A stretch of 64,000 nt of DNA. Source: Antitrichia curtipendula. Lineage: Eukaryota; Streptophyta; Bryopsida; Hypnales; Leucodontaceae. Position 1 is the first letter of the stretch. The number at the start of each line of letters is the position of its first letter. A program made the position numbers and the translations under genes. This document shows positions 1 to 64,000 of this stretch, in pieces. The notes beneath the pieces were generated by a model that was not told the origin of the DNA, did not search any database, and was given only the letters and a program-made list of their open reading frames with translations. The stretch is taken from assembly GCA_951230915.1 (NCBI GenBank), contig OX579640.1:25254981-25318980 (forward strand), read 5' to 3'.

Positions 1-155
1 GGAAGATACTATCCATCAAAGTGATGCAGCGACAAAGGAGCAAGAGTCTTCACAGCTGGAAATTGCTGCATCAGGTTTCTAAATTTCCCATTTTGGTGAC
101 ATTCTTCATATTGTCTACTTGTCTTCCACTTGTTGACATTGACCGGAGTTGTTTT

Positions 156-227
156 GTTGTTGGTGAACTTGACAAAGGTGTTGTTGGTGAACTTGACAAA
201 GGTGTTGTTGGTGAACTTGACAAAGGT
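156..227 (+). repeat. Three tandem 24-bp units in the first exon of the left ParB-like gene
   Basis: Three consecutive copies of a 24-bp unit encode three VGELDKGV octapeptides in frame. They sit N-terminal to the ParB-like region, in the acidic part of the protein. The right copy has no such repeat but is also acidic at this place. Confidence 0.9.
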
Positions 228-1335
228 GTTGAAGGAGATCATGACAGCAGTGATGGCCGGCCCATGGATTTGGATTATGATAGTACAGCAGAGATGTCTG
301 CGGAAGAACTGGGAAAAAAGATGGATGCCCAAATTGTGAAAGAGTCCGTGAATACAAATGTGGTGCTTGACCGGCTTCGTTTTAAGCCAAGGAACAAGTC
401 CAAATTATCCATTCCACTTTGCAGGATGAAGCCTTTGGCTGCGGTGCGGCCCCATCTCCGAAACGACGTCATGGCTTTGGGATCGCACTTTATTAGCACA
501 GGCTACATGGATGGCCATGGAGTCTTCTACGTTGCCTTGCAAGATGATGAAGGCCGCGTTCATGATGTGACAGTTGAAGATACAAGGCACTGGAGTCCAT
601 TGTGGCAAGAAGCAAACGATGTTTTTGAGGAGGAGTTGAAGAAGGAGGACTGTTCGCAACAGTTCTCTGGAAAAATGTTCCATGTGTGGGACGGAAATCA
701 CCGCCTTGCAGCATGGATGCCAATCATCAACAGAGATCACGGAAACGATCCACCCTGGCACTACGCGGTTGAGTCAATTGTCTTAGAAGTTGAGGGCCAA
801 GTTGGACCACTTTTGACTGCACTTCATCAAGTTAAATGGTAAGCTTCAAATGTTATTTCTCTCTATGTCTTACAATATTAATGGTAGAGTCTTTAATTGA
901 TGTTTGCTTCATTCAACTTCGTCTCATTATTATGGTATGTGTGACGCAAGCGGAATCAAAATTGCCACGTGAAGATGAACCTTGTGCACAAGCTCTACCG
1001 CCTCCAAAACATTGCTGCACAACCCTTGCAGTACTTTGAAAAATTGGTATCCAAGGAAGACATTATTGATGCTGAGAAGAAGCTCAAGTCAAAGCCATAC
1101 ACATGGTACACGCTCACTATTGATGGGCTAATTGGTGTCCTCTATCAGGTAAAATTTCTTAGTATTCTTGAATTGAAAGTGAAGTGAGGGCATCTGTTCA
1201 ATTTCTGTTGATGAACATGACGTTTTATATAACAAAAAGTAAGGCCAATATCGGCTTCGCTTTCTAGGGTGCACAAACTATAGGCTCTCTTAATAAAGAC
1301 TTTTTTTTGGGTTTTGCTGCTTCAACTTCTACGTT

Positions 1336-1666
1336 AACACAATATTCGTTATTTTGGGAGAATTCCATGATTTTGGGAGTATGCAGTTCAGCGCGGTTCG
1401 CGCTGATCTGCACCACAGATTGGAAAACTGAAATTTCCGAATGACCATAACTTACTCAAATCTTGTCCAAACTGGGCATATGAGGTGTTTTTTGACATCT
1501 AAGGAATCTGTAGATGTCAAAAAACACCTCATATGCTCAGTTTGGACAAAATTTGAGTAAGTTATGCCCATTCAAAAATTCCAGTTTCCCAATCTGTGAT
1601 TCAGATCAGCACGAACCGACCTAAATTGGGAGATAGGAAAACTCCCAAAATAACGAATATCGTGTT
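1336..1666. mobile_element. Foldback miniature element in an intron
   Basis: The 25 bases at 1336-1360 and 1642-1666 are reverse complements with one mismatch; each contains CGTTATTTTGGGAG. The complementarity continues inward: 'acttactcaaat' and 'aaacacctcatatgctcagt' both have partners, so nearly all of the 331 bp can fold into one hairpin. It lies between the exons ending at 1148 and starting at 1722 of the ParB-like pseudogene. A CGTT on each side may be a short target duplication. No coding capacity. Confidence 0.8.
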
Positions 1667-4091
1667 CGTTGTTGTTTCATGCCAAACGCTTATTTTTTCC
1701 AATTGTTAATTTTGTTTCCAGCAAGAGTTAGATGAAGCCGTTGCACATGCAACAAGGCGGTTCAAAGAGAGATACCCAGAGAAGTCAATTGAGTGGACTA
1801 CTGTGAAGCTGCACGAGGCAATTGGAAAGGCAGTGGATAAGGTAAAGAAGGAGACTCATTCTGAACTGAAGAAACAACTTCCGATTGCAGATCCCAAACT
1901 AATCCCCCAGTTTTTTGAAGAAGTTAAAAAACATTACGAATGTCGGGAAGATGATCCTGAGATGTCTCAGGAGAAGCTTTGGTATCTTGCGACATCCTCC
2001 ATGGATAATTCTATGAAGGTGAAGTGGCTTGAGCGTTGGAATAAGCCGGCATCTCTACGGGAGGCTGTGAAGTTCCCTAGGTTCAACTTTGCTGACCATG
2101 CATTTCCAGAGTGGCTGCATAAAGCTACTTGGTGGGGTCAGGTGGGTTTTGTTCAACCAGCACGTTCATGATTTCAAAGTAATTCTCCATGTGTCAGTTT
2201 TCTTATTTTCTTGTTTTTTTACAGATCGCGAGTGAAGTGCAGTTGCTTTTTGATGCAATGTTATCCGATATCAATGTCACAATTGACTACAAACCGCCTG
2301 GTGAAATTGCCATCAAATCGATTTCGGACTACGTGGAGGAAATGCAAATTCAGCTGTGGGATTTGGCGTTTGAGGACGAATTCAAGGACAAGAAGGTTCA
2401 CAAAAACCACCCACCTGAGCTCCAAGTGGGACTATCAAAGGCTGTTTCACGTGTATTGTACAGGTATTTCATGTACATATTGTACCCAAGGAAGGCACTA
2501 TCTAAAGTACCTGCATTTTTTACTAGCTATCTTGACATGAAAGCTGAGAATTGCATGATTACTGATGCCATTGGTGCAAAGTGGAAGAGAGAGCACTGGG
2601 AAAAATGTGGTTGGTACATTGATTGCCCGGTGACCAGGCCACCATCATTTGACATCAACCTCCGAAATAGTATCCAACCTGATTTAGCCGGCACGGATGT
2701 TGTCATCCTCCCTCTGACCACGACGGCTCCTGCTAAGAAAACACGTGGTTTGAAGAGGAAGGCCCAAGAGGAGGAAGCTGTCAAAAAGAAGGCTGTGATG
2801 GAAGCTGAGACCGCGGCAAAAATTCAGGCGGCTACTGTTGTTGCTGAGGCCAACATGAAGCGACTTGCAGAGGCGTCTATTGCAGATGCTAATGCCAAAT
2901 TAGCAGCAGCCACTTCATCATTTGCCGCAGCTGGGTTGGATGAGGACTTTCAGGTCCTCGACGATGCCCTCATTCCTACAGCAAATCGAGGTGTACTCCG
3001 TACTCAGAGAACACCTTCTTCAGTTGAAGATGAAGGATTTAGTCCTCTGTCCTTTGCAACACAGAAATTGAAGTAGAAGGTGCTTTCAGGGAAATCAACA
3101 TCATCACCGCCGCCATTGCAGTCTTCTATCTTTGTCGCAAACACTTCCATCATGAAGATGATGGCTGAGTTACCTGACCATCATCCAAGTCTGGATGGAC
3201 TTAACAATTTTGCTCTCAAGGTAATTTTCATTCTCCCTTAAGTTTATTCCATTTTTCTATCTTCAATTTTCATTCCATTTTTCTATCTTCAATTTTCATT
3301 TTCTTAGTGCACCTTCACGTGTAAATATGTGTGCAGGTGAAAATAGAGACTGGAGACACGGCCCTCTCAGCACATTGCCTTCATAGTGAGTTTGACCTTA
3401 TTGTTGCGGATTTGAAGTCTGGACTTGTGATTCCAGGGATTTCATTAAACAGCTCTGACGTTCCCTCTTGGAATGAGTACTCTTTGCTATAGTTGGAGTC
3501 TGTGTTTGAGTTCTCCGAGAAATTTGTGCACGCAACTGGCGGCTTTTTGTTGTTTCTTCCAGACCAAGTAAATGTTCGCACAGATGTCCTTTCGTATGCC
3601 AATGGCTACAACTTTCAATTGATTAGAGAATGGTGGGGTATAAATGACCTCCCATGCTCTTGCCCGATGAATCCCAAACTCAAGGTACCTCACAATCCAT
3701 CTTTCTTGATATCCTTCAAATGCAAAAATTTATTCCTTATCGTTGGTAACTGATGTTTTGGTTTTCTCAGATCCCTAACAGTTTCAATTTGTCTTGTTCC
3801 AGATTAGGAGGTTCAGAATTTGGTTGTTCTTGCATAAGAGTACTTCACCGGCTCTCTTCTCTTTTGGAGTTAACGATGACCTCACCGAAGTTGGACTTGG
3901 AGTTGCAGAGTCTGATGTGCTCTTTAATTTTACTACAACCGAGTCTCAAGCGATGAATGGAAGGGTTCTATGGAGGGGCGCTCATGAGAAAGATATTGCC
4001 TTCCTTCAAATGCTTATATCAGCTCTAACTAAACCGGGGTCACTCGTTCTTGATGCATTTGCGTCTATCAGTATATACTCTTCCCATCTTT

Positions 4092-4294
4092 GATAATTTC
4101 ACTTTTGCCAAAATGAAGCTTTTAACTTACTCAATTTCCTGTTGATTCAAGTAATTCTTTGCAAGCATGCAAGGCAATTGGCCGCCACATTGGATAATTT
4201 CACTTTTGTCAAAATGGAGCTTTTAACTTACTCAATTTCTTGTTGAATTCAGGTAATTCTGTGCAAGCATGCAAGGCAATTGGCCGCCACATTG
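4092..4294 (+). repeat. Tandem duplication (~101 bp) across an intron-exon junction
   Basis: Two near-identical copies begin at about 4092 and 4193. Each contains the end of an intron plus the start of the exon encoding the second half of the SAM-binding motif (reads as NSLQACKAIGRHI / NSVQACKAIGRHI). Only the second copy has a good acceptor (attcag before GTAATTC). The first reads attcaag, so it is probably skipped or non-functional. Confidence 0.75.
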
Positions 4295-4871
4295 TTGCCC
4301 TCGAGGAAGACATCGAAGTCTTTGATGTGAAGCTGAAGCTGTATCTGCCTCTGCCTCTTCAGCCGATTTTGGCTGCATGTATGTCTGTGTCGCCTGGAAT
4401 TGATATTGACCCTCCAATCCGCTTTGTGAAGAAGAAGAACCGTTTGAGTAAGTGAGTTTGGATTTCTTTCATTTTGTCAATTGAATTATGCTTGTCAATA
4501 CTTACATAATTCATACTAATTGTATTTCTGATTTTTCAGACTGAGGGCAATGATTGTCTCACCAGTGAAAGACTATGTGATGGTTCCATGGGACGCTGAA
4601 GTTGCGGATCTTCAAGCGGCCGTGTCCTCCCCAAGTTTGGCATTACCACGGCGGCAAATTGATCCCCAAGTTCGTAGATTCATTGACGACGAGGCCGTTG
4701 TTGAGATGCATTATCTCTCATCATCATCTAACAGTTCTAGTGATTGGAGGATATGAATTCTGAGATTTTTGATACATTTTTGAATTTTGGGTATTTACAT
4801 CAGTGAATCTAATGATAATCGTCAATGGCTTTCTTCTTCCTTCCACTCTTTCATTCTATTCTTTGTATTAA

Positions 4872-5649
4872 CCCTTAAAGTCCCAAGGCCATTTTCTGGC
4901 CAGAAACCACTGAAAACTGCCATTTTTTCTGCATTCATCCCAAAAAAAGGAAAAAACTTTTTTTCAAAAATCTAACCATAAAATGTTGTTTTTAACTTGT
5001 CTAAGATCATGTGGTAAAAATTTCATCAAGTATGACTATATGGATTGGAAGAAAACTGCATTCAAAGTTTGGAGAAAAGTTCTTTTGGGTGGTGCCCTGA
5101 AATTTCAGATGACTTTGATTGCCTTTTGTCGAAATTTTTTGCACTACAGACTTTGAATTCAAAAATTGAACATATATTGGATCATGTTAGGAACATGTCC
5201 ACCCATTTCCAGCAGATTTGGAGACTTATAACACCTCCCAAAAAATCTTGCAATGCAACTATGCTGTGAAAAATGATAATAAAATACTTTTTTGCAATGA
5301 GATTTCATAGCCCATTCTTTGGGCGTCCTCAAAAAGTTTCAGAAAACTGCATGTCCCAGACTGTCACCCACTGCCCACCCCCGACCTCCGGTCTAGAGTG
5401 CAAACCCTGCCCCCTTCTACAGTCAATGGAATTGTGCCTGACCAGGCTGCCCCTCGAGTTTGGTTTGAGCAAAAAAAAACCATAACTTTTTCATCCGACA
5501 TCAAGTTTCAATAAAAATTATATATCCACGAACCTCTTAGAAAAATGCACGTCCTCAAAAAGTTTCAAAAAATCACAATATAATTTCAGCCCGTAGGTAC
5601 CTACCCAAACTCCAAATTGTCCCTCAAGGAGACAATGGGACTTTAGAGG
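4872..5649. mobile_element. TTAA-flanked miniature element, copy 1
   Basis: TTAA stands at 4868-4871 and again at 5650-5653. Inside are inverted ends CCCTTAAAGTCCC and GGGACTTTAGAGG. A TTAA duplication with CCC...GG ends is the pattern of piggyBac-type elements. The 778 bp hold only short chance reading frames. Internal sequence is shared with the copies at 7120-7857 and 7950-8529, for example the segment around 'catgtggtaaaaatttcatcaa'. It lies just downstream of the ParB-like pseudogene, inside the remnant of the larger element. Confidence 0.7.
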
Positions 5650-6197
5650 TTAACCTTAGTTTTGTTTATTCTAATCTCATTATTTTATCTGGGTCCTTTA
5701 GCCCTTGGTCACTATCATCACATTCTTGCATATTCCCTCATGCACCCATACTCCACCACATAGACATGAAGATCAATATTTCCAAAATGTTCATAATTCA
5801 AATTTCACTGAAGATAATCCTTGCAAGTTGCAAAGGCTTAAACATATTTAAAACATTGGAAGTTGAAATATCATATAGTTAGAAGCGACTCAACTAAGTC
5901 CGCATTCATGAACACATCCACCCTACCCTAAAATTCAATTTCTCAACAGCACTTTATTACCCGGACAGTTGAGGGACATAATATTTAAATTTCACTTTTA
6001 CAAGAATGATGATAAAATGACCTATACTCGTATTGTGATCTTATCCATACGTAAAAATTTATGCTTCAATAAGCCTTTACGACCCACGGCCATAGGATAC
6101 ATAATAATCTACCCAAATTGATGACTACTCTATTTACAATTTAAACACCTCCTGCTACATCACTAAGTTACTATAGTTTCCATTATCACAACAATTT

Positions 6198-6384
6198 CCA
6201 CGGTTATAGGACCTTAACACTATACTATTATTCTTATTTTCACATTTATTTTCACTTTTACTTTTACTTTTATATTTTGTCTCTATTTAATTTTAACTAT
6301 TAGCAGAAAAAAGTACAACTTTTTACGCTCTACGCTCACGACTCTACGCTCACCGCTCACCGCTCACAGCTCTGCGCACGCAAA
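6198..6384. mobile_element. Terminal region of the left Mutator-like element remnant
   Basis: A block reading CCACGGTTATAGGACCTT at 6198-6215 is followed at about 6325-6384 by GCTC-rich sequence (repeated CGCTCAC). The same pair, in the same order and orientation relative to the ParB-like gene, forms the end of the 38,507-53,849 element (38,594-38,613 and 38,519-38,566, inverted). So the left ParB-like pseudogene probably ended in the same kind of terminus. The outer boundary is not sharp and the other end is outside the window, so no target duplication can be tested. Between 5650 and 6198 I see only AT-rich DNA. Confidence 0.5.
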
Positions 6385-6511
6385 ATAGCAATCCCCATCG
6401 GCTCGACGTACATTATGAATAATTCTCTTGGTTTGTTTGTCTCTCTCCATGTTTGTTTTTTATGAATTTGTTTTTGTGAATTCTGTCCTTTTGTTCTTTG
6501 TCGCTTTGGTT

Positions 6512-6771
6512 ATATCTTTGGTCCGAGGGTAATTATCCTTGGCCCAAAGATAGTTACATTGTTGTTCATGGTTCATAGTCACCTATGGTTAGTATGTATT
6601 ACTATATTTGGGTATATTTATCCTTGAGTCGAGGATAATGTTCTTTGTTTGATATGTGTTTAGAGTGTTTTTGTTCTATTTTTTTTTGGAATGTATTTAT
6701 TGTAATTTCATAATTTTTCAGAGGATAATTTCAAAGGATCCGGCGATAATTATCTTTGGACCGAACATAAT
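6512..6771. repeat. Palindrome cluster A (four copies of a ~21-bp inverted motif)
   Basis: Imperfect palindromes lie at about 6512-6533, 6533-6554, 6618-6638 and 6748-6771. The clearest (6618-6638) has arms TTATCCT and AGGATAA around a GAGTCGA-like core. The same motif recurs eight times just upstream of the DUF7869-type gene. Confidence 0.7.
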
Positions 6772-7119
6772 CATCCTCGGACTCCTTCCTAGCTTTGAAG
6801 ACCTTGGCAGTGGAAATTGAATCCTTACACAATGACACAAATGTGGGAATCTGAAGAGAATGGTTGGCAAAAAAAAAAAGGGACAATGAACTCAAACAAA
6901 GCACAAACTAAAAATATTTTTTTCACCACTATAAACAAAAGCATTCAAAAAGGGAATTATTGCAAAAGCCATAATAAGATTTTTTCAATTTCCATTTCAA
7001 AATCATCACCTGAGTAAATTTACTTTTAAAAATTCACTAAGTTTTTGTATTTTAAAGGATGGATTGATGTTTGTTCAAAAGATTTTTATTCATTCTATTT
7101 TGATCAACCCCAATCATAA

Positions 7120-7857
7120 CCCCTCAAGTCCCAATTGTCTCCTTGGGTAACAATTGAAGGTTCCGTGCAATTCCTATTATCTCAATTTTGGGAATAAATT
7201 TTTTGAAACTTTTTTTTGTAAATATAGTTTTTAATAAAATTGATTCTCCAATAGCAATAATTATGATGCACAAAGCTTGAAGTAGTCAACCACAAGCAAT
7301 AAAAAAATCACACTAACTTGAAATAAGTTTTCTAAAATTTATTTCTTATAGATTATAATTTTGTCTATATAATTATGTAATGTAAAGATTGGTTCATTTC
7401 ATTTGTCTAAGGTCATGTGGTAAAAATTTCATCAAATTTTTCCATACGTATTGGAAGATATTAACATTCAAAGTTGGACAAAAGGATTTTTATCAAGAAC
7501 ATAATGTGTTAATATAATGTGTTAAGGAGTTTTACATTAAATAACATGTTAGCAGTTTTTACATCAGGAACAAAATAATTCAAAAAAATATAATGTGTTA
7601 GGAATTCTTTTTGAAGTTATTTTGATTTTTTGTGATTTTAGGGGGGCTATTTGCCAACCGTCCTTCGTTTTTTACTTTTTGTGAAATAACTTTTGCTTCC
7701 AAGTACTAATTGAAATAAAAATCATATTGCCAAGAAACTTGTGTGTATTTCTAGCTTTACAAAAAAATTTAGTAAGTTATGATAAATACTGAGACCATAT
7801 GAGCCTAGTATCCGAAGTCGCATTTTGGCCCCAATAGGACCAATAGGACTTCAAGGG
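7120..7857. mobile_element. TTAA-flanked miniature element, copy 2
   Basis: Starts CCCCTCAAGTCCC (preceded by ATAA, so the left TTAA has one change) and ends GGACTTCAAGGG before TTAA at 7858-7861. The interior shares blocks with copies 1 and 3, such as 'ggtcatgtggtaaaaatttc' near 7410. About 738 bp, no coding capacity. Confidence 0.6.
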
Positions 7858-7949
7858 TTAAAGGGCAATCTAGGCATCTTTTTGAAAAATTTACTTAGAG
7901 GATTCATTTTTAATGAAATCTTTTATAATTTTTCAAAAAAATTGTTTAA

Positions 7950-8529
7950 CCCGTAAAGCCCCAAGGGTGTTTTCTGTCTAAAACCACTCAAAACTACCAC
8001 TTCTGCTATATTCACTTAAGAAAACCAATTTTTTTGTTTTTTTGGAAATTTAACCGTAGGATCTTGTACTTAACTTGTCTGAGATCATGTAGTAAAAATT
8101 TCATCAAATTTGACCGTACAGATTGGAAGATATTAGCATTCAAAGTTGAACAAAAAGTTTTTTTTCAAGAAGATGCTTAAATTGCCCAAAAAACTAAGAT
8201 TGTCCATAACTTTCTCATCTCTAGTCCAAATAGAATGAATCAAAGCTTCATGTATAGGTAAAAACATAATCTTTTAGCAAAAAAATTCAAAAAAAAATAT
8301 TTTGACTTTCTTTAATTTTTTTTAGGCTGCCCGAGAATCTCCATTTCTTGCTCATTGTGCCATAACTTTTTCATCCAGCATCCAATTGAAACAAAAATTA
8401 TATATCCACAAAACTCTTGGAAAGCTACACAACCTCAAAATATCTCAAAAAAATTCACTTCAAATTGAGACAATAGGAACCTACCCGGACCCAAATTGTC
8501 CCCCGAGGGGACAAGCGGGGCTTTAGGGG
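7950..8529. mobile_element. TTAA-flanked miniature element, copy 3
   Basis: TTAA at 7946-7949 and 8530-8533 flank inverted ends CCCGTAAAGCCCC and GGGGCTTTAGGGG. It is 580 bp long and shares interior sequence with the other copies. This is the cleanest copy for defining the family ends. Confidence 0.7.
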
Positions 8530-10895
8530 TTAATAAGGTTAAGATTGCTTGCTAAGACAATCTTACCATTAGAATTATTGTGTTTCAATCCCATCTTTGA
8601 TCTATTAAAAATTTAGTTTTTCTTTTGATCTTAGACTTACTTCTACCTAACAATTTTTTAAAGAATGAAAATCAAGTGCGTGATCTTTGAAAAAATATTC
8701 CAAGACTATCAAATCAATTATTTACCACAAGATTTTTTTAATTTAAAGTTTAAATTTCCAAAAGAAATTCCACAAATAATAGTCAAAGTCATCTAGAGTT
8801 ACAGGTCAATGTTCAAAAAAAAAAATATTCCCAACTTTGAATGCTGATAATTTTCAATTTGTACAGTCAAACTTCATGCAATTTTCACCATACAATCTCA
8901 AACAAGTGAAGTACAAGATCTTACAATGAGATTCTTACAAATTTAATTTTTTTTGGATGAATGCAATAGAAATGACAATTCTGAGTGATTTTCGCCCAAA
9001 AATTGGTCTAGGTACTTCAGAGGTTAAATTCTCAATTCATGTCTCTAGTATAAAAGATTAATTCAAAATCTATATTCATTTGCATAAATTATAAATTAAA
9101 GAATATTCAAAGTCTTATAATTTATTGTAGCAAGATGGAAAAAAAATCTTTCTCACTTTAAATGCAAATATTTTCCAATGTACTTGATATAGGTTGGAAT
9201 TGTTTTAGTTCATATATGGTGATATGTATTAGTGTACTGTCGAATGTATGGTGTACAAGTTGTGAAAAGACGAATATGCAAGATTTGGCAATGGAATTTT
9301 GAGGCCATTTGACTAAGGCTATGAAATAAAGACATGGCATGACTATGAAATTTTGAGGCTAGATGACTAAAGTCATTAAATGAAACCACAACATAAATAA
9401 GGAATCAATAGATTCATGATGTCACACAATTGAGGCCAGGAAGTGAAGGCACACAAAGCGCCACCAAAACTATTGCTTCAAATAATTTGAGTGTTCCTTC
9501 ACCCACAATTACAATACTTTAATAAAAACAAATAATTAAAAATAATGAAACCTTTGAGAGTTGAAGATCTATTTCAAGGCACAAATTAATTTATAAATTA
9601 TTCCATATGTTCAATTAATTTAGGGTCCATTCATCCAGAATTGTATTTTGTTCATTATATTATATTTTAATAAAAACAAGCTTTAGTTTTCTTACCTCAC
9701 TACACAAGATAATAAGACTTTGAATCCTCAACATTAATTTTTTTCACTATAAACTTTGAATTACCCTAAAAATTAAAATGAAGGATTGAATATTTGAATT
9801 GAAAGCTAAAAAATAGATCTAATATGATGTTTTTCCCAAAAGATGCTATAACTACTCCAAAAGGAAGATGCTCTATACCTTCTCAATACTAATCCAAATG
9901 AAATGAATCAATCTTTCTATATATAGTCAAAAATATAATCTATAACAAATTTATTTTTTAATTTCAAATTTCAAGTCTTTATGATTTTTTTGGTTGCCCA
10001 AGCTTGACTATTTTGAGGTTTGTGTGGCATAGCTTTTGCTCCTGAATCCAAAAAATCCTAAATCCTAAACCCTAAAACAGTTTTATCAATAACTTCTAAA
10101 AATATTTCACGAAAATCGAATTCTAAAATAAGGAATCTCCAGATCTCTTGAATCTGAGATTCCATTCCAAGAAAATCTCACTTTTCATGACAAATGACAT
10201 GTGGTTGTATTTTTGTAAAGTCCTCATTCCCTAATAAGAATCGGCTGTCAATAATTTTGTTGTTAAAATTCCGCCTATTTATAAAAATAAAGGTTGGTGG
10301 AACGTTAGATTCCATTCTATCCCGTTAGCACCAATTGCAAGATAGGAATGTCAACGCCCCCAAAGTAGGGAGATACTCTTCTCCTGGTTCCTGAAATTTT
10401 TGAACGTTCAAATTTCCCGCTTAGTCATCCCGCCACTTTCTTCATCGTCTCTCTCTTGTGAGCTCCCCATATCGCCTCATTTTCTTGTTTTCTAGTCTTT
10501 CATTATTCCTTTGCCTCTTGCATGCATTGTTACGGCGCGGCCTTTGAACGCGTGTATTTTCAATTCATTTTGTCTTTGTGAAGTTAGTAGTGTCTTGGCA
10601 ACTTAGTATCGCTTGAGTTCTCGTAAGTTCTAGGTTCTTTTTTCATTATTTCTTGTCAAAGTTTCTGTGTTTGGTGTCATTCATTGAGAGGCTCTGTTTG
10701 ATTATAAACCGTATTGTTGTTCAAAATACAGTTTTCTGTTCTCCATCCGTCAACTACAAGTGATAGTCTTGAGCGGTAAGCATTCAGATGGCACAGATTC
10801 CAATGTTTGTGTAGAGTTTCACGTGGTTTGAACTCCCCTATTTCTACACCAAAGAATCCGGAGACAACGTCATTACCAGCCAAGAATGATCATAT

Positions 10896-11975
10896 TTATC
10901 CTTGGCTCGAGGATAATCATGAACAACAATTCCTATTCTATTTATCTTTGGGTCGAAGATAAGAGTCATTTGTATATGGTAATGCACATTATGATCCTTA
11001 GAATAATGTAAAACTTAATGAGGCCAAAATGTACTTTCTGAAATATATGCAATTATTTTCATCACAAAGATAATTAATTTAGTAACTAGTAATTACTGGA
11101 TACACTTGCTGCCAATGATTACACCTGGATTCTTCTTCCTCAGCCTCAGTGAAATTCTCGTCATGTTTGTACTTTGTTTTTTATCTTTGAGTCGAAGATA
11201 AATTGTTATTGATCAATTATGTCAAATTGATTTCATTGCAGTTATCCAATTTTGGTATGAAATTTATGCTGAATGCAATCTTAGAATCTTATCCTGGAGT
11301 CGAAGATAGAACTGGTATTCATGGTAGTAATTATTTATATGAATCGTTTACAAATTCATAATATTCATCAAATTGACCTGAAATATATCTTTGTGTACAA
11401 TTCATTAGTAAATGATCTGTAAAAATTTATCTTTGTGTTGAAGATAATATGTTTTTAAAGTATTAGCTGGCGTGTTTGGTTTGAAGTCTGGTAAGAAATA
11501 ATGAAAGTAATACTCTTTGACAATTATTGACATTTTAGTTATCTTCGAGTCGAGGCTAAAATTATCCTTCTCATTCACTTTGAGTATTTGTAAGGTGGTT
11601 GGAATTCGTCTTTAGCGATTGTATTTCAGGCATAGACCTTTGAATCAAATAATATCTTGTTCTCTAGATGTCTTGTTCTCTAGATGTTTACATTTGATTA
11701 GATGGTAAATTTATAAGCTTTAATATTTTACGGATTTGTCTGTGAAATGGTTGATTTTAATGATTTTGATATTATTATCATTTATGTATATTATATAGAA
11801 TTAGTGGATTTCATGGTTTTTGGAAAGTTAGGTAATTCACTTTGCATTCCTCTTGCCCTTGTGAGAGACTTCATATCCTTGTACGATGAATTGTATAAAT
11901 TCATATCTTCGACTCGAAGATAATTTGACAATGAATTTATAGAATTTTGTGTATGATGTATCCTGGACTCGTGGA
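10896..11975. repeat. Palindrome cluster B upstream of the DUF7869-type gene
   Basis: Eight copies of a ~21-bp imperfect palindrome lie at 10896-10916, 10942-10962, 11181-11201, 11289-11308, 11427-11447, 11539-11559, 11904-11922 and 11959-11974. The shared arms are TTATCYTYG and CRARGATAA around GTCGA or CTCGA. Spacing is irregular (about 25 to 345 bp). The last copy is about 50 bp before the start of the DUF7869-type reading frame. Inference: binding sites for a protein, either subterminal transposase sites of an element or promoter sites. Confidence 0.75.
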
Positions 11976-12020
11976 TGTGATCTTCCATTATAAACTAATG
12001 TCAGTTACATTTCTTGCAGG

Positions 12021-14678
12021 ATGGATACTCATGATGTCAACAAGTTTACAGTTCCGGTGCCAATTTTGCTTGAGGGTGTTGCACCTTGCGAAGGAATACC
12101 ACGTGGTTCTTGGTATACAAAGTGTGTCATCCTTAGAAATGAAAGGTCGGGGGAAGTGGCTAAAGGGATTTGTCACAACATAGATGCAGATCTCGTCATC
12201 GACATGAATGGGGAGCCCCTTGGTGATGATCGTGTTGCTATTCATATTGTAGAGTCTTTATACGAAGAAGAAGTTCCTTCGGAGTGGATGTGGTCAATGC
12301 ACTCCTGGCCCATTTCGAGGGTCTATTTGAATGGTGCTAGTTTGTACGATCATGAGCAAACGCATTTCTATAGATCCGCTCTAAACGGGACCGGGCGGCG
12401 AAAACGAATTGGAGTTTGTTCCTATGAAAGCTCGCGAGAGAGGAAGGAGCCAAATAGCCTCTTGAGAAAAGATGTTCTTTTCACCCCGCAATCAGTGGCT
12501 GAGATGTCTAACAAGGAGTGTTGCACCAAGAATTGTATCCAACCATTTCCACATGGGTAGATTGAAGCCATTTGGTCTGTAATGTATGTTGACGGAGGAG
12601 TATACACTTGGAAGTCTCGTTTGCTTGATGTACACGGGCAAATCTACCATGATCAAAATGGGAGGGATATGATCACCTTGTCAAAACATGAAGTTTGTCC
12701 CACGGCTTGGTGCCATATTCATGGAGTATCAAGGGCTACTTTTTACAGATACAAAGAGAAAGCCAAGAAGGAGGACAAACCAGAGCATCATGGTAATCTG
12801 AGGATGAAGAAGCCTCGGACCCACACTTTACAAGCGACGGCCACTCTTTGATTATTGGTAGACAACGAAGCTGACGCAATGCCGCATAAAACAAAGATCC
12901 TTGACTCTAGGGAGAAAGTTCCCTCCATGGTTTTACCCTTTGGATTTCACTAGAAGGACAAGTTACCGGAGATTAACAATGTGAATTCGTCATTTCAATT
13001 GCAACATGTTTCAGCTAGTGGATTGAGCAACATTCGACGTCAATCTTTTCCAAAGTTTGCTCCAAAGGCTAGGGGTGATAGTTTTGCACGTTGTGAATAT
13101 TGCGATAGGTTAAAGCAGCTGAAGAGTGCTTGCACTCCTGGTTCACGAGCTCAACAAGTGTGGGCCTACAAATTGAAGGCGCACCTTGATGGACAGAAGG
13201 CGCATAGGGATTTGTATTATGGAAATCGTGGAATGTCAGAGATGTTTCCTGACAAAGTTTTGACCATTATCCATGATAAGATGGATCACTCAAAAACCGC
13301 TTCTCCCCATTTTTCTCACAAGAGCAAAGGAAACAATTCATTCATAAAGATGCCCGTGGCAGTTACAGGCATGATTGCTCATGGGCATGGAGATGTGCGA
13401 TATGCGCACTATGGCTTAGACATCTTTTCCACAGACTCCAACCATACCATAGGATCAATTGCAAAATTGTTAAGAGATTTGGAAGCGCAACCAAAGCATT
13501 CATCTCGTGAACTTTTTGCAGGAGGTGAACATTCTGAATTGACAAAGGCTTTGTTATTAGGCTCACAAACTTGTACGGACTCTCTTGGATCACCCCCAGA
13601 TGAGTTGGTGGAAGCTAAACCCCTTCCTCCAACATTGACTCTTCAACTTGACAATGCTTGTGGTGACAATAAGAACCGTTGGGTTTTTGCATTTTGCTCT
13701 CTTCTAGTCTATAGAGCTATTTTTCGAGAGATTTACATCAATTTCCTCATTGTTGGACACACTCATGAGGACATTGATGCTCTCTTTGGTCGATGGAGTA
13801 GCAAATTGAAGACAAACGATTACCCTACACTTCCAAGGTTAATGAAGTCTTTCATAAAAAGTGAAATACAGCCTGTGATTCCTCATCTCATTGAAGAGGT
13901 TCCTGATTTCAAGTGTTTTGTAGAGGGATATTTGCATACAGGTGATGATTCTCTATTGGGCCATTCTCAAGCTCAGCAATTCAAATTTTACAAGGATTCT
14001 AGTGGATGGCCCTTGATGCAGTACAAGATCTTGTCTATTGATGTAGATTGGCTGCCAAAGGAGGGTGGAGGCATTTGCTTGTGGAAGGAGACAACAGATG
14101 GAGGTCTTAAAGTGCCAAGGGGTACACCTCCACCTTTGGCTCCACAAAAAATGCGTTGTTTTGATGAGGTTTGCAAGGGTTTAGAAGGATATATTGCATT
14201 GTGGGGTGCAATGGCTAATCAAGATTTGTCTAGAGAGTTTCGAAGGAAGAATGAACTAGTGCGGAAATACTGGGAAGGTGTCAGAAGCGCTCTGAATGCA
14301 CCCCTCGTGATGCGTGAGAAATTGCGGGATGGATTTTGGCCGAATTCTCAAATCACTGAGGAAGTGGAAGACCAGTACCTTGACGATGGTCAAATGCGTG
14401 AGGAATTTGCAAAAGATGCACCATTTGTTGGTTGTAGGCGTGACCGTCCAACACCTTCATTCCGTGTTGGCCATGATGTGTATGCGGGTTATTTTACTGC
14501 AGTGCGACCTGCTGATGGTGACCTCCGCCCATGTTGGCTTGCTCGTGCACTTACTAATCCTAATCCAGATCCAGGGCATGTCAATTCAATTGAGCTACAA
14601 TATTGGACGGCTACATCTTTTCAACACGTTATGGAGGATACATACGGAGGTTGGGACACAAAACAAGGGAGTTCTTGA
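12021..14678 (+). pseudogene. DUF7869-type transposon-associated protein, with three in-frame stops
   Basis: One continuous frame of 886 codons starts at ATG 12,021, just after a splice-acceptor-like ttgcag. It is interrupted by TAG 12,558, TGA 12,849 and TAG 12,951, with family-like sequence continuing in the same frame after each. The C-terminal half has the strings I recognise from DUF7869-type proteins: LTIIHDKMDHSKTASP, GMIAHGHGD, LQLDNACGDNKNRW and VGHTHEDIDALFGRWS. The spaced acidic residues (DKMDH, DNACGDN, HEDIDALFG) could be metal-binding, as in an RNase H-like nuclease; that is inference. A Cys-rich segment (FARCEYCDR) precedes them. Such proteins are usually multi-copy and probably transposon-derived. 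Its precise role is unknown to me. Palindrome cluster B lies directly upstream. Confidence 0.65.
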
Positions 14679-16050
14679 TGCGAGGATAAGGCAATTTCTC
14701 CAAGCTGGACGCACACGTACTGTATTATGACTGCTTGGAAGCCACGTATGAGAGCAGGGACTTTTGATCCAAGAATCAAAATTCCCAAAAATCACATAGC
14801 TATAATCAAGGCATCTGTGGATGCTTATGTGTGTGGAGAAGACAACAAATGAATGCATCTTCTGAGTGAAGGTGGATAGATTGTAGGTTTAGGGAAGTGA
14901 TTAGAAGTTTGTAGTATATTTTCTTATATTTTAAGAGAAAAAATATAACTAAAGTACTTGTAGTAGTGGAGGTGTTTTTCTTAAATATGTTTACAAAAGA
15001 AAAGATAAAGAAAGGGGTTGGAAAGAAGAAATAGATTTAGCCCGCAAATTATTTTAGTCCATTATATTCATTTATTTTTCTTGGTATTTTAGAATTTAAT
15101 GTTGTAATCGGTGTGCAATATAATACATTTTTAATTTGTTTTATGTATTGCATTGTGTATTTTTCAGTTTGTAAATTGTATTTTTTGTGTCCATCACCAT
15201 GGATTTGTAAGAGTAGATGCATTACCACATTGTATGATGAATTCTTCTATAAACCCTAAATCCTAAGCATATGCCACAAGCATTTGCTTTGATCTTAAAG
15301 TTCAATATTTACTCTGAAATGGTTAGACTTCAAATTTTAAAATCATTATTCAAAAATTGTCTATACTCCAAAGTTGGTAAGCAATTTCATGTACATGCTT
15401 AAATTAATAAGTCTATTGGCATATTCATGTCTCAATTTATTGAGTTGTCTCAATTTAATGGACTCTTTTGCATATTAAATTTAGGATCAAGAACAAAATG
15501 GGATTCCAAATAGTCTCGTTTTAATGAGTATGGCCTTATTTTTTTAGATGAGATCTTGTCACTCATGATGGCTCTAGAATTCAGCTGAACTTGCTCGTTT
15601 TGCTAAGTGTCATTGTCCCTTGTGTTTCGGATTTTGTTTGTTTGAAGTGCATGTTGCAATTGATTTGGTGCTTGTCCATCTAAGGTTAGGGTATGCTTGT
15701 GGCTAGGAAAATTTGTTGTAAGGGTTGAAGAGATATGTTGTTGCAGTTTAAGGTGTTCATGCTCACGAGTTGTTTCAAAGTGGCAATGTTGAGATGTTCC
15801 TTGTGTCCGGGCACATGCTTCATTTGGGTTCACAGTTGGGGTTTACAATAGGTGATTTAGTCCCTAGCACTATGGATACAACAAAAATTTGAATTGTGGA
15901 TGTAGAGCAAGCAACAACATTGCAATTTATGACGCGACTGATCCTCATCAACAAACGCATAAATGATGTCATCATGAACACCCCTAAGTACGATGCACTT
16001 CAACTTGCTCAAGCCAATGCTACAGTGGCTCCATCACAATATTGAGCCAC
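14679..16050 (+). other. 3' flank of the DUF7869-type pseudogene, up to the CACTA insertion
   Basis: AT-rich and without a credible gene. It could include the degenerate end of the DUF7869-type gene, since family-like Trp/Pro-rich sequence fades out rather than stopping cleanly. The CACTA element is inserted after base 16,050. Confidence 0.5.
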
Positions 16051-16775
16051 CACTAAAAGAAAACCACGTTCCAGTAAACGTAATCGGGGGTTGATTTTGT
16101 GTTCAGGTGGCAATCTTACATGTTTTAGGGGTCAGCCCCATGCTGGTTGTTGGAAAACCTGTTTCTTCTAACGAAATGTGTTCAATCTGTGTTCTAAGAA
16201 TGGTTGTGTAGTATGCATGTTTCTAAAACCTGTTCATTGAAACACAGGTTTTGTTTGTGAACACTTTCTGGACTTCTTCTGCTATCTGGATTCACTACTA
16301 GCATGTTTCCGGCCACGTGGACAATGATTTGGCAGCATATTCTTCTAGGTAAACAATGGATGGATGGAAATGTGGTTTTCCGTTACATACTTCACTGTAT
16401 TTTCAAAATAGACAGAAGTGGGTTGAATTAGTCAGTTTAGAAAGTGAGTTGAATTTACTGCAATGGTATGTTGGATTATATTATTATTTTACTGCCTTTG
16501 CATGCCATGAATGTTCGAACTGAAAAAAACTCTTACGAATTCCAGTTTTACAAGACATGAACTACGTATAGTTCTAAACCTACTCCACTGAGTTCCAATA
16601 TGACTACAAATTCAGCTGAAGAAGCCTATGTCCATACAAAACAATTGCATTAGTAACTTTCAATTTTCATTAAAACTTCATGAGGGTGCACATACGCAAG
16701 TCCTGTAGCAAACAACTCTTTGCATTTCCTCTTTCGTGAATTCAAGAGGGGCCATTCAATGCCTTGTAGCTCTAC

Positions 16776-19700
16776 CTACTGAAGTACTCGAAGACCCTCG
16801 AAATCTGAATCTCTTCCTGCTGCTAGAAATTCAATCTCTGGCCTTCCAAATGCTGTTTCTCCACGTCGTCCTCTCACCTCCGTCCCACAGACAACCTTCC
16901 AGTCTCCTCCTCTACTTCTTTTCCTTTCCAAGTCATCTGAAAAAAATACTTGCTGACACTGACTGGGAAATGCAAAACAATTTGCCCCTACTGGTAAGCA
17001 ATTTGCAAAATTTGCAACACTGAACCCATACTTGTCACGAACTACATTGGTATTTGTTCCACCCATTTTTGCTTGTACCCATGAACAGACCAACACGACA
17101 CAACAATGGCTGCGACAATCCAACTCCAAAATCTCCTGAATCCAACCTACGTACTCAGCATTCTCCCAATCTTGTTGTTCATTTGCATTCCTACCTCGAC
17201 TACGGCGAAGTACAGAAGCAGCTATGGCACTATCACAAGTGACTTTCTCCTCTTCAGCACTCTGCATGCGCAAGTGCATTCCATGAGCATACATAGCTCT
17301 ATATGCTGTCGCTTGTCTTTCTGGAAGCTTCGAAGCCTCAATAACGTCTAAACTTGGTCCCAATGGTCCTTCTGAAGCCTCCAACACCTGCAATCTCAAC
17401 CACTCTGCAAATTTGGGCAAACTCTGACTACCTTCTGGATATGGTACACAGTTATGTCGAACACCATGACGAACGTAATCCCGCCTGAAATTCTCTCGAA
17501 GTGTTTGTCTTTCTCTACAGACGTCGCTATACTTCCTGCTTCACAAAACAAACAACGCCAGTAAGTTCCGTTACATGCACCATTTGAAATGAACATGACG
17601 TTATCGTAGCTTTTCCACAGAGTTATTCCTCTGTCACCATTTTCAATACGTCTTACGTTTTCCACATGACAACTGCGACAACATATACATTCTACCTCAC
17701 ACAGTGCCTGTTCAATATAACAGACTTATCATTTTTTTTTCCTTTTTAATTTGTATTATCAAAAAATTCTAAAAGGACAAATAATCTATCCTCTTCCATG
17801 TTCAACACTTCTGTGAACTATTCCGAACATGAACTACTACCTTAACCATTTGGTGCCATCTTTGACATACATGGTTCACGTTATTAATCAACATAAACAA
17901 TACTTACTGCCTCCAATGCTCCAAGTCCACCGAATTTGAAAGCACAAAATCATGTGCCCATTGCAAGAATTGATCTGACATTTTTCTGGGCCATCCACTT
18001 CCTTGTACTACTTCGTCATTCATCCTCTGGTCTTCCTTGTCATTCCAAACTCGACGGCTTGTTCCTTGAAATCGTTGCAAGTACTCTGTGTAGTAGCCTA
18101 ATGTTTCAAACATTGCGTACCCTTCTGCCATGCTAGCTTCCGGTCGAGCATACGTCCTCACGTCCTCTTTCAGAGTTTTCATGTACCTCTCTATTGGATA
18201 CATCCACCGACAATGAACTGGTCCGCATATGTATAATTCTTCTACTAGATGAATCATCAAGTGCGACATGATGTCCATGAATGTTGGTGGAAACTCCTTC
18301 TCCAACATGCATAATGCATCCGCGGCATCTGCCATGTCTGCATTTCTGCTTGAAACTGTGATTTCCCTAGCACAAAGTCTTTTAAACACTCGACTTACCT
18401 TCATTACTACTTGTTGAACCTCCTCTGAAAGAACAGATCGCAGAGCCAAAGGAAGTACCTGACAACGCATCACTCTGAATTACAAATCTTTGCAAACAGT
18501 CTTCCATTCTCTCCTTCATTCTTGAAATCTCAATTTCTTTCAGCATAGAACAACACCTTAATCCCCATCCACTTCCAATAGTTTTTTATGAATCCATCCA
18601 TATAGACATTGTCATTTCCCTCCTCTTTACAACATGTACTTGTTTTGCTCCATTCATTATAATGCCTCAAACATTGAATACATGCCTTCGTAACAAGCTT
18701 ACAACCAAAGTACAATTCACTTACTTGTTGCATAAGAACATGGAAATCATGTGACTTCATGTATCGTAGCTTTCCGTCCTCTAAGCACTTCTGAATAGCA
18801 CCAACATAGTTTGTAGGAGTTTTCAAATTCTTGATTACTTCCATCACTGTTGTCTTCTCTGTTGAGTTCAAAATGTAAGGAGCACGAGGCATGTGAAATT
18901 CATCCCTTCCATTCTCAGATTCTTGTAGCCATAACTCCGGTCTAATGCTCATACATTGCATGTCTTGCCTGCTTTCCAACGAATCCTTTGCTCCTAATAG
19001 CGTTTTTGTCATGTTCTCACACAATTTTTTTTCACAGTGCATGGGATCTAACACATGCCGAATGAGCAAATCCTACAATGCACCCACATGAAGTTCTTCT
19101 AGGTTAGCACATACGGAAAAAATTTCCTTCTCCTGAATTTTATAAACTTTCATATCAAATGTACAAGACAAAATCCCTTCACACTGCACGCTCAAAAAAC
19201 TAGTTGCTGCACATAGCATGACTGTCAGAAAACTGAAATTCAACATTGCATTTTTCTTCACTTCACAAGCAATTTCGTCATATTGAATGCCTGAACTCAT
19301 CACTGACGTACAAGAAAGGAACGACATAAGATCCGCATCAACGTCCTTCCTCCTCAATTCCTTATTTTATATCAACATTGTCCAATCATTTACAATAGTA
19401 TGCTTACAAAAAAAATACTTACATATTACGCTTGTCCTCCCCAATGTTTCGTTCAAAGCACTTGAAATTAAACAACACCTACCTTCTGCTGTCTGAAACC
19501 GCTGTATGCCATCTTCTCACAGCCCTCCGTATAAAAAAGAATACACTTGTACCTAAATGAGCCACACTATGTTGTATGCACTCTCCGTTTGCAAACAATT
19601 ACTTGCTGCCACAAAGACATTCAAATAACTCTACTTTGGAAAACAGTAGTACACACTGGTTTGCAAGGTAGACATGAAAACTTCAAGCTCACCGTCCAAT

Positions 19701-21375
19701 ACGGAAGAATGTTCAAAGCAGATTTCCGCTTCATTCCATGCTCGTGAATAGGATCTTCTTCAGCACCCTTTCTACTGCCTGCAGCTAGATACGCATCGCG
19801 TTCCTGACCACAACATCTTGTTTCCTCTCCAGTCATCCTCACTGGAATGGTTCTAACCTCAACCTTCCCATCAAAATTTAAACTCCTACGATACGGATGA
19901 GCTCTATGTGTCCACCTTCGACTCTCGATATAAACGAGCTTCCTCCCCTTTGCTTTCTTCTGAGCATCTAGATTGTTACCTGACCTTGCTGGTCTACCTT
20001 CTGTGTTTGGCCCACACACAGTGCATGCTTGATAGCCATGCGTACGCAATCCAGAAATAAGACCATATGCAGGGTAATCAGATATGGTCCACATAAGAAT
20101 ACCTCTTAATGTGAACCACTGTGCACCTGTTGGTTTAGAGAAGTCTTGTGCAGGAACCCCTTTCCACAACACTAGGAACTCGTCAATTAATGGCTTAATG
20201 AAAACATCAATGTTTTCATTTGTGGGGGATAATTTTCCCAAAACTAAAATACTCAATTGAATGAAAGATTTCTTGGTTACCATGAACGGAGGCAAATTGT
20301 AGATGAGGACGAGCACTGGCCATGTGGAATGACTGGTCGTGTTGTGAGCAAAAGGATTAACACCATCTAAAGACATTGCACAACGCACGTTCCTAGCATC
20401 CTCTCCAAATGACGGATCTATGTTGGTATCAATGTGTTTCCACGATGGGCTATCTGCAACAGACTTCATTACACCTTCTTCTCTTGTAGGATTTTGTGCA
20501 TGGAATTGTAACATTTTAGCAATTGCAGGCGAACGATACATGCGTTGTAACCTAGGAATCAAGGAAAAATGTCGTACTACTCTAGCTGGCACTGTATTGG
20601 AATCCGCTACGAATCTTGACCTCCCACATCTTGGTTTAGGGCATTCTTGCAAATCCTCTTCATCCCCACGAAACAGTACACAGCCGTTTGGACATGCATA
20701 GATTATGTCATAGTTCAAACCCAATTTCTTAATCAATTTCTTCGCCTCGTAGTGACTGCTTGGCAGCATATTCCTTGCCGGCAGCAAAACAGTTGATAGG
20801 TACTTCATGAGTTCATCTACGTAAGCATTGCTTACGCCATATATGACAGCCATGTTTATTAGCACAATTGTGGCTGAAATCACACTTACGTTTGTACCTC
20901 GGAACACCGCTCGTGTTGCTTGCTCATATAAGGCATCTATTGCCTGCACTGACTCTGAAAACACATCCTCCTGGGCCTCACATTCTTCAACGTTAGATAC
21001 GGAGTCCCTTATGTCGTCCCCCTCAGTGAGAGCATCAAACAGTTGCTGTTGAATGTCATGGTAAGGGTTCATGTGCTCTGCATACTCTGTTCGATCACGT
21101 TCATCATCAAAGACATTGTCGGTTGAAATGGTTTCCCCCTCTGCATTCAACCATATGCCCTCCGCTGGGTATCCGTTAGGAGGATCGCCACCCAGCATGG
21201 ACCTCATAAGAAAATGATCCCTCTTGTTCAGCCGCAAATGTCCCTTGATTGTTCTAATGTCATAACAATGTCCCCCATGATATTTTGTACAAGGGCAGCG
21301 ATATGAGAAACATTCCTGCTCTCTAGCAATTCGCATTTCGTTTTCAAATATTAAATCCTCTATAGGTATGTACAA
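16776..21375 (-). CDS. TNPD-like CACTA transposase (Tnp2 / DUF4218 / DUF4216)
   Basis: Coding blocks on the minus strand: 21,375 to about 19,680, about 19,357-19,073, 19,069-18,530, 18,473-17,904, 17,665-17,396 and 17,420-16,776, separated by introns that I did not fix exactly. Near the N-terminus is a Transpos_assoc-like Cys/His motif (YRCPCTKYHGGHC, then IKGHLR). Next comes the Tnp2 transposase core (MSLDGVNPFAHN, WTISDYPAYG) with the first aspartates of the catalytic set. Then MLIRHVLDPMHCEKKLCENM and the DUF4218 region (LMIHLVEELYICGPVHCRWM, IERYMKTLK). A DUF4216-like part (YVGWIQEILELD, QCQQVFFSDDL) ends it. This enzyme cuts and joins element ends. I saw no internal stop within the large block. 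The true start codon is not identified; the frame opens at a TTG and an upstream exon is likely. Confidence 0.8.
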
Positions 21376-22728
21376 TCCCCGACCTCCAGATATTGTTTAT
21401 GCTAACAGTCGAGGGTCAAACAAAGGCAAACTCTATTCCCGACAACACTCCGTCTACTGCGCCTTGTACTGTCTTCAATGCTATCCGTTTACCACACACA
21501 CCGCTACATACAGTGACATAGAACTTCCACAAACTATACAGTGTACATCAATGCATGTCAGCTCTAGAAGCAGAATTTAAATTTGCTTTACTCCGTTCAA
21601 TTGCATTGGACCACATGACGCACTCAATGAATTCCCTACTTCTTGATCGTCATACACAACATACGAGGCCTCAATGCTTTATGAACATCGCATGGAAAAA
21701 ATACACACGTGTCTTCACTTTTTCAAATTAGAACTCTAGTACATGATCTTCTTCAATGAACTCAACAAAATATGTTTCCTTTGCATCTGAACAATAAAAA
21801 AAAAGTTTCATATCAAAATGCAATATGTTTCTTTACCAAATAACTTCATCATGTTCAAGACACAATGCAAAGAAGCTATTGTCTACGTCCCCTACCTCTG
21901 CAATTGTCTAAGACAGATAAAGAACAACATAAACATCTGAATCCTCAATATTTCACGACCTACACAAGGAAATGACAAATTTTATTGGAAATTATCAAAT
22001 GCAGTAAAGGGTTCATGCCAGTTTACAAATAAAATGTCGTGAGCATTCAACAACGAAACTAAAATCCCAATCCCACTCCAGAAGTGTGCATAGTCAAAAT
22101 CTAATTACATCATCGTTATTCACAAGAAGTTGTTATATAATTTCAAATGTCCATGTCCACTTCAACTTCAATTTTTATAGTAATGCAGTTGCTTGTTTGT
22201 ACTATTAAATTCTCAGTTTACGAAGAATTCTACTCTGAGATTCTAAGTTCTACCCATCATACGTCTTACTAAGTACTCTGTACTGAAAATGATGGAACTA
22301 TAAAGCATAATGAAGTTATGTACAAATTGTGCATTCACCCTCTAACATCTTCATTCATATACACGTTATTACATTAGAATTTGATGTTGTCATTCAAAAA
22401 GGCTTTTAATTTTTCGAAGGTCATCCTCTACCTCCATTGTTGTATACCAATGTAGCCATAACAATGACATGCATTTGTCCTCTTTTGAGACAGAAAACAT
22501 TTTTTGAACACTCTGACACTCTGAAATGGTGCACTACAGACGCTGGCATTTCCTTTTATCCGTAGTGCCACTGTGAACAACTTCATGTCGAACTTGTAAG
22601 ACATGTTGCCGGTTTAGAAGAGCTGTTCAAATAATTAAGGGGGGCTGATTTTACCTGACACGTGGCGGCTTTACAGAGGTAGACCCAGAAGTTTATGAGC
22701 ACTTGAGCGCCTGCAGATATGTATATGA
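21376..22728. promoter_or_regulatory. Intergenic region between the two divergent CACTA genes
   Basis: No gene seen. The TNPD-like gene leaves to the left and the TNPA-like gene to the right, so this 1.35 kb should hold both promoters and 5' untranslated exons. I see no decisive core-promoter signal. Confidence 0.4.
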
Positions 22729-22785
22729 TTGTTTTCTTCAAGCTGTGACGTCAAGTACACTTTCAAATTCAATCCGCCGTCGAAC

Positions 22786-25700
22786 ATGAAGATGTCTTCA
22801 ATTCAGGACGACGACGGCAACGTCATTAGCGCGTACGAAGCAGAGAGAAACTACCGTAAACAAGCTCTGCACGATGCAGTAGAGAGAGACTTGTTTGCCG
22901 CCGGACTGAAAGACGTTGCCGCACTTTGCCTAGCCTTCTCCACACAGTTGAGTAGCAGAATTGAAGACAACAGACCTGCGAACCCAAGAAAAAAGCAGTG
23001 GAAGAAGGCGTCCTCGACGGAGGAGGACTTGCATTTGCGGAAATCACCAAGAACAAGAGGGCAAACGTTGCAGCTCACTTCACAAGCCACGACCGAAGCC
23101 ACTGCACGCAAGAAGGTGAGTTAACTTTCTGTATTCCTGGATCCACGATAATTTTGATTTTTTGGCATGCAATTCCTTGGCAAGTGGACGTAGAGAAATC
23201 GGTTGTGCATTGAATGTTTGCGGCGGCGACTATTTTTAGAACTTATCTGACATGACAAAGTGCGCGTCGTTGATCAACCGCTATGGGGGTTTTTTCACAC
23301 GTGTTGATCGGTGCTCTCAAAAAGGAGACGCCGCATTCAACGTCCTCGGCAGTCGTTTGTTGTGAAACTACATCAGAGATTAGGTTTCACAAGTGAGAAA
23401 AAACTTGTCGTTTACAGTTGGAGTACCCGCTCCTCATGTCTTTCGTGTTTAGGGTTTCAGTAGCCAATGTTTGAAGTGAAGTCCGCTGTCTGTACGAGCA
23501 CAATGAAACGTACTTGAAGAACATAAACCGCTCTAAAAATTGCAGCACTAATAAAAGGGACTGCTTTTATTTTAGTACTTATTTTCTACTGCCACGCCCG
23601 CGGAAGTGTTCACGTACTGATTCTAGCAGATGAGTATGCAGTTCTCCAAGTTAAACTAAGTGAATTTGGTGACTATGCTTCTGTGTTCAACTTATTGGGT
23701 TTTTCCTTGAAAATACTGTCTTGACTACTTGCTTTGGGGTGTCGATGCAGGAGAGTTTCTGTCGTTGGCCAGGTAGAGAAGTCAAAACAATTTTGAGGAA
23801 CGATATGAAGAAGATAAAAGGCGGTTCAAAGAAAAAGGTGGCAGAGTCTGTGGACATCAGCATGGACACAGACTTAGATTTTGACTTACAAGAATTCAAT
23901 GCGGAGTCTCCTACAACAGACCTACCCATGACGCACCATGAATCAACATCGAAAGAGGGAGAACCATCCGTGTTTGAAGAGCAAAGCCGAGACCTCCAGC
24001 GCTGTCTTGGTCCAACAGAAGCAGAAGGTCATACCCGACCGTCCCAAGCAGGATTCCGCGACGAACAAGACAGAAGACATTTGGTGGAATGGGGCGACGA
24101 GTACTCTAAAAGGTATGGGCAGACCTCTGCTAGCTCATACCGTGGAGAATTTAGAAGACCGTGGTCTCCAATTTCATATCGAGGCGCCAGAGATTACGAC
24201 GATCGTCCTCTAGACTACGACGGTCGAGGTAGGCAACATGAAGGGCATTCAGAGTTCGACAGCCGAAGAGGTAATTTCTGCGTCTCCTTCACAGTGTACT
24301 TACTCTTGTTTGAAAACAAAAACACAGTTGCTTTTGTTTTTTTCCATTTCGACGTCCACCCTTGTTGATGAAAATGCATGTTTGAAGGAAAATGGCATGC
24401 ACAAAATACTGATTCTATTGTTGTATGACTAAAAACAATTTCAATGTGGTAATAAAAAATTCCTACATGACTGCTGCCAAATGTAGGTGCACATGCGAGT
24501 CCAGTTACGTGATTCCTGCGTCCAATTTCACTTTCCACTGGTTCTCATTGACAATATTGAGTGGAAGGAGAAACTCGTAGTATTAGTACTGTATGACATT
24601 GGGGAAAGGAATTTGAGGTTGCTGGACGCTGTTATGTAAAGTGCCACTACTGGAAACAGGAAATGGAGTGCATTTTTACATGTCCCGGTTTTCTTAACTA
24701 TTGAATGACTTTTGTCTTGGACAAGAGGCAAGTTCAGTAGAGGACCACGACCGAGTACGTGGAGCTGTATTGAAATGTTGTGCAGGTGTTCAAGAACCAC
24801 CGTGACTGCAGAGAATTTTTTGAACGGATGAGGAACCCTTCACTTCAGGTAGTCGTTGGAGCAATGTCTGATTCCTGTAATGTCACTTGTGCAGATCCAT
24901 ACTATGATGGTCGGGGGAGAGACTTCGATCGACGAAGTAGCCAGTTTGCAGAGGATAGCCGTTTTGATGACGGTCTGTATGGTAGACGTCGTCCAATTTC
25001 GCTGGACGTGTATGTTCATCCTTACAATCCACTACAGGAAATTAGTATGGAAGAACGAGCAGGCCTCGTACAAGTCCTCCTGCCCTTCCTTCAACACTTG
25101 TTCACAAGGAAGCCAAATCAGACGTACCAGGTCGAAGACCCTTACAACTGGATCAAGCAGGTTTTTCCGTAGGACAAATGGCCGCATTGTTTCATGCAGA
25201 CATCCTCTCTTTCGTGAAAGACATGGATCCTAGTGTTGGTTGGGAAGGTCAAACAAGGGAGGCAAAACAGAGATTGCATGATCGTCTCGTCAACGACTAC
25301 GAGTTCTATGGAGAAGCTTCGAAAGTGAGTGAGAAATACCTGAGGAAAGAAGCAGGGTCTGCCTTCATCAGCTACCGATACCATTTAAACCAATACATTG
25401 ACAGGGGATTGAAGAAGCCCGGAGATTTGCATCCTGACTACTGGATGAAGTTGAAGAACATACGCAATAGTGAGGAGAGTAAAGCCAAGTCTGCCCAAAT
25501 GGTCACAATTGCCAGGGGTCGAGGAGAAAGAAACACGACAAAGAAATCTGTACAGGCAGCAGTGCTTCTCAGACTCGTGAGTCCAAAGTGCCGAAGTAGT
25601 TTTTTTTTTTCAGGGGGCGGCACACTGTGTAATTGTTGCTTGCTTGTGCACTGCTGGACTTAGGATTTCTTTTTTTCAAAGTTATTCTATCTCTATGAGA

Positions 25701-27849
25701 GCTCATGTTGTCATTGACGTTTATGTTTTTTAATTTCGCAGACCAAGAAGTTGAAATAGGAGCCCTTCTCTACTGAACTTGAAGAAGAAGTTGAAAAAGA
25801 GTGGGCTATTGTGCAAGAAGAAGTTGCGGAGAGGAAGAAGGCTAGAGCTGCAACAGCTGCAAACAATGCAGCGACAGCATCAGTGAAGGGTTTGGAGAGT
25901 CAACTTGAGGTATTGGAGGCCTTCATTCAGAAATTGGAACTAGACTTTCTGCTTTGGAGGAGCCAGCGGATGGAGTTGAAAGCTTTGGGATGTGAAGACC
26001 ACGGCAATTTCAGTGAAGTTCCTGTGAAGCAGTTACAGAAACCTTCGAGTGAGGACAAGCAACATCAAGTGGAGGCACCTGAAGCGGACATCCTCCATCA
26101 TTTGTCCGACGATGAAGAGTCCATGGAGAAGTCCCAGTCGTCTAGCGATGAAGAAAATGATTCTGAAGAGGACCAAAGCATCTCCGACGTGGAGAAGGAG
26201 AACTACGAAGATCCACATCCAATACAAGTGAATGAGCCGGAGGAAGTTCCAATCAAGAGCATAGTAAAGAAGTCAGTTCAAAGGAGTGCAACTGTTCCCT
26301 TGCCGAAGTCGTCTACAGTGACCCCTGCGGAAGCTCCATCAAAAATTGCGGCAAAGAAGAGTGAGGTCGATGTAGAAACCCAGAAGAAAAAAGGAAAAGC
26401 CATTGTCTCAATCGAAGAAAAAGGCAATAATAAGCAGGTACTCATTTTTTGCCATAACATATTCCACATTTGTGCATATGAGATTTTATTGTGTATGAGC
26501 AATTTTTTCTCTGGCAGCGCTTGGAGAACTGTGTAAAACAATCGTTTCATCGTGTTTACTTGCCTGGTATTACAGTGCATTGAAATACTTCGGGAGCCGT
26601 CTTTGGGTACGGAGACGGTGGTGGTGGCATCCGCGGAGAACAAGGTAAGGAACTATGAAAGTTTTGGAATGTTTACTACATTCAATAGCTATGAAGGAAT
26701 TTGTGAAAGGAAGTGGTAGTTGTTGATCGTTTTTTGTGTGAGAACTTGTTGTGGTTGCAGGAAAAATACTCTGCAGTGGAAGTGGAGAACCAGTCGGCAG
26801 TCCATGCAGGGAAGCGGCAGAAACTAAATTCTACTGTTGCGGCCGGTCCTGCTGTTCTTGACGACCGCGCCGGAGAAGACAGTCCTGCAGAAGGTGAAGG
26901 TGTAGGAAAAAGCGGCAAGGACACCCGTAAGAAAGGGAGAATTGTAGCAGGAAAAAATGACAAAGTCTTGAAGGTGTGTGTGCCGTCTTTAGAGTAGGAG
27001 AAAGAGCTCAGGCTGAATTTTTTTATTTTCTTAGCGTTATGTAGAAACAATTTTCTTTGTTTTGAGTGCAGGTATTCTGCTGTACTGCATGGAAGGTCCA
27101 TGGCGGATGTCATTTATGTCAGTGATAACTAATTCATGGCAGGGACAAACGACTATGGTTCCTTGTAGTGGAACAACCATACGAGAATGAAGTTCGCTCC
27201 TTCTAGTTGTTATTTGTTAATAACATGGGGAGCAATGTAGGATATGATTGTTTTGAAAACCAAACAATATGCATTGGATGTACAGCACATCCTCTGACAA
27301 TATGTTTGGCATGTCACAGAGAGGCAAATGAAGTACAACTTCATTAGGGGGCCGGAAATAAATCAGTGTAAGTTCCGATGCTGTCAGTGTAAGAGTTTGG
27401 AATAGACATTATATACATTTTTGTACAGTTGTTGCTAGTCCCGACAAACAGAAGAAATGGTACAGAATTTATTTGTCTTCACAAAATGTAACATGTTGTA
27501 CAGTGATACGGTAAAATAGAAAGAAAAGGAATCTAATTTTTTTTGGTTATGGCAGGTACCGAGTAACGTACACGAAGACATTTGGTTGGTGGAGAACAGC
27601 AAGCCTAGGAAGTTCATAGGGTTTGGTACTCTTGTGGAATCCGATGATTACAAGAAAAGAGTGGCTAAAGATGCTCGGAACGGTAGCAAGTTGGTACGAC
27701 TGAATGTGAAGACGGTGGTCCAACTGGATGCACCTCTGTCTTACGAAGAACTTGACAACGACGGCAAAGTTTTGTGTAAGACAGTGGGTGAGGCTTTCAT
27801 GAAGCGGTGCGCAATATGGTGGCCATGTCCTCCGGAATTGAAGATCTGA
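22786..27849 (+). pseudogene. TNPA-like CACTA protein gene with C-terminal DUF8039-like region
   Basis: Exons inferred from splice signals and phase: 22,786-23,115; 23,751-24,270; 24,895-25,160 onward; 25,178-25,576; 25,742-26,437; 26,576-26,644; 26,761-26,973; 27,556-27,849. The middle (HDRLVNDYEFYGEASKVSEK, then KKPGDLHPDYWMKLKNIR and NSEESKAKSAQM) resembles plant Ptta/En/Spm transposase regions. The last exon (PSNVHEDIWLVE, then KLVRLNVKTVVQLDAPL and VGEAFMKRCAIWWPCP) resembles the DUF8039 module common in these proteins. An acidic, Ser-rich stretch lies near 26,090-26,250. TNPA-type proteins bind subterminal repeats and assist TNPD. Damage: the frame shifts near 25,160-25,178, and an in-frame TAG stands at 25,757-25,759 just after an acceptor. 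These could reflect missed splicing, but decay is simpler. Confidence 0.6.
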
Positions 27850-30800
27850 CTATCTGCAGACGTAGTAGCTATGTAGTATATATAGAATGCCGTTTTGTTT
27901 AGCTTTCAGAGAAGCTTTTTCAGAACCTCATGTTTTTGGAATTTCTTTTCTCAAGAACGCAGTCGCATTGTAGGTATTAGGATGTGGAGGAGGACAGCGT
28001 TATCTTCACTTTAACTTTTACAGTGAGTACTGCAGTTTTTAAATGTTTGTGAATTGTTGTTTCGTAGAAGAGGAAAACTTTGATGGAAAAACTTATGAAA
28101 TGAATGGCAAAAGGAAGCGCAACAGTTTTTTTGAAGTGTGAATGATTTTTTTAAATGACTAACTGACGGTGAAGATGAAGTGATAACCGAGAGTTTTGTA
28201 TCGAAACAAGTCTGTGAAGGTCGTCGGTACATTCTACACCCACTGAAGTTTGGACTGCAAGTACGTTATCTGTTATTTGTAGGTTTCGTAGATAGTGAGA
28301 GAATTTATTTGATTGTGTTGGCATTTTTTCATTACTTCCTGGTGAGAACTGAATTTAGCAATAGTATGCAACTTCTGTGTTGAAGAGCGCTTGTACTGTC
28401 GAAGTGAAGTGGAAGTATGGAGTTTGTATTTTCTCTATTGATTTCATGTTCAGTTGTTGCAAAATAATGTGTCAGAGGCACAGACAGTTGCCATCGAGGG
28501 GACGATAGTGGTAATGTGTCTGCCCTTATTGCTTAATTTTTTTGATGTAGTATAATAGATGTGTATTGATCAGTGGGCATGAGGAAGATGAATTTTGACT
28601 GTGGTTTGTTTTGTATGGGAAGCTAGTCCACACTTGAAGGAGAGCGGGGACGTTGCCTTATTTTGGATTGCACTGAAGGAGCACCGTCGAGGTTTTCATG
28701 AAAAGGAACTGAATTTGTTCAGGAGAACACAGACGACTTCAATTATCGTGGTAGTTCTTCACTTTGGAGCGAATGATGTAGCAGAGGATGATGTTTTTAA
28801 TTTCAGGAAGGACTGGTCTTCATGGGTTGACGTACGTTTCTTCTTTTACTGTTTTTGCCGAAGATGTGTATGACAATTTTTTTGAGGGTGGAGTCCTCAG
28901 AGAAAATGGAATGTAGTTTGACTAGTTCTATATGCCCTCGAAATATGATGTACTACTTACGGAATGGAAGAGAAGATGTGTTTGCGTAATTAAGTTGTAA
29001 TGAAATATTTTCTCTTTTTTTGTGTGCTTTATTTACTCAGTGCACTTTGAAGTTTAGTCTTCTTGTAGGCTGAGCTCACATAGAGTGGTGAATGTTTCTT
29101 ACCATCTGATGTGCATAGAACCTTCGAACTGAGAGGGAGAGAGTTAAATGTTTGGTTCATGTTAATGGAAAACTAATGATTGCTGGTTTCGCATTTTTCT
29201 TTGTAGTGCAGTAGGATCTGAAGTATAGAAGTACTGCTGGATAATGGAATTCTTGTCTACAATTGCCTCTTATGAATGCTGGGAGTGTCCACGGTGCTGG
29301 GAATGTATGGGTTCTGCAAGTAGTCAGGTACAATGAAGTGTACTGAATCAAGAACCAACAATGTTACCGTGGAGCACAAGAGCAAGAAGTCAGTAAGAGT
29401 GGCATGTATTTGCAAATGTGTTCGTCACTGGTTTGTAAAAATGTTTTTCGGTTGGATTCAGATGCAAGTGAGAAGTAACATTACCTGATGCTGACATAGT
29501 CGTACAGAGAGTGTGAACATCTTGTGTGCAATTTCCCTGTACATGTTGTAAGTCTGCAGAACCGAAGTCAGTCACGTGAATTTCAGAAGTTGTAGTCTGA
29601 ACAATACATCATGATTGTATGCGGTGTTTTAGAGTATTAAAAAAAAATATAAAAACACATATTCATAGGAAATGAATACGGTCATGTAGTCGACAGCATG
29701 GTAGTTTATGGATTTCTTCATGGGGCCAGAATGTTTGAGTTGTGCAGTGGAACTCGTAATATTCCAATTTTGCCAAATGTGTGATTACTGAAGGACTTCA
29801 CTTTCTAACTCGTGGTTCACTGATTGATGAAGCATGTGAACAGTGTGACTGCAGTCGACACTGGAGGACGAAGGGGATTACTTGTTGTTCATGCGAAGTA
29901 TGAGGAAGCAGTAGGACTAAAGCAGTACCAGATTGTGTGGAAAAAATCATCTTGCCAAAGTTATTTTGTAATTTCTGTACAAAGTGATGGAAGACTGAAT
30001 CTATTAGCTAGACGAATGGAAATTCTTTTTTTTTTATTTGAAGCATGTATTGACATTTTTTGGCGTTAACATTCAATTCTTCCAGGAGTGATGACTGAGG
30101 ATGTTGACTTACAAGTGAAGAGTTTTGAACAAGTTTTCTGGTAAATTTTTTTTGTGAAGTACTGAGAGAGTAGTCGTAGTTAATTCGGATGTGGAGAAGG
30201 TGATGATGCATGGCTGTTTGGGGTGTTTTGCATATTTCAGATTTGGAAAATTTCGGGGCAGACGGAGGACATGACATCATACCCTGTTAAAAGCACAGAA
30301 AGAAGATTGCACAGCTCTTATTGAAGAGAAGGAGGTAAACTCGCATTTGTAGTCAAAGTTTGTAGGCAGTTCTAAGTTTCAAGCGGAACATGGTAATTTA
30401 AGAAGTTTTAGTACATGCAATGCGTGTCATAGTCAGCAAGTTAGGGAACCTTAGGGACAATAATGTTGTCATTGTTGAAAGCGTTCAGAGCGATTTGAAG
30501 ATGAAAATGTATTTTCAATTGCGACGTGTGAATTTTGGAAGGGAAACTCAGATGTTGAAGGTGTTTGAGGAATGTACGATTTCAAAATCTATTGACTTTC
30601 TCATTTAGTTTCTAGTACGCTTGCATGTGGTCTTTCTTTTGAAGACTGGCAATTTGTTTTGGGGAAGACAAATGTACCTCCGCATGGATTTGGTCTTTTC
30701 TGTGAAGAGTGGGTAGGTGGAAATGCAACGCAATGTGAGTTGGAAATTGCATTGTTGAATTGAAGTTAATGGCACAATCCTTCTTCTTCCGTCTGCAGTG

Positions 30801-33270
30801 TACATTGTTGGTTTTGGGTGCTGATGTTGTGGATTTGGTTATGTCAGTATCTTTGAAGTGGAGACCGTACAGTACTGCGTACGGAATACTGAATTGAAGA
30901 AGTTAGTGTCAAGGCGCATTACGTGTTGTAGGAAGTGAAGGACAGTGCAATTGACAGTGGTAAGCGATTTCACACTTCGTTGAGGTCAGTAAAAGATTTA
31001 AGTTTGCAATGAAGTCTAGGATGGAATTGGAATAGGAAGATTAATTGCTGGTTCTGTGAGTCGTTTGTTTTCTTTGAGGTTGTATTGAGATATAAATTGA
31101 TAATTGTAATCACTAATAAGGAAATGAAAGAACTTGAAAGAGAGAATGGTGCACGGAGTGAATTGAGCATATCTTGCAGGTTTGATTGCAGAGAAGAAAA
31201 TCCAGAGAAGAGAAGGTCCTGCAGGTTTTAATACATTGAGAAACATATTGAGAAAGTAAGCAGATGTGTTGATGTGCTGTGTTTAGGTTGTAAATGTATG
31301 AAAAGATAGAAAGTAGGAAGTGAGCATCACATTGACAATGGAATGGATAATAAGAAGCGAAGTCCACTGTGATTGTGGAGACATGAAATTTCAGCAGGCG
31401 GCAATGTCGTAGTGGACTCTTTCATTGAATTAAATTTTTTAATAGTTTAGTTAGTATCGGAGGAATGTGAAGGGGACGTTTTCTTCTTTCGTACTGTATG
31501 TGAAGTGTTGTGTGCACATAGAGTGGAGTGGAGTGCATTTTGAATTGTCGAGGTCTGTGGTGGTTTTATATGTCTGGAGCTTTGAAATGTCAAGTTATAT
31601 ACGTAGGATATGGTAGAGAATGTGATAAATTGTCGTGTTTCCTTATGAACCTCTCGAACATGTGGATGCTTGCACGTATCTGAAGAAATGAAATTCTGTC
31701 ATTTACAGAAACCTTTTTGATAAAGAATCCGAAGTTTGACATAGTTAAAACATTGTTTCTATTGCTCAAGGTTTGTGTGCCTATTCATCATGTTTACCTG
31801 CAGCTGAAGATGCGCTTGTGGAATATGCAACCAGCACTACATGATGAACCATTGGGCAGCAGAAAATGAGTTGCAAACAAGTACACATGTTGTACAAATG
31901 GCAAAATCAACAGAAACAAAGTATCAATTGGTAGGAATTTCATGTCCGATCGAAGTTTCTTTTGTTACTCTGCAGGATTGGAAGTTTAGTTTTTTGAAGT
32001 ATGAATTGAGGTAGGGTACAGTGGTGGTTCAAAGATGTTGGTTGTTATAAAGGTACATGTTGTGGGAATTATAATTGAACGTGTTCTTGTCGAGCAATGT
32101 TTGTTGTCGAATGGTGCAGAACTGGAGAAGGAGCTACAAGTGTATTTGTTGGAGTGATTGTATGATGCAAAGAGAAGGTGTAGTATGTGCTGCACAGAAA
32201 TGGCAACCTTATAATGGCAGTATTATCAGTACTCAGAAGACAAGATGTACCTTATTCTCTTTCAACAATTCTTGTGAGTAAATACTTCGTGTTCGCAAAA
32301 TGTTTTTGTAATCCACTATGCTGCAAATGTGTACAAGACTTGAAGACATATATATGAAGGAGGAGCAGCAATTCTGCACGTATTGCATTTTCTTTAACTA
32401 TGTATGATAGGCACGGATTGGAAAGTCCTAGCAGTTGCTGGCTTCTATGTAGAATTGATGAAATGGACGCACGTGTCATTTTATTCTTTTTTAAGAAATA
32501 TATGATGCTCTTTCAGAACTTAAGCTAAGTTGCAAGTGGTTATGTTCGATGTCTATGAAATGCAGCTATTTCTTTAAATTTGCTTCATGTTCCTACTGTT
32601 GAAAAACCATGTTTAGTAGAACGATGGGATGTTGTAGAGAACAAAAATAGTGTCTGCAATCGGAGGAGACCTTGTTGAAACACGTGTTGGCCACTACATA
32701 ACAGTAAAACAGAATGTCCAAACAGAGGACAGCGTTCGTAGTGGCACTATTCCAGATGTTTACTGATGCGTTGTAAAGCTGAAAAATACGTTGTACAGAA
32801 CAATAGTTAAACATAATCTGCAATAAATCAATATCCATTCATGTTTTGCCTAATGTTTTTGAAACAACTCTGTGTTCCAAGGAACGCAAAGCAGTACAAA
32901 AATGCATGGTCCACCATGCCCTGGAAATAACCCTAAAATAATGGAAGGGACACACGTGCACAACCAGCATAGGAACACGTGTCTAAGTGCCGAATGAGTA
33001 TAAAAGTGACAAAACAGCCACGTAATATCCCACTTGGCATGGAAATGGGGGGGAAATCCACGTCAATAATGACGTGGATAAGCCAATATGTTGTCACAAA
33101 CACAAGCAACAACAAACCAAACACGACCTTGAACATGGCAAACAACTATGTTTTTCTTGTTGGAAACGCAAATCTCAACAAAATCAATTTGATATTCTAC
33201 GTTCGAATAGTGTATTTTTCTAAACGTGAATTTTGCATTTAACAGCTGTTCTTTCCAACACGTTTTTCTT
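27850..33270. other. Right arm of the CACTA element, non-coding
   Basis: About 5.4 kb with no credible gene on either strand; open frames are short and lack family motifs. Near the right end, 33,057-33,078 is a perfect hairpin with arms TCCACGTCA and TGACGTGGA around ATAA, and GTGTTC-like motifs recur at about 32,870 and 32,970. Confidence 0.6.
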
Positions 33271-33279
33271 CTAGTGCAC

Positions 33280-36200
33280 TTAGGGGGAAGTCTTCTCTCA
33301 CAATTTGAACAGAATTTTGCATTGATGTTCAAGTCGTGGGTGCTCAAAATGGTCATGATTGGTCGTCTCCGGAGATCTTCGTTTGGCAATTGATCCACTT
33401 TGGAACTCAAATGGAGTTATAGGGGGGTCTCAAGGCAAGGTGGGTTGAAGAATTTTTGTTTCTTGTAGTGGTAAGAACAGTGATAACCCTATTGTTTGGA
33501 TAACTCTGGCTTTAAGATTGTGAATTGCTCGTTTGTAGTTCCAAAGTTTTTGTTGAGAATTGCAAGATTGTAATTGCAAAATTCATTAGTTTTTGCTTTT
33601 AAGTCCTCTACATATAATTTGCAAGTAAATATGTGTATGACAAGATAATTTTTTGAGCATGAGAAGTATTTTTTGAAACCCTAGGCATTTAGAATTTTTT
33701 TGTAGATTTACAAGCAACAATGTGAGTGCTATAGCACTAAGAATTGAGGATACGAATATTAACCACCTTACGTGGGTTTGTGAACATATGTCACAAATAC
33801 ATTTTTTTGGCAAGAGTAGTGAGTGAATTATGCTCTTTCTAAACCTTGTATAATCCACATTGACTCTCATATTTCATGTTTGTTGTGTTATCTTGTGTGT
33901 TATTTCTTTGGATGTTTGAAGTACATGTGAGTTTCTATTCTTGTTTCCATTTCTTTTCCAAGGATAGCTTGTTGTTACAAGAACTCTTACAACACTAATT
34001 TAGAAAATGATTTTTGATTTGAGGAAGGATTTAGGGAATTGATATATATTTGTATCAAATTGTTTTGTATTTTTTGGACCCTAAATTTTGGGAATGGCTG
34101 ACAAATTCTTGAAATTCTCCTACTGTGATCAATGAAATGAACGTCGTTGGTACATTGAAATAAACAAAATGCAATGAAGTTTGTGTCATTGATTTTAGAC
34201 CATGGTATGAGTTTTACAGCATACTAAGTTTCCTCATGAAATAAAATGCACCACCCAAAATGCATGAGAAATAAAGAATTGCATTTATATTTTTTTTATA
34301 TTTTTTTCTTTGTACCATTGCTTTAACTTTGCTTTTCGACACACTTCTTTTCCTTATAAGTAATATACCCTATAAAAAATTGCATTCACATAGACATTAT
34401 AAGTAATCATAGAGTGCCATAAAATAGGACTTTTCCAATATAAATAATTATAGGAAGGATTTTATTCCAGTCTTAGAGGTAAGTAAGCCCCCAAAGAATA
34501 TCCTATTGCCGCACATGGTGCACAAATGTTCAAAGAGTGCACCTCCCAAGCATAGTAGTTTCTACAATCTATAAAAAAAAGGCCTTTTACACAAGGTTTA
34601 TTTACAAAAACAATGTCATAAAATCATGTCAAAGAGAAGCAAGTATATTTTATACAAAATTTGAGATAATTTTTTGGTGTCTAATTGGTGTGTTCAATGC
34701 AACAATATAAGTGTGAGAGTGATAAGACAAAAATAGAAAAATTCACCAAAATATTGATAAATCTTTTTTAAATTAAAATTAAAATTAAAAAAATTAAAAA
34801 AATCAATTTTTGGCAACTAATACCATGGTTTATTGATTTAGATTGAGATAATAATTTGCATGGCTATAGGATTATAAACCTTCTTGTATTGATGGAATTC
34901 AAGTCTATTCAATGCTTATTCTTAATTTACAAAGATTTGAGAATATGTTCCAATGATTTTAAGGTCTTTTTAGTTTTGAAAGTTATAATTGATGAAGAAT
35001 CAAATTGATAGCAAAAAATCATCAAAAATATGGATGATTTATGAATTCATCTTTATAAGAAGAACTAATTATTTGAAGCCTATAATTTGAACTCATTAGA
35101 GTTATTCGTAAAGTAAACCTGAGTTTAGAGGTAAAACTGGGGTTTGAACCCCTGCTTTATGTAAAAAAGCAGGTGAAAAAGTAAAAAGCTCACGCAATCA
35201 ACACTAGCAAAACAAAACTTGGGACCAAACTTTCTTTCGTGTCGAAATGATGCCTAAAAAAGTTTGGACCTGAGTTTACCTGTCAAAGAAATTGTACATT
35301 GACAATTTGTGAGAATGGAGGGTGGAGAGGTTGTTTTTATAATGAAATCCACTGATCTTTATGAACTCTCAAAGGATATGGGTTTATTTTAAGATTGAGC
35401 TCCTCCAAACTCTTACAAGTTACTTACAACTCCAACCATTTACATATCCCATATCGGTTGCTTTACCTCCTTTCACCAGTTTGTATAAGAGCTTGTTTAA
35501 AACTGGGTACCAAACTAGGGATGACTTTACGAATAACTCTATTGAGTATTCCCACTTGTAAATATTCCTGAATGAGCAATTTTGTCAATTTTTGTACTAT
35601 AACTGAAACTTGGTAAAAAATCCATAGTAGAAATCAACTACAATTCTTTTGATTACCATTTTCTTTAGTCCCGAAATTATTATAAATATATTTTTTCATT
35701 TTTCCACTACAATTTTGATAACTTTGGAGTGTATAATATATTGTTGGAAAGGCTTTGAAAATGTCTATTGAATGGTATATTACTTCAAGTTCACAACATT
35801 TTTTATTAGCGATATCAAATGATGTGACACACTAAACAAACCTTGAGTACAAGAATAAAAAAGGTAATAAAATGCTCCAAGTCTCCTTCATTGACGAGCA
35901 ACAACAAACTAAGAAATATGTTGGTGGATGATGATATTATGAGACCTTTGATTTAATACTAAAATTCTAAAACAAAGTCCTCAAAGATTTTTCAAGAAGA
36001 GTTGTTGTATAAATACAACATTGGAGTTGTTTAATGAATATATATTTTTCACTACAACAAATGTAGTATTTTATGATTTGAAAAATGTAACTAGAGATGA
36101 TTGGCAACCTCTAGAAGCTACATTCTTGTAGGCCAATACCTTGTAGAGGGCCACAACAACTTTAGGACAAACCAATTTTTGGATCACGACGCTTCATAAG

Positions 36201-38496
36201 TCAACACAACCAACTGAACCAAGGACTAGCTCTCTACAATGGACAATGGCTTATAACCTTTGGTAATAAATAAAACAAGTTTTTTAGTGAATCGTTGTTG
36301 CTATGCATTGTTCTTTGCATAGAATTTAGTCTTTCAAAAGTAATTGTGACAGGGTATAAGTATGCTAGACCATGTACTTTTTCAGGTCACAAAGGCGTTT
36401 TTCAGGACAACATGACTTTGTGCTTGTTATTACTGGAACTTAGAAGCTTTTTTTTCCAAATTTTTTTTGGTACTCTAGACATTATCCAAGTGAAGAGCTT
36501 GTGTGTACAATTTGCTTCTTGAAAAATCAAATTCAGTGGAAGAAATTTGTACTTTTTGGATTACTAGTAAAAAGTCAGTGTACTATTTTAGAGAAAAGTA
36601 CAAATTTCTTGGTCATGGAAAGTTCAAGTACTGATTTCTTTTTTGCATCTAAGATAAAGAGGGGCCGTGCCTTGGAATCTTCTCTAAACTGTGTGTTTAC
36701 AGCTCACACTTGGCAAAAATCTTAGAAATCAATTAGCTTTGGTTTGCAACGGATATCTACTTGAAAAATCCATCTTTTTGAAATTGGATTGAAGATTCTA
36801 GATGGTGGCAAGGAGTTCTACAATAGCGGCAAGTGGAATTAAGAAAAAACTTAGTTTTTCCATTACATTTTTTTGGACGCTCCATTATGTCCTTCTGACA
36901 ATAGTAATACTTTTAGTACGTTTTTTACTTTGGCTAGAGAAATATTGCTTTAAATTCGGAAGCTTAGCGGTGTTTTATGGTCTACCACAGCCCTGGCACA
37001 TTCTGTCAAATAAACCCGCGGAATATCTCACAGCTAATTACTCCCTGACGATCCAAAACCAACGGCGGAGATCAATTGCACAGATGTACATAAAGTACTA
37101 ATTAGTACTCTGAATTCAAAATAGTACAACAGGGTTTTGCCGAAATTGCATGGGTCTACTATACTTATACCCGACAGATTAAGACAATGCTCCAGCCTTT
37201 GTGCATCTTATTCTTTTGTTGTGTAGTTTTCTTTTAATTTTCTCTTATATCTTTCCAATTCCTAAGTATATTCATTTTTGACGTGGATTTTATATTTGTG
37301 ATTCTGTGAGTTAGATTTTATTGAAGAATGCCCTTTGATGAACAAGGCCCCTCCTACTTGAATTACTCAGTTTTACTTCAATTGGATAACAAATCATGCA
37401 CTTCAACTTCTACATCTTTGTCATGTCCATGCTCATCTTTGGTCCCTTTAAACAAAAACACGTCCACACGGCTAAGTTGCAATGGTACAGTGCCCCCAAA
37501 CTTTGATTGGCCTTCAATGTCAAATTTTTTTGCCAAGTTGCTTCATCTTCAACTACAATGCCCTCACTAATTGGTCAAAAAAATTCTATATGCCCTTTGT
37601 TGTCATATGTTGGCTCACTCTCTAAGTTGATGGACTTAGTTGAATGCCTTGTACTTTCATTGCAATTAGATTGAATATTCAACAATATGGTAAACAACAC
37701 AAATGTCTCCAAATCCAAACTCTAAGCTCTAGCAGCTCTAGAGTCTAAATTTCCAAGCCACAACAAGAGATCGTGCATCACACAACACAAACACCAATAT
37801 TTAACCCCTAAATGCACTAGGTGTTGACAATACTTTGAAGTTAAATAAAACCTAACCAAGTTGTTGTTTTTAGTATTTTATAATTTTGAAAATTTCTTTT
37901 TGAAATCTAAATTTAACATCAAAAATCTAATTTTGATCAAATATTATAATTTTTCAATCCATAAATGATCTTATTGTGTTTTCTTTTCCTATGTGATTTG
38001 TAACATGTCTAGTTTGAATTTCTCTAGTTACAATTTAAAAAAAATTGATACAACTTATCAAATCGTTGTTTTTTTGTTCAATTTAGATCATTTTCCTAGA
38101 AGTTCAAAAAAGGCCTTGGACATTTAGGAATTAATAGGATGAAGGAGGCGGCATAAATTCTTTGTAGTACATTCTTGCTCTTGCTCTTAGCTACTTTTTA
38201 AATTCTAGAATTACAATTAAACTACTCAACATTGAAGTGCATCATATATTGAAGTGTATTTTGCTCTTGTCATCACAACCACTTCTTAACCCCTAAAATT
38301 GTAATTGAACCAATAAATATTGAAGTGCTACAACATTGTATTAACATCACGATACCATAAATTCTCCTTCATAACTCATAAGGTATTGTATTTTGTTCTT
38401 CACAAATTGCATTAGCACTAGATTCAATAATGAGAAGCTCGAAAAGATACTACAACAATTTGTAAGGGGTGCAATAATACTTGTGGACATATAAGA
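33280..38496. other. AT-rich DNA between the CACTA and Mutator-like elements
   Basis: No gene, RNA gene or complete element recognised. Open frames are short and Phe/Leu/Lys-rich. Two isolated TTAACCCCTAAA strings near 37,802 and 38,286 resemble the ends of the TTAA miniature elements but have no obvious partner. Confidence 0.5.
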
Positions 38497-38506
38497 GTTA
38501 TTATAT
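38497..38506 (+). repeat. Left target-site duplication of the Mutator-like element
   Basis: GTTATTATAT, flush with the element start CAGGGTTGCTAGC. The identical ten bases lie flush against the other end at 53,850-53,859. Confidence 0.75.
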
Positions 38507-38858
38507 CAGGGTTGCTAGCAGGCGAGCTTGGAGCGGTGAGCCGGTGAGCTTGTGAGCTGTGAGTGGGAAAAAATTAATTTGAAAAATTAGTGTAAAGGAC
38601 CTATGACCGTGGATGACATACGTAGTGCAATGTGAAAAATATAAGGTTTTGTTTGGATGTTACGTGCCTATTTGTATTTATTGACATTTCTTTCTAGGCA
38701 ACAATAGTGAAATATGAGGGCTGTAAATAAAGTGAAGCAATTAAAAAAAATAGGAAATGAAAAATATCCGAGATGTAGCCATAAAACACACAAATCCAAT
38801 CATAATAGAAATGAAATAGACAATAGTGGGACCCAAGAGATTTATCAACCTCATGAAT

Positions 38859-41800
38859 TTAATTTGCTATGAACTCACGTGCAGATTCGGAACTCGTAGA
38901 TGATTCTGAGGACTCTCTACCCTCGGATGCAGATCCATCTATGTACTGCAAAACGTTTAGAGCATATGTGTCTTTACGGCGTTTTGCTTTGGAGCAACCA
39001 AACTCCGCGAAGGCACTTGCCATTTGCTCGGCATAGACCGGAAGGTCAAAAGGCTTCTCCGGACTAATGAGAAGACTTGGTTTTGGCAAAATAGCACCTG
39101 CTGCCATCAATCGTCGATCCCTGCAAAATGAACAAAATAATGTTAGGGTTTTGAAATGTGAGTCACCATATTATGGAAGATTTTAAAAAGTGCCAACTTA
39201 CTTACTAAATTTCCCCTTGCGAGCGAATTTACGAGGCACCACGGGCATATCATCCGGATCTTCTAAAACCACCTCCATCAACACCGGCATTGATGCTGCC
39301 ACCACAGTCCCTGTTGACTTCCTCATCGGCTTCAAGATCGCGTTATAAATGTCTCTATTCCCCTCCAAGGCCACAATGTGGCGACCGGTGCCACGACAAG
39401 CTGAAATGCATGCACCTACAGGCCAAAAAATTGAAATACCTTAGTTCCTTGATTAGATTTGAAGATTACAATTAAAATGTAACATAATTGAATTGAGCAT
39501 TCACCTGTAGATGCAGTGCAATCCAATATCAGATCTCCTTCGATGCTTGTCGCTTCAAGGAGGATTGTAAAAAACCTTGGATTTTTTTCGCGCCCGCCTC
39601 GCCATGGCTTTTCTCCATTCATCGCCATGTCATCCGGATGGGTATAGTTCATCAACATGTCATCACATGCTATGTCAACACCAGCCTTGATCATGGTGTT
39701 AGTGCGCTTGAAAGAGAATTTGGAATTCCCTTTGGCGCCAAGGTCCTTGACAAGGAGGGTGATTCCAAACTTTTGTGTCTGCAGGAGCCAAGCAAAATGG
39801 ATATTAGAATGCATTGAATGTTAGTAGAGCACAAAGTGAATTGCTCATGAAAGCCCCAAAAAATCTGAATGAAATTTATCGTCTTTGTTTTGCCTACAGT
39901 CGAGGTCAAGTGCATACGGTTCATTCCCATCCACTCCTTCTTCTTCACCATCTGGTATATCTCACACATTCCAGCAATGTCCTCCTTCGCTTTGATGCTA
40001 TACGAGTGAAACACTATGATGCATCCGTCATCTTGTAGATGCTCGGCGGCAAAGTTGCATGCTGATTGGAGGGCCTCAGCATCTTTGTCTGCATTCCATT
40101 CCGGCACTTCGTCTGCTGGAGAAGAGACCCCTGGCACGGGCAAGTTCTCTGGGCAATCAATAAAAATGACGTCCACCCCTGGCTTAGCGTTTGTCACCCC
40201 TTCGAACTTGCGAGCTTTTCCAGCTGACATAGACTGCAAACATGTCATGCATTAAAATTGAGAGAATGAATACAAACAATGATAATGTCACTCCAAAAAA
40301 ATAAATCATTTATTACTATGAAGAGAAAGATGGTCACCTTTTTCAAAAAGACAAGGACGTCTTTGTACGAAGTCGGCTTCTTCTCCTCCATGTCAACCAC
40401 AAGGTCTTCAATCGAGACGTTGAGGATTAAATCCTCGGTCTTCACCACATCATCCTCTGTGAAGACCATCGCTTGGGTCACGTGAGTAATGACATCTTCC
40501 GTGAGCTGCGATAGAGTGGCCTTCCGCTTCCCTCCGCTGACAATTTCCAAATCATAATCCACTATGAGAGATGGTGCTTCGTCCTTCTTCTTACCCTTGC
40601 CCTTGGCTTTATCATCCTTCTCTTTCTCCGCCTTCTTTGCTGCTCGCTTAGCCTCCCTCTTTTCCGAGGTTTCCAGTTTCACTTGCGCTCGTGCTTCTTT
40701 CTTTTTGTCATGAGCATCTCTCTTCCTAATGGCCTTTGTTCTTGCTTTATCATCCAGGCCGGCAAACTCGTCAATGTCCAAATCGACAGCACCTTTGCCA
40801 TCCAAAGATCTCCTCAATTCTACTTCTGAAGGAGGAGTGAAGGCCATTGAACAGTCCAATACCATCCTCCACTGCTGAGATGAGCTGTGGTGTAGGTGCG
40901 TAGCTGATGCGAACTGAACATACAAGCCGTTGAGGTGCGGTCAAGAAATGACGATATGAATGGAGGAAGGTCCAAGCGAGAAATGGCCCCTTTGGCTTCA
41001 AGCTCTAATTTGAAATAACTGCAACACAATTACAGTTCTCCATAAGAAAAATACTACGAGGACAATAAAAGACTAACTAAAATATTAGAAGGATAATCCA
41101 AGTAAGGTTGAACAAGGTTTATATCCTCACTTTGTCTCTCACAAATTATTTCACAAACACAAGTGTGTAGAACCATAGCAACAATTTTAAGTTCTTATTC
41201 GAAGTGATGAAAGACAAATTACATTAGTACTTGATAGCGAACTACATTTTTATAGAAATAAGTTCAATGTACTTACCAGAAGAGAACTCTACGAACTGTG
41301 GAGCCTGAACCTTCGTGAGCCACAAAAGACTCTCCCTTCTTGAAATAGTTTTGTCCCTTGAAGTACGTCATGAAGCCATGATCCCATATTTTCTGCCTCC
41401 ATCCTTCAATGTACTCTGGCAAATATTGTGGCTGCTGCGGTACATTGTAATTGATGTTGATGTTGTCTTGCCTCACCACTGAATCGAAGTACTCCACAGC
41501 TGCATCTTCGATCTAAAAAAAATGACAGACTATGAAATTCCATAATTTCGGATATGACAAAGTTTTTTCCAAAGTCATGAATCAAACATTCAATACGAAC
41601 CATCAACAAATTCAATTACATGAACATAAGTAATATTGCTCACTTACGCCTGCATACCAAACGCATTTGGCAAGAAAAGTAGAAAGGTAGTTTTCGGAAA
41701 CAGGCTTCTGTGGGAACTTCTTCGCTTCACGAGATGGAGCAAAGGAGTTCCACCACTTCAGAATCTTGATCTTCTGTGCGGCTGTCATGTTGCATGTGGC

Positions 41801-42787
41801 TACCATCTGCAACTTCTCCAAGGTCATTTCGGGAACCTCATTCATGCTCCAATGCCTCTCCACCTACACCAATAGAAGATCAATTTCCAACTAAACATAA
41901 CATGTGAAAAATGTAAATCACTCAATTTTGAGAAACTTTACTCACTTGTTCTAGAAATCCAGGCCCATTTGCAGGATTCGCCACCGCCAACAATTTGCCC
42001 ATCTTCACACTCAAATGTTTAGTTCTCTCTTTTGCTCCAGCCTTCATGGCAAGTGCCAAATCTTCTGCCTTCCTCTCACTTTCAAGCGTGACCTCGGTAT
42101 ACTTCCGCATAGCAGCATCTGCGGCTTGAGAAATGTCTTGCTACAGAAGCACCCCAATTTTAGGTAATCACCTCATAAGATTCAAAAGCATGAGAAGACA
42201 AGGAATGTGAACTCTCATGTGAAACAAAATATCTTACCCGAAAAAGAAATGATGTGAAGACCTGCACTGGTATGGAGTACCATTTCTTGGAAATAGTGTT
42301 TTCAAGACATCTCTTCCTCTCTGACAGCCTAAGCAGACCAACAAATCTCTGAATTGGCAGAAGTCCATACTTCTGAACTTGATACAGAGTGTGTACCAAG
42401 TTAGTCTTGACATGGGAGTCTTCAACCGATCTGAAATGAAACCAGTATTCAAATAAATAATTTTTGCCTTAATCTTCTAATTAGGGTTGTCTATCCGGAC
42501 GTGACGTGAGGTTTTCACGTCCGGATGTCCGTCGGCGTCAGTCCGGACGCGTCCTGATGTGTCAGAATAACGTCAGGATCAAAAAAAAAAAATTTTTTTT
42601 TTTTTTTTTCAAGGACGGCCTGTCCGTCGACCTGGACGAACCGTCTGTCCACAGGGACGGACCAGCCGTCCACAAAAAAAAAAAAAGATTTTTTTTTTTT
42701 TTTTTCAAGGACGGCTTGTCCGTCGACCTGGACGGCCGGCTGTCCACAGGGACAGACCAGCCGTCCACCAGACGGACAGACTGTCCA

Positions 42788-42843
<56 letters not shown>

Positions 42844-43680
42844 CTGGATCCTGACGGACGCTGGGGTTGAATCCTGACGTCCGTCCGGACATCCTGACGG
42901 ACTGACAGGACGTGACGGGGACAACCCTGCTTCTAATGATATATAATAAATCAAAATTAAAAATAAAACCAAAAATACAAAGATAACTCACTTGTTGATG
43001 TCATGCATCACTTGCATGACAACTTCAATCCGACCTTTGGTGTCCAACACTATACAATTGACGGCACAATGCCATGTTGGATCCAGTGCGTAGCACCTGC
43101 CAATCAGGTTCATCCAAGCAATCCGATGGTGGTTTCCATCGCATATGTAGAACTTCAAGTTCTTCATGAACTTGAGCTCGGGTCTGGACTCCACATACTT
43201 AGTGAAGACTTCATTTTTTTCTTTCCAGAGTACATCCCACTTGCTCATCTCAGCCTCCGTAAATTCTGAGCTTTCTCCTTGCTCATTTGACGTTGAAACG
43301 TAGAACACCGCTGCTCCATCACGATATCCTCCAGCAAATTCTTGCTCTAACTTTTTGATGTCGCAAGAGAGTGTAGGCCGGACCATGGGCATGGCTACAA
43401 GCCTACACAATGGAATGTGTAGGCGAAAGAGTTCTTCAGGCTTCATCCGCAAGCCATGAAGCGTTTCTACCGAATCTCCTTTGTGAATACGCCGCAGTTC
43501 GTCTTCCAGCAAGCCCTTTTCTTCCTCGTCTTCAACACTATCCTCCTGCATGAACTCGCCTTCTTCTCCTTCGTCCCCCTCTTCAATCTCTGGCTGCATA
43601 GTATCATCCGTTCCAGGAGTCTCTCGAAGAGTTTCTTCTTGTGTTTCTTTGATCGGCGATATGTCCATCTGCATATACAA
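38859..43680 (-). pseudogene. ParB-like / DNA methyltransferase-like protein, right copy
   Basis: Ten exons inferred: 43,680 to about 42,991; 42,430-42,238; 42,140-41,946; 41,863-41,648; 41,512-41,277; 41,018-40,338; 40,233 to about 39,898; 39,778-39,505; 39,415 to about 39,206; 39,120-38,859. Most have clear GT-AG ends. The N-terminus is acidic. Then come LHIPLCRLVAMPMVRPTL and YICDGNHHRIAW, the ParB-like motif. A Lys/Glu/Ala-rich helical linker lies near 40,580-40,740. The methylase-like part follows: VDVIFIDCPENL (motif IV position, DPPY replaced by DCPE), DDGCIIVFHS, and LILDCTASTG with GRHIVALEGN (SAM-binding motif I). It ends in a Ser-rich tail. Exon 6 seems to need a frame change near 40,880: GGWYW is in one frame and LDCSMAFTPPSEVELRRS, the match to the left copy, in another. 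So it is probably inactive, though less damaged than the left copy. Confidence 0.62.
42474..42937. mobile_element. hAT-type miniature element with long A/T tracts
   Basis: The element proper is 42,482-42,929. Its ends are TAGGGTTGTC and GACAACCCTG, inverted with one difference and matching the hAT pattern. CTTCTAAT at 42,474-42,481 and 42,930-42,937 is a perfect 8-bp target duplication, the hAT length. Inside, a module of about 110 bp (GACGGCCTGTCCGTCGACCT, then GGACCAGCCGTCCAC) is present twice in tandem, separated by A and T homopolymers, and one A run reaches about 53 bases (42,789-42,841). It sits in the first intron of the right ParB/methyltransferase-like gene, so it inserted after that element formed. 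Confidence 0.88.
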
Positions 43681-43902
43681 ATTTATGTATGATAAATTTA
43701 AAACTCATGATCATAAACATGTGAGACGAATGATGTAAAGCATTCACTTGAGTCGAAATTCACAGTGCTATGCTTATGCCAAAAAAATACAAATCTTTAA
43801 TGATAGATAGGTAGATAACTGCATACATGATTGAAAAAATGATTGCCTTCATGGGGCATTCTAATAACATGCTGCTCAAGAAGATCACTACCAAGACATA
43901 TC

Positions 43903-45027
43903 CTATCCTATCACGTCCACTTCATTGTCCTCATCTGAATCTGAGCTAAGGATGATGACCTCGTCAGAATAAACCCTACCATTAAGCGGGCACTCACACA
44001 TAGACTCACATCCACCCTCAAACTGAGGACTACACGGAGAGTTAGAGAGCTCAATAGCAGAGGAAAATTCTGTATTAGAGCTCTCTGGTGACAACCACCA
44101 AGGGACAGGCTCACGTGTCTGACTAACACGGTCGCCCTCAAAAGCATCTGCCGCTCGCTCAGCGGCATCCATGATGTCTGCAAAACTCACCAATGTGTCC
44201 TCTTCATCACTTGAGTCGCTTGAGAGGTCCACGCCTGGTTGAGGCCACTTCTTGGTCTTTGAAGGCGCACCTATCTGAAGGGCTGGGAAACCCTTTATCT
44301 CAGGTGATTTTGGGGTCCCCAAAGTAGCTTTTGCATGCTTGCCTTTGCGTCCCTCCACCTACACAAGAACAAAGTAAGAATTAAATAAATTGATCATCTG
44401 GGTCTAGGCATCATATGTCTCAATGTGAACGCCTATGACAATGCAAAATTGAATTCAAAATTTCAATAGGGATATGGTAAAGAATCTAGTTTGTGGGGTA
44501 GCTCAAGAAGTGCCAAGAAGGACCGTCGGATAAAACGGACCCATTGAAAGTATAATTAGGTACCCCTCAAATAATATTTTTGGATTGTCGCCCATCAAAT
44601 GACAAAAATAATAGGAATTGAAGGAACATCAATTAGGGTATCGGATATCAGGTGTTCCCCTTGGAAACTCTCCCTCAGGGGTACCTCGAGGATTCTTTCT
44701 TATAGGGTATCAATTTACGGGGTACTTCGAGGTACCCAGGAAATACCCGTCGGATCCAAAGGACCTTTCTTGGGTATCTGGAGCTATCCCAGAAACGGGT
44801 CCTTGTGAGTGACCAATTTCGAATTCTCTAGAACGTGAATGAAGAATATACGAAACCATCTGCTTATGGAAAAAGTGAGTAATCCCACCGTTAAATTATG
44901 TAACAATATTTTATCTAAATTTGAAAATATCACAACATATCATCGCCTAAGACTTTGCTGATTTCGTGAGTAACCTGTTCACCTTCTCTCTGAGATTCCA
45001 TGGCAGTTCGCAGAGATGCATCATTTG
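43903..45027 (-). CDS. Hypothetical acidic protein with SUMO-interaction-like motif
   Basis: The last exon (about 44,358-43,903) follows an acceptor-like ttgtgtag and ends at a stop. It encodes a basic start (GRKGKHAK), an acidic run (LSSDSSDEED) and a C-terminal EVIILSSDSDEDNEVD. VIIL followed by Ser/Asp/Glu is the classical form of a SUMO-interaction motif. A likely preceding exon at about 45,027-44,974 reads ANDASLRTAMESQREGEQ between tgcag and gttact. A possible first exon lies at about 47,967-47,767. I do not recognise the family. It lies inside the Mutator-like element, upstream of the ParB-like gene and on the same strand, so it is probably an element gene. Confidence 0.4.
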
Positions 45028-45235
45028 CCTGCATTGTATAGAATTTGGAATCAGATATGTAAACACCTAAACCAGAAACTTTGCAAATATATCAAATATA
45101 TTTGGTCTCACTATCTTGAAAATCATGGCTTCACCGTGCCCTCTCGGAGCTGGACATGAAAATTCGTCCTCTGTCTGTCCTATAATCGATCAAGTGCTAA
45201 ATGTTTTTTAAAGAACCGCTGAAGTTGCCAGTTCC

Positions 45236-45309
45236 ATGGGTACCTCATGCCACCAGCTAAGACTGCGTCGGATCCGACGCCCATTCGGTGGCTTCTTGCT
45301 TAAACCCCA
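45236..45309. repeat. Hairpin miniature element centred on a GGATCC palindrome, copy 1
   Basis: A perfect 16-bp palindrome GCGTCGGATCCGACGC (45,265-45,280) sits between imperfect inverted arms (GCCACC...GGTGGC, and TGGG...CCCA further out). The same centre recurs in copy 2 and, with one change, in copy 3. Confidence 0.6.
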
Positions 45310-45694
45310 GAAATCGAGATCCACGAGAACTGTTTCCAAGAATCCGACAGCAAGTACTGACCATTTGAGACTCCTTGATCCTCGTCAAGTACCGGAGAAG
45401 TGAATAAAGCTACACCAGAATCTCGATCATCACCGAAAACTATATTTCAATCTGTAAAATGAAATATGCTTGGGACTAGGATCGACAGGTTGCAGAAGCG
45501 AGCAGAACTAACTAGGGACATGATTCAAAAACCGAATGGAAGTCAGAGGCGATTCAACTTATGAAGAAAATAAAACCTATACTCATTTGAGCTCGAACCT
45601 CGGAGGAATCTTCTTTGTCAAAGACATATTGAGACGCCAGTTGCGGTCGGAAACGAAACAGATCATCACCAAATTTATTTGTAGTTCCAGTTGG

Positions 45695-45767
45695 TGGGGT
45701 AGTAGCAGCCACTTGAAATAGTAGCGTCGGATCCGACGCCTGTCACTCGGCTACCTGCTACTACCCC
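45695..45767. repeat. Hairpin miniature element centred on a GGATCC palindrome, copy 2
   Basis: Arms TGGGGTAGTAGCAG (45,695-45,708) and CTGCTACTACCCCA (45,754-45,767) are perfect inverted repeats of 14 bp. Between them is the palindrome GCGTCGGATCCGACGC (45,723-45,738). At 73 bp it is too small to code. Confidence 0.8.
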
Positions 45768-48700
45768 AGAAAAGGGGACCGTTGACATCCCAACTTGACA
45801 TTTTGAATGACACGTTCGGTATGAATTTGAAGAAAGCACCCCCTAGACAACGACAACAGCGTTGCAATCACGTTCAAATGCCACGCACGAACCCGAGAAA
45901 CGTCAACCCCAGCGTCGCACCATTCGCGCGCCATGAAAGACCCCAGCTTCTCACCTGACGCGCGACACTCACCGGCCAGGAGCCTCGTTGCGGACGCGCC
46001 ACGCGTGATGCGGCAGACCAGGCGGGGAGCGGAGCGCGCAACACGAACATGGCACTCATAACCACAAGCTTGACAGATGCGTGAAACTCCCAATGTGTGC
46101 AACCTCGTTCTCATGAAATTCTAGCTTCAAGCGACCAGAAAGCCAGGGTCCTTGCAGCCCGAGGCACCCGACGAGCAATTACGTTCTCAAGTCAATCATC
46201 ACTCGCAAAATTTTGTACCATTGAATCGAATCCTACGTTTGTCACTCTTGATATGTAAATACGTCTGAGACAGACTCACACGGTAGGTCCAAGTGCAGGT
46301 GACACAACCCTCGCGGTCATGCTCACGGTCATGCACGAAACGAGATCAAAATGAAGCACATACCTTCGTTGCGTCAACTGGCTCCGAGTGGCTCCCAACT
46401 TCGTTTCCAAAGTTGCCCTGCCAGGATCGGCTCCGCATACTCCTCCTCATCGCTCCTTGTTCCTGCGCAGTCCCTCAGAGATTCAATCGATATGCAAGAA
46501 TGGATGGATATGGGACTGATGGTGGCCGATTTAGTATCGAAGTTCAGTGCTTCCTAAACCACACGCAGTTCGAGTCACAGGCTGTGATCGATGGAGCTTT
46601 TGGCTCGGCTGACTTGCCTCCGTGACAGCGGAATCTTTGGGCGGCAAATTGAATGCAGACCCAATTGCATGGATACTTTTCCCACGAATCCTCAATTCCT
46701 CATCCATGCAAATATTATCTAAGGAACGCAATCATGTTCAAAAGAGATTCTTCTTTCTATTCTTGAATCGGAGTTACCTTCTGTAATTTACACCACCTGT
46801 GCTTAAGAGTCCAGTTGCGGTTTAGTGGCCTCACTTACTTGCGTGATTTGTAGTTCATGAATGGTCGTTCCCTTACTGCCTAAACGTATCAACTTTAGCT
46901 GCCCGAATGTCTCGGTGAACTTGCCAGATGCGTGACGTGGCGCGCACGCTCTCATAGCTTCTCAGCAACAAAGAAGTCGACTTAAATCTAGAACTACTTA
47001 TATGTTGTTCTTTGTGGATAGTGAGATGTATTCTGTTGTGGTCCAAGAATTTGGAATACTAATTTCCAAATTTGAAGCCACCAAAGTGAAGGTACAATAT
47101 GTATGAAGAGTAATATTGAAGCCTAGACTGATTGAATGCTAGTTTCGGGAAAAAAAAAATGACAATGAAGTCAAAGATATCCATCTTTTCAAAAATCCTG
47201 CAAAGCAACTAATTTGTTTATCATTTTGCATCTACCAGAGACCATCCACTCATTAATTTATAGTGCTCAGTACGAAGTGTCAATCTATAAATCAGTCTCT
47301 ACCATTTCACCAAAAAGAAAGGATAATCATTAATTTATTCTAAATACGGTTCATTTTTTGATTTGGGGAGTCATGGTTAAAGCACAGCTTGTAATGTGAT
47401 GCATGCACTTGTCCTCAAGCACAACAACGTTCACTGTAGAGACATTGAAAACATTATTGATCCCTTGTCATTAGACTCTACTCAGATCACAACATCAATA
47501 CTTGAACATAGCTTCACTTTCTTCTTAGAATTTCATTTGAGTACTCACAACTACTGCAGTTCCAAGTTGGCAAACTATAAAGGGCCCTATATATTTGTAT
47601 CCTAAAACATATGCAATTTGGTGTCCTTTTTGTGCTTGTATGTATATTAGCAATACATGATTAAACTAATGTCTGGCCTCAAGGAATATCGCATTCAAAC
47701 ATATGGCGCTTGCGTAATGAGCACTGGATAAAAACAACAAGCTCTTGAGAATAGAGAGAATAGATATTATCGTACATTAGTGCTGACGTGATGAGTTGAA
47801 ACTTCGTCATACGTGAAATTTTGCTGAGAGTCTTCCCCTTCTCCGCCAACCTCCTCGCCTACAACACCCATTGCGTCCCCACTTTCTCCCACCTCGAAGT
47901 GAAGAGTCTTCCGAAACTTGCCAGCTCCAGAATTTCCGGACTTTGACATAGCTCTCTTGGATCGATTCATTCTAGCTCTACTCAATGCTCAGAAGAAGAA
48001 AAATAGAATGAAGATCGCCTCTTCCTCTTTCTACCCTGCAATGGCAAGCTAAACAAATCTCCCCGGTCTTCTATGAGCATGTGCTAAGAGAAAGGATAAT
48101 GAGAACTTCCTCAAAGAGCAAGCACTAACACACCAAAAAGATGATGTACAAATGAATCCCTCCTCCTAAAATAGACTATAAGTACTCTTTGAAAATGGAC
48201 GTTGGCCTCCATAACTTCACACAAGTTGTGCTATAGCATAGGTCTGCCATTTTGGCTTGTTATTGTTGCAAAGCGTGCCGCGTCACAGCGCTTGATGGTG
48301 CCGTCAACATCTATGACAGTTAAGAAGAGCAACATCAATTCTGATAGTACTTTTTTGGTAAATGTGAAATTCTGCACATGCCATGGTACAAGCGTGGATT
48401 GTGTGTCATATAATCAGAAGAGGATAAATATCTCAAAAAGAAATTTAGGACATATCTTAAATCAAATCTATCTGCAGTGATTCCTTCACTTCATACCTAA
48501 ATGCACTACAATGATGATGAGACCGTATTGTAGCAGTTGTCCCTTCCCAAAATATTTAGTAAATGCTGGCGCTTATGAACTTGAAGAACATCAAAAGGAT
48601 GGCATCTACCGTCATTAATGATGAAAGTAAAAATTATAACCAAATTTACCTTTGGCGCCTTTGTCCATAATGGGGAATGGCATGGATCACTATAAAACAT

Positions 48701-48784
48701 GGAGACAACCAAGTAACCTGTGTATCCTTCATATACAGTGTGACACTTTTGGATTTCAGCATCTACTTGTCTATTGATAGAAAC

Positions 48785-51700
48785 ATGGCCTGCATACGTG
48801 TAGATGGTCAAGAGGCACCCTTAGTGTTTCCACTTGATAAAGGAGGGCGAGCTAAAGTACTGAATCATTTGCTTCATGTGAGATTCAAATTTGTTGAATC
48901 GACTATCTATGTAGAGGAAGAAAGAAGGTCTAAGTTAGGTGAATTGCAACAATCAGTTCCTATACTAAAGTCCATGTGTGATGAGGGCTTCTGTTGGTAT
49001 CTAGCGTCTGGGAATTATAGAGTTTATGGTATCTCACTATCAATGGTACCCTCCTCTCTTGAGATAGGAAGTCGGCAATCAGTGAATTCAACAGTGGATA
49101 TCCCATTCATGAGAGAGGCAACTACAGAAGGTCCGTGTCGTGAACGTCTCTCAGTATTTCCTAGAAGTCCAATTCCTGTTATACCGAAGATAGAGAACTT
49201 GGATTCTATCACAGAGTTGGCTAGCGATTCAGAAGAAGACTCTCCACCCTTAACCCTTCAACTGAACCCCCTTACAATTAACAATGCTTTAGAAGAGAAG
49301 GGAAATGGGAACTCTGAATCCAATACCCCATCTAGTAGTCATGTGTGCTATGTGTTGTCCCATCCTCCATTGCACCCAAGGCCTTTCCACCAACCCAGTA
49401 TAATGAAGTGCTTGAGGAGACTTTCTAAGCTTCACCGTTCTAGGAGTGAGTTGTCTACAATGGACTTTGACACTGTGGAACACCATGAAGTGAAGTTTTT
49501 GCCTCCTACATACAATGGGGACACCATCTTCGAATTACCTCCGTGTGGACCACAATCTTATTCATCTTGTGCAAAGAACTTGGAAGGAATAGACAAGCGA
49601 TACGACGGACATCCTTGGTGCAAGTTGGTGACAACAAACATCCACAACTTCGAAAACTTAAAGTTCCGTAAGTCATACTGCGCTGGTCATCTTGTTTGTG
49701 AAAATACTGAGTGTGAGTATATGAAGAGGGCTTCCAGAAAGAATGAGACAGAGTGGAGCGGTTCTACAATTTTTCCTTTTGCAATAGGAGAGGGTCCTTC
49801 TAAAGATTGTAGGCTAGTTTGTAAGGTTTGCAAAACAATACCTACGTGCGCGAGCTTATGCGGCGCTAGAATTTACTATTGCTACAGCGATGATGCAAAG
49901 ATGAGTAGGGCTGCTATTCACCTCGGTAATCATATTCATCCAGTAGCTATGGGCTTGTATAGGGACTCCGCAAAAGAAATTAGTGATCTCATTGCAGAGC
50001 AGGTGTCTAGAACCCCCACAGCCACCAACTCTGCCATTGCGCTATCTGCTAGCAAAGATTTTCTACAAAATCACCTATTTCATCACGGAGAAGGAGAGAA
50101 GGAAATGTTGAAGGGAGAAGAAATGGAAGAGGTCATGGACCGCTTCCAGTTTCTGAGCAGTCCAAGTATACGAAACGTCATCTCTTCTTTTCGCTCAAAC
50201 AACCGAGGAGGAGTCATTGACAACATTATGACCATGAAGAAAGAATCAAAGTTTGAATTTATACATGATAGCGTCTTCCCAGGCCAAGGCAAAGAAAAGG
50301 TGTACATTTTCAAAATGCTCATTGAAGGACCTGGAAGTGGAGTGGACTTGATAAGGTGTATGCAACCAGGTGGTGATCTGCAAAACACGTGGATGATGTT
50401 CGACCACGTAAAGCGCGTGAAGGACTGGACCACAATGGCTTGCCACGTGTATGATTCACAGTACAAAAAAGTGATGACCATTGCCATGTGTGACATGCAA
50501 TCTGAAGATACCGAAGTCCAAGTACAATTTTGGAAGAGTTTGAATTTGGTCATGGCACGACATGGATTGGTTGATCTGAACTTCAAGGGATTTATGGCAA
50601 ATAGCGCCATGGCCAATTGGAACGCAGTTCGTATTGTGTACGGTAGTGGCAGACCCGATGAAGTAATGAAGAACCGTGAAAGGACGTGTTTGCTACACTG
50701 GAGTACATCTCTTATAAAACACACACAGAAGCACATCAAGCATGCATTTCAACAACAACACATTATGTTATGCAAGCAATATAAAGAATCAAAGACCGTG
50801 GATGAAGCAGAGAGTCGGTACCTTGCAATTCGTTCATGGTGGCTTTCGTCTGGAGCTGCAACCGAAGAAGCACTTCATCACCTAGACCACTGGCTGGCAT
50901 TTTGGCATTTTCGATATTTACAGTGGGGAGGCTTCATGACCATGGTAAGCTCAATTAAGAATTTTTGTTTCTAGCTTCATTTTTTATTTATTACAAAGTG
51001 TTGCAAAATAGAGTTATACTTTGTACCTGAAAAAATTGTCAATGGCTTTTGTTTTTTTTGGTTTCTGTACATGACAACATACGTGAAATTTTGACAAGTA
51101 AATTTCTTTGATTTATTGATGAATTTAAAAAATGGGAGTAGTACCAAGCAATACTTAAACATCCGTCGGATCCGATGGATGTTCATGTGTTGTCTAGTAC
51201 TACTCCTATTTTGGGTATTCATTAGTTGCAAGGAATTTGAAAGGTCCTAAATTAAGAATTCACATTTTCAATATTCCTTACAAGGTATCGTAGTTGTACA
51301 GTGTGAATTTTTAGAATTCGTTTTTCTCATACAAATGTTTCATGTATGCTTAGAATAGTTTCTAATTGCTTCGGTTGGATTTGTAGGGCTTGAGTTTGGA
51401 AGAGATGATAGATTTACCTTTTTGTAATCTGTCCGAAACGGTTCATAACAAGTGGCTTCAAATGTTCGGTAAACGTGCAAACAATTTGTTTAACGCCACT
51501 TGTGATGATAGTATTCGTGCTTGGATGCAAATGACAAACTACCGTGCATATTTGAGAGGTCACACTTCTGGTTCAGGACCATCCAAGGGAGAATTGAAGT
51601 TGAGAGCTGCCAGACACAGCGGATGCCCAAAAAAAATTGTGGAGGCATTGAACACATTGCCGGAAGCACATGGTGTAGGAACTCGAGTACCGCATTTGGA

Positions 51701-52775
51701 AGGAGAAGAAATATTTGGAAGCACAAAGAGAAAGTTGGACATACCTATTGGTGATGCCAGAGATTCACATCGCCCCAACAAGGTCAACTTTTCTCAACCT
51801 CGAGTTCGAACAAGGTCAACCAAGGTTTTCACGGAGCCATTGGAAGTCAACCAATCACACAGCGAGGTCACTCCACACCAGTATGTGCCAATTGCACTTA
51901 AAAGTGATTGCGACACATCAAAGTGGCACATTGCAAGGATAAGTCACAAATCAAATGCAAGATGCCAAGCTCAGCAACGAATGTCAAAGATCAAGTGTAC
52001 CACAAAAATTGCAAAAGGAAGAAAGGGAACTCCAGTTCCCACCTACCGTGGTAGAAAAGAAGAGTACGGGAGTAAGCGTGAGGTGGTGGCCAATTTTTGG
52101 TTTTGTTGGGATGATATTGAACGATGTGTGCAAGGTACAAAGTGTAAGTGGGTCATAGATTGGCCTGAGGTGCCGCAAGTTTGGCAAGTGTTGGCTGGAA
52201 CCAACTTGGATCGAGAAGAGACATTGTTGCTGCAGCATGCAGGCTTCCGCCTCCAAGAACGGCCTACATTGTCGCCACGTTAGCTCTTCTCCATGTCTAA
52301 TATTTTTGAGCCTGTTTTGTTTGACCAAGCATCTCCACCAAATCCGGATGCATATCCAACAGTGAGGAACAACCGGACCATTAGGAGAGCTACAAATGCC
52401 CCTACTGCAGAGCAACAAAACAAGTAGGAGAGTGCTCGGAATGTTAGAGGCCAAATTTTAGGAGTGACCCTTCTCCCTTTTCCAGGCCTTGGAGCAATAA
52501 TGGTACTCGAGAGTGGGGTGGACTCCAACAGCCATATATACCGAATTATTGTTGGTATGTTTCCTACATGCATATGTCCGGACTTTGTGAATATGGTTGT
52601 GTCCGTTGTTGGAGGTCGCCAACAATACGTGAATTGTAAGCACTTGTACTACTTGTATAGGTACTTCTACAAGATGGACCTCCATGAAGACAAATTCATT
52701 CATGCACCTAGTTATAGCTACAATGAGTTGAAGGTACTCCTAGTGCGGACAAGGATTATCATATTGCCAGAGTAA
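48785..52775 (+). pseudogene. Mutator-like transposase with GCM-type finger and SWIM finger
   Basis: Exon 1 is 48,785-50,944 (720 codons) and exon 2 is 51,387-52,775, in phase, with gtaagc and ttgtag splice sites. Residues about 273-310 (WCKLVTTNIHNFENLKFRKS, then CAGHLVC) resemble the WRKY/GCM1 zinc-finger group found in Mutator-like transposases. A second Cys set (CKVCKTIPTC) follows. The DDE-like core includes FDHVKR (Asp540) and GFMANSAMANWNAV. In the second motif Asn606 stands where I would expect catalytic Asp. Exon 2 ends with a SWIM pattern, TCICPDF ... YVNCKHLYYL (CxC...CxH), typical of this superfamily. Two in-frame TAG codons (52,281 and 52,425) cut off the SWIM part, so it is probably inactive. 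It would bind and cut the ends of the surrounding element. Confidence 0.7.
51131..51215. repeat. Hairpin miniature element, copy 3, in the transposase intron
   Basis: Arms TGGGAGTAGTAC (51,133-51,144) and GTACTACTCCTA (from 51,197) are near-perfect inverted repeats. The centre is an imperfect 22-bp palindrome (51,160-51,181) containing CGTCGGATCCGA. It lies within the intron between the two transposase exons. Confidence 0.75.
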
Positions 52776-53849
52776 GTATGGCTACTTTTTTTATGTAGTG
52801 CAAAGTATTGTAATGGCCCTCATACATTGAAATGATATGAAGTATATGGCATAGAAGAAGTTATTGGTTTCAGAAAATAGAGGAGCATGTCTCATATGTA
52901 AGAATACGTGTGGATAATTAAAATGCATATGCATGAGTTCCAACCTTATATTTTACTGTAATACTACACACCCAAATACAAGGCGGCCTTTGCTAATACA
53001 TGAGCGTACAATACTGATGAGAGCTGAAAATGGGGAAGAGCGACAAGACCAATGTCCAGGTTCCTATTCAAGTGTTCCACAACACATGTTCAGAGGTCAC
53101 TTTTAAGTCTTCAGTTGTCCCATAACGATTGGCATTTGGAAATGAGTCATTATATAAGTAGTTACGTTCAATGAACAATCATTGCGGGAGGACTGTTTGG
53201 GGAATAGACCTTGGCCGTAATTGTGTGGCATATTATATTCCCAACGGTCCTCTAGCATTTTGTTCAAGATGAATTACGTCATGTGTATTTTGTATTCAGG
53301 CAACTTCGTATTTGGGCACAAAAAATTGTGAAAGATGGAGTTGCCTCCCCATTACCATTTGTGAATGAATTTTTGTTCACTGGTAGTGATTGGCTTTCAC
53401 AACCTATAGAAAAAAAAAATATGTTGAGTGATGGAGTTGCCTCCCATTGAAATTTGTAGATTAATTTCTACTCACCGATGGTGCCTTGCTTTTACAAAAA
53501 ATATTTAAAAAAAATCGATGAGTGATGGAATTGGGCCCCCATTAAATTTTGTCGATGAATTTCTGTTCATCAGTGCGGCTTGGCTTTCACAACTTCTAGG
53601 AAAATAAATATGGTGAGTGATGGAATTGCCTCCCATTCAAAAATAAAATTTCACACAATCCACGGTTATAGGGTGCACGGTAATAGATCAAAAAATTGAC
53701 ATTTTCCCTCTTTTTTCCCAACAAAATCGGAAAAACCAATTTGGGAGTCCGAATTTTCAATTTTTTTAAGTTTGGGGGCTCCAAGCTCACGAGATCCACG
53801 CTCACAGCTCACAAGCTCACCGCTCCAAGCTCGCTTGCTAGCGTCGTTG
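52776..53849. other. Right non-coding end of the Mutator-like element
   Basis: AT-rich. A segment of about 80 bp starting with a form of 'gatggagttgcctcccattgaaat' is repeated imperfectly about four times between 53,330 and 53,640. The inverted terminal repeat occupies about 53,783-53,849. Confidence 0.55.
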
Positions 53850-53859
53850 GTTATTATAT
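53850..53859 (+). repeat. Right target-site duplication of the Mutator-like element
   Basis: GTTATTATAT, identical to 38,497-38,506, directly after the element end GCTAGCGTCGTTG. Confidence 0.75.
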
Positions 53860-55593
53860 ATATGTTTCGATTCTTCACTCAATAAGTGTCACACAAGTAA
53901 GTTTCTCTATATCCTATTGATATTGGATATTTATACTTATTGAAAACTTATATAATAGACCAACACTAGTAACAACCACTTCTTCTCCAAATTTATAATT
54001 TTCAAACTTGATAAATATCAATCCTTCATTCAAATCATTACAAACCTTGGGATAATACAAACCCTTCTAATACTTATAGTTGGCGCTTGGGCACTATACA
54101 TATCCCATCTATTTTAAAATATAAAAAAATCCTCAAACCATTGCAAGTTGCTATTAAAAATAATTTAATAACATATTATCATTGCTTTCAAAAACTAAAT
54201 ATTTATTTTTCTTTACAAAAGAAGACTTGAAAATAATCAAACTTTACACACCAACGTCCTTCCTTGTTCAATCTTTCTATCCACTTCTCACTATTAATTT
54301 TCATCTTCAACACTTGTTTTCAAGTTCTATTTGTAAGTAGTATAAAATTCCCCTTCTAGCAAAGATATATAGTCTTGGTGTCTCTCATCTTTTCTTTTGA
54401 AAACTGATGTAGGATTTGAGATGGATACCACACCCAACCATCATGATTTACACTTCATGGTGAATATTTAATTAAAGCATTCAAAACAAATTTGGAAGAT
54501 GTTAAAAATAGAAATATTCTCTCAAATTTTGTATTTTCTTCATACAATTAAAAAATAAATATACCCGTAACGTTCCGGCATAACCTTTTTAGAATTATTT
54601 TTTGTTGCCCTTGTTAGCTGAGTATGATAGTTTCTTAATTTATACCAACCTAATATGGCTGGAGTTACTTCTATCTCTTGGAATTCTTCATTTACGCCAA
54701 CCATTGAACCCATAAATGCCGTCGAGGATGTTTTCTAGCTAATGAATGACATCGAATCTCCCCTTGTAGAACATAAGTGCAACTATTCATCCTCCCAATT
54801 TTATGTGAAAAGGGAAGATCATCTATAGTAGTTTGTCTTCCAATGAGTGCTTTTGCATTAATCCAACAATTCATACTATGTCAAAACATATGATTTCCAC
54901 GGTACGAGCCCCTTGTTTAAGGGTTAAATGGTTGAAATTTTCCTCTCTCTCTCCATTTTTCAAACTGGTTCAAAGTTCAAACTGGAACAGGCAAAAGGGT
55001 ACCGGTCCAGAAAGGTACGGTAGTCCAGTTACGAACCCGACCCTCCGTATATTTTCCCATGTCACCCTCCTTTCTGACACCGGTGAGCATCGTCAAACCC
55101 TAGCGCTCTTTTTTCACCTCTGCTGCGCTGCACTTCTTTGATGCTCATTGTAGGATACCAGAATAGCGCAGCATTTCTGATCACGACGGGGATGTTGGTT
55201 TGCTCCTTTCTCACCTTTTGTTGGTTTCCACGTAGGCTAGATCCTTGTCCCTTCACATTCTCTCTTGGGACAGTCCCCTGTTGCCATGGGATCATAGTAA
55301 GCTAACAGTCCAGCGTCTGCTTTCGCGCGTCTCTGGCTCCCAGCAGTAGGTTCGTATCGGATGAGACTCTAAGATCGATCCTCAGGTGCGCTTTTCGCGT
55401 TATTACGGCTGCTCGGATGAGCTGTTTTCTTTTCTCTTTTTTTGAAAAATGATCAATTCTTTCTCATGTGTCATTCGAACTTTTAAGGTATTTGATTCTT
55501 CTTGTGTCTCTGCGAGCCTTAGGGTTTGAAGGGAAGGTTTGCAGTCTAACTCTTGTGGAAGCTGAGCCACGACCGTTCTCGGAGGTTGGTGAG
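53860..55593. promoter_or_regulatory. Upstream region of the RNA-binding protein gene
   Basis: AT-rich to about 54,900 and without genes. From about 54,930 the composition becomes balanced (pyrimidine-rich CTCTCTCTC, then mixed sequence), as expected for a promoter and 5' untranslated region. No TATA box or transcription start can be named with confidence. Confidence 0.4.
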
Positions 55594-58500
55594 ATGGGTC
55601 GGGGTCCTAGCAGAGGAAGAGGAAGGTTTCGGGGTAGAGGTCGTGGACGAGGAGCTGTGCCAGTTGCTGCTGCTGTTGCTGAAGTGGAGCTTGAAGCGCA
55701 AGAGCAAGTGCCGGAGCAAGACTCACCACTTTCCACGCCTGTGAAAGCCACTAGCCCTTCCAATCTTGTGCCCGTTAGTGAGACCGAAACTTTGGTTTTA
55801 ATGGAGACAACCGAAGCGGTGGACGGGACCGTTATTGAACCGGAGCCAAGTGTGGAAGTGATTAGTGAGCGACATTTCGTTTCCGATAAGAGGTCTATAG
55901 AGGAGCCGCAAGGTGGTGAATTTGTAGGGTTGGGTGATACTTCTGGTAATGTTGCTGGAAATGGTACTGGCGCGCGTATGGATTTCTCTGCTGCATACCT
56001 CGAGGCATTGGCGAAGGTACCAGCTGAGACAGGGGTGTTTACTTCTGCTAACGGCGATGTTGGAATTGTTTTAGAAACTGTAGAATCTGAAGTTAATGTT
56101 TCGCAAGAGGCGATTGAGGCTCCTTCCTGTGTGAACCTCTCGGCCATTGAAACCTCTCTTGTTAACTCTTCACAGAAAATACCTCTCGTGTTACCACACG
56201 CCATAGTGAAAGATGTTGAGCCTCTCGAACAGGAGGAAAATGTGAGTGCTGCACTTGAAACTACGAATAAGGAGCAAGCAGAAGTGGTCTCTAATGCGTC
56301 TGGATCGCAGTTGCTTTCAACAACACGTATGATAACTACGTTTGGAAGGTCATCGACAGGGTCTTCAGTTGTGGAGCCCATTTCTACAAATCTTTTTGAT
56401 GTTAAGGCTGTCGAGGAGGACAACCCTGTGAAGTTGGAAGCGGGCGTTGTAGAAATGGACTCTGAAACCTACATACAGAAAAAAAATCAGGCATCTGCGG
56501 ATGTAGGATCTGTGAAATTGGAAGTAGGAGATGAGAAAATGAACATCGAGTTTTCAGTTGACAGGTTGAACGGAGGTAAAGAAGCTCCGCTGGAGAATGC
56601 TGGAAGTGCCCGGGACCAAGTCGAAAAGACTTTTGGATGGGAAACGGATTATACACTAGGTGAGTCGATACATGAAGACTTGTCTGACCTAGTTTTGATG
56701 GGGTTTTTTTTGCATTGCTTCTCTCAATATGCTCAGAAACACTTTGTTTGACTTCCGTCAGTTTCGATATTATGCAATTATCGAACAATTTAAAAGATGT
56801 GCTATATTGTCACGTGGGGCAAGCAACATGGGGGTACGCTCTAAGGGTCCTTTAGGGTCATTTTCAAGAAACTAAACGAGTCCAGTCAATTTTTCCTTAG
56901 TTTCTACAAATCCGTGTTCTGCGTATTTCTTTATGTATTTATCTCTGTTGCTTTGACGATTGCGGTTGGTATTTCATTGCTAAAGAATGGGACGTTTCTC
57001 CGTGTCTTCTCGACGTCCTTATCTTGATAATCATAATTTCTGGATAAACATTCTAAAGTGTAAGGAGGGGAAGGTGTATGGTACACCTTGATCTACATCC
57101 ATCCAATCTTCCAAATTGCCTCCAACACACTTATAAATCCTGCTAGATTTCTCAATCGTATGTTGAGCCACTCTAATGTAGCTTCATTTTTTATCTGGCT
57201 TTTTAGAGAGTTGATGAAGTATCACGTTATTGTCAGGGAGGCATCGGGAGGCGTTCTGCCTAACTTTTGCTATTCTCTTCAGGGATGCTATGTGTTTTCA
57301 GCGAGTCTGAGATCCATTTAATATCAACCCCTGAGTGCCCGAATGACTGAAAGTAGCCGAATGACTTATATGACAGATGGTTTTGAGAAGAAGTATCAGG
57401 AACAAGATGAAGACAGGGACGGAGACTTTGAGGATTCCAAGGAGTTGAGCGGGGAGGGGGCTGAATATGACTCTGAGGCACAGCAGTCGGTACCGTTATC
57501 AGAGAGACGGCAGCACAAAAGACTGGAGGTCTATGTCGGAGGACTTGACAAGGATACAACTGAAGAAGAGCTGAAGTCCTTGTTTGAGAAAGCTGGGGAG
57601 GTGGTTCAGGTTCGACTAATGAGAAACTCTCAGACTGGCAAAAACAAAGGCTATGCGTTTATTCGCTACGCCTCTGCTGCCGTGGCTAAGCGTGCTGCAG
57701 AAGAGTTGGGAGTTATTGAGGTTCGTCTATCATCACGAGAAATATTTGACAGCAGCAAGGCTGCAAGATGCTTGGGTTGACATATGAATGCAACTGACGT
57801 ATGAAGTCATATACTTGTTGCTGGGCTTGTGTGTATTTTTTTCTGTCCAATATACCGAAGTCAGATATTGAAGACTGAAATCTTGTGAAGAATAGTGAGT
57901 AGTCTTACCTGCTTATGAACTGGTTAGTATATGACTACTTGGTGACGTTTATTTAGTAGCATCTCGAATTTCTCTTGCATTATCATTACCTAATATGGCT
58001 TAGAATCTGTTCTTGTGCACAGATTCGGGGACGAGAATGCACAGCTAAACCTAGCGAGGAAAATGATACCTTACATCTTGGCAATATCAATAAGTCGTGG
58101 AAAAAGGAGATGGTGAGTGTAAGCATTGATGCATGAATTGTATGCAAAGAACTAGTGTTCGTCATGGTGCTGTGTAAAAGTATGGCCTCTGTGCACTCAC
58201 AAGAAAGTTTGGGAGAAGAGCTTGATGCCTGGGGTCTTGTAGGAAAATTTATTTATGGATTTATGTGAGCATTGACCTTGCGCGGATATTGATTTCAGGT
58301 ATTGGAGACCTTGAAGAGTTTGAATATCGAGAATGTAGAGGAATTGACTTTGATGGACGACGCACAGGTGGAGGGTGTCAACCGTGGCTTTGCTTTTATC
58401 GAGTTTGGCACGCACAAGGATGCTTTGGAGGCATTTCGAAAATTGCAACAGCCAGATGCGATCTTCGGATCTGATCGCTCAGCGAAAGTGAGATGGGCAC

Positions 58501-61500
58501 AACCTCTTTATGAGCCGGACGAAGACACGATGTCTCAAGTAAGTATTGTACATGATTCATTTATGATCTTTATTTTACCTGCTTTTGTTGGGTCTTCATT
58601 TAGTATGGGGTCTTCTCTGCAGATTTCATATTTTCAGGTATTTGTTGAAATCAAATTAAACGTGGCAGGTAAAATCCGTATTTGTGGATGGAATACCTTC
58701 TACTTGGGAGGAAGAGAAGATTAGGGAGCATTTTGGCAAGTTTGGCGAGATAGAGCGCATTGTATTAGCCCGCAATATGTTATCTGCCAAGCGAAAGGAC
58801 TTCGGCTTTGTGAATTATGTGGAACGAGATGCTGCTTTGGTGTGTATCGACGCTTTAAAAAACACTGAAATGACCGATGGAGATGTCAAGGTACTTCATT
58901 TTTGCGTTCTTAGTCGATTAAAATTTCAATTTCGAGTTCTAGATCGATCAACCTGTGTGCTGTCTCTGACTGGCGTCATATTCTGCAGCTGAAGGTGAAG
59001 GTGGTGCTTGCGAAGCCACAGGTCAAAAGCAAGTTTGGAAAGGGGATAAGGGGAGGATATCCTGTAGGGTTCCGAGGAGACCATCGGGTGGGAACAAGTC
59101 CAGGCCGTGCTGGAAGGGGATGCAGCAGTGGGGTGGGAACAGGATTCAATGACGGTACATGCTATTCAGGTAGTGATCGTAAGATTTCCGGCTATGTCAA
59201 ATGGGAGTCAGCTCCTCGCATCTTATGCATATTCTCTTTTGATATATACATTATCAGAATGCAAAACGATGTAGTTCTAACCCTATATCAACAATGATAC
59301 TTATCACCGTTTTTTTGGTTTTCTGCAGCTCCATCATGGAGCAACATTGGTCGTTGTGAAAACCAAGGAATATTGGGCGCGGTAAGAGAGATTGAAGCAG
59401 ACAACAAGAGTACTAAGGAGAAACGTAATTATGATGAAATGGATTCCAATTGCCAGGTTTTGCAATCTATGCAGGATCCAGCAGCTGTAGATAGGTTTCT
59501 GTTGGAACCCGAGGAGGACAAAACGAGCATAGACCTAGAGCAAACTGATGGCGTACCAGGAGTCACAGGTGCTGGTATTTCAGCAGAAATCGAAAAACCA
59601 TCTTCTACGGTTGGAGAGATAGTTATAAAACCTACTCTTGATAAATTTGAGTGTGCAATGTGTGGGTTTGGTTCAGACGCTCCTGATGATTACGAGGCAC
59701 ATAAGAAAACAAAGGTACATAGAGTTATTGAAGAGCTACGCAAGGACCAGAAGCTACATAACAAGACACCTCTTTCGCTCCTGCATGAGTATGCTTCACG
59801 TAACCACTGTGAAGTGAACTACGAGACAAAAGCTGAAACTAATGGTCCGTTTGAAGTTACTGCAATTATTGGGGGAGCTGCTGGTGGAACTACAGGTCCT
59901 CCTACCAAGGGGTCTGGTGCTGGTCGTAACAAAGCCCGAGCTAAACAAATGGCTGCTGCTGATGCTCTCGAGAAAATCATGGAGAAGGTTCCAGAGTTTG
60001 AGTTCACAAAACCTGGTCAGTCGAGACAACGTTTTAGTGATCGGGATCGTCCAGGCCGGAAAGGAAAGGGTGGTGGTGGAGGGAACCCTGGTGGCAGTGT
60101 TGGTAGTGGCAGAGGTGTTGGTGGGGGTGGGGGTGGAAGCAGTGGGTATCGTAATCCACGCGAACGACCGAATAATGATTGGAGGCCTACGCTGACTAGC
60201 ACTAATGTACCTGGAGCTCCAAGACTTGGTGGAGTAGGTGGGGGACGAAGTCGACGACCTGATGGGAACAATTTGTATATGGGAGGCGGTGGTGGAGGCG
60301 GTGGTGGAGGTGGAGGCGGAGGCAGTTATCCCAGTAACCCGAATGCAATACCTATCACTGGCTACAGGAACGACTTTCCTCGTGCAGGTAGCCGTAGTAG
60401 TTATATAGATAGATATGCTGGACGAGGTGGAACAGGCTATAATCTGTCGCTACGGGGAGGGCGTGGTGGGAATCCAAGTCATTCAGAAACTTATGCTGAG
60501 CGTTATGATAGGATTCAAGGTGGCAGAGGTTATGGGGGTAGTGGCTATGGTGGACGGGAGTATTTGGGGGGAGTAGGAGTTGGTAATAGCTATGGTGTTC
60601 GGGATGTGGGTGGAATTGGGTACGGTGGTAGGGAACTTACTGCTGCTCTTGGTTATGGTGGTCGTGAGTTACATCCTGTTGGAGGATATGGTGTACCAAG
60701 TCGCGAATATGAGGGAGCCGGAATCAAGCGACCTTTTGCTACTATGGTACTGCCTCTCCATCTACCTGGTTACCTGTTCCCATAGATGCCATGATCTTGA
60801 TTCTGAATTCGTGTTATAGTTTTGACTTCGTTCTCCAAAATATATGGATTCCTAAGATTTATGCTTATCTTGTTTGAGTAAGCAGGATGAAGATGCTCGT
60901 TATCTGGATGCCCCAAGAGGCCTTCCCCGACAACGCTTGGAAGCTCTGGAACCCGTTCCTATTCAGCAGAGTGCGGGGGTGCAGGGCTATGGCGCACAGT
61001 CAATGTTTTCAGATGCAGCCAGGTTAGTTGTAAATTTTGCTTCCCCAGGCCGTGGACATTACTGATTGCTGATGCCAAACGTGATATAAGTAAAATGTAC
61101 AAGAACGAACTTATACTGATCTTACCTTCTGATTGATCGTTTTCTATTTTGAGTAGTTTTATTGTGTTTCGAAATCTGATTACTGGTAGATTTTACTTTC
61201 TGCCGTTACCAAAAAACTATTATGTAAACGTTGACGTAAAACATGAACCTTTTGTATTGTTGTTTCATGATTAAAAAAAGGGCCGCAATTGTTCAGCTGC
61301 CTATGTACACTGACGCATCCAGGTTCGCTCTTGTGATTTTTTATGTTATTGATTGTGCTGATTGCGCAATAGCGTAGTTCAAAATCATATCATTATGTTA
61401 GTTAAGTTCCATTCAAATCGACGATAACTGTCATCATCGACTTTGTACCGTCATACTTTAGAGTAGATGAGTATGTCTGATAGTGTTTTCTTTGTGAAAT

Positions 61501-62607
61501 AGGGCGCCCGTTGTTCGCCCACAAGAGCAGCCCCAGTATAATGCATATGGACAACAATCACAAGGGTTACCTGTGCCTCATAATATTGGCCAGGGACCAC
61601 AGATGCCTACACAGCATCTTTCTGTTCAACATGTGCCCTCACAGCATTTACCCTCACAACATGTATCCGTGCAACATATCCCTGCTCAGCAGGTTCAGAC
61701 CCAACATGCTCCAACTCAGCATGCTCAGACGCAACATATTCAAACGCAGCATGTGCATGCACAACAGGCTACCATGCCGATTTCTATGGTTGGTGGACCA
61801 GGTCAAGGAGGAACTCCCTATTCTATATACGACGCAGCTCCTCAGTCCAGTGTTGGAGTAACAGCTGGTTAGATCTTGTTTCCCTACATTCCATCTCTAT
61901 TTGCTAGGTCTTTATTGTCTTGGTATATCTATATCGTCCGGATTTGAACATTACACTTTAACTCAACAGTTTTATATGCTATGCAGCGGCCAAGATGAGA
62001 TTCCATTTCATGTTCTTCAGGTCCCTTGTTCTTAAGACCAGCTGTATTGCTTTATATTTCCTCAGTTCATATCTCTTTTGGTGGTGTTCGAATACTTTGG
62101 TGGATTCTTTTATCGATTTCGTCGGCTTTTTTGTTGCTGTGGTGGGTATGCTTGAACAAACAGGAACAGGACAGACTGCTAATCATACCTACAGTCATCA
62201 GTATGCTCCTGCTACACACAATTATGGTGGTTATGCCATTAATCAGGAATATGTAGTGAATAGTGCTGTTCCGGCTCAAGAGGTGAGATGCAGCCCGGTT
62301 AAGGTTGAGTACATTTTGTCATTATGTCCTTAAAATAATGATTCACTTGTTGCACTTAGTACCTATTTTTCCGTTTAATTAAACTTGATGTTTTTCCTAA
62401 TACTGGAGCACTGAGCTGATGACCCAGGCGAACTCATATCCAGCGCAACCGGCATATGGAGCTCAGTATGGTGTGATGCAGCAGCAGCAGCAGCAACAGC
62501 AACAACAACAGCAGCAACTGCAGCAGCAGCAGCAGCAGCAAGTACCTCAACAACGTGTGGGGTATCCGCTTCAGGGAGCGACGCAGCACCAGCAGGCTTA
62601 CTACTAA
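55594..62607 (+). CDS. hnRNP Q/R-like protein: three RRMs, zinc finger, dsRNA-binding domain, polyQ tail
   Basis: Eleven or so exons join in phase: 55,594-56,659; 57,377-57,720; 58,023-58,112; 58,299-58,538; 58,669-58,890; 58,989-59,169; 59,329-60,746; 60,886-61,022; 61,281-61,322 (small, optional); 61,503-61,867; 62,164-62,282; 62,428-62,607. This gives about 1,467 residues. An RG-rich start (MGRGPSRGRGRFRGRGRGRG) leads to a long acidic region. RRM1 (LEVYVGGLD, GYAFIRYAS) is near residues 405-475, RRM2 (LHLGNINK, GFAFIEFGT) near 489-575 and RRM3 (VFVDGIP, FGFVNYVE) near 583-660. A zinc finger (FECAMCGFG ... HKKTKVH) is near 822-847 and a dsRNA-binding domain (TPLSLLHEYASRNHCEV ... AAADALEKIME) near 860-935. 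Gly-rich, QH-rich and polyQ tails follow. RRM order resembles hnRNP Q/R and plant LIF2-type nuclear proteins. Start and second acceptor (gacag before 57,377) are inferred. No frame damage seen. Confidence 0.75.
61281..61322 (+). other. Possible cassette exon in the RNA-binding protein gene
   Basis: A 42-bp segment between aaaaaaag and gttcgc reads AAIVQLPMYTDAS in the frame needed by both neighbouring exons. Including or skipping it keeps the frame, so it could be alternatively spliced. The acceptor has a purine-rich tract, which is poor. Confidence 0.4.
61595..61775 (+). repeat. Short repeats encoding a Gln-His-rich tract
   Basis: About ten imperfect 12-18-bp units encode TQHL, VQHV, SQHL, SQHV, VQHI and similar. 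The tract lies near the C-terminus of the RNA-binding protein and looks intrinsically disordered. Confidence 0.75.
62479..62541 (+). repeat. CAG/CAA repeat encoding polyglutamine
   Basis: A run of CAG and CAA codons encodes about 21 residues, all Gln but one Leu, in the last exon of the RNA-binding protein gene. Such tracts are often length-variable. Confidence 0.85.
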
Positions 62608-64000
62608 AAATCCATGTATGTGTATTTCCATTGACGCATTGTTGTTTGATCTGAAATCACAACCACGTAACCTCCTCTTAGTGGCATAAAGAGTTTGCGG
62701 CAATGAGACGTTCCAGAGAGAGAACGACAACTTTATATTTTCTTGTTTAAGTATGTCTTTGCCGTCCGTATCCAATATGTGAGGGGGAAGCACTACCTTT
62801 TTGGTTGCTCTTCCCATGCCAATCTACTGATCGCTAAGCGTAAACAGTAAGCTTTACTCTGAACAAGTGCCTCACCTATGCGTATTCTTGATACAGATTG
62901 TTGCTTTGTTGGGATGGGTTTGACTTCAGTGTTAAGCTGGCCCAAACCCATGCCCTCAAGATACAAGGCAGCGCCTCAGGGTGCCAGATGCCTGTGCTCG
63001 CCATAGGCAGGCAACTGGAGAATTGAACCTTGTGGTTGCTGTGGGATATCTATACGAGTGAAGTGCATGGTGAAGGCTGAAGGGAAGAGTTTTTGTGTAA
63101 GAGAAGATGTTCATATTGGCAAATCCAAATGCCATGGCTTGTTGTATTATTTCATACATGTAATAGTTGTGGCTGTACCGTGCAGTGTCTTCATTGACAC
63201 CTAGCTCACATGCTAGGTTAAAGAGCATGGCATAGGGCAGCCACTAAAATACATGCTTCATCCCTTCAAGTGTTGTTGAGGGTGACGAAGGACAGAGACG
63301 ATCCAAAATCCTTTCTATACTAGAGTTCGCAGTAGCGGTGGCGTAAAGAATCAATGTTTGCAAATGCTATAGCTTCTGTTATCAGTTCAAAGATTTCCAG
63401 ATGCTGAAGTCTAGGAAGATTGTTCTGACAAAAAATCTGGGAAGCTCTCTTACAGATTTTTGTATGTTGCCTAGGATAACCGACTATACTTTCTCCTATA
63501 GCAGACTGGAAGCTAGTTGATGCTAAATGTGGAACAAAATAGGAGAGATTAGTATATGTTTACTTTTGCCTCCCTGAATCAATCTGTAGTACGGTGCTAC
63601 CTATCATATATTGTAGGATCCAAAATTTTGCTACATGTGTACCTGGGTTTTATTTGAATGGGGTTAAGATTATCACTTCATTTTATACTTCACCATTTCA
63701 ACATGTGAGTTTTCAGTAGTGTTGAGCATGCGTCTAGCATCGTTTTACTCCATGGTGGTGCTGGCTATATGTGGTCCCACGGTTGCTTTCTCTCTTTTCG
63801 TATTATCAGGAGTTCTTACCGATCACGCTACTCATGTACGTCAATAATGTTGTCCGGAAAAGAGTTGTAGATGCCTGGGTGGGCTTCGACAAGTCGATAC
63901 GGTTACCTTTTCGGCCTCTCGTACCTGCTTTGAAATTGTTTTTTGTTCGAAGAAGGTGAAAGAAATTAGTAATTCTTTTGCATGCAGGATTACCATGTTG
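62608..64000 (+). other. 3' flank of the RNA-binding protein gene
   Basis: Begins as 3' untranslated sequence after the TAA at 62,605-62,607. I cannot place the polyadenylation site. Beyond it no further gene is recognised up to the window end. Confidence 0.4.

What the first reader, a model, noticed from the sequence alone, without database searches (positions are those of the whole stretch)
38497..53859. 15-kb Mutator-like element that carries a ParB/DNA-methyltransferase-like gene
Seen: paired inverted ends (20-bp perfect core), GCTAGC near both tips, a second inverted block further in, and a 10-bp direct repeat flush on both sides. Between them are a GCM/DDE/SWIM transposase and a ten-exon ParB/methylase-like gene on the opposite strand. 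Known: Mutator-type elements make 9-11 bp duplications and use such transposases, but a ParB plus methyltransferase-fold gene is not a standard passenger that I know of. Inference: the gene is a functional part of the element (self-marking, segregation or escape from silencing), not a one-off capture.
Basis: partly seen in the sequence, partly recalled or inferred. Interest (0 to 1): 0.88.

Follow-up and report, generated by a model that had tools for sequence, protein, structure and literature searches.

The report
Jumping gene with ParB-methylase partner
A large mobile DNA element in this probably plant genome carries, beside its own cutting enzyme, a second gene built from bacterial-style ParB and DNA-methylase-like parts; related elements keep that gene under selection and most carry mirror-image DNA sites of their own, which suggests a partition-like or anti-silencing system that would be new to eukaryotic transposons.

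Summary
The element is real and belongs to a multi-family lineage. Genomic copies fix its ends at 38507 and 53849. All 20 close left ends (the window's included) have a right end 14.6-39.5 kb away and enclose the ParB exon. Target duplications are 10 bp in 5 of 5 copies read at both ends. The 400-Mb genome has at least 150 ParB-exon matches. A second ParB-methylase gene in this window (1-4756) sits in another element with a 44%-identical transposase and the same divergent two-gene layout. Between families both genes show dN/dS near 0.1, though most pairs are saturated. So the gene is a selected part of the element, not a one-off capture. Exon 1 has the ParB fold. The methylase motif is altered. 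New here: palindromic sites cored on GTCGGATCCGAC, 379 genome-wide against 3 for a reversed control; 41 of 50 listed lie near ParB exons, but 5 of 20 ParB loci on C1 lack any variant and the second element has none. The window copy is decayed. Function is inferred: ParB-like loading at these sites to counter host silencing.

The parts
38497..38506 (.). left target-site duplication GTTATTATAT
   Evidence: 5 of 5 copies read at both ends have perfect 10-bp duplications
38507..38565 (+). left terminal inverted repeat with three GTGAGC boxes (38536, 38544, 38552)
38859..43668 (-). ParB-methylase gene of element A, ten exons (43668-42992, 42430-42238, 42140-41946, 41863-41648, 41512-41277, 41018-40338, 40233-39898, 39778-39505, 39415-39202, 39120-38859); private frameshift in exon 6
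   Evidence: read by eye from the sequence and supported by relatives; the true start and any further 5' exon were not established
42991..43434 (-). ParB/sulfiredoxin-fold domain
39202..40233 (-). permuted N6/N4 methylase-like domain (exons 7-9): DCPE where a DPPY-type motif would stand, then a motif-I-like loop
   Evidence: PF01555 E 0.0037, below its cut-off; relatives; motif names recalled
42481..42930 (.). MITE-like insertion in intron 1 of this copy, about 450 bp, 7-bp duplication
   Evidence: 9 of 10 other copies join directly here, one (C5:32.2 Mb) has it
44690..44815 (.). degenerate palindromic site around 44750-44759
45213..45332 (.). palindromic site, core GCGTCGGATCCGACGC (45268-45277 inside); weak arms
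45672..45791 (.). palindromic site, core GCGTCGGATCCGACGC (45727-45736 inside)
51111..51230 (.). palindromic site in the transposase intron, core TCGGATCCGA (51166-51175)
48785..52283 (+). transposase, exons 48785-50944 and 51387-52283, 1018 aa; N in place of a conserved Asp at residue 606
53320..53641 (.). three to four imperfect 95-bp direct repeats inside the right end
53785..53849 (-). right terminal inverted repeat with four GTGAGC boxes (53785, 53800, 53807, 53815)
53850..53859 (.). right target-site duplication GTTATTATAT
1..6397 (.). right part of a second, diverged element (element B); it begins upstream at G000:C8:25248265
213..4756 (+). ParB-methylase gene of element B, 31% identical over 700 aligned codons, with an in-frame stop near 3490
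   Evidence: start not established
6317..6397 (-). right inverted repeat of element B with GTGAGC boxes
   Evidence: 74 nt, 84%
6398..6406 (.). 9-bp target duplication TCGGCTCGA of element B (or 10 bp with one mismatch)

Best explanation
Element A is a (now defective) copy of a once autonomous Mutator-like transposon whose lineage carries two divergently transcribed genes. SHOWN: (1) in every family-A copy read far enough, and in element B, the transposase gene and the ParB-methylase gene lie between one pair of ends; in three further families they lie side by side, ends not checked. (2) Both genes show similar purifying selection between families. (3) Family A and three of four sampled further families carry ~100-120 bp palindromic sites centred on GTCGGATCCGAC or a close variant, in the intergenic region and introns. 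INFERRED: the transposase binds the GTGAGC-rich ends and moves the element by cut and paste, leaving 10-bp duplications. The ParB-like domain binds the palindromic sites, as ParB does at parS, and spreads or clamps along the element. The methylase-like domain, with a conserved but non-canonical catalytic motif, then binds or modifies DNA so that host cytosine methylation is kept off or undone. This would be an anti-silencing role like that of VANC in Arabidopsis VANDAL elements, but built from other parts.
For: 20 of 20 close copies have both ends and the ParB exon. Colinear copies. Element B repeats the two-gene layout at 44% transposase and 31% ParB-methylase identity. Divergent transposase in the 7 kb upstream of the ParB exon in 3 of 4 further families. 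dN/dS 0.13 for the one pair with moderate dS (1.07), and 0.10-0.12 in four pairs with dS 2.5-2.9; transposase dN 0.16-0.20 against dS 1.5-1.7 in three pairs; against 0.64 and 0.59 within family A. ParB fold; R of the GNHR motif in 36 of 36 homologues. Palindrome 379 against 3; 41 of the first 50 listed sites within 13 kb of a listed ParB exon, 0.6 expected. With the central two bases free, 15 of 20 ParB loci on C1 below 47.24 Mb have a site. Of 723 within-family changes 533 are C>T or G>A, three times more often at CpG, as expected if the host methylates the element. VANC precedent: binds short motifs enriched in non-coding parts of its own element (PMC5735166, passages).
Against: No binding, methylation or expression data. 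The methylase tetrapeptide is DCPE in element A and unrecognisable in element B, so catalysis is doubtful. Only 12 of 25 listed ParB loci on C1 have the exact site; 5 of 20 lack any GTCGGNNCCGAC; the family at C1:8.81 Mb and element B have no TCGGATCCGA within one mismatch. With the centre free the genome-wide excess is only 614 against 149, and without the AT core 235 against 146. Sites are inherited with copies, so the 379 are not independent. Ten of 15 family pairs were saturated in dS. Each of the 11 family-A copies examined has a stop or shift in at least one gene, so no working element was shown. Ends were not checked for most of the 150 ParB matches.
Confidence: 0.5

Rival explanations
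1. The second gene helps transposition itself (like mudrB, said to be apparently required for integration) rather than fighting silencing: its ParB part pairs or bridges ends and internal sites, or nicks DNA as reported for a bacterial ParB-methylase.
For: Similar selection on both genes. mudrB is described as apparently required for integration (PMC6446971, passages). A ParB-methylase of Bacillus cereus is reported to have nicking activity (PMC5512222, passages).
Against: In family A the palindromes lie in the intergenic middle and in an intron, not at the ends, which have their own GTGAGC boxes.
Confidence: 0.25
2. The palindromes are not ParB sites. They are hairpin MITEs, or they act as RNA hairpins (small-RNA source, splicing or termination signal), and ride along in the elements.
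For: They can form strong hairpins (at best -100 kcal/mol against a mean of -30 for shuffled arms), stand in different introns in different families, and share outer GGTACC/GGAGGT-like boxes as an insertion family would.
Against: They are concentrated at ParB-gene elements: 41 of the first 50 listed, 0.6 expected. In the window no exact core lies in 42.2 kb outside the elements. Target duplications around the hairpins were not looked for.
Confidence: 0.3
3. The methylase is active and marks the element's own DNA with 6mA or 4mC, as a self-label read by its transposase or by the host.
For: The motif-I-like loop and the surrounding sequence are kept across the sampled families. 4mC is used in bdelloid rotifers and, per that paper, in Marchantia spermiogenesis (PMC8885841, passages).
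Against: The DPPY-type motif is DCPE, with no aromatic residue. PF01555 is below its cut-off.
Confidence: 0.15
4. One-off capture: a ParB-methylase gene was picked up by this copy (Pack-MULE style).
For: Mutator-like elements often carry captured gene fragments (PMC6446971, passages).
Against: 20 of 20 close copies, several families and an element with a 44%-identical transposase have it; dN/dS near 0.1.
Confidence: 0.02

Closest known systems
Arabidopsis VANDAL/Hiun elements (vanA, vanB, vanC)
   Same: Mutator-type element with accessory genes; VANC binds a short motif enriched in non-coding parts of its own element, and motifs differ between families (PMC5735166 passages, PMC10398659 abstract)
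   Different: VANC was not compared by sequence here. Here the accessory protein has a ParB fold and a methylase-like part, and the motif is a long palindrome
Maize MuDR (mudrA, mudrB)
   Same: two-gene Mutator element (PMC6446971 passages)
   Different: no ParB or methylase fold is known to me for mudrB (recalled); not compared by tool
Bacterial and phage ParB-methylase proteins (e.g. Bacillus cereus Bce_0392)
   Same: ParB domain fused to an adenine methylase (PMC5512222 passages)
   Different: prokaryotic; sequences not compared directly. No relative was found in viral or bacterial contigs with the exon-1 profile
Plasmid/chromosome ParB-parS
   Same: ParB fold plus palindromic sites near the gene
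   Different: chromosomal eukaryotic transposon; no ParA was looked for; binding untested
DIRS and Ty3/gypsy retrotransposons with methylase domains
   Same: DNA methylases carried by eukaryotic transposons (PMC6338049 passages)
   Different: retrotransposons; that paper states that transposons encoding methylases are not present in land plants such as tracheophytes

Membership tests
Mutator (MULE) superfamily | 8-11 bp target-site duplications (PMC6446971) | tested here: met
   10 bp in 5 of 5 copies read at both ends; 9 bp (or 10 with one mismatch) in element B
Mutator (MULE) superfamily | terminal inverted repeats | tested here: met
   they are short (about 40-60 bp) for this superfamily
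Mutator (MULE) superfamily | RNase-H-fold DDE transposase | tested here: met
   model residues 475-720 match ISCth4, RAG1 and Hermes transposases; D540 and D606 conserved in 27 of 28 and 27 of 27 homologues; whole model pTM 0.40
Mutator (MULE) superfamily | kinship with the IS256 group rather than another DDE group | tested here: inconclusive
   [not shown]
Mutator (MULE) superfamily | curated MULE/SWIM sequence profiles | tested here: inconclusive
   no Pfam family matched more than 1 of 30 members
GCM-type zinc DNA-binding domain | GCM fold | tested here: inconclusive
   [not shown]
ParB/sulfiredoxin superfamily | fold | tested here: met
   [not shown]
ParB/sulfiredoxin superfamily | G-x-x-R pocket motif (recalled) | tested here: met
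   GNHR in 36 of 36 homologues; H for R in the window copy and 3 of 10 others
ParB CTPase clamp | CTP binding and sliding on DNA | not testable with these tools
   needs protein
N6/N4 DNA methylase (PF01555) | profile match above cut-off | tested here: not met
   17.7 bits (E 0.0037) for element A and 16.1 bits (E 0.011) for element B, cut-off 26.7
N6/N4 DNA methylase (PF01555) | catalytic (D/N/S)PP(Y/F/W), recalled | tested here: not met
   DCPE in the window and in 9 of 9 other family-A copies that can be read, DCPE in three and DCQE in one of four other families, ADLK in element B
VANC-type anti-silencing system | motif concentrated in the element's non-coding DNA | tested here: met
   not in element B or the family at C1:8.81 Mb
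VANC-type anti-silencing system | protein causes loss of DNA methylation on its own family | not testable with these tools
   needs plants and bisulfite sequencing

The most novel reading that the evidence does not exclude
The lineage carries a eukaryotic ParB/parS-like system: a transposon-encoded ParB-methylase fusion that loads on self-encoded ~110-bp palindromic sites, spreads along the element and shields or re-marks its chromatin against host methylation. Protein and sites co-evolve family by family.
Probability: 0.35. Interest if true: 0.92.

Novelty: new variant of a known kind. Interest (0 to 1): 0.8.

Why it matters
Accessory genes of transposons are seldom shown to be selected parts of the element, and the plant anti-silencing case that I found in print concerns VANC proteins. 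Here another protein, with a ParB fold and a methylase-like part, is kept by selection in a lineage whose ParB exon has at least 150 matches in one genome, and most sampled families also have palindromic sites concentrated at these elements. It gives a concrete protein-site pair to test for how transposons escape silencing. If the pair binds, it would be a ParB-like clamp module at work in a eukaryotic transposon, which I have not seen described.

Tried and rejected
Capture by a single copy: rejected. A full-length ParB-methylase query against the protein database found nothing, probably because multi-exon genes appear there as exon-sized pieces; an exon-1 alignment then gave 255 hits, 120 listed. 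Viral contigs: no relative by tblastn for the transposase or the exon-1 profile. Bacterial and archaeal contigs: none with the exon-1 profile; a distant bacterial origin is not excluded. Pfam on separate exons was uninformative (DUF1015 in 3 of 37 at best E 0.061). Three contig lengths (15646, 185737, 583271) are shared by the transposase and ParB hit lists; weak evidence, since contigs were not named and the second list is cut at 120. An empty orthologous site was not sought. A genome-wide transposase search did not complete, so linkage of both genes rests on the copies fetched. Hairpin density without regard to the core was low everywhere, including element A (1 site), so the site claim rests on the core motif. 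Sites were chosen by that core, so its conservation there is not evidence.

Papers: PMC5735166, PMC6446971, PMC5512222, PMC8885841 and PMC6338049 were seen as passages; PMC10398659 as abstract and outline; the rest only as search listings. The statement that I found no paper on such an element rests on searches of open-access papers only.
Full report
WHAT WAS CHECKED. The finding describes a 15.3-kb element, 38507-53849, flanked by GTTATTATAT. The inverted ends, the inner inverted block and the direct repeat are in the sequence; the 28-nt core occurs twice in the window against a mean of 0.00 expected. CACTA-type domains nearby make a plant likely; this is inference.

THE ENDS ARE REAL. A query that begins 17 bases outside the element finds 20 copies at 95-100% identity, the window's included. 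Of the 19 others 12 begin exactly at window 38507, 5 within 4 bases of it, and 2 at 38539. The right-end query finds 27 others at 85-99%: 14 stop exactly at 53849, 12 one to three bases beyond, 1 earlier. All 20 left ends have a same-strand right end within 45 kb, 14.6-39.5 kb away; I take the longer ones to hold nested insertions. The five copies read at both ends each have a different, perfect 10-bp duplication.

THE SECOND GENE IS REGULARLY THERE. A search with the ParB exon gives 150 scored matches, the cap, from 1,315 first-look candidates. One lies inside 20 of 20 close left ends, and inside 18 of 20 more distant left ends (77-83% identical, one 94% over 53 bases) at 4.6-6.6 kb. Of the 40 right ends listed 32 have one within 25 kb. 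Of the 8 without, 4 pair with left ends already counted; the other 4 have none in the capped list. Ten other copies fetched in part or whole are colinear. ParB exon 1 was found in 10 of 10; transposase sequence in 8 of 10 (7 with the whole first exon, 1 partial), the other two stretches ending before it.

A SECOND ELEMENT IN THE SAME WINDOW. Window 1-4756 holds another ParB-methylase gene, 31% identical over 700 aligned codons. Upstream sequence shows a transposase 44% and 41% identical in its two exons on the other strand, an inverted repeat of 74 nt at 84%, and a 9-bp duplication TCGGCTCGA (or 10 bp with one mismatch). This element B is 13.1 kb with the same divergent layout. GTGAGC boxes cluster at both ends of A and at the right end of B. 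Four further families were sampled. All four carry the gene with the same domain order. In three a divergent transposase (50-69% identical) was found in the 7 kb fetched upstream; in the fourth (C1:8.81 Mb) none was found in that stretch. Their ends were not checked.

SELECTION. For the ParB-methylase gene 10 of 15 family pairs were saturated in dS. Of the other 5, one has moderate dS (dN 0.139, dS 1.07, ratio 0.13; 0.06 in the ParB domain and 0.09 in the methylase-like domain), and four have dS 2.5-2.9 with ratios 0.10-0.12, which are rough. For the transposase three pairs give dN 0.16-0.20 against dS 1.5-1.7 (ratios 0.11-0.13); three short comparisons with one family (191-204 codons) give 0.17-0.22. 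Within family A ratios are 0.64 and 0.59, and singleton changes fall about evenly on codon positions (two copies without transposase sequence left out of the second figure). This is the pattern of two genes needed for spread and then left to decay. Changes from the majority are 533 of 723 C>T or G>A, three times more frequent at CpG, as expected under host cytosine methylation.

THE WINDOW COPY IS DEFECTIVE. It has a private frameshift in exon 6, absent from the 8 other copies that cover the place. It has N for the conserved Asp 606 (D in 27 of 27 homologues, and in 7 of 7 other copies that could be read), and H for the conserved Arg of GNHR (shared with 3 of 10 copies). Each of the 11 copies, this one included, has a stop or a shift in at least one of the two genes.

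PALINDROMIC SITES. GTCGGATCCGACG, within two mismatches, gave 8 strand matches in the window (four places), 0.28 expected, all inside element A. In family A and in three of four further families such cores stand at the centre of ~100-120 bp inverted repeats with outer boxes. Thirty-one sites were looked at: 20 chosen from the genome list by their core and 11 from the families in hand. Ungapped arm matches run from 16 to 48 of 54 (about 13 by chance), and every fold is stronger than the mean of 30 arm shuffles, some barely (-41.1 against -37.6). Genome-wide the 12-mer occurs 379 times against 3 for the same letters reversed. Of the first 50 listed, 41 lie within 13 kb of a listed ParB exon, where 0.6 are expected. 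With the two central bases free there are 614 against 149, so variants without the AT core are 235 against 146, a mild excess. Of the first 50 of that list 42 lie near a ParB exon, and 15 of 20 ParB loci on C1 below 47.24 Mb have one; with the exact core it is 12 of 25 on all of C1. Family A has 3-7 per fetched copy, within two mismatches. The family at C1:8.81 Mb and element B have none within one mismatch. Copies share sites by descent, so the counts overstate independent events. The stronger point is that they recur in elements whose ParB exon is only 60-68% identical to that of element A.

HOW IT MOST LIKELY WORKS. Shown: two selected genes between fixed ends; palindromes concentrated at these elements; methylation-type mutation scars. 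Inferred: the ParB-like domain recognises the palindromes, clamps and spreads; the methylase-like domain acts on or reads DNA there; the result is relief from silencing. The nearest precedent is VANC, which binds motifs enriched in non-coding parts of its own elements and causes loss of methylation (PMC5735166, passages; PMC10398659, abstract). Rivals are a direct role in transposition (as for mudrB, PMC6446971, passages) and palindromes as RNA hairpins or MITEs.

NOVELTY. Transposon-borne methylases are known in DIRS and Ty3/gypsy elements and were said not to be present in land plants such as tracheophytes (PMC6338049, passages). Bacterial ParB-methylase fusions are known (PMC5512222, passages). 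I found no paper on a Mutator-like element with such a gene in searches. Judged as a kind, it is a Mutator-like element with an accessory gene; the accessory gene and the sites look new.

Noticed in passing
window 16776-21396, minus: Fragments of a CACTA-type element: Transposase_21 (E 2e-58), DUF4218, weak DUF4216.
   Followed up: no
window 12954-14678, plus: A DUF7869 gene (E 2e-44), perhaps of another mobile element.
   Followed up: no
window 1336-1666: A 330-bp palindrome in an intron of the element-B ParB-methylase gene.
   Followed up: no
window 42481-42930: A MITE-like insertion with AGGGTTGTC ends in intron 1 of the window copy; also in the copy at C5:32.2 Mb, absent at that place in the 9 other fetched copies.
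   Followed up: partly
window 43903-44358, minus: A 151-codon open frame just upstream of the ParB exon, rich in acidic residues; perhaps a 5' exon or a separate small gene of the element.
   Followed up: no
[not shown]
   Followed up: no
L027-L028 (C3:1864700-1881000): This copy matches element A at its left and in part of the transposase, but its middle differs and holds seven GTCGGATCCGA-type sites, as if recombined with another family.
   Followed up: no
window 53320-53641: Three to four imperfect 95-bp direct repeats near the right end of element A.
   Followed up: no
window 57322-60785, plus: Likely host genes beside the element: an RRM protein and a dsRNA-binding-motif protein.
   Followed up: no
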